26,090 nucleotides of DNA from a virus: positions 1 through 26,090 of the IMG/VR virus record IMGVR_UViG_3300009177_000104; one strand, written 5' to 3'. Both the position numbers and the translations under genes were made by a program. Below are positions 1 through 26,090 of the stretch, piece after piece (the first letter of the stretch is position 1; each line of letters opens with the position of its first letter). The notes under the pieces were generated by a model. That model did not search any database. It saw only the letters and a list, made by a program, of their open reading frames with translations, and was not told the DNA's origin.

Positions 1-41
1 CCGCAGACGGTTACCGATTCATCAAAAAACCACTCAACTAA
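1..41 (+). CDS. C-terminal end of an upstream protein (partial)
   Basis: Frame 3 is open from the left edge and reads ADGYRFIKKPLN before a TAA at 39-41. That stop shares its last base with the ATG of the next gene (TAATG), in line with the tight stop-start overlaps of the following genes. Only 12 residues are visible, so no function can be given. Confidence 0.4.
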   Translation, partial: ADGYRFIKKPLN

Positions 42-271
42 TGAACGCTGACGATGACGAAAAACTGATTGTCCGGCCCCTGCCCAATCCTAACGATCCT
101 GTAGCCCAAAATATCCCCCTCAAGCTGGATATGACGCACGAGCCGGGTTTCGTCAAAATGACCTTTGACCCGCCCATCATGCGCATGCGCCTGCGCCCAT
201 CGGAAGCGCGCCAACTGGCCATTGGACTACTCAACCACGCCGAAAGCGCCGAGCACGCGAAAAACGAATGA
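41..271 (+). CDS. Small hypothetical phage protein (76 aa)
   Basis: The 76-residue protein has an acidic N-terminus, a central stretch that looks beta-rich (residues 26-52) and a C-terminal helix (RPSEARQLAIGLLNHAE). The helix resembles the end of many small phage proteins of unknown function, in which a strand ending in arginine leads into an S/T-x-x-A-x-x-L-A helix. No catalytic motif, membrane segment or Cys pair is present. It starts at the TAATG junction with the upstream gene and overlaps the next gene by ATGA, so it is probably co-translated with the glycosyltransferase-like gene. Function unknown. Confidence 0.65.
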   Translation: MNADDDEKLIVRPLPNPNDPVAQNIPLKLDMTHEPGFVKMTFDPPIMRMRLRPSEARQLAIGLLNHAESAEHAKNE

Positions 272-1683
272 TTGTCGCGATCCCCTTTTGCCCCGGCGAC
301 GTCGAGCAAGCCCATTCGCTAGTCGAGTTCATGGGCCAGTTGGGCGGGTGCCAGGAATTCAACGCGCTGCTCGTTGCGGATGCCGCGGTCGACTGGGGCA
401 AATCCGTCGACATGCTCACCATCGCCAATCGCACGTTCCGAAGCGCGTCCCTGATCTGCACCGATTTTCCCGTTGAGGGTTGGCCGGCGGGCGCCAACGC
501 GCTCTGGCTCAAAGCCGCCTCTCACGCCAAAGCCAACCAGGTGCCATTTCTATGGCTCGAGCCGGACGCGATCCCCGTCAAACGCGGCTGGCTGGTCGCC
601 ATTCACAAAATGCGTGGCACCGGCTACTTCGGCCACGTCTACGACTGCCACCAATCGGGGTTGCCAAGACAACTGCTCTCAGGCGTCGCCGTTTACCCGC
701 CCGACGCCATTGACCTGATCGGCCCCTGCATCGACGCCAACCCCAGCAAAGCTTGGGACGTGTCCAGCGCGGGCGTGGTTTTGCGCCATGCCACCCCCAC
801 TAAGTTGATTCAGCATTTTTGGGGTGAAGTCGGGTTGCCGCCCACGTTCGTGGAAGTCAAAGGGCCCAATTCGCCGCGCAACGCCATGAGCCTGGCCGAC
901 CTGGATCCAGAGACCATGCTGTTTCACCGCTGCAAGGACGGCACCCTGCAACAGATTTTGCGCCGGTCCCTCGGGATGTCGGCCCCGGGTCATTTCGTCG
1001 TTGTCCTGCCCTTCTGCAATTTGGACGTCGAACTGATGATCAAGAGCTTGGACTGGATGGAAGCCATGGGGATGCCCAAAACTCACGATTGCATGTTGTC
1101 CTTCGACCGGACAACCCTGCGCGACTCGGTCCGGCGCGTCGCGGCCCGGGCGGCCAACGTGTTTTGCTCGGTTGCGCAGACTTCCTACAGCGTTCCACAT
1201 GGAACACGATTTCCGCAAACTGCTGCCTGGCAACATGCGGCCAAAACCATGCACGCCCTTTATCGTAATTGGCTCTGGATGGAAGCCGACGCTGTTGCGT
1301 TAAAGCCCCATTGGCTTTCGGCGCTGCAAAATGTCTACGACAATTCTCATAAACCATTCGCCGGCCCCGTCGTGGAAGGTGCCGGTCACTGTAACGGCAC
1401 GGCCATCTATCCGGCCAACACCCCCGACCTGTTGCCCCGCACCATGTCGCACACCCAGAACGCCTGGGACGTTGAGGCAAAGGACGAAATGGCCGGCTGG
1501 GTGAAGGACATTGGCCACATTTTCTTTTGCGCCTGGGGCGAGGTGCATGGCCGCTTAAATCCCCTCGAGGGCGAATCGCCGTCCTTCCCGCCGGGCAGCC
1601 CGCTGCTCAACCAAATCCCAAAAACGGCCGTGGTTTTCCACCGCTGCAAAGACGGCTCACTTATCGACCGACTCAGCGCATGA
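268..1683 (+). CDS. Tandem-duplicated glycosyltransferase-like protein (two GT-A-like halves)
   Basis: The 471-residue protein contains the same roughly 225-residue domain twice (about 3-229 and 243-467). Matching landmarks are IPFCPGDVE / LPFCNLDVE at each start, LWLEPDAIP (95-103) / LWMEADAVA (336-344), GVAVYPPD (139-146) / GTAIYPAN (377-384), AWDV (162-165 / 399-402) and FHRCKDGTL (219-227) / FHRCKDGSL (457-465). The E-x-D-A element after a hydrophobic strand stands where GT-A glycosyltransferases carry the metal-binding DxD, so a nucleotide-sugar transferase role is likely but inferred. No signal peptide or membrane segment is present, so it should act in the cytoplasm. It overlaps both neighbours by ATGA. 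The two halves have clearly diverged, which suggests an old duplication and perhaps two acceptor specificities, or one catalytic and one binding half. Confidence 0.7.
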   Translation: MIVAIPFCPGDVEQAHSLVEFMGQLGGCQEFNALLVADAAVDWGKSVDMLTIANRTFRSASLICTDFPVEGWPAGANALWLKAASHAKANQVPFLWLEPDAIPVKRGWLVAIHKMRGTGYFGHVYDCHQSGLPRQLLSGVAVYPPDAIDLIGPCIDANPSKAWDVSSAGVVLRHATPTKLIQHFWGEVGLPPTFVEVKGPNSPRNAMSLADLDPETMLFHRCKDGTLQQILRRSLGMSAPGHFVVVLPFCNLDVELMIKSLDWMEAMGMPKTHDCMLSFDRTTLRDSVRRVAARAANVFCSVAQTSYSVPHGTRFPQTAAWQHAAKTMHALYRNWLWMEADAVALKPHWLSALQNVYDNSHKPFAGPVVEGAGHCNGTAIYPANTPDLLPRTMSHTQNAWDVEAKDEMAGWVKDIGHIFFCAWGEVHGRLNPLEGESPSFPPGSPLLNQIPKTAVVFHRCKDGSLIDRLSA

Positions 1684-2198
1684 AACCATGGGAAGAGAGT
1701 AAGCAGTGGTCGGACAGGTTTATGCGTCAAATAAAGCAGACGCTGGGTGAGCACCTGATTGAAATCGGCAACATTGAGCAGGACCGTAAAGAGGCTGGCG
1801 ATCTTACCGTTCTTAAATCCAATCTCATTCGGATAGGATGTCGGATCCGAAAGCATCATCACCTTAAAAAGTACCACGACCAATTTACGATTCGCCAAAG
1901 TCGCGCCAGCGGCGTGCAAACCGAGATGGACAAAATCAGGGCTGGTTGGGGCAATTGGTTCTTTTACGGCTTCGAGGATTCAACCAGCCAGAGAGTGATC
2001 CACTGGTTCATTGCTGATTTGAACGTGTTCCGAGAGCACCTTCTCGTTAATCCGCAGTTGCTCGAAAATCGCGGTGGAATTCCGGACGGGTGCGGAACAA
2101 CCTTCTTTTCATTCTACCGATCCGATTTCCCCATAACTTTATTCAAGGCTTGGGGTGACAAATACGTCCCACCACCCCCCGTCCCGTCTTTCAAATGA
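1680..2198 (+). CDS. Hypothetical protein, possible nuclease-like fold (172 aa)
   Basis: The frame is open further upstream, but ATG 1680 is chosen because it forms the usual ATGA overlap with the previous stop. The protein starts MKPWEESKQWSDRF and has a central D-L-T-V-L, then R-I-x-C-R-I-R-K-H, then Y-H-D-Q-F-T-I-R, a G-x-Q-T-E-M-D-K-I element and an aromatic WGNWFFYGFED. This alternation of acidic residues with basic strands resembles phage proteins I recall only as conserved and uncharacterised. A PDDEXK-type nuclease fold is possible but unproven. It is followed by an HNH endonuclease gene, and both are visibly AT-richer than their neighbours, so the pair may have entered together. Confidence 0.7.
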   Translation: MKPWEESKQWSDRFMRQIKQTLGEHLIEIGNIEQDRKEAGDLTVLKSNLIRIGCRIRKHHHLKKYHDQFTIRQSRASGVQTEMDKIRAGWGNWFFYGFEDSTSQRVIHWFIADLNVFREHLLVNPQLLENRGGIPDGCGTTFFSFYRSDFPITLFKAWGDKYVPPPPVPSFK

Positions 2199-2851
2199 CC
2201 ACTGAAACCGCACTTCAAAAAAAACGGCGGTTGAATTTGGAAGCGGTGAGACGCTATCGAAAGAGAACAGTGCTGTACTGGCGTAAAAATCCTGCGGTTC
2301 GTAAAGCGGCAGCGCGTAGGCATTACCTAAAACACAAGGACAGGCTGAAGCCAATTCGTAAAGCGTGGATGTTGAAGAACAAATCTAAGTGGACAGAATA
2401 TTACTCGAAATGGTGCAAAGAGAATGCCGTTCGATGCATTGGTTACTCGCGCAACTGGATGAAGAGGAATCCAGAGCGGGCACGGCAGGTTTGGCAGCGG
2501 TGGAATAAAGCTCATCCCGAAAAGCGAAAACAGGTGGGGGCAGCGTATCGAACAAGGCACCCAGAAACCGCCGTAAGGAACAACACGATCAGGCGGCTGA
2601 GAGTCGGGGACTTCGATCGTTACCAGCCATTGATCGATTCGATGATTCGAGAGGTTTCTAAACTTCCATTTGCCGTCTGCACTTATTGCCAGAAGAAGAT
2701 CGATGGAATGTTCCACATCGATCACATTGTTCCCGTCTCGAGAGGCGGTAAACATGTGCGTGAGAATTTATGTGTGGCGTGCAAACGCTGCAATTTGTCG
2801 AAGGGCCCAAAACTATTAACCGAATGGAAGGGTGGAATTTATGCAGGTTGA
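2195..2851 (+). CDS. HNH endonuclease with basic N-terminal repeat region
   Basis: The C-terminal third is an HNH nuclease. A zinc-type CTYC (162-165) leads to HIDH (174-177), which holds the catalytic His and metal ligands. It continues with VPVSRGGKHVRENL (N191), CVACKRC (193-199) and N200-LSKG. The N-terminal 130 residues are very basic and carry loose repeats of an R/W-x-Y/W plus N-P/H-P-E-K pattern. These are seen in many free-standing phage HNH enzymes and probably bind DNA. Such proteins act as homing endonucleases or, in some phages, help terminase cut concatemers. Here it sits far from the terminase inside a sugar-enzyme cassette, so mobile homing behaviour is the more likely reading. 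It overlaps the upstream gene by ATGA and the downstream gene by 11 bases. Confidence 0.9.
   Translation: MTTETALQKKRRLNLEAVRRYRKRTVLYWRKNPAVRKAAARRHYLKHKDRLKPIRKAWMLKNKSKWTEYYSKWCKENAVRCIGYSRNWMKRNPERARQVWQRWNKAHPEKRKQVGAAYRTRHPETAVRNNTIRRLRVGDFDRYQPLIDSMIREVSKLPFAVCTYCQKKIDGMFHIDHIVPVSRGGKHVRENLCVACKRCNLSKGPKLLTEWKGGIYAG
2826..2832 (+). promoter_or_regulatory. Shine-Dalgarno sequence for the 2841 gene
   Basis: GGAAGGG lies 8 bases before ATG 2841, inside the end of the HNH gene. It is one of the few convincing Shine-Dalgarno sites here. It favours ATG 2841 over the in-frame GTG at 2832, which overlaps the site itself. Confidence 0.6.
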
Positions 2852-3635
2852 TATTTTAATTGTGAGTTGCGCCCGCCATTTCCCGTGGCTGAAATATTCC
2901 CTGCGTTCCATTGTGCGCTTCGCCACCGGCTTCCGCCAGGTGAAGGTGCTGGTGCCATCGGAAGACCTCTCGGCCATGTCGCCACTGCTCACCGAGTTCT
3001 CGGGCGAGCACGGCATTCCCATCCGGGTTGTTCCTTACGAGGACTGGCCGGACAAGGGGTTTTTGCGCCACGAAGACGTGATCATGCGCTCGGACACGTT
3101 CAGCGACGCGGATTTTTTCTGTCACATCGACAGTGATTGCCTGTTTTCCGAGCCGGTCACGCCGGCGGATTATTTCGTCGACGGCAAGCCGGTGCTCATG
3201 CACGCGACGTATCACTGGCTCGTCACCACCCAGCAAGCCAACCTGGGCATGTGGCAGGTCGCCGTCGAGAAAGCCATTGGCGGACGCAGCGAGAATGAGT
3301 TCATGCGCCGGCATCCCGCGGTCCACAGCCGCCTCACCTACTTTGCCGCCCGCCAGTGCATTGAGGGGCACCACCACAAGCCGGCGAGTGATTACATTCG
3401 CGAGTGTGAGAACGCTTTCCCCCAAACCTTCTGCGAGTTCAACACGCTCGGGCAGGTCGCGTGGGACCACCTGCATGACCGCTACCACTGGCACAACTGC
3501 GAGACGCAAGGATGGATCGAGCCTCACAAAATCGTTCAGTTTTGGTCACATGCCTCGCCAGAGGAACCGCAGGAACCGGTGTTCCGCGGCAAACCCTATC
3601 GCTGCACCCCAGCGGAATTGCTGAAATTGCTGTGA
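2841..3635 (+). CDS. DUF6492-like glycosyltransferase (GT-A fold)
   Basis: The 264-residue protein starts with a strand (VDILIVSC) and a W-L-K-Y-S-L-R-S-I helix, as in GT-A enzymes. KVLVPSED follows, then FCHIDSDCLF, where D97-S-D99 is a good candidate DxD that binds metal and nucleotide sugar. A histidine-rich region around residues 175-185 (EGHHHKP) and EFNTLG precede a C-terminal WIEPHKIVQFWSH segment. The order matches DUF6492-type glycosyltransferases as I remember them. No signal or membrane segment is seen. The start is set by GGAAGGG 8 bases upstream. Donor and acceptor are unknown. Its place in the cassette suggests action on the same glycan as the other transferases. Confidence 0.75.
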   Translation: MQVDILIVSCARHFPWLKYSLRSIVRFATGFRQVKVLVPSEDLSAMSPLLTEFSGEHGIPIRVVPYEDWPDKGFLRHEDVIMRSDTFSDADFFCHIDSDCLFSEPVTPADYFVDGKPVLMHATYHWLVTTQQANLGMWQVAVEKAIGGRSENEFMRRHPAVHSRLTYFAARQCIEGHHHKPASDYIRECENAFPQTFCEFNTLGQVAWDHLHDRYHWHNCETQGWIEPHKIVQFWSHASPEEPQEPVFRGKPYRCTPAELLKLL

Positions 3636-3636
3636 T

Positions 3637-3822
3637 ATGGTCTATCAACTTTACCACGACGGCCAAGATTTCTGCGTTTGGGCAGAGCCAGAGGCTGGCG
3701 ACAAATACATAGGGATATGTGTGGGCGTCGGCAAAACACAAGAGGCGGCCGTAGCTGACGCCAAAAAAACACTCAGCGAAACAGAGAAGCAACTCGATCA
3801 ACTGGCGCTGCCGACGGATTGA
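3637..3822 (+). CDS. Small hypothetical protein, HicB-like pattern (61 aa)
   Basis: Two or three short strands (YQLYHDGQDFCVWAE, KYIGICVGVG) are followed by a helix starting T-Q-E-A-A-V-A-D-A. This strand-strand-GxT-helix layout recalls the partial RNase H fold of HicB-like antitoxins. No HicA toxin lies beside it, so a toxin-antitoxin role is not supported. The gene begins one base after the previous stop. Function unknown. Confidence 0.6.
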   Translation: MVYQLYHDGQDFCVWAEPEAGDKYIGICVGVGKTQEAAVADAKKTLSETEKQLDQLALPTD

Positions 3823-3826
3823 AACT

Positions 3827-4033
3827 GTGAGCGACACGCAGTCTTACAATCAAGCTCTCGGCCCACATAGGCCGTTGCCGGGAATTCTTGCCGCCATGTT
3901 GGACGCTGTCCCGAAACAATGCGAAGTCGAAGCTATTAGTATCAATGGGCAGACTGGTCGCATCATTATCGAGGTTTACCACGACGGTGCCAAAATGAAT
4001 TACGAATTCCAAACGCCAGAAACAAAGCCGTGA
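3827..4033 (+). CDS. Small hypothetical protein (68 aa)
   Basis: A GTG start at 3827 follows the previous stop by 4 bases, and the end overlaps the next GTG by 4 bases (GTGA). The protein has a helix (LPGILAAMLDAVP) followed by beta-rich sequence (EAISINGQTGRIIIEVYHDG). No motif points to a function. The non-ATG start makes its reality slightly less sure, but the frame fills the space exactly. Confidence 0.55.
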   Translation: MSDTQSYNQALGPHRPLPGILAAMLDAVPKQCEVEAISINGQTGRIIIEVYHDGAKMNYEFQTPETKP

Positions 4034-4326
4034 TCGAACACCGCTTCATAGACCTGTTCGGGGTCGAGCAGGTTGACTACGTCTTCAGCAAGAACGATCC
4101 CAAGGGCTACGCCCACACCCCGGGCACCGGGCCCAAGGGTGAGACGTGCAAAACCTGCGAGCATCGGGTGAAGCTGCGGGCCAACAGCAAGCGGTTTTAC
4201 AAATGCGGACTAAACCGCGACAACTGGTCCAACTCGATCACCTCTGACATTGTGCTCAAAATGCCCGCCTGCAACCTCTGGGAACCGTCCCTGTCAAAAA
4301 CACCACGAAACGGAAACTTGCGATGA
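4030..4326 (+). CDS. Small Cys-containing (zinc-ribbon-like) phage protein
   Basis: The protein starts at GTG 4030 inside the GTGA overlap. After an N-terminal segment (DLFGVEQVDYVF) comes GTGPKGETCKTCEHRV with a C-x2-C pair, then FYKCGL and MPACNLWEP, giving four cysteines that could bind one zinc. This TGPxGETCxxC ... KCGL ... C-x-x-W-E-P pattern is familiar from small uncharacterised phage proteins. It overlaps the methyltransferase gene at 4323 by ATGA. A nucleic-acid or protein-binding role is possible but not shown. Confidence 0.7.
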   Translation: MIEHRFIDLFGVEQVDYVFSKNDPKGYAHTPGTGPKGETCKTCEHRVKLRANSKRFYKCGLNRDNWSNSITSDIVLKMPACNLWEPSLSKTPRNGNLR

Positions 4327-4979
4327 CACCCTTTCAACTCTTGCTGGATAAGATCCACGAAGGCAAAAACCCCTACACCGGATTCCCTGCCGCCGAGTGG
4401 GCCGGCACCTGGTATGGGGACCACGGCGCCATGCGCGAGATTTTCGCCAAAGCCATTAACGCCACCAACCCCGCTTTCATTATCGAGGTTGGCAGCTTCG
4501 TGGGTGAGAGCGCCATTTTCATGGCCCAACTGCTCAAAAAGCAAAACCGGGATTGCGTCATTCTCTGCGTCGATACCTGGTACGCCGGATTCGACCACTG
4601 GAAGGGGGCACGGGAAAAGATCCGCATGCACTTCGGGCGCCCCGACTTCTATTACAAGTTCGTGGCCAACATCATTGCCAACAATTGCCAGGACGTGATT
4701 ATCCCCTTCGCCATGGACTCGATTGGGGCAGCCCGCGTGATCAAGTGGCTTGGATTGGTGCCAAATCTGATTTACGTCGACGCCAGCCATGAGCAGGGTG
4801 ACGTGTTCCGCGACTACGAAGCTTACTGGGATCTGCTTGGGCCCGGCGGTGGAATGTTGGTGGACGATTTGACTAACTATTTTCCCGGCGTCGTGGCTGA
4901 CTGGAACCGATTCATGGGAACTTACGCCGTTGAACCTGTTTTGGTCGAAGGCGAAAAAGCTCTGGCGATTAAAAAATGA
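4323..4979 (+). CDS. Class I SAM-dependent methyltransferase (first of a tandem pair)
   Basis: The 218-residue protein carries Rossmann-fold methyltransferase landmarks: motif I EVGSFVGESAI (55-65), an acidic end to the second strand in CVDTWY (D84), LIYVDASHE (149-157) and GGGMLVDD (175-182). The D-A-S-H and V-D-D elements are typical of the Methyltransf_24/cephalosporin-hydroxylase-like group, which often O-methylates sugars or small molecules. No membrane segment is present. The next gene, overlapping by ATGA, belongs to the same group. Together with nearby glycosyltransferases, methylation of a sugar or of a glycosylated residue is the most likely role (inference). Nothing suggests DNA methylation: no DPPY-type motif or target-recognition domain is visible. 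Confidence 0.85.
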   Translation: MTPFQLLLDKIHEGKNPYTGFPAAEWAGTWYGDHGAMREIFAKAINATNPAFIIEVGSFVGESAIFMAQLLKKQNRDCVILCVDTWYAGFDHWKGAREKIRMHFGRPDFYYKFVANIIANNCQDVIIPFAMDSIGAARVIKWLGLVPNLIYVDASHEQGDVFRDYEAYWDLLGPGGGMLVDDLTNYFPGVVADWNRFMGTYAVEPVLVEGEKALAIKK

Positions 4980-5590
4980 ACTCACTTCCCACCTATGCCG
5001 AGGGCGTGCTGCAAGCCGTCTTTTCGGACGCCAACCTGCCCAACATTCAGCAGCACGAATGGGAAATGCGGACCTTCCTGCAGTTGGTTGTCGACGAATT
5101 GAAGCCGGCGCGCACCGTCGAGCTTGGCACCTACCGCGGGTTCACCGGCGCGCTGCTCTCGCAAGTCACATCGACTCAAACCGTTTCCATCGACGTGCAG
5201 GATTACGGGACCGCCGATGCTGGCAAATTCGGTAACTGCCTGACTTACCTGCTCGACGACGCCACCACGCCGGAATGCGTGACGCATGTCATGGCGATGT
5301 TGGGTGGGCCCATTGACCTGCTCTTCATCGACGACGGCCATTACTACGAGCAGATCGTGAAGGAATTTGAACTGTGGGAACCGCTCGTGCGTCACGGCGG
5401 CTGGATCGTGTTCCACGATATCAACCCGCTGGCCAACATTGGGCCCCACGGCGTTCAGCCTGACTGCGTGCAGGTCACCCGCTTCTGGAATGAACTGAAG
5501 GGCACCAAACAGGAAATTATTGCCACCGCCGAGCACGCTGCGTTTAAGGGTGTGATCCCGCACGGTGGCTTGGGAATTTTGCGGGTATGA
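4976..5590 (+). CDS. Class I SAM-dependent methyltransferase (second of a tandem pair)
   Basis: The 204-residue protein shows VELGTYRGFTGALL (48-61) as motif I, SIDVQDYG (71-78) for the ribose-binding acid, LLFIDDGHYYE (115-125) and WIVFHDIN (143-150). This set (E-L-G-T, I-D-D-G-H-x-Y, F-H-D) is the classic Methyltransf_24 pattern found in enzymes that methylate sugars and secondary metabolites. D119, H122 and H147 are candidate metal or catalytic residues. It overlaps both neighbours by ATGA. Its likeness to the preceding methyltransferase suggests an old tandem duplication, but the two differ enough to act on different positions or substrates. Confidence 0.87.
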   Translation: MNSLPTYAEGVLQAVFSDANLPNIQQHEWEMRTFLQLVVDELKPARTVELGTYRGFTGALLSQVTSTQTVSIDVQDYGTADAGKFGNCLTYLLDDATTPECVTHVMAMLGGPIDLLFIDDGHYYEQIVKEFELWEPLVRHGGWIVFHDINPLANIGPHGVQPDCVQVTRFWNELKGTKQEIIATAEHAAFKGVIPHGGLGILRV

Positions 5591-5883
5591 TTCTAATCGG
5601 GTATCATTTCAAACTGGTGGTGACTGAGTGCATTCCTTACATGCCAAAGGAAGAGTCCGATGAAAAGTTCATTTGCGGCTGCAGTGGACGGGTGAAAGCT
5701 GTCCTGTTGTGTAACGGTTACGGAAAGCCATGGCGCAAGTGCGGTTCTTTTGACATGGACGCTTGCGATTTCGCCGTGTTCAGTCAGGCGCTTTATGATG
5801 CCGGACAGGCTGGCCGTTTCGAGATCGTGTTTGACGATCAGAAGTTCTACGATTTCATCGAGGAAAACCCGAGCATTTTATGA
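5587..5883 (+). CDS. Hypothetical Cys-containing protein (98 aa)
   Basis: The protein sits between the methyltransferase and the radical SAM gene with 4-base overlaps on both sides. It contains FICGCSG, VLLCNG, WRKCGS and MDACDF, which give enough cysteines for a metal site but not in a standard zinc-ribbon spacing. An acidic C-terminus (FDDQKFYDFIEENP) follows. No family is recognised. Its position raises the possibility that it partners or is a substrate of the radical SAM enzyme, but no repeat or leader/core pattern supports this. Confidence 0.6.
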   Translation: MILIGYHFKLVVTECIPYMPKEESDEKFICGCSGRVKAVLLCNGYGKPWRKCGSFDMDACDFAVFSQALYDAGQAGRFEIVFDDQKFYDFIEENPSIL

Positions 5884-6671
5884 TCGAAACTGACTACGGC
5901 TGTGAAATTAACGCCGTGCGCCACTGCACGAACGCCTGCGTGGCATGCAATCACGCCTCGACCAAGTTCACCGAGAAATATTTCATGGACCCGGCGGTGC
6001 TCAAGCGTGACCTCGACGTCATGAAGGGCCACCTGCGCACAAAACTGCTCTTCGTTCAGGGCGGTGAGCCGCTGCTTCACCCCAAGGTCACCGAACTTCT
6101 ATCGCTGTGCTACGACAGCGGCATTGCCAAACAGTGCGGGGTGCTCACCAACGGCAAGTTGCTCAAGCAAATGAAGGACGACTTTTGGGAAATGCTTACC
6201 ACGCGCAAAATGGAACTGCGCATGTCGTGCTATCCTGACCTCGACCCGTCCATTGTCCCGTGGGTGCAGGAAAAGGCTCAAGCGTGGGGATTCTTCGTGC
6301 GCCCGCAGGAAATCAACGGGTTCAAACCGGTGTTCCGCGCTGTGCCGGACGGTCGGACTTACCACGGTTGCCCGTGGAATCGCTGCCTGACCATTCACGA
6401 GGGGTTTTTCTACCTGTGCCCGCTCTCGACGTTCTGGCCCGAGCAGTTCATGCGGCGAGCCGAGAAGTGGAAGGACATTTCGGCGACGGTGGACGGCCTC
6501 GAGATTGCCGGAATGACCGACGAGCGGTTGAAGGTGTTCTTGGGGCGGCGTCACCCGCTGGAATCGTGCAAGATTTGTTCGGGGGCCACCGGCGACTCAA
6601 TTGCTTGGCACCAGAATAAAAACCAGGACGAGTGGGAAGCTGAGGCGGGCGTGGCTGCTGCATTGGCATGA
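5880..6671 (+). CDS. Radical SAM protein with SPASM-like C-terminal cysteines
   Basis: The protein has C16-T-N-A-C20-V-A-C23, the C-x3-C-x2-C motif that binds the radical SAM [4Fe-4S] cluster, followed by QGGEPLLHP (60-68), which is the G-G-E-P SAM-binding element, and GVLTNG (87-92). The C-terminal half holds further cysteines: C164, C169, C180 in FFYLCPLSTF, and C230/C233 in SCKIC. These fit an auxiliary SPASM/twitch-type cluster. Similar enzymes occur in capsule and phage loci beside glycosyltransferases, but their substrates are mostly unknown. Candidates are a nucleotide sugar, a glycan or a peptide. No precursor peptide gene is obvious nearby. It overlaps both neighbours by ATGA, so it should be made together with the methyltransferases and transferases. 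Confidence 0.88.
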   Translation: MIETDYGCEINAVRHCTNACVACNHASTKFTEKYFMDPAVLKRDLDVMKGHLRTKLLFVQGGEPLLHPKVTELLSLCYDSGIAKQCGVLTNGKLLKQMKDDFWEMLTTRKMELRMSCYPDLDPSIVPWVQEKAQAWGFFVRPQEINGFKPVFRAVPDGRTYHGCPWNRCLTIHEGFFYLCPLSTFWPEQFMRRAEKWKDISATVDGLEIAGMTDERLKVFLGRRHPLESCKICSGATGDSIAWHQNKNQDEWEAEAGVAAALA

Positions 6672-7402
6672 GCATGCCCATTTGGCTCTTCTGCATTTGT
6701 CGGGACGAGGCACCGCTCATGCCCTATTTCCTGCGCCATTACTCGGCGTGGTGCGATAAAATGATTTTCTTCGACGACCAGTCTACAGACGGCACCCGCG
6801 AGCTTATCCGTTCGTGCCCCAAAGCTGAACTGCGGGACTGGCCGGGCACCACGGGCTTGGATGATCAGGCGTTTCTGGACTTCGCCCACGAGGCGTGGAA
6901 AGAGGCGCGCTGCAACGCTGAGTGGGTGATCTGGGTCGACGCCGACGAATTTCTCTACCATGAGAACATGCTCGAACTGTTGGCCACCTACCTGCGCGAC
7001 GGGGTTGAGGTGCCGCAGATCCGCGGTTACACCATGTTCTCACGCGAGTTCCCCAACACCACGGGCCAGATTTACGAGCAGGTCAAAGCCGGGGTGGTCG
7101 ATGACGTGTGGAACAAGCCGGCCATATTCCGGGTGCACATTCACTGGACCATGGGTCGGCACGGGCCGGACTTCACCAAGTTCAGTCCGCGCTCGAGCCC
7201 GGGGTGTGATATCAAGCTCTTGCACTACCGTGGCCTCGGTGCCGAATACGTGCGCTGGCGGCACGCCCGCAATTGGGCCAGGGTGCCCGACCACTGCCGG
7301 CGCGCCCATCTGGGGACAAACACAGCGCCGGATTATGTCGGACACCACTCAGTTGACTGGTTTTTGGAAGTAATGAGTCGCAACCTGCCCCACGTAATAT
7401 GA
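6668..7402 (+). CDS. Glycosyltransferase family 2-type protein (paralogue A)
   Basis: The 244-residue protein has an N-terminal strand and R-D-E-A-P-L-M-P-Y-F-L-R-H-Y helix, then FFDDQSTDGT (34-43), the D-D-x-S-x-D-G-T signature of family-2-like transferases, and IWVDADEFLY (88-97), the metal-binding D-x-D-E-F. DIKLLHYRG comes near the end. This layout matches the Glyco_tranf_2_4 group. It is clearly related to the protein at 8567, with which it shares RHYS, STDGTR, LRDWP, DEFLY, the WT/WVRG-H region and KLLHYR. No membrane anchor is present, so it is probably cytoplasmic. Donor sugar and acceptor unknown. Confidence 0.85.
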   Translation: MSMPIWLFCICRDEAPLMPYFLRHYSAWCDKMIFFDDQSTDGTRELIRSCPKAELRDWPGTTGLDDQAFLDFAHEAWKEARCNAEWVIWVDADEFLYHENMLELLATYLRDGVEVPQIRGYTMFSREFPNTTGQIYEQVKAGVVDDVWNKPAIFRVHIHWTMGRHGPDFTKFSPRSSPGCDIKLLHYRGLGAEYVRWRHARNWARVPDHCRRAHLGTNTAPDYVGHHSVDWFLEVMSRNLPHVI

Positions 7403-7887
7403 TCTACGTCAACAAATCCCCCACCGCCGACACGCGCACTTGCGACTTTGCCAACATCAACAAAGAGGAACTGCTCAACTCAAGTCGCGAGCACATTGGC
7501 GACGTGGTGAAGGCGATCGCATTTTTTCAGACCCAACTTACCGAAGCCGCCGGGCGGCACGATTGGGACAAGCTCACGGCGATTGACTGGTTTCATCACG
7601 ACTTCGTGACAGGATTCAAGCAAACCGGCTGGTGGGACAATCACCGCAGGATTCATCGGCATCACCTCAACATAGCGGACGGCGTGCCCCCGGACGTCAA
7701 CCTGCTGGACGTGCTCGAGCACATTGCCGATTGCGTTATGGCCGGCATGGCTCGTAGCGGTAGCGTTTACGAACTAAAACTGTCCGACGAATTGTTGCAG
7801 CGAGCGTTCCAAAACACGGTGGAACTGTTGAAGGAACAAGTGGCGATAGTCCCTGGTTCCGTTTACACCGAAATGGCCAAATCATGA
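7399..7887 (+). CDS. DUF5662-like protein (possible metal-dependent enzyme)
   Basis: The 162-residue, mainly helical protein contains REHIGDVVKAIAFFQ (30-44), GRHDWDKL (52-59), an NHRRIHRHHLN cluster (81-91) and VLEHIADCVMAGMARSG (105-121). The conserved H-I, H-D-x-x-K, H-H-x-N and E-H-x-x-D residues resemble the DUF5662 family found in phages and bacteria, whose activity I do not know. Their spacing suggests a helical metal site, broadly like HD-domain hydrolases. It lies between two sugar transferases with ATGA overlaps, though small metabolic genes of this type are common phage passengers and need not join the pathway. Confidence 0.6.
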   Translation: MIYVNKSPTADTRTCDFANINKEELLNSSREHIGDVVKAIAFFQTQLTEAAGRHDWDKLTAIDWFHHDFVTGFKQTGWWDNHRRIHRHHLNIADGVPPDVNLLDVLEHIADCVMAGMARSGSVYELKLSDELLQRAFQNTVELLKEQVAIVPGSVYTEMAKS

Positions 7888-8570
7888 ATCCTGTCCTCGT
7901 TTCCACCTGGGGCCCCACCCCAAAAAAATACCTGCTGGCGTTCTTCGATACCTGCAAGCGCAACGGTCTCGAGCCGCAAAACTTCGACCACACCGACTGG
8001 GAAGGCGGCGGGGACTGGCGGCAGATCCCCTGGTACAAGAAGAGCGAGGGGCAGGCGCGTTTCGTGCGCGAGAACAAGGACAAGTACAGCCACTTCGTTT
8101 TCACCGATTCGTACGACGTCGTCTTTGGCACCGGCATGGACGAGATCATGCGCAAGTTCGAGCGGCTCAATTCCCCCATTGTGTGCGCTGCCGAGTGCTA
8201 CTGCTGGCCGGACATCAACCAGGCTGGCCTTTACCCGCCGTGCCCCGACCGCTGCCGCTATCTCAACGCTGGCATGTGGATTGCCACCTCGGAAGCCGCT
8301 GTCCCCTTCACCGAGGAACTAGCCGCCACCGCCGCCAAGCGCGAGAAGGACGACCAACAGATCTTGGTGGATATGTTCCTGTCCAAGCGCCATCCCATCG
8401 CTCTGGATACAACCTGCTCAATTTGCTTTTGCTGCAATATCAACTCGCTGGACTTCCTCGACATGAGCGGACCGCGCCCGCGCACCACCGACACCGGCCA
8501 GGAACCGTGCCTCTATCACGGCAACGGCGCGAGCGACCTGCGGGGGATTTGCGCGAAGATTGCGCCATGA
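7884..8570 (+). CDS. PLOD-type glycosyltransferase (collagen-lysine GT-like)
   Basis: The 228-residue protein matches the N-terminal glycosyltransferase domain of procollagen lysyl hydroxylases and their viral relatives. Landmarks in order are FTDSYDVVF (73-81) with the metal-binding D-x-x-D, AAECYCWP (102-109), YPPCP (117-121), RYLNAGMWI (125-133), DDQQI (156-160) and LYHGNG (210-215). In the known family, Asp and His residues at these points hold Mn2+ and UDP-sugar, and the enzymes add glucose or galactose to hydroxylysine. No hydroxylase domain is fused or seen nearby, and no collagen-like Gly-X-Y protein is in the window, so the acceptor is probably different. It lies between two paralogous family-2 transferases. 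Family assignment is strong; substrate is open. Confidence 0.85.
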   Translation: MNPVLVSTWGPTPKKYLLAFFDTCKRNGLEPQNFDHTDWEGGGDWRQIPWYKKSEGQARFVRENKDKYSHFVFTDSYDVVFGTGMDEIMRKFERLNSPIVCAAECYCWPDINQAGLYPPCPDRCRYLNAGMWIATSEAAVPFTEELAATAAKREKDDQQILVDMFLSKRHPIALDTTCSICFCCNINSLDFLDMSGPRPRTTDTGQEPCLYHGNGASDLRGICAKIAP

Positions 8571-9298
8571 GAATCATAGTCTTTGCCATCACCTACAACT
8601 GCGCGGACGTGCTGCCCTTCTTCCTGCGGCACTACAGCCAGTTCGCCGACGAAATTTCCGTGTGGGACGATAACTCGACCGACGGCACCCGGGCCATGCT
8701 GCAATCTCACCCACGGGTCATGCTGCGGGACTGGCCGCACCGCACCGGCATTGACGAGGATTTGTTCCTGGCCCACTGGCAGGAATGGTATCCCAAGGCC
8801 CGCGGTAATTTTGACTGGGTCATGATCGTGGACCCCGACGAGTTTCTTTACGCCGTCAACATGCGGGACATGCTCGATTTCCAAAAGGGCCAGAAGGTGC
8901 AGGTGATACGCACCGAGGGTTTCAACATGGCCGGGGACGGGTTGCCTAAGGACGATGGTCGCCAGATTTGGGAAATTAACCCCATGGGGGTGCCGGCGCC
9001 GGTTTACTCAAAGCCGGTGGTGTTCCAGCCCGACATTCAGATCAACTGGGTGCGCGGCAAGCACGCTCTCCAGAACTGCGCGCCGGTGGTGCGTTACCTG
9101 CCCTGGATCAAGCTCTTGCATTACCGCTATATGGGGGCGGCTTACACGGCCGCAAAAAACGCCAAGAACTACGCCCGGTGCGGGTTGCAGTCGGGGGACA
9201 AGGGGGCCGCGTGGTCCTGCGCGCCAGGTTACACCGGCGAGCACTCGGCACCGTGGGCACAGGATATAATCAACAAGTCTTACAACGTGCTGGTATGA
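8567..9298 (+). CDS. Glycosyltransferase family 2-type protein (paralogue B)
   Basis: The frame is open upstream, but ATG 8567 (ATGA overlap) gives a proper start: RIIVFAITYNCADVLPFFLRH is the usual first strand and helix. VWDDNSTDGT (32-41) and MIVDPDEFLY (86-95) supply the donor-binding and metal-binding motifs. IKLLHYRYMG occurs toward the C-terminus. The 243-residue protein is a paralogue of the 6668 protein. The pair also shares DNA words such as ctgcgggactggccg and atcaagctcttgca. The insert between LLHYR and the C-terminus differs in sequence, so acceptor choice may differ. Likely a cytoplasmic sugar transferase. Confidence 0.85.
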   Translation: MRIIVFAITYNCADVLPFFLRHYSQFADEISVWDDNSTDGTRAMLQSHPRVMLRDWPHRTGIDEDLFLAHWQEWYPKARGNFDWVMIVDPDEFLYAVNMRDMLDFQKGQKVQVIRTEGFNMAGDGLPKDDGRQIWEINPMGVPAPVYSKPVVFQPDIQINWVRGKHALQNCAPVVRYLPWIKLLHYRYMGAAYTAAKNAKNYARCGLQSGDKGAAWSCAPGYTGEHSAPWAQDIINKSYNVLV

Positions 9299-9483
9299 AC
9301 TGCGTTAAATGCGGGCGCGCTTACGACGCTTTACCGTGGTATATCGTCGCCTACCGAAATGAGATTTTCCATTTTTGCTCTCGTCAGTGTTTAATTGAGC
9401 ACTTCGCCCCGGAACTGAAACAAGCCGTGGTGGTGAAACAATGGATACCAACACCGGAAGACGAGGAACGGATGCATCAATGA
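9295..9483 (+). CDS. Small zinc-ribbon-like protein (62 aa)
   Basis: ATG 9295 lies in an ATGA overlap with the transferase stop. The protein starts MNCVKCGRAYD and continues through a beta-rich WYIVAYRNEIFHFC to SRQCLIEHF, giving C-x2-C then C-x3-C about 25 residues later. This is the spacing of a single treble-clef or MYM/TRASH-like zinc finger. The tail is charged and short. Such proteins may bind nucleic acid or protein. No specific function is inferred. Confidence 0.65.
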   Translation: MNCVKCGRAYDALPWYIVAYRNEIFHFCSRQCLIEHFAPELKQAVVVKQWIPTPEDEERMHQ

Positions 9484-9674
9484 TCCTTTCTGACCTGAAA
9501 CTTTTACGCCAGCACCTCGATTGCGCCATCGAAATGGCCGAGCGAAACGTGATGAAGGATATGACGCCCGCCGAACTGCTGGCTTTCCGCCGCGACTTCA
9601 ACGGCGCCGACGCCAGAATTGGAAACTTCGTCATTTGGATGATTAAACCCGATCCGTTATGTGGCCCTGCATGA
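9480..9674 (+). CDS. Small hypothetical helical protein (64 aa)
   Basis: An earlier in-frame ATG (9441) exists, but 9480 makes the standard ATGA overlap with the preceding gene and is preferred. The protein is mostly helical (LSDLKLLRQHLDCAIEMAER and MTPAELLAFRRDFNGADARIG) and ends IKPDPLCGPA. No known domain is recognised. Confidence 0.6.
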   Translation: MILSDLKLLRQHLDCAIEMAERNVMKDMTPAELLAFRRDFNGADARIGNFVIWMIKPDPLCGPA

Positions 9675-9796
9675 CTTACAACGCCCATAAGTGGTGGGAC
9701 ACCCTTGAATCGTACTTTGCAAAACTCTTAGCTCGACAGTTGGCCAGGGGTAATCTGTTGGAACACCACTTTGAGGCGTTCCGTTCCGCCAAGTGA
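9671..9796 (+). CDS. Very small hypothetical protein (41 aa)
   Basis: ATG 9671 overlaps the previous stop as ATGA, and a TGA at 9794-9796 ends 4 bases before the next start. The peptide begins MTYNAHKWWDTLESYFAKLL and ends EAFRSAK, with an amphipathic helix in the middle and no signal or Cys pair. Its main support is that it exactly fills the space between two genes in a chain where nearly every junction is an ATGA overlap. Confidence 0.5.
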   Translation: MTYNAHKWWDTLESYFAKLLARQLARGNLLEHHFEAFRSAK

Positions 9797-9800
9797 ATGC

Positions 9801-10460
9801 ATGTTTCAAGTCACCCACCCTCGGCTCGTAGCAATCTCGAGCTTCCGCCCCCTGGACGCCTCGCCTGAGGTAGCCGCCAACCAACTTCGGGCCAAGCGTT
9901 CCTGGGACGAAGTCTTCGACAAAATCATCCTCTTCGGTTCCCACGACAAGCGGCTGGCCACGCCCAAAACCGAGTTCGTTGAGTGCGAAGAGTGGCCGCA
10001 CATTTCCCTGCTCGTCATGGTCGCCCGATGCCAAGCCGATCCCACCTGCATTCTCAACGCGGACATTGTCGTTTCAGACGCCCTGAAGCACATGCTCAAC
10101 TTAGGCTGGACCAAGGGGGCCATGGCTCTTACCAGCCGGCGCTATGAGTTTGATCCAGCCACCGAAAACTACGACGCCGCCAGGGTGGTGGATTGGGGCG
10201 CGGACTTCTTTGCCGCGCTGCCGCAGGCGTGGAATGAGGCTTACAAGGAAATCCCCACCGGCTTCCGCTTGGGCCATCAGCTGTGGGATAATTGGATGCT
10301 GGGGTTCTTCTACCACCGGTGTTTCCGAAATTTCTTCGACATCACCGCAATGCGCCCGATCTTCCACCCCAAGCACGGTGACCGGAAAATGCCGCACGTC
10401 GTCGTTGTGCCGCCTGACTGCTTTTACGCCCAAATGGGTTTCCCGCCGGCGTTGACGTAG
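9801..10460 (+). CDS. GT-A-like glycosyltransferase candidate (219 aa)
   Basis: ATG 9801 is preferred to the in-frame ATG at 9771, because 9801 directly follows the small gene ending at 9796 and starts a good first strand (RLVAISSFRP). KIILFGSHD (41-49) and FVECEEWP follow, then CILNADIVV (83-91), where N-A-D is placed like a DxD. The HQLWDNWMLGFFYHR segment recalls the D-x-W-M region of uncharacterised phage transferases. No membrane segment is present. A sugar transferase role is inferred from fold-like order and neighbours. It ends the accessory cassette directly before the portal gene. Confidence 0.55.
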   Translation: MFQVTHPRLVAISSFRPLDASPEVAANQLRAKRSWDEVFDKIILFGSHDKRLATPKTEFVECEEWPHISLLVMVARCQADPTCILNADIVVSDALKHMLNLGWTKGAMALTSRRYEFDPATENYDAARVVDWGADFFAALPQAWNEAYKEIPTGFRLGHQLWDNWMLGFFYHRCFRNFFDITAMRPIFHPKHGDRKMPHVVVVPPDCFYAQMGFPPALT

Positions 10461-10480
10461 CAAAGCCGCCGGAATAGCGT
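10452..10480 (+). promoter_or_regulatory. Candidate sigma-70-like promoter before the portal gene
   Basis: TTGACG (10452-10457) and TAGCGT (10475-10480) are separated by 17 bases and lie just before the portal start at 10491. The -35 matches 5 of 6 positions. The -10 matches only 3 of 6, but keeps the important first T-A and last T. If real, transcription would start very near the ATG, which argues for a nearly leaderless mRNA or for chance. Confidence 0.25.
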
Positions 10481-10490
10481 CCGCGCTGGC

Positions 10491-12827
10491 ATGCAATTTT
10501 CTACCGCGTCAGTGGTCGAGCAGCTGGTTTGGCAAATGCGTCTGGCTGATTACCCCCGCGCCCGCAACCGCGCCCGCATAAACGACCTCTTCAACGGCGC
10601 CCCGCCTTACACCGCCGAGGAAGAGCAGCAGAACAACATTGCGATCAACGTCAACAGCCTCGAGGGCACGAAGCTGGCCCATGACGCCCGCAGCCAGTTC
10701 GCCAACGCCTTCCAAAAACCCGGTGCTTTCTTCACCGCCCGCACTGATTACGGCCCATCTCACCGCCGCCAGAAATACGGGTCCATTGTGACCAAAGAGA
10801 TCAACCGCATTATGAAGCGGTGCCCGTACTACTTTGAAACGCAGCGGTCGAAGTTCGCCCAATTGGTTCTTCACGGCATTGGGCCAAGCGCATGGGAAAC
10901 GCGGCAGGGTTGGTGCCCCGATTGCGTGGGTATCGAGGACGTCATGATCCCGTCCAACACCCTGCTGACGATGAAGAATTTGCCGTTCTACGCCATCTTC
11001 CGCTCTTACACTGGCGAGGAACTTTACCGGCTGACCCACGGGCCCAACGTGGACAAGGCGTGGCAAATGGACAACGTCAACGCCTGCCTCAAGTGGGTCG
11101 ACGAAGAGACGGCCAAACTTTCAGGGACAACGTGGCCGGAAGTGTGGTCACCGGAAAAAATGGAAGAGCGGATAAAGCAGGATTCTGGTCTCTACGCTTC
11201 CGACGCCGTGCCCACCATCGACACCTGGGATTTCTATTTTTGGAATGATTCTAAAAAGGTGAGCGGCTGGAACCGGCGGATCGTGCTCGACCAATACGGG
11301 ACGCCGGGCGTTGGCGGGGTGGTGCCGGACAAGAACAAAATCGGCGGGTCCAACCAGTGGCTCTACAACCCGGGGGATCGCAAATACGCCAGCAAGCTTT
11401 CCGAGATCGTTTCCTTCCAATTTGCCGACCTGTCCGCCGTCGCCCCCTTCCGCTATCACAGCGTGCGTTCCTTGGGGTTCCTGCTCTACGCCGTGTGCCA
11501 CCTGCAAAACCGGCTGCGGTGCAAATTCAACGAGGCTGTGTTCGAGGCGCTCATGATGTATATGCGGGTCAAGTCGATGGACGACGCCGAGCGGGCGCTC
11601 AAAATTAACCTGATCAGCCGCGGGATCATTGACGAGACGGTGCAGTTTCTTGCCCCCGCCGAACGCTGGCAGGTCAACGCCCAGTTGGCGGAATTGGGGC
11701 TGGCCCAGAATCAGCAGGTAATCAACCAGAACAGTTCTTCCTATGTCCAAAGCCAGGGCAAAACCAACCCGGACGTCGAAAAGACCGCCTTCCAAATTCA
11801 GGCTGAACTCAACGCCACCACCGCGCTCATTTCGGCGGGATTCAACCAGGCTTACCAATATCAGGAATATGAGTATTACGAGATCTTCCGCCGGTTCTGC
11901 ATCAAGAATTCCCGGGACATGGATGTTCGCACGTTTCGTCTCAATTGCCTGAAACGCGGGGTGCCCGAGAAACTGTTGAGTGCCGAATGTTGGGAACTCG
12001 AGCCCGAGCGCGTGATGGGTTCTGGCAACAAGACCATGGAACAAGCCATTGCCCAGCAACTCATGGAATGGCGGCAGTTCTACGATCCCCAAAGCCAGCG
12101 CGAGATCCTGCGTGTGTCCACCCTGGCGGTGACCGATGACCCGGGCCTGACCGAAACGCTGGTTCCGGAAGAAGCCAACCCGCTCACCACCTCGCGGCAG
12201 AAGGCTATGGTGGCCATGGGCTCGCTCATGCTGGGGTTGCCGGTCAAATTCGGGATTAACGATAACCGGGTGGAAGTGGCCGAGACGCTGCTGGCCGAAA
12301 TGGCCATGATGATCCAGCGCATTGAGCAGAACGGCAACATGGCCACCCCCGAACAACTGATCGGCTTGCAGACGGTCGGCCAGACGATTGGCGAGCAAAT
12401 CCAAATTCTGGCCCAGGACAAAGGGCAACAGCAGCGGGTGCGCGCCTACTCAGATGACTTGGGCAAGCTTATGAACCTGCTGAAGGGCTTTGCCCAGCGC
12501 CTGGCGCAGCAAGCCAAGGAAGCACAAGCCAACGGCAACGGCCAGGGCGGATTGGATCCGAAGGACGCGGCAAAGATTAAGGCGATCCTCATTCAAGCCG
12601 ACGTCAAAGCCAAAAATGCGGCACAGTCACACGCGCAGCGCACCGCCCAGCGGCAGGTGCAGTGGGAAATGGATGAGAAGCGCAAACAGGAACAACACCA
12701 GCTTGACCTGCAGAAAGAGCGGCGGACGCATCAGGCTGATTTGGCGGCCAAAGACATCGAAACGGCGGCCAGCATCCGGCGCGACCGCATTGCCGCCTCT
12801 CATAAGCCGCCCAAGCAAAAGCCTTGA
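10491..12827 (+). CDS. Portal protein
   Basis: The 778-residue protein has the size and layout of short-tailed-phage portal proteins. The N-terminal region (ARINDLFNGAPPYTAEEE, then NNIAINVNSLEGTK) is the kind of wing/clip entry seen in such portals. A long mixed middle contains Tyr/Trp-rich stretches. The last 130 residues or so form a Gln/Lys/Glu-rich coiled coil (QLDLQKERRTHQADLAAKD and similar), common in these proteins. Portals form the 12-fold ring at one capsid vertex through which DNA is packed. The gene precedes a scaffold-like gene and the capsid candidate, the normal order. A W-C-P-D-C motif (141-145) is unusual and could bind metal or form a disulfide. The ring-forming role is known for the family, not shown here. 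Confidence 0.8.
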   Translation: MQFSTASVVEQLVWQMRLADYPRARNRARINDLFNGAPPYTAEEEQQNNIAINVNSLEGTKLAHDARSQFANAFQKPGAFFTARTDYGPSHRRQKYGSIVTKEINRIMKRCPYYFETQRSKFAQLVLHGIGPSAWETRQGWCPDCVGIEDVMIPSNTLLTMKNLPFYAIFRSYTGEELYRLTHGPNVDKAWQMDNVNACLKWVDEETAKLSGTTWPEVWSPEKMEERIKQDSGLYASDAVPTIDTWDFYFWNDSKKVSGWNRRIVLDQYGTPGVGGVVPDKNKIGGSNQWLYNPGDRKYASKLSEIVSFQFADLSAVAPFRYHSVRSLGFLLYAVCHLQNRLRCKFNEAVFEALMMYMRVKSMDDAERALKINLISRGIIDETVQFLAPAERWQVNAQLAELGLAQNQQVINQNSSSYVQSQGKTNPDVEKTAFQIQAELNATTALISAGFNQAYQYQEYEYYEIFRRFCIKNSRDMDVRTFRLNCLKRGVPEKLLSAECWELEPERVMGSGNKTMEQAIAQQLMEWRQFYDPQSQREILRVSTLAVTDDPGLTETLVPEEANPLTTSRQKAMVAMGSLMLGLPVKFGINDNRVEVAETLLAEMAMMIQRIEQNGNMATPEQLIGLQTVGQTIGEQIQILAQDKGQQQRVRAYSDDLGKLMNLLKGFAQRLAQQAKEAQANGNGQGGLDPKDAAKIKAILIQADVKAKNAAQSHAQRTAQRQVQWEMDEKRKQEQHQLDLQKERRTHQADLAAKDIETAASIRRDRIAASHKPPKQKP

Positions 12828-12860
12828 TTAAATGCCATTCAAGAGAGAAGACTCGCGCCA

Positions 12861-13136
12861 ATGGTATTGACCCCGCGCAAAAAGTTCCAAGACGCGGCAC
12901 AAACCCTGCGGGTCCACCGCGAACTGGTTGTCAGTGATTCCTTCCGCAGCGCGCTCGAGTCTGCGCTGGTTGAATATGCGCTGACGTTGCTGCCCACTGA
13001 CGACCCGCAGAAAGCCGCCGCCAGCTTCCACCGCATTGAGGGTGCGCGGGAATTCATCAATCACCTGCTCAATATTGGCGAGACCGCCGCCCCGCCGGTC
13101 ACTCGCCCGTCCGCCAACCTAGACCACAAGTTGTAA
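12861..13136 (+). CDS. Small hypothetical protein of the head module (91 aa)
   Basis: The protein is helical: FQDAAQTLRVHRELVVSDSF, ALESALVEYALTLL and FHRIEGAREFINHLLNIGE. A purine-rich agagagaag lies about 10 bases upstream and could act as a ribosome binding site. It sits between portal and scaffold, where phages often keep a small head-assembly or accessory protein. No family is recognised, and a head role is inferred only from position. Confidence 0.65.
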   Translation: MVLTPRKKFQDAAQTLRVHRELVVSDSFRSALESALVEYALTLLPTDDPQKAAASFHRIEGAREFINHLLNIGETAAPPVTRPSANLDHKL

Positions 13137-13140
13137 ACCT

Positions 13141-14475
13141 ATGCCAGCCGCCGCTGCCCCACCGCCGTCCACCGCTACCCCCGCACCCGCCAAAACCGCC
13201 GCCGCTGCCGCCCCTTCCGCGCCGGCACCGGTCACCAACCCGTTCGACCAATCTTTTGCCGACCTCGAGCGGTTCACCCATGAGGGCGAACTTCCTGGCC
13301 GGGAACCGGAAAAACCCGCCGCGCCGGCAAAACCTGCCAAACCGGCGGCAGCAGCAAAACCGGCCGCAAAACCCGCGCCCGCTGCCAAGCCTGCGGCCAA
13401 ACCAGCACCGGCGCCACCGGCGGCCAAGCTGGATGGATCGGAAGGACTGGCCGATCCGGAAGCCGAAGAACCCACCACCCCAGAGGGTGAAGGCACGCCG
13501 GCGCCGGAAGATACGACCCCGCCGGCCAAGCCGGACGGCAAGCGGCCCAGCCCGTGGACGCTGTTGGACCAATTCAAGGCCCGGGCGATTCGCGCTGAAA
13601 AGGAACTGCAGGAAGCGCGTTCGGCCCAGAAAAGCGGCGAGTTGCCCAAGGAACACATCGAACGGTTCAGCACCCTGGAAGCGCGCAACAAGGAATTGGA
13701 AGAAGAGATCCGCCATGTCAATTACGCCAAGAGCAAAGACTTCGAAGAGACGTATAAAAAGCCCTACGAACACGCATGGCGCCGGGCGCTCTCTGAATTG
13801 AGTGAGTTGACGGTGACCAACGCCGATGGGTCCACCCGCCAGGCTACCAGCGCGGACATGCTCAGGCTGGCGAACATGCCCCTTGGCGAAGCATGGGACC
13901 AAGCCGAGGAATGGTTCGGCAAAGCTGCCTCGGCGGTCATGAACCACCGGGACAAGCTCAAGGATCTGTCCGACAAACAGAGCACCGCTCTGGAAGACGC
14001 CCGTAAAAACGGCGGGGACCGCGAGAAGCAACTCACCCTCGAGCAGCAAGCCAGGGAACTGACCAACCGCAAAAACATGGCCAAGCTCTGGGAAGACGCC
14101 AACCGCGAGATCACAGAAAAGTACGAGTACCTGCGACCCATCGAAGGTGAGACCGAGCGCAATGAGAAGCTCGAGCGCGCCATCAAATTCATCGACGAAA
14201 CCTTCCACCTCAACGCCAACCAAGCCAAAACGGAAGAGGAACGCCAGCAGATCATCCGGCGCCACGCCGCCCTGCGCAGCCGGGCCATTGGCTTCACCGT
14301 GCTCAATTACGAGAACAAGGCGCTTCGGGCGGAAATTGAGACGCTGAAGAAATCGCTCGAGGAATTTCAGGGCAGTGAACCGACCAATGGCGAGCCGCGC
14401 CGGACAGAAAATGGCGAGGGTTTTGCGGACACCATGGAAGGCGCCCTGGCTGGACTGGCAAAACTGGCCTCTTGA
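13141..14475 (+). CDS. Scaffold-like (capsid assembly) protein
   Basis: The 444-residue protein has three parts: an Ala/Pro-rich start (1-35), a Lys-Pro-Ala repeat linker (about 62-96) with an acidic continuation (98-135), and a long charged coiled coil (about 140-420) with KELQEARSAQ, RNKELEEEIRHV and LEDARKNGGDREKQ. High helix content, low hydrophobicity and placement directly before the capsid candidate are the usual marks of internal scaffolding proteins, which guide capsid assembly and are then removed. No serine-protease motif is evident, so no built-in maturation protease is claimed. The Ala-Pro-Lys N-terminus is unusually long for a scaffold and might reach another head part. No Shine-Dalgarno precedes it; the ATG follows the previous stop by 4 bases. 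Confidence 0.65.
   Translation: MPAAAAPPPSTATPAPAKTAAAAAPSAPAPVTNPFDQSFADLERFTHEGELPGREPEKPAAPAKPAKPAAAAKPAAKPAPAAKPAAKPAPAPPAAKLDGSEGLADPEAEEPTTPEGEGTPAPEDTTPPAKPDGKRPSPWTLLDQFKARAIRAEKELQEARSAQKSGELPKEHIERFSTLEARNKELEEEIRHVNYAKSKDFEETYKKPYEHAWRRALSELSELTVTNADGSTRQATSADMLRLANMPLGEAWDQAEEWFGKAASAVMNHRDKLKDLSDKQSTALEDARKNGGDREKQLTLEQQARELTNRKNMAKLWEDANREITEKYEYLRPIEGETERNEKLERAIKFIDETFHLNANQAKTEEERQQIIRRHAALRSRAIGFTVLNYENKALRAEIETLKKSLEEFQGSEPTNGEPRRTENGEGFADTMEGALAGLAKLAS
13324..13428 (+). repeat. Lys-Pro-Ala coding repeat in the scaffold-like gene
   Basis: Short in-frame units encoding A-K-P-A and A-K-P-A-P are repeated about eight times at residues 62-96. The underlying codons vary (gcg/gcc/gca, aaa/aag), so the repeat is kept at protein level and is not a fresh DNA slippage product. 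It should form an extended, positively charged linker. Confidence 0.75.
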
Positions 14476-14501
14476 CACTTTCGACCAAACTGGCGTAACA
14501 G
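14472..14501 (+). promoter_or_regulatory. Candidate promoter before the capsid leader
   Basis: A perfect TTGACA (14472-14477) spans the end of the scaffold-like gene. TAACAG lies 18 bases further on (14496-14501) and matches the -10 consensus poorly (3 of 6). It opens the only long untranslated stretch in the window, just before the capsid candidate, where an extra promoter would make sense. Confidence 0.25.
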
Positions 14502-14700
14502 TGCGCCACCAGCATAGTCGTGGGCATGGTCCAAAAAGCCCGCCGACTTCGGCTTGAGCCTCTTTGAAGGTGAGGAAAGTGGCCGACTTCTGAAGCTCTG
14601 AACAGCTTCTGACACACCCCACGGGCAATTACTACGTGCAGGCGTTGTGCTTTGCGCGGTTACCGCCCGAGTTATTCACTTTTGTGTCACTGAAGCTTTT
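14476..14700 (+). other. 225-base untranslated leader before the capsid candidate
   Basis: This is the longest gap without a convincing gene. It contains a 6-bp hairpin (GAAGCT 14592-14597, loop ctgaac, AGCTTC 14604-14609) with no following T run, and a weaker TGGCG/CGCCA pair near 14491-14508. The reading frame of the capsid gene is open from 14647, but upstream codons look non-coding. Nothing else is seen in it. Confidence 0.5.
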
Positions 14701-16056
14701 ATGGCATCCGTCGTCTCGTGTACGAAGTTCGCGCAATACCTCGTGGACCAACAGCCGGTTTACGACAAACTGATCCTCTCGGACATCCGGCCCACTGACT
14801 CTTGGATCCTGAACGTCAAAACGGGCACCTTCGAGTCTTACAGCGGGGTTGAGCATACCCTCGACCGGTTCCGTCACGTTTTCCCCAACACCACCAAGAC
14901 CTGGAATCGGACCGCTTACGCTTCCTGCGTGGGAACGCCGTGCGATAAGACTGAGTATTGCATCGGCTGGGGCGCGACTCGGATCACCTACTACCTGGAA
15001 GAACAAAGCTGGCAGACGCCGCTTCTGTGCTTCGACCAGGACATGCACGTTACGAAGGCTCAGGAACATTTCCGCCAGATCATTTCTGACATCCTGCGTC
15101 CGGCCACCACGGACATCATGAGCAATTTCCTGCGCAAGCGGGCAATCACTCATGCGGACAAGCGGTTTATCGCCAACAGGACCATGACCGAGTTCACCTT
15201 TGCATGGTCACTCGTGGGCGATGAGGAACGCTTCTTCGACTGCTCGGCCAATCCAAATCAGGTGTTCAAGCTGGTTCCCCAAATGTTGCAGAGCCGCTTT
15301 GAGCCGCTCATGCGCCGCGGTTACGGCGGCAAGAATCCGTTCAAAGAGACGGCCCCGTTCATTGAGTTGGTCACCGATATTTCCACCTGCTGGGAATTGG
15401 ACAAGCTTGGCGGCCAGACGGGCAACGGCGGCACGCCCTCGGTGGCAGCCAACTGGCGTTTCACCCAGTGGGACAGCGCCAACGCCTACTGGCGTTATGG
15501 GTTCAGCGGCCAAATCGGCAATTTCATGGTGCGCGTGGATCCCATGGGACTGCGCTTCAACTTCGTGCGCGACCTTGGCGCGGCTTCGGCCCCCAACCGC
15601 TACCGGTATCAGGTGGTGCTGCCCTACAAGAATCAGATCACCAGCGGTGCGGGCGGTGCCCCGGGGTTGGGGTCCATTGAGAATTCGGACTTCGACAATG
15701 CCCAGTTCCGGATCAGCTACATCTGGCACAAAATGGCGCTCGAGGCGCTGGTTGCCGATGCGACGCCGGTCAACCCGGAAATGCCCTTCTCGAGCCGTAA
15801 CTTCGGCGGCAAGTGGCAATTCGTCATGGACAACCTTGGCACCGGCTCGGACGGGTGCGTGGTTGAGAATAAGCGCCGGAACAAGGGCCAGTTCATTGCC
15901 GATTTCAAATTGGCGATTCGCCCGCTCTACACCGAGTTCTTGAACGTGTTCTTCCACCGCGGCGAGCCGTTCTGCGTGCCTGAGATCAGCAACTGCAGCA
16001 GCGATCCTGGTTACCCCACCCAGACGTACGATAGCTGCAACACGAACTGTCCGTAA
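14701..16056 (+). CDS. Major capsid protein candidate (Cys-rich)
   Basis: The 451-residue protein follows the scaffold-like gene, is preceded by a long leader and followed by a strong hairpin, as expected for the most abundant virion protein. Aromatic and Asn/Gly-rich sequence in the second half (NWRFTQWDSANAYWRYGFSG, then RVDPMGLRFNFVRD) looks like beta-rich capsid sequence. No motif proves the HK97 fold by eye, so the call rests on position and size. ATG 14701 (MASVVSCTKF) is chosen; upstream in-frame ATG 14647 would add 18 residues that look untranslated. Twelve cysteines are present, including SCVGTPC and a Cys-rich tail ending YDSCNTNCP, which is uncommon in a capsid protein and could support disulfide or metal cross-links. 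Confidence 0.72.
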   Translation: MASVVSCTKFAQYLVDQQPVYDKLILSDIRPTDSWILNVKTGTFESYSGVEHTLDRFRHVFPNTTKTWNRTAYASCVGTPCDKTEYCIGWGATRITYYLEEQSWQTPLLCFDQDMHVTKAQEHFRQIISDILRPATTDIMSNFLRKRAITHADKRFIANRTMTEFTFAWSLVGDEERFFDCSANPNQVFKLVPQMLQSRFEPLMRRGYGGKNPFKETAPFIELVTDISTCWELDKLGGQTGNGGTPSVAANWRFTQWDSANAYWRYGFSGQIGNFMVRVDPMGLRFNFVRDLGAASAPNRYRYQVVLPYKNQITSGAGGAPGLGSIENSDFDNAQFRISYIWHKMALEALVADATPVNPEMPFSSRNFGGKWQFVMDNLGTGSDGCVVENKRRNKGQFIADFKLAIRPLYTEFLNVFFHRGEPFCVPEISNCSSDPGYPTQTYDSCNTNCP

Positions 16057-16080
16057 TTTGTCGGGTGCAGTTATAGGGTC

Positions 16081-16112
16081 GGTCGCCGTCCGAAGTGGCG
16101 CGGACGGCGACC
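16081..16112 (+). terminator. Perfect 12-bp hairpin after the capsid gene (terminator-like)
   Basis: The arms ggtcgccgtccg (16081-16092) and cggacggcgacc (16101-16112) are exact reverse complements around the loop aagtggcg. The hairpin starts 25 bases after the capsid stop. The downstream bases (atccttgc) are not a real T tract, so it may be a weak terminator, a processing or stability element, or an attenuator rather than a classic Rho-independent terminator. Confidence 0.7.
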
Positions 16113-16140
16113 ATCCTTGCACTTCAATCGAAAGATTCTT

Positions 16141-16428
16141 ATGCCTGACTACATGGACAACGACGAGAGTTCCCCTTCCACTTCTGGCAGCACCCCGATG
16201 GACCAGACGCCCGAGAAAGCCGACGAGACCGAAGAGAATCTTGCCCTGGTTCCAAAGAGCTTTTTCAAAAACGAGCCCAAGCCTGGCGGGCGTGAGGAAG
16301 TCGAGATCGTGCAGGTTTACGAGGACGAGTGCTCGATAAAATGCGTTTACAAGGACGAGGAAAAGTCCGAAAGCGAAGAAGAAATGGCCGAAGGGGAAAC
16401 CGCCCCCGAAGACGAGATGATGACGTGA
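16141..16428 (+). CDS. Acidic small protein downstream of capsid (95 aa)
   Basis: ATG 16141 is preferred to an upstream in-frame TTG at 16117 because it follows the hairpin by a sensible distance and has a weak purine stretch (gaaaga) before it. The protein is strongly acidic at both ends (MDNDESS, KADETEENL, EKSESEEEMAEGE) with a short central VPKSFFKNEPKPGG and EEVEIVQVYEDECSIKCVY. It may be a head decoration or completion protein by position, or a DNA-mimic-like acidic protein. Neither is supported by a motif. Confidence 0.6.
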   Translation: MPDYMDNDESSPSTSGSTPMDQTPEKADETEENLALVPKSFFKNEPKPGGREEVEIVQVYEDECSIKCVYKDEEKSESEEEMAEGETAPEDEMMT

Positions 16429-16432
16429 AGTC

Positions 16433-16693
16433 ATGGCGTGCGATCCAAACACGTTGTTGAACGATGCCAAGTGCATCGAAGCATGCGTTCCGCCCGGGGC
16501 GCTTTTAGCCGTTGAGATTGCCCTTCTGTGCGCGTTGATAGAGCAGGGGGGCGTTGGCGGGGGCGGTGGCAGTCAAATTACTCAGGGCCGTTCCCCGGCG
16601 GCACCCGATGATCCGACCTTACCGGCGCTGGACTATCCGGTTGGCGGGGGTTCACTTCTGCAGTGGGACGTCCCCTCACAAACATGGGTATGA
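16433..16693 (+). CDS. CDP-LLC domain protein with Gly-rich tail (86 aa)
   Basis: Residues 1-35 (MACDPNTLLNDAKC, then EACVPPGALLAVEIALLC) are the clearest copy of a small domain that recurs in the proteins at 18674, 19859 (twice) and 20099. C3, C14, C18 and C33 could bind metal or form disulfides. After a Gly-rich hinge (39-46) comes SQITQGRSPAAPDDPTLPALDYPVGGGSLLQWD, which resembles linker/collar sequence of fibre proteins. No signal peptide is present. It ends with ATGA overlap into a signal-peptide protein. Probably a virion adaptor (inference). Confidence 0.65.
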   Translation: MACDPNTLLNDAKCIEACVPPGALLAVEIALLCALIEQGGVGGGGGSQITQGRSPAAPDDPTLPALDYPVGGGSLLQWDVPSQTWV

Positions 16694-17187
16694 AAACTCT
16701 CTTATTCGTTTTGGCTCTTGTTGGACTGGCGCTGCCATCCTTCGCGGCCAACCCTGCTTACACCTCTTTTGTCGGCACCAATGGCGCGACCATTCGCAGT
16801 AATCCGCCCAGTGGCGCGATCATCATCGACACCGGTTACTACTTTTCCACGTCGGATTTCGTGGCCACCAACTCAACGGCCAATTCCAATCTGACCGTCA
16901 ACTTTCAGACGACGCTTACCCGGGAAATTTTCCTCACCAACAACATTTCGATCACCAACTTCACCGGATTCGCCGCCGGCCAGAACATGCTGGTGAAATG
17001 GAAGCTGGTTCCGCAGTTGGTCAACCGGACGGTGGTGTGGCCGAGCGGCTCACAGTTCAGTATCAGCCTGGGGACAAACCAGGGGTCAACGCTCTGGACG
17101 ACGCTCACCAACGGGGTGACTTACCAGGTCGCCTTCGACAGTTGGAACACCAACATAGACGTCACTGTTGCCGCCTTTTACCGATGA
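16690..17187 (+). CDS. Secreted-type fibre-region protein with signal peptide (165 aa)
   Basis: ATG 16690 overlaps the previous stop (ATGA) and gives a textbook Sec signal: MKTLLFVLALVGLALPSFA with cleavage expected after SFA, followed by ANPAYT. The mature part is Asn/Thr-rich and beta-like (SNLTVNFQTTLTREIFLTNN), and ends NTNIDVTVAAFYR. This resembles fibre or spike C-terminal domains in phage-like loci of Verrucomicrobiota as I recall them, with a VVWPSGSQF-type strand. A signal peptide is surprising for a protein built into a virion in the cytoplasm. It may be exported, or the hydrophobic start may act as an anchor. Confidence 0.68.
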   Translation: MKTLLFVLALVGLALPSFAANPAYTSFVGTNGATIRSNPPSGAIIIDTGYYFSTSDFVATNSTANSNLTVNFQTTLTREIFLTNNISITNFTGFAAGQNMLVKWKLVPQLVNRTVVWPSGSQFSISLGTNQGSTLWTTLTNGVTYQVAFDSWNTNIDVTVAAFYR

Positions 17188-18677
17188 GGACCATTTTTGC
17201 CCTGCTGCTGTTGTTAGTGTGCGTGAGCGCCCGAGGCGCTTTCACCGAGTTCTATGCAAACTCTGGCGGCACGAACGTGAATGCCGGTTCTACCACCAAC
17301 GCGACGCCGCTGTTCAGCACTACCGCCGGGGACTGGGTTGCGGCCACTGGGGTTTACACCAAGGCGGGTTCCGACCTGTCCGCTGTCACCGCCGGGATGT
17401 GGGCCAGCGTCTACGTGGATGGGGCGACCACGGCAGCGTTCATTGGGCGCATTACGACCGTAAACGACGGTGCCGACACGATCACAGTCAGTACGACCAT
17501 CAAGACAGGCACAGCGCCGGCGGACGGGACGGGGACGCGCAGCATTCGGGTGGGCGGTGCGTGGCAAGGGCCCTGGGTGGGTGGTGCGAACTCTGACGCA
17601 TTCCCGTTCAGTTTGGTGAACAATCTGATGACCAACTTGGCCACGGATGTGCCACGGGTAAACTTCAAGAATTTCGATTTCAACAGTTGCACAAATTTTG
17701 TGCAGAACAGCAACGGGCCAATTCGGTTCCAGGGTTATGGGACCAATGCCGGGGACGGTGGATTTAGTTACTTTATTAATACCGGTAACGGGGTTGGTTT
17801 TGCCATGTGCACCATTAATGGGAACAACATTGACGTGGTGGATTTGGGGTTTACGCGCAACGGAATAAGTGGAAACGCTGTTTTGCTCACCATGGCTGGA
17901 AATGAAGGCTACGTTAGGGGGTGCTTGTTTTCCTCTTCTCGTGGGGTCGGCTTGCAAGTGAATCAAATTGCGGTGATTGAAGAATGTGAGGCACAGGGCT
18001 GCAATGCGGTCAATGCTACTCAGGGCGCGTATTCGCTTTTGGCAGCCGGAACTGTGGCAAGACGCTGTGTGGCGCAAGGCAATACCGGGACAGGAACCAG
18101 CGGGTTCGTGATTTCTTCAGGGGTTACATTGCAGGACTGCATTGCCGCCAACAATGGCCGCGATGGGGTGACAGCTAGCTCGTCCACTGGGGTGATTATT
18201 TATGGCTGCGATTTCTACACCAATGGCACCAATGGCATAAACCTTACTGGTGCTGCCGGGACGTTGGTCAATATCGAGAATTGCACTTTTCTGAGGAACG
18301 GGGCCGGTTTAGCCGGGGCTTTCGCCATCAACTCTTCGGGTAGCCTGGTGCGTAATGGCGCAGTCATCAATTGCGCGTTCGGAACCGGCACGACGGCGAC
18401 TAATGGCAATGGCAGCGCCAACATTTTGCCGGGCACGACGCTTGAGGAAATCGGAAGCATCGGACTGGCTGCTGATGTCAGCCCATGGGTGGATGCGGCT
18501 GGGGGGAACTTCACCAAAACCAACACCGTGACGACGTTGTTAGGTACTGCGCGTGGGCGTTTTCTTGCGAACGCGGGTCCGTTATTTGTTGGCACCACCA
18601 GCTTTCCAGACATAGGGGCCACGCAGATTACCAACTCGCCTGGCGGGGTGATTGCCTACCCTCTTTACCGACGATGA
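17184..18677 (+). CDS. Right-handed parallel beta-helix protein with signal peptide (tailspike-like)
   Basis: ATG 17184 forms the ATGA overlap and starts a signal peptide (MRTIFALLLLLVCVSARG). The mature 480 or so residues begin FTEFYANSGGTNVNAGSTTN, then a region up to about residue 170, followed by at least seven coils of parallel beta-helix (about 195-420): GYVRGCLF, AVIEECEAQ, VARRCVAQ, TLQDCIAAN, IIYGCDFY, NIENCTFL and AVINCAF. Each coil has a Cys at the same turn, suggesting a Cys ladder. PDIGATQ near the end is common in beta-helix proteins of Verrucomicrobiota and Planctomycetota. Such folds occur in tailspikes that bind or cleave polysaccharide. No catalytic acid pair can be fixed by eye. 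Confidence 0.75.
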   Translation: MRTIFALLLLLVCVSARGAFTEFYANSGGTNVNAGSTTNATPLFSTTAGDWVAATGVYTKAGSDLSAVTAGMWASVYVDGATTAAFIGRITTVNDGADTITVSTTIKTGTAPADGTGTRSIRVGGAWQGPWVGGANSDAFPFSLVNNLMTNLATDVPRVNFKNFDFNSCTNFVQNSNGPIRFQGYGTNAGDGGFSYFINTGNGVGFAMCTINGNNIDVVDLGFTRNGISGNAVLLTMAGNEGYVRGCLFSSSRGVGLQVNQIAVIEECEAQGCNAVNATQGAYSLLAAGTVARRCVAQGNTGTGTSGFVISSGVTLQDCIAANNGRDGVTASSSTGVIIYGCDFYTNGTNGINLTGAAGTLVNIENCTFLRNGAGLAGAFAINSSGSLVRNGAVINCAFGTGTTATNGNGSANILPGTTLEEIGSIGLAADVSPWVDAAGGNFTKTNTVTTLLGTARGRFLANAGPLFVGTTSFPDIGATQITNSPGGVIAYPLYRR

Positions 18678-18871
18678 GTTGTGACCCAAACACGCTGCTT
18701 GCCCAGGCCACACAGTTCCTGGCGCTCTCGCCCGGGCAACTGACCTCAGCGACCATTGGCGCTCTGGCCGACGTGGCTGAGGGTGGCGGCTTCGTGTCGG
18801 GTGATTTCCGTATTACGGAATTGGCCGACATTCGTTCGACGGAAGCGGGTGACCTGCGGATCTGGCATTGA
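18674..18871 (+). CDS. Degenerate CDP-LLC domain protein (65 aa)
   Basis: The ATG at 18674 overlaps the beta-helix gene stop by ATGA. The first 35 residues (MSCDPNTLLAQATQFLALSPGQLTSATIGALADV) align with the CDP-LLC module but lack the second and last cysteines, so any metal or disulfide function is probably lost. A second part, GDFRITELADIRSTEAGDLRIWH, is beta-like and may pair with the following fibre protein. It is placed between two fibre-like proteins as the other copies are. Confidence 0.6.
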   Translation: MSCDPNTLLAQATQFLALSPGQLTSATIGALADVAEGGGFVSGDFRITELADIRSTEAGDLRIWH

Positions 18872-18874
18872 ACT

Positions 18875-19855
18875 ATGGCCAACAAAACCATTCCCCAACT
18901 AACCGCGGTCACCTCAATTTTGGACTCTGCCCAGTTTGAGTTGGACCAATCTTCGGCGTCCGGTAGTTGCACCGCCGTTCAATTGCGCAGTTTGGCCAAT
19001 GGCGTTGTTGTCGATGATCTGGCTGTGGACGATTTTTCTGGCTACGCCGTGGGCGCGGTGGCCAGCTTGAACGCCGGCAGCGGGTGGGCCGGCAACACTG
19101 GGGTGATTACAGGCGGCACCATTGTGGCCCGCACTGCCGTCGACGGGCGCGCTTTTCAGGCCCTGCAAATTTCCAATGGCCAGTTCGGTCGCCGGATGCC
19201 GTGGGGAAACAAGTGGTCCCGCCTAAAGCTCGCTGTTCTTTGGCGCTTGAACGGCTCGGCGTCTTTCAACCTGACCGCTGCCGATCCTCTTTTGGGCATT
19301 TGCTCTGGAACCACCAACATGGGGGCCAGCGCGACTTGCGCAAACTTCATCGGCTTGCGGTGGGGCTCTGGCGCTGGCGACGGCGTCACCTTCACCGCCG
19401 GCACGCTGATCAACTATTACAACATGTCCACGGCGTTCCGGTTTGTGACCCGGCGCGTGAACACCACCACTTTGCTGGGTGCGGGCGGCAGCGGCCACTG
19501 TCTGCCGGCCACCGAGGGGTATCACGGGGCGCTGGTTTACAACATCTGGCGTCCGGTTTATCTCAACGCGGCTTCCTCTGTGACTTACACCCACATGGAA
19601 ATAAGCAATGCGGCTGCCGAGGTGGAATTGTCCAGGCAGCAAAACTCGATAGGGCGCCTCATGGAAGCGACCAATACCACTGCTGGCAGCGCCACTGATG
19701 CCGAGCAGGGCATTGTGGGCACATCGGTTGGAACCATTGCCGGGCTCTTCGACGAGTCCACCGGGGTGCTGGACACGCTCAACTTTTACTGGCCATTCAC
19801 CAACGCCAACGCCGTTCTGGAAATTAGCGCCGTTGGCATCCGAAAGGTTGCCTGA
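18875..19855 (+). CDS. Tail fibre/adhesin-like protein (326 aa)
   Basis: The N-terminus (KTIPQLTAVTSILDSAQFEL, then CTAVQLRSLA) has the T/A-x-L-x-x-A/V form of fibre N-terminal segments that join proteins to a baseplate or tail tube. The rest is beta-rich and Gly/Asn-rich with aromatic strands (RLKLAVLWRLNGSASFNL, YHGALVYNIWRPVYLNAASS) and looks like a jelly-roll or lectin-like receptor-binding domain. No signal peptide and no Shine-Dalgarno are present. Probably a receptor-binding fibre, inferred from composition and its place between CDP-LLC proteins. Confidence 0.6.
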   Translation: MANKTIPQLTAVTSILDSAQFELDQSSASGSCTAVQLRSLANGVVVDDLAVDDFSGYAVGAVASLNAGSGWAGNTGVITGGTIVARTAVDGRAFQALQISNGQFGRRMPWGNKWSRLKLAVLWRLNGSASFNLTAADPLLGICSGTTNMGASATCANFIGLRWGSGAGDGVTFTAGTLINYYNMSTAFRFVTRRVNTTTLLGAGGSGHCLPATEGYHGALVYNIWRPVYLNAASSVTYTHMEISNAAAEVELSRQQNSIGRLMEATNTTAGSATDAEQGIVGTSVGTIAGLFDESTGVLDTLNFYWPFTNANAVLEISAVGIRKVA

Positions 19856-19858
19856 TTT

Positions 19859-20095
19859 ATGGCTTGTGACCCGGCAACCCTCATTTCCCAATCCAGCTGC
19901 TTTGACTGCCTGGTTAGCACCGGCTTGGCCCCCTACGTCGAAATCGTTTTGCTCTGCGCCATTCGGGACGGCACGGTCATTTCCACCGACCCGCAGGCGT
20001 TAATCACCCAAGCCAGTTGCCTGTTGGGGTGCATTCCACCGGGCGCACTTGCCGCTGTGAAGCTGGCGATCCTCTGTGATATTTTGACGCCCTGA
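19859..20095 (+). CDS. Double CDP-LLC domain protein (78 aa)
   Basis: Two copies of the CDP-LLC module make up nearly the whole protein: residues 1-35 (MACDPATLISQSSCF, then YVEIVLLCAI) and 43-76 (TDPQALITQASCLLGCIPPG, then KLAILCDIL). The second copy has Thr in place of the first Cys. Absence of any other domain suggests the module folds and works by itself, perhaps as an adaptor between fibre proteins. It follows a fibre-like gene and precedes the fibre in which the module is fused. Function unknown. Confidence 0.68.
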   Translation: MACDPATLISQSSCFDCLVSTGLAPYVEIVLLCAIRDGTVISTDPQALITQASCLLGCIPPGALAAVKLAILCDILTP

Positions 20096-20098
20096 CTT

Positions 20099-20878
20099 AT
20101 GCCGTGCGATGTGGATGAGATCCTGCAGGAAGCCAATTGCATCCTGGCTTATATCCCGCCGGGGGCAATGCAGGCGGTGAAGGTCTCGTTAATGTGCCAA
20201 CTGGCCGGCGGGGGAACCAATATGCTCTTCGTTTTAAAAGCTGGCGACACGATGACCGGTGCCCTCGTTCTGACCAACAGCCAGACAGCTCTGCAAATTG
20301 GCGGCACCACCGCTTCATTTCCAGCCATTGGGGTGAGCGCGGGGTTGCTGCAAATCCGTCTGGCAGACAATTCCAATTACGGGATCCTTCAATCGGGGTT
20401 TACCCAGGTTAATGTGGTTGACGCCAACAACAATACCCAGCCAGTGGCGCTCGAGGCTTACCACGAGACCAGCGGTGGGGCCGGTGGCGGGGCAGTCAAT
20501 GACGGGGTATCGGTGGACTTTCGGGCGGACTCGGACACGACCGACCGCCAGCAGCAAGTGCGGCTCTCGAGCTTGTGGAATGTGGCCGCTCACGCCACGC
20601 GCACCTCGGAACTTCGGGTGATTTCCACCATTCTTGGCGTTGCCACGGAAGCACTGCGGGTGAGCAACGCGCAGGTTGACGCTCGCAACGCTGCTGTGTT
20701 TGCCGTCGCTGGCACGCAAGTGGTTGGCCCGCGCAACACCGGCTGGACCACCTTTGCCGGCACCGCCAACAAGAACGCCGGCGGCCTTGATACCGGCACC
20801 TGCACCACCGCTCAATTAGCGCAGGTTGTAAAGAGTGTCGTTGACGCTCTTATCGCACATGGGTTAATTGGTACGTGA
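20099..20878 (+). CDS. Tail fibre protein with N-terminal CDP-LLC domain
   Basis: Residues 1-36 are a CDP-LLC module (MPCDVDEILQEANCI, then VKVSLMC). NMLFVLKAGDTMTGALVLTN (41-60) follows; GDTMTGAL is a known repeat motif of phage tail fibres. The middle is beta-rich. The C-terminal part (VVGPRNTGWTTFAGTANKN, then LAQVVKSVVDALIAHGLIG) matches fibre ends common in podo- and siphophages. This fusion ties the small module to fibres and suggests it anchors or organises them. It ends in GTGA overlap with the fibronectin-type protein. Confidence 0.78.
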   Translation: MPCDVDEILQEANCILAYIPPGAMQAVKVSLMCQLAGGGTNMLFVLKAGDTMTGALVLTNSQTALQIGGTTASFPAIGVSAGLLQIRLADNSNYGILQSGFTQVNVVDANNNTQPVALEAYHETSGGAGGGAVNDGVSVDFRADSDTTDRQQQVRLSSLWNVAAHATRTSELRVISTILGVATEALRVSNAQVDARNAAVFAVAGTQVVGPRNTGWTTFAGTANKNAGGLDTGTCTTAQLAQVVKSVVDALIAHGLIGT

Positions 20879-21348
20879 GAGTTACCGCCACCGCCACTGC
20901 CGTCCTGGCGCTGGCGTTTCGAGTTTTTGCCCCCGTTCCAACGATCACTTGGGGATGGGATCCAAGCCCAGAAACCAACGTGGTCAATTATACCCTGTAT
21001 TGGCACCCGGCCAGCGGCAATCCCATGGTCCAAAGCGGTGTGATGGTTACCAGCACGGTGAGCCAGGTGACCTTAGCGGTGACCAACTTTGTCTTTGGTC
21101 CGAGCGTGTTCACCGTCACCGCCAGAAACGCCGCGGGCCTCGAGAGCCTGCCCAGCAACGCCGTCAACTGGACCAACCGTTATTTCGCCCCGCCTTTGAG
21201 CGTGCGGGACAGCAACGTGGTGACCTTCACCCTGCAGAAGTCGGACCGTCCCTTTGGCGGCTTGTGGACCAACATTTCCCAATCGGTGGCGCCGTCGATG
21301 ACGAATGGCTTTTACCGCGGGGTAATTCTGCTAGAACAAAGACCATGA
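20875..21348 (+). CDS. Fibronectin type III-like protein with signal peptide
   Basis: A GTG start at 20875 overlaps the preceding stop (GTGA). The N-terminus MRVTATATAVLALAFRVFA is a signal-peptide-like segment. TWGWDPSPETNVVNYTLYW (25-43) is a typical FN3 start, followed by strands to FVFGPSVFTVTARNAAGLES, where A-R-N-A-A-G-x-E-S is the usual FN3 G strand approach. Such W-D-P-S-P-x-x-N-V-x-x-Y FN3 domains abound in Verrucomicrobiota secreted proteins, so a host origin is plausible. The second half (VVTFTLQKSDRPFGGLW) is beta-like. Role in the virion (sugar binding or spacer) is inferred. Confidence 0.65.
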   Translation: MRVTATATAVLALAFRVFAPVPTITWGWDPSPETNVVNYTLYWHPASGNPMVQSGVMVTSTVSQVTLAVTNFVFGPSVFTVTARNAAGLESLPSNAVNWTNRYFAPPLSVRDSNVVTFTLQKSDRPFGGLWTNISQSVAPSMTNGFYRGVILLEQRP

Positions 21349-21554
21349 AAGAACTCTTCGCGTCGATCAGTCACAATCCCAAGCCGATCATTTGCGCCGG
21401 GTTGGTGGTTTTGGGCACCTACATTGAGAAGCACGTTGGCGCTTCAGATTGTGTGTGGACCGCTGGCGAATGGCTCACCGCGGCAGGGCTCATGGGCCTT
21501 GGCGCGTTCCTTACACCCAAATCGCCGGCGCCAGCAGAACCGCCGCCCAAGTAA
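21345..21554 (+). CDS. Small membrane protein, holin-like candidate (69 aa)
   Basis: ATG 21345 makes the ATGA overlap and is preferred to the longer upstream frame. Residues 14-27 (PIICAGLVVLGTYI) and about 43-60 (TAAGLMGLGAFLT) are hydrophobic helices, and the C-terminus is Pro-rich and charged (KSPAPAEPPPK). The size and two hydrophobic segments fit a class II holin or other phage membrane protein. No endolysin gene is visible in the window. The stop abuts the convergent terminase stop with no gap. Confidence 0.55.
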   Translation: MKELFASISHNPKPIICAGLVVLGTYIEKHVGASDCVWTAGEWLTAAGLMGLGAFLTPKSPAPAEPPPK

Positions 21555-23336
21555 TCAGGTGTAGGTGAGCCGGTGGTTGGTCTCGAGGCGCTGCATGCGC
21601 TCGCGATAGACGTTTTTCCACTCGTCGTTTTTGATGGTGGAATCCTTCGCTCGAATGGTGGCGATGATAAAACCCAGCCGCCGGGCCATTTCCACACCTG
21701 TGACCAAGCCGTCAAACAAGTCGGGCGAGCGCCCCGTTTTGAGCTTCATTTTGTCCTTGGGCTCAACCTCGATCTTGTTGGCCCCGACAAATCCCCACTC
21801 GCGCATGCACCCCTCGTTCATCACCTCTTCGGTCATGCCCCGGAACTGGCGGCTCTGAATGGTGAGGGCAACCGAGTACCACAGTTCGGTGACAAACTTT
21901 GAGTAGTAATCACGGCAGGTTATCTTTTGGTCCGTGGGCAGCCAGGTCACCGGGCGCTCGGAAGGTTTCCCGCCAAACTCAATGGGCACCACGTAGGGGG
22001 ACCAAATTCTGGCGAACGCGCCCATGAGCGTCCCGCGTCCGGTGGAATCGAAGCCGAAATTGTGCGGTGGGATCTCGTTTTCCTCGCACCGCTTTTTGAC
22101 GAAATTGGCAATTTGGTCCTCGGGTATCTCGTCCACCTCGACGCTCACCGGGACGATCATGGTTTCCAACAGCGCCAACAGCTGGACGTCGTTTGGGTCC
22201 ATGCCGAACTCGAGCCGCCCGAAAATGCAGCGGTCCCCGCCGATGCTGCCATAAGCCGCGTCCAGAAAGGCAATCTGCGTGCGGTTGGTATTCTTCCACA
22301 GCGGTTCTTCCATAGCGCCGAACTTCAGGCACATTTGGCGAGTGATGACCCGGCGCAATCCCTGGCCGCGGGGCATGCGCCCCTCGTTCATCATGGTGAA
22401 CTGCAGCGAGTCTTTCCCGTAAAAGGCAATGTCCGCGTCAATGGACTTCTGCTCGATAAGCGGGATACCCAACTTGCCGTCGAGATTGGGCGAGTCGCTG
22501 CCGACCAACTGTACGCAGATCCCCTGATCAAAGCGGGTGGCCCACGACTTTGTTTTGGGCGCTTGGTCAATGCCACCATCCCACCCGCCCAGGTGCGCGG
22601 CAGGCTCGCAAATCATGCCAAGGGCGTCCGTGGTTTCCTTGGGGTTGCCCAGCGCGACGCACTTGAAATCCGCGTTTTTGTTCAGGTTGCTGATCGCATC
22701 GACGAAAACCCGGTGCATGAGGTGGCACTCGTCGGCGACCATGCGGACGCGCTTGTTTTTGATACCGGCGAAGCTGCCCAAGCCGACGTAGCTGCCGCCC
22801 TTTTTGCAGGGCACCCCGCAAATGCCGTTGCGGAAATCTCGGCCGTCCTCAGCGTCCCATTTGCTATCGCTCACGATGCGCAGCCGGCTCTCGAGCAAAT
22901 TGCCCGGGATGATATTGGGGAACCTGTCCTTGGCCATGCGGTGGTACTTCTTAATTTCACCCCAAACGCGCATCTCGAGCATTTCCCGTTCGGTGGACGA
23001 AACCAACACGGTGGTGCAGTCAAACCACACGTAGTAATCGGCCAGGACGTGAATGGCCGCCGAGTGCGTCTTGCCGCTGGACGCCGGGCCCATCTCGCCG
23101 ATGATCCGGTGGTTCAGGTACGCTTCCAGTTCCAGTTCGTTCCACCGGTGCCAAATGTGCTCGGGCCAAATCAAGCTGATGAAGCGTTTGAAGTGGAAGT
23201 AAAGACCGTTGCCGACGTATTCCGCGCTCTTGGTTTTCTTCCAGCGACCACCGCGCCGGATCATAATTGCCTCAACGGTGACGGGTGAAAGAAGAGGTTC
23301 CCAGCGGGCGCCGTAGAGGGAAACGTAGTTGGCCAT
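21555..23336 (-). CDS. Terminase large subunit
   Basis: The 593-residue protein on the minus strand has an N-terminal ATPase: Walker A GPASSGKT (83-90), Walker B VRMVADE (197-203, D202 and E203), and the coupling strand CVALGNP (226-232). The RNase H-like nuclease half shows IAFLDAAYGSIGGDR (355-369, D359), FGFDSTG (427-433, D430) and SPDLFDG (537-543), placing the three acidic groups expected for metal-dependent cutting. Terminases pack DNA into the procapsid through the portal and cut concatemers. The start is supported by AAGG 9 bases upstream in the reverse strand. It is the only gene on this strand and interrupts the structural genes, which is unusual: terminase normally leads the head module. 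Confidence 0.93.
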   Translation of the reverse strand: MANYVSLYGARWEPLLSPVTVEAIMIRRGGRWKKTKSAEYVGNGLYFHFKRFISLIWPEHIWHRWNELELEAYLNHRIIGEMGPASSGKTHSAAIHVLADYYVWFDCTTVLVSSTEREMLEMRVWGEIKKYHRMAKDRFPNIIPGNLLESRLRIVSDSKWDAEDGRDFRNGICGVPCKKGGSYVGLGSFAGIKNKRVRMVADECHLMHRVFVDAISNLNKNADFKCVALGNPKETTDALGMICEPAAHLGGWDGGIDQAPKTKSWATRFDQGICVQLVGSDSPNLDGKLGIPLIEQKSIDADIAFYGKDSLQFTMMNEGRMPRGQGLRRVITRQMCLKFGAMEEPLWKNTNRTQIAFLDAAYGSIGGDRCIFGRLEFGMDPNDVQLLALLETMIVPVSVEVDEIPEDQIANFVKKRCEENEIPPHNFGFDSTGRGTLMGAFARIWSPYVVPIEFGGKPSERPVTWLPTDQKITCRDYYSKFVTELWYSVALTIQSRQFRGMTEEVMNEGCMREWGFVGANKIEVEPKDKMKLKTGRSPDLFDGLVTGVEMARRLGFIIATIRAKDSTIKNDEWKNVYRERMQRLETNHRLTYT

Positions 23337-23377
23337 TGAAGTTGACCTTATTAGCGCAGTGCTTACCGTGCAAGCTC
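23337..23377. promoter_or_regulatory. 41-base divergent promoter region
   Basis: The gap separates the divergent terminase and the 816-residue virion gene. On the plus strand TTGACC (23342-23347) and TACCGT (23364-23369) are 16 bases apart; on the minus strand TTGCAC and TAAGGT are 17 bases apart. These are weak matches, but a divergent pair with only 41 bases between start codons needs promoters here or inside the flanking genes. AAGG lies 9 bases before the terminase ATG. Confidence 0.35.
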
Positions 23378-25828
23378 ATGGCCACTAACGGCACCACAGT
23401 TCGCATTGTTGACGGCCAGCTTGATTGGATTGCCGGAATTGACTCTGGCGTTGTCCCCACAATTGTTTCCCCTGGATTTGAAACCGGACTGAAACGCAAT
23501 CAGCTGGCTTGGGCAACCAATGCGACAATGCGCGGTGGCGGGGTGTTGCAGCGCACGGGCTGGCGGCCACTTGTTCAGAATGTGCCTTGGCAGGGAATTT
23601 TTCAGGGCGCCTACCTCTACGAGCCGCCGTTTGCAAATCCCTACCTTATCGCTGCCATTGGCGGGCAGATTTACCGGATCAACGTCGACACCGATAACTC
23701 GGTGGTGAACTTGACCTCAGCTTTCCCCGGCACGGCCATGCCGCCCAACGAGCCGGAATATTTCTTCGTTCAGGGCGAGCAGTTCCTCGTCATTCAGGCT
23801 GGCGACCTGACTACCCTGCCGCTGTTTTGGGATGGGGCCACGCTGCGCCGGTCCAAGGGGTTTCTGGGTGTGGGCAATCCCGGCAACGAACTGAAGGCGG
23901 CTGGCCCGATGGATTATTACATGGGCCGGATCTGGTACGCCTTCGGGCGCCAGTATGCCGGCGGGGACATTGTGGGCAGCCAGGTATCAGGCACCCCGGC
24001 GTATAATTACCGGGACTCGATTCTGAAGGACACCGAGAACCCGGTTTCCCTGGCAGGGGACGCCTTCATCGTTCCCACCATGGCCGGCAACATTCGTTGC
24101 CTGCGGCACTCAGCCAACCTCAATACCGCTCTTGGCCAGGGCCAGCTTTACGTTTTCACGCGCCGGTCAATTTACGCGACCGACGTTCCGCCGACCCGGG
24201 CCGAGTGGAAGTTGTTGCGCGAGCCGTTGCAGCGGGTGATACAAATTGATTTCGGCTCGGTGGGGGACCGGTGCGTCGTGCCCGTCAACGGCGACCTGTT
24301 TTACCAAGCCATGGACGGGATCCGCAGCTTGACGGTAGCCGTGCGCTATTTCGACCAGTGGGGAAACGTGCCCATCAGCACGCCTGTCGGTCGCCTGTTG
24401 CAATTCAACGACCGTGAGTTAATGCGCTTTTCCACGGGCATGAGTTTCGACAATCGGCTCTGGCAGTCAGCGGTCCCGTTCCAGACGCTCAAGGGGGTGG
24501 CATTTCAGGCGGTCACGCTGCTGGACTTTGATCTGCTGGGAACCATCGGCAACCGGATGCCGCCGGCGTGGGAAGGGATGTACGAGGGTTTGTATTTTCT
24601 GCAGCTGCTCTCAGGTGACTTTGGCGGGTTGCCGCGTGGTTTTTCTTTCATCGTCAGCAAGCTCACCGGGAATATTGACCTGTGGGAAATGACCACCCAG
24701 AACCGCTGGGATAGTCAGGTCAACGGCGATGGGGACCGGGTGACGTGGTTTATCGAAACGCCTGCCTACACTTGGGGCGATCCGTTCATGCTCAAAAAGC
24801 TGGATGGACTCGAACTGTGGTTCGACAAGATGTTGGGCACGGTCAATTTCATGGTGGAATACAAGGTGGACCAGAATCCGTGTTGGATCATGTGGCACGC
24901 CTGGAAGCAATGCACCGCCAAAGATTGCCGTGAAGATCCCGAGGCGGTCACTTGCCCGGCTTACCCGGTGCAACCCTACTGCGAGGGTTTCAAAGCCACC
25001 GTCACATTGCCTCAGCCGCCAAACCAGTGTGAACCCAACAACGCCCGGCCCACCACCGAGGGGTATCAGTTCCAGATCCGGCTCACGATCAAAGGGTGGT
25101 GCCGGCTGCGGGGCTTGCGCGTGTTCGCCCAGCCGCGGGCCAAAGAGCCCTACAAGAGTTGCGTATGCGGCCCGTCGAATTTCTTTGAAACAGAATCGGC
25201 TTCCGCCTCTACGTCCGCGGCGCCAACGCCAACACCAACGCCAGAGCCTGAACCAGAGCCGGAACCGGAACCGGAACCGCCGGTCAGCGCGATCAGCTGG
25301 ACGCCCGACACCGCCAGCGCCTATTGGGAAGACAACGTCGGGAACTTCTTCACTGGCGATTTGGCTACGTTCCTGTCCACAGCCAATCTGAACGACATGG
25401 GTTATTTCGAGGTGACCGGCCACGCTGTGAGCGCGATCACCGGGTTGAACCTTTTGGTCGACACCGAAACGATCCTCGTCAATTCCAACAGCCTGATTTC
25501 CATTCCGGCGCTGCCGACCACGGGTAACCTGACCCGGTTCGCCTGTTCCTCAAATTTCATCACGTCGATCACCAATCTGCCTTCCAGTCTGACTGACGTG
25601 GAAGTGGGCGGGAACCAACTCACCACCATTCCCACCCTGCCGGTGGGCGTGGTGATTTTGGAACTTTCGGTAAACCTGTTCAGCGCGGCCACCGTAAACT
25701 CGATCCTTGGCCAACTCGTTGCTAATGGCTTAAACAATGGGCAGGTGTTCTTGGTGGGGTTGGATACCTCGCTATCCGCGGCGAACATGGCCACTCTCAG
25801 CGGACGCGGCTGGACCGTTGTTATATGA
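23378..25828 (+). CDS. Large virion protein with C-terminal EP linker and leucine-rich repeats
   Basis: ATG 23378 (MATNGTTVRI) is chosen over a longer frame from 23285, which would run into the terminase gene. The first 600 or so residues look like a tail tubular or stopper-like protein: GFETGLKRNQLAWATNATMR (33-52) and R-G-G-x-x-x-R-T-G-W, as in beta-propeller-like virion proteins. A Cys-rich part (about 502-597) carries ten cysteines. Residues 617-634 are a (T/E)P repeat linker. The C-terminus (about 700-775) has 20-residue LPX-type leucine-rich repeats (LTRFACSSNFITSITNLPSS, LTDVEVGGNQLTTIPTLPVG). It ends with an ILGQLVANGLNNGQVFL and GRGWTV cap. LRRs usually bind proteins, so a receptor-binding or decoration role is inferred. 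Confidence 0.78.
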   Translation: MATNGTTVRIVDGQLDWIAGIDSGVVPTIVSPGFETGLKRNQLAWATNATMRGGGVLQRTGWRPLVQNVPWQGIFQGAYLYEPPFANPYLIAAIGGQIYRINVDTDNSVVNLTSAFPGTAMPPNEPEYFFVQGEQFLVIQAGDLTTLPLFWDGATLRRSKGFLGVGNPGNELKAAGPMDYYMGRIWYAFGRQYAGGDIVGSQVSGTPAYNYRDSILKDTENPVSLAGDAFIVPTMAGNIRCLRHSANLNTALGQGQLYVFTRRSIYATDVPPTRAEWKLLREPLQRVIQIDFGSVGDRCVVPVNGDLFYQAMDGIRSLTVAVRYFDQWGNVPISTPVGRLLQFNDRELMRFSTGMSFDNRLWQSAVPFQTLKGVAFQAVTLLDFDLLGTIGNRMPPAWEGMYEGLYFLQLLSGDFGGLPRGFSFIVSKLTGNIDLWEMTTQNRWDSQVNGDGDRVTWFIETPAYTWGDPFMLKKLDGLELWFDKMLGTVNFMVEYKVDQNPCWIMWHAWKQCTAKDCREDPEAVTCPAYPVQPYCEGFKATVTLPQPPNQCEPNNARPTTEGYQFQIRLTIKGWCRLRGLRVFAQPRAKEPYKSCVCGPSNFFETESASASTSAAPTPTPTPEPEPEPEPEPEPPVSAISWTPDTASAYWEDNVGNFFTGDLATFLSTANLNDMGYFEVTGHAVSAITGLNLLVDTETILVNSNSLISIPALPTTGNLTRFACSSNFITSITNLPSSLTDVEVGGNQLTTIPTLPVGVVILELSVNLFSAATVNSILGQLVANGLNNGQVFLVGLDTSLSAANMATLSGRGWTVVI
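25226..25282 (+). repeat. Pro-Thr/Pro-Glu linker coding repeat
   Basis: Six-base units encoding T-P then E-P (ccaacg and gagcct/gaaccg forms) are repeated about nine times at residues 617-634 of the 816-residue protein. It should give a stiff extended linker before the LRR domain. Similarity of the later gaaccg units suggests recent slippage. Confidence 0.8.
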
Positions 25829-26090
25829 TCGTTCCTTGCAACCTAGTTTTAAACTCGTGTCTTCCGTGCAATGACTCGCCCATTGCCAATCTGACGGCAG
25901 AGAATCCGGATGTTGACGTTTTCGTGGCCTTCCGCGATTTCCGCGGCAACCCGCCATTAGGGGTGATTTACGCGCAGTTGGGTTGCAAAACGATCTGCTT
26001 CTCTCAGGTCTCACAGCAGGAAGCCAACGACTGCGCCCGGCGCTCGTCGTCATTGTGCGTTTGGCGAACGTGGCAACCGCCCCACCAGCC
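25825..26090 (+). CDS. Cys-rich hypothetical protein (partial, runs off right edge)
   Basis: ATG 25825 overlaps the preceding stop by ATGA, and the frame stays open to the window end (at least 88 residues). It begins MIVPCNLVLNSCLPCND, continues ANLTAENPDVDVFVAFRD and PPLGVIYAQLGCKTICF, and has SQQEANDCARRSSSLCVW. Cysteines are spaced like a repeated C-x-x-x-C or C-x-x-C unit. No family is recognised, but the neighbours suggest a virion surface protein. The true end and function are not visible. Confidence 0.7.
   Translation, partial: MIVPCNLVLNSCLPCNDSPIANLTAENPDVDVFVAFRDFRGNPPLGVIYAQLGCKTICFSQVSQQEANDCARRSSSLCVWRTWQPPHQ

Follow-up and report, generated by a model that had tools for sequence, protein, structure and literature searches.

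A phage gene cassette of six glycosyltransferase-like genes, two methyltransferase genes and a radical SAM gene next to putative head genes, which may assemble a glycan on the virion

Viruses that build the glycans of their own virions are already known. According to Freeman et al. 2023, as cited in PMC12363180, the mycobacteriophages Che8, Corndog and Myrna use glycosyltransferases of their own to modify capsid and tail-tube proteins. In the chlorovirus PBCV-1 (A064R, A061L), mostly soluble viral glycosyltransferases build the N-glycan of the capsid, with one multi-domain glycosyltransferase and two virus O-methyltransferase activities (PMC9614988). Here we describe what is probably an unusually large, modular version, located at positions 268 to 10460 of the virus record IMGVR_UViG_3300009177_000104 (26,090 bases, analysed as a whole and called the window). 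The likeness to the mycobacteriophages lies in the phage-encoded glycosyltransferases. By contrast, the acceptor is putative here, and the cassette belongs to an unrelated, uncultured lineage and gathers six glycosyltransferase genes, a pair of methyltransferase genes and one for a radical SAM enzyme into a single operon-like set. With the chlorovirus it shares mostly soluble glycosyltransferases, a multi-domain glycosyltransferase and two methyltransferases, but PBCV-1 is a eukaryotic virus and no sequence relationship is claimed. Like bacterial serotype and capsule loci, the cassette has constant flanks and a centre in which glycosyltransferase, methyltransferase and tailoring genes are swapped; unlike them, it lies in a phage head block and has no membrane export genes. 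The initial annotation knew of phages with single transferases but of no described cassette with exactly this make-up, and we likewise found none in the cultured-phage records and openly licensed full-text papers that were searched.

The genes of the cassette lie head to tail on one strand, followed after a gap of 30 nt by the putative portal gene. The features of the cassette and of the adjoining region are:

268 to 1683, plus strand: GT268, bimodular GT-A glycosyltransferase, backbone gene (AlphaFold model, Foldseek, motifs)
1680 to 2198, plus strand: small protein, its ATG at 1680 overlapping the GT268 stop by 4 nt; no homologue in close relatives outside G001
2195 to 2851, plus strand: HNH endonuclease (PF01844, 2.3e-13), absent from the cassettes of G003-G005
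2841 to 3635, plus strand: GT2841, DUF6492-like putative glycosyltransferase, backbone gene (PF20102, DSD motif)
4323 to 4979, plus strand: Methyltransf_24 methyltransferase 1 (PF13578, 8.9e-13)
4976 to 5590, plus strand: Methyltransf_24 methyltransferase 2 (PF13578, 7.1e-14; RMNT_CmcI, 2.1e-7)
5880 to 6671, plus strand: radical SAM enzyme (PF04055); CxxxCxxC motif, and a Cys-rich C-terminus resembling an auxiliary-cluster region
6668 to 7402, plus strand: GT6668, Glyco_tranf_2_4 glycosyltransferase (PF13704, 2.3e-15)
7884 to 8570, plus strand: GT7884, PLOD/LH3-type glycosyltransferase without hydroxylase domain (PF25342, DSYD motif)
8567 to 9298, plus strand: GT8567, second Glyco_tranf_2_4 glycosyltransferase (PF13704, 1.5e-16)
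9295 to 9483, plus strand: small Cys-rich protein (CxxC...CSRxC), putative zinc finger, at the same spot in four related genomes (48-63% identity)
9801 to 10460, plus strand: GT9801, GT-A glycosyltransferase of no named family; final backbone gene, preceding the portal (AlphaFold, Foldseek, motif)
10491 to 12827, plus strand: putative portal, with which the head block begins (order and conservation only)
13141 to 14475, plus strand: putative scaffold (order; Pro/Ala-rich, charged; no confident match)
14701 to 16056, plus strand: putative major capsid protein (order; 58-88% identity across relatives)
21555 to 23336, minus strand: terminase large subunit (phrog_2, 2.3e-6; 25-27% to actinophage terminases)

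All nine enzyme genes named by the initial annotation (six glycosyltransferase-like, two Methyltransf_24, one radical SAM) are present as open reading frames, and their families or folds agree with it; this support is good for five of the glycosyltransferases and weak for GT2841. Curated Pfam cut-offs are passed by the radical SAM gene, by both Methyltransf_24 genes and by three of the six glycosyltransferase genes (6668, 7884 and 8567). The glycosyltransferase domains number seven, gene 268 being bimodular. Overlaps of 4 nt occur at 12 of the 18 junctions (13 if the small gene after GT268 begins at the ATG at 1680), so most genes are joined in this way; the initial annotation had described nearly all as linked by ATGA or GTGA overlaps. 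A scan for promoters and terminators returned sites no more numerous than in shuffled sequence. The interleaved small proteins had been described as unknown; most of these small ORFs are indeed not conserved, and neither is the gene at 2195, which encodes an HNH endonuclease and is probably a mobile passenger inside the cassette, but the Cys-rich gene at 9295 is conserved.

Neither GT268 nor GT9801 matches a Pfam, PHROG or NCBIfam family, and neither has a convincing sequence match in the PDB. The AlphaFold model of GT268 (pLDDT 93.8), built from an alignment of 36 window and viral sequences, was matched by Foldseek to the GT-A proteins LH3, LARGE1, chondroitin polymerase and COLGALT1 in the PDB (best E 5.6e-12). 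This agrees with the earlier call of a glycosyltransferase, though not of a single one, as the gene encodes a tandem of two such domains. The two halves share 27% identity (E 9e-18), each repeat bears an E-x-D motif, and L-W-L-E-P-D of the N-terminal repeat is invariant in the 36 sequences. GT268 was found at 67 viral loci, and a single glycosyltransferase domain is common in its distant relatives. For GT9801, found at 34 viral loci, the model (pLDDT 90.1, from 17 window and viral sequences) resembles the GT-A proteins WrtF fucosyltransferase, AvpGT and KfiA (best E 7.4e-6). A GT-A-like fold is also found in some sugar nucleotidyltransferases, and the reading of GT9801 as a glycosyltransferase therefore leans also on its invariant A87-D88, its size and its context. 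GT2841 scores below the curated cut-off of PF20102 (DUF6492; 5e-4, 19.6 bits versus 22.9), while its DSD is invariant, H-x-D-S-D is conserved and the gene occurs at most loci of the lineage. It is the least certain of the six and is treated as a putative glycosyltransferase.

The other three glycosyltransferases lie in the centre of the cassette. For GT6668, all eight members of set A6 match PF13704 and the DxD is invariant, and GT8567 is a paralogue of GT6668 (38%). GT7884 matches the PLOD glycosyltransferase domain PF25342 (4.8e-23, 82.1 bits versus a cut-off of 27) with a conserved DSYD metal motif, and its profile finds LH3 (1e-17) and the mimivirus protein R699 (6.8e-17) in the PDB. GT7884 is therefore a clear sequence relative of the LH3 glycosyltransferase domain and of R699 (of the mimivirus pair R699/L230), and GT268 has the same broad fold. 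GT7884 differs from the multifunctional PLOD/LH3 collagen enzymes in that its 228 amino acids comprise the glycosyltransferase domain alone, without the C-terminal lysyl hydroxylase. Collagen was considered and rejected as a general acceptor of GT7884, as GXY repeats occur in only one of the genomes checked (G004) and no collagen-like GXY repeat is present in the window, G001, G003 or G005. The repeat of G004 (L032, minus strand, about G004 position 10370-10500) adjoins homologues of tail genes.

The two Methyltransf_24 genes score 49.5 and 53 bits, against a curated Pfam cut-off of 26.3, and methyltransferase 1 is 71-75% conserved in G003-G005. The radical SAM gene matches PF04055 above the cut-off (1.5e-7). 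The nearest solved structure, PDB 7wzv, aligns over the full length (6.5e-22) and shares CxxxCxxC and four C-terminal cysteines (C164, C180, C230 and C233); the invariant cysteines are 16, 20, 23, 164, 169, 180, 230 and 233. A pattern scan first revealed the gene in four contigs, and tblastn on all loci added further relatives of 31-45% identity in the contigs behind L057, L059, L120, L127-L129, L131 and L136. A distant relative (22%) is encoded in the marine virus AG-345-D19 (L154, 5977-6771), where the adjoining ORFs by eye resemble carbamoyltransferase. Radical SAM enzymes, glycosyltransferases and methyltransferases also co-occur in natural-product clusters, so that the product, instead of a particle glycan, could be a glycosylated peptide or a small saccharide that is secreted. 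However, nothing in the cassette was recognisable as a precursor peptide, an exporter or a carrier protein, and its small ORFs are mostly unconserved; we regard such a product as highly improbable.

When searching viral metagenomes for conserved co-occurrence, as the initial annotation had suggested, all nine genes were found in identical order in five distinct viral genomes with 54-78% identity. These are the window together with G001, then G003, G004, G005 and 3300005546_000006 (L045/L114). G001 is the 55,421-base contig IMGVR_UViG_3300044709_000253, part of which matches the window at 99.98% over 16.7 kb. Between genomes, pN/pS is 0.17-0.53 for all nine genes, indicating purifying selection. 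The identical order and these ratios show that the cassette is more than a chance assembly. The full set of nine is also present in two contigs (L057/L142 and L059/L143), where the radical SAM gene has shifted to third place. L047 retains GT268, GT2841, one GT2_4 gene, GT7884, one methyltransferase and GT9801, and many other loci have GT268, GT2841, one or more methyltransferases and GT9801. The initial annotation had named scattered and unlinked genes in related genomes as a refutation, and the outcome was the opposite: wherever the retrieved relatives possess these genes, they are linked. G002 has no cassette genes; the four genes before its portal (16642-19191) comprise one of Methyltransf_24 type, one with weak resemblance to GT2 and two that are unassigned. 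The locus counts given here may include the same phage sampled repeatedly, as separate contigs.

No relative of GT268, the putative portal or the putative capsid was found among the 50,697 phage records searched. A scan of bacterial genomes with the capsid gave one match, L110 (61%), a contig in a Pedosphaera (Verrucomicrobiota) MAG. This is a weak hint at the host, and L110 may be a misbinned phage. GT268 and the radical SAM gene were not found in 195 Verrucomicrobiota genomes, in a scan run without a positive control.

More distant relatives retain a backbone of GT268, GT2841, a variable middle and GT9801, accompanied by head or packaging genes. Which genes fill the middle differs between relatives: radical SAM genes, methyltransferases of the FkbM and Methyltransf_24 types, a PLOD-type glycosyltransferase and GT2 genes replace one another there. 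For instance, FkbM methyltransferases occur in L046 and L048, a sulfotransferase in L074 and a GDP-mannose 4,6-dehydratase in L065, and other radical SAM genes lie in the cassette region of L058 and L085. This variable content is what a glycan locus would be expected to hold. The GT2, FkbM and Methyltransf_24 genes, the dehydratase and the sulfotransferase also resemble those of bacterial surface-polysaccharide loci, and serotype-converting phages alter the host surface. The enzymes could accordingly remodel the LPS core, the capsule or a lipid-linked glycan of the host during infection, for example as a block to superinfection. Against this, the cassette contains no flippase, polymerase, polyprenyl-phosphate glycosyltransferase or other membrane protein; Gtr families were unmatched, with neither a GtrA flippase, a GtrB polyprenyl glycosyltransferase nor a multi-pass Gtr protein. 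The cassette moreover sits in the head and packaging block and not in an early or moron position. Lipid-linked and LPS-core sugars, too, are made by cytoplasmic-face glycosyltransferases that themselves have no membrane segment, and the lack of membrane helices is therefore compatible with a target on the host surface. Taken together, we consider remodelling of the host surface unlikely.

The position next to head genes, also claimed by the initial annotation, rests on a family match for TerL and on gene order for the portal, scaffold and capsid. Neither the putative portal nor the putative capsid matches a family or a PDB entry, and no profile match was obtained to P22, N4 or T7 for the portal or to P22 or N4 for the capsid. 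GT268 lies upstream of the putative portal, on the same strand and within 9 kb, in 37 of the 40 loci that hold both; in six distant loci the end of GT268 and the start of the portal gene overlap by 4 nt. The distance matrices of the two genes are strongly correlated (Mantel r 0.93, 0 of 2000 permutations), and GT268 is co-inherited with the putative portal. Three positions are seen for the backbone: ahead of the putative portal, between it and the capsid, or flanked by scaffold and capsid. The order is terL, portal, GT2841, GT9801 in L132 and L135, and the capsid follows in L132; in L138 GT268, GT2841 and GT9801 stand between scaffold and capsid and not before the portal. The cassette therefore changes place yet stays in the packaging and head block. 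The terL gene is on the minus strand in the window, whereas in more distant relatives it shares the strand of the cassette and lies upstream of it. In the structural region of the window, the genes at 16433-16693, 19859-20095 and 20099-20878 start with a shared Cys module of about 35 amino acids (M-x-C-D-x-x-x-L-...-C-...-PPG-...-LLC), which is repeated within one of the structural-region genes and occurs again in L110.

The location also bears on a role in glycosylating hypermodified phage DNA as an escape from restriction. Viral glycosyltransferases that act on DNA are known, including some that add diverse glycans (cited in PMC12619734). Here, however, the locus lies with head genes and away from replication genes. 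No thymidylate or dCMP hydroxymethylase, TET/JBP or other base-modifying gene was found among the Pfam matches of G001 and G004, for which ORFs from a length of about 125 aa upwards were scanned. These ORFs gave primase/helicase, ERF, nucleases and similar proteins, and no base-modification enzyme among the Pfam matches or the 25 of 66 PHROG families listed. We therefore give DNA glycosylation very little credence.

We consider it reasonably probable that the cassette encodes soluble enzymes for glycan assembly, is probably expressed late, and equips a virion protein, probably one of the head, with a methyl-capped oligosaccharide. The initial annotation had left open whether virion proteins or the host surface receive the glycan; the head-block position, the co-inheritance with the portal and the absence of membrane-like segments favour the former, and the host surface is the weaker of the two. 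As none of the cassette proteins has a membrane-helix-like stretch, stepwise transfer of sugars in the cytoplasm is the simplest reading, and the head position and the coupling to the portal make a virion protein the likely acceptor. On the other hand, linkage to virion genes, all but TerL named by order, could reflect operon timing and not substrate, position is the sole basis for naming the portal and the capsid, and the window contains no gene for NDP-sugar synthesis.

Gene content, folds and families, linkage, gene order, selection and the lack of membrane-like segments are observations; late co-expression, the sugars, their order of addition, the methylated positions, the acceptor, the radical SAM reaction and the role are inferred, as follows. 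The phage-encoded module would work in the host cytoplasm, probably late in infection, where soluble GT-A enzymes would in turn use NDP-sugars derived mainly from the host. GT268, with two active sites, GT2841 and GT9801 would make a core common to the lineage, and GT6668, GT7884 and GT8567 would add the variable part. The two methyltransferases may cap or block sugar hydroxyls by O-methylation, while the radical SAM enzyme may oxidise, epimerise or deoxygenate one sugar or modify an acceptor residue. The acceptor would be a virion protein, most likely a head protein, since the head is encoded in the gene block that also holds the cassette, and the product a particle coat that alters adsorption, stability or recognition. 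The tail-region protein at 23381-25828 has a linker of Ser/Thr-Pro and then Glu-Pro repeats and a leucine-rich C-terminal part; this linker is a possible O-glycan acceptor region.

More tentatively, and with somewhat less than even confidence, we propose that this is a phage 'glycotype' locus, head-linked and capsule-like, with three constant glycosyltransferase genes and a swapped centre, by which related phages would be coated with different methylated, radical-SAM-tailored glycans, as bacteria change serotype. If the virion reading is true, biochemistry would gain two unnamed glycosyltransferase families (GT268 and GT9801), a stand-alone PLOD-type glycosyltransferase and a sugar-linked radical SAM enzyme. 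Phage particles could then exchange modules to vary a complex surface glycan, with the assembly genes left in place, and glycosylation of the particle would rank as a core trait throughout a phage lineage rather than as an occasional extra.
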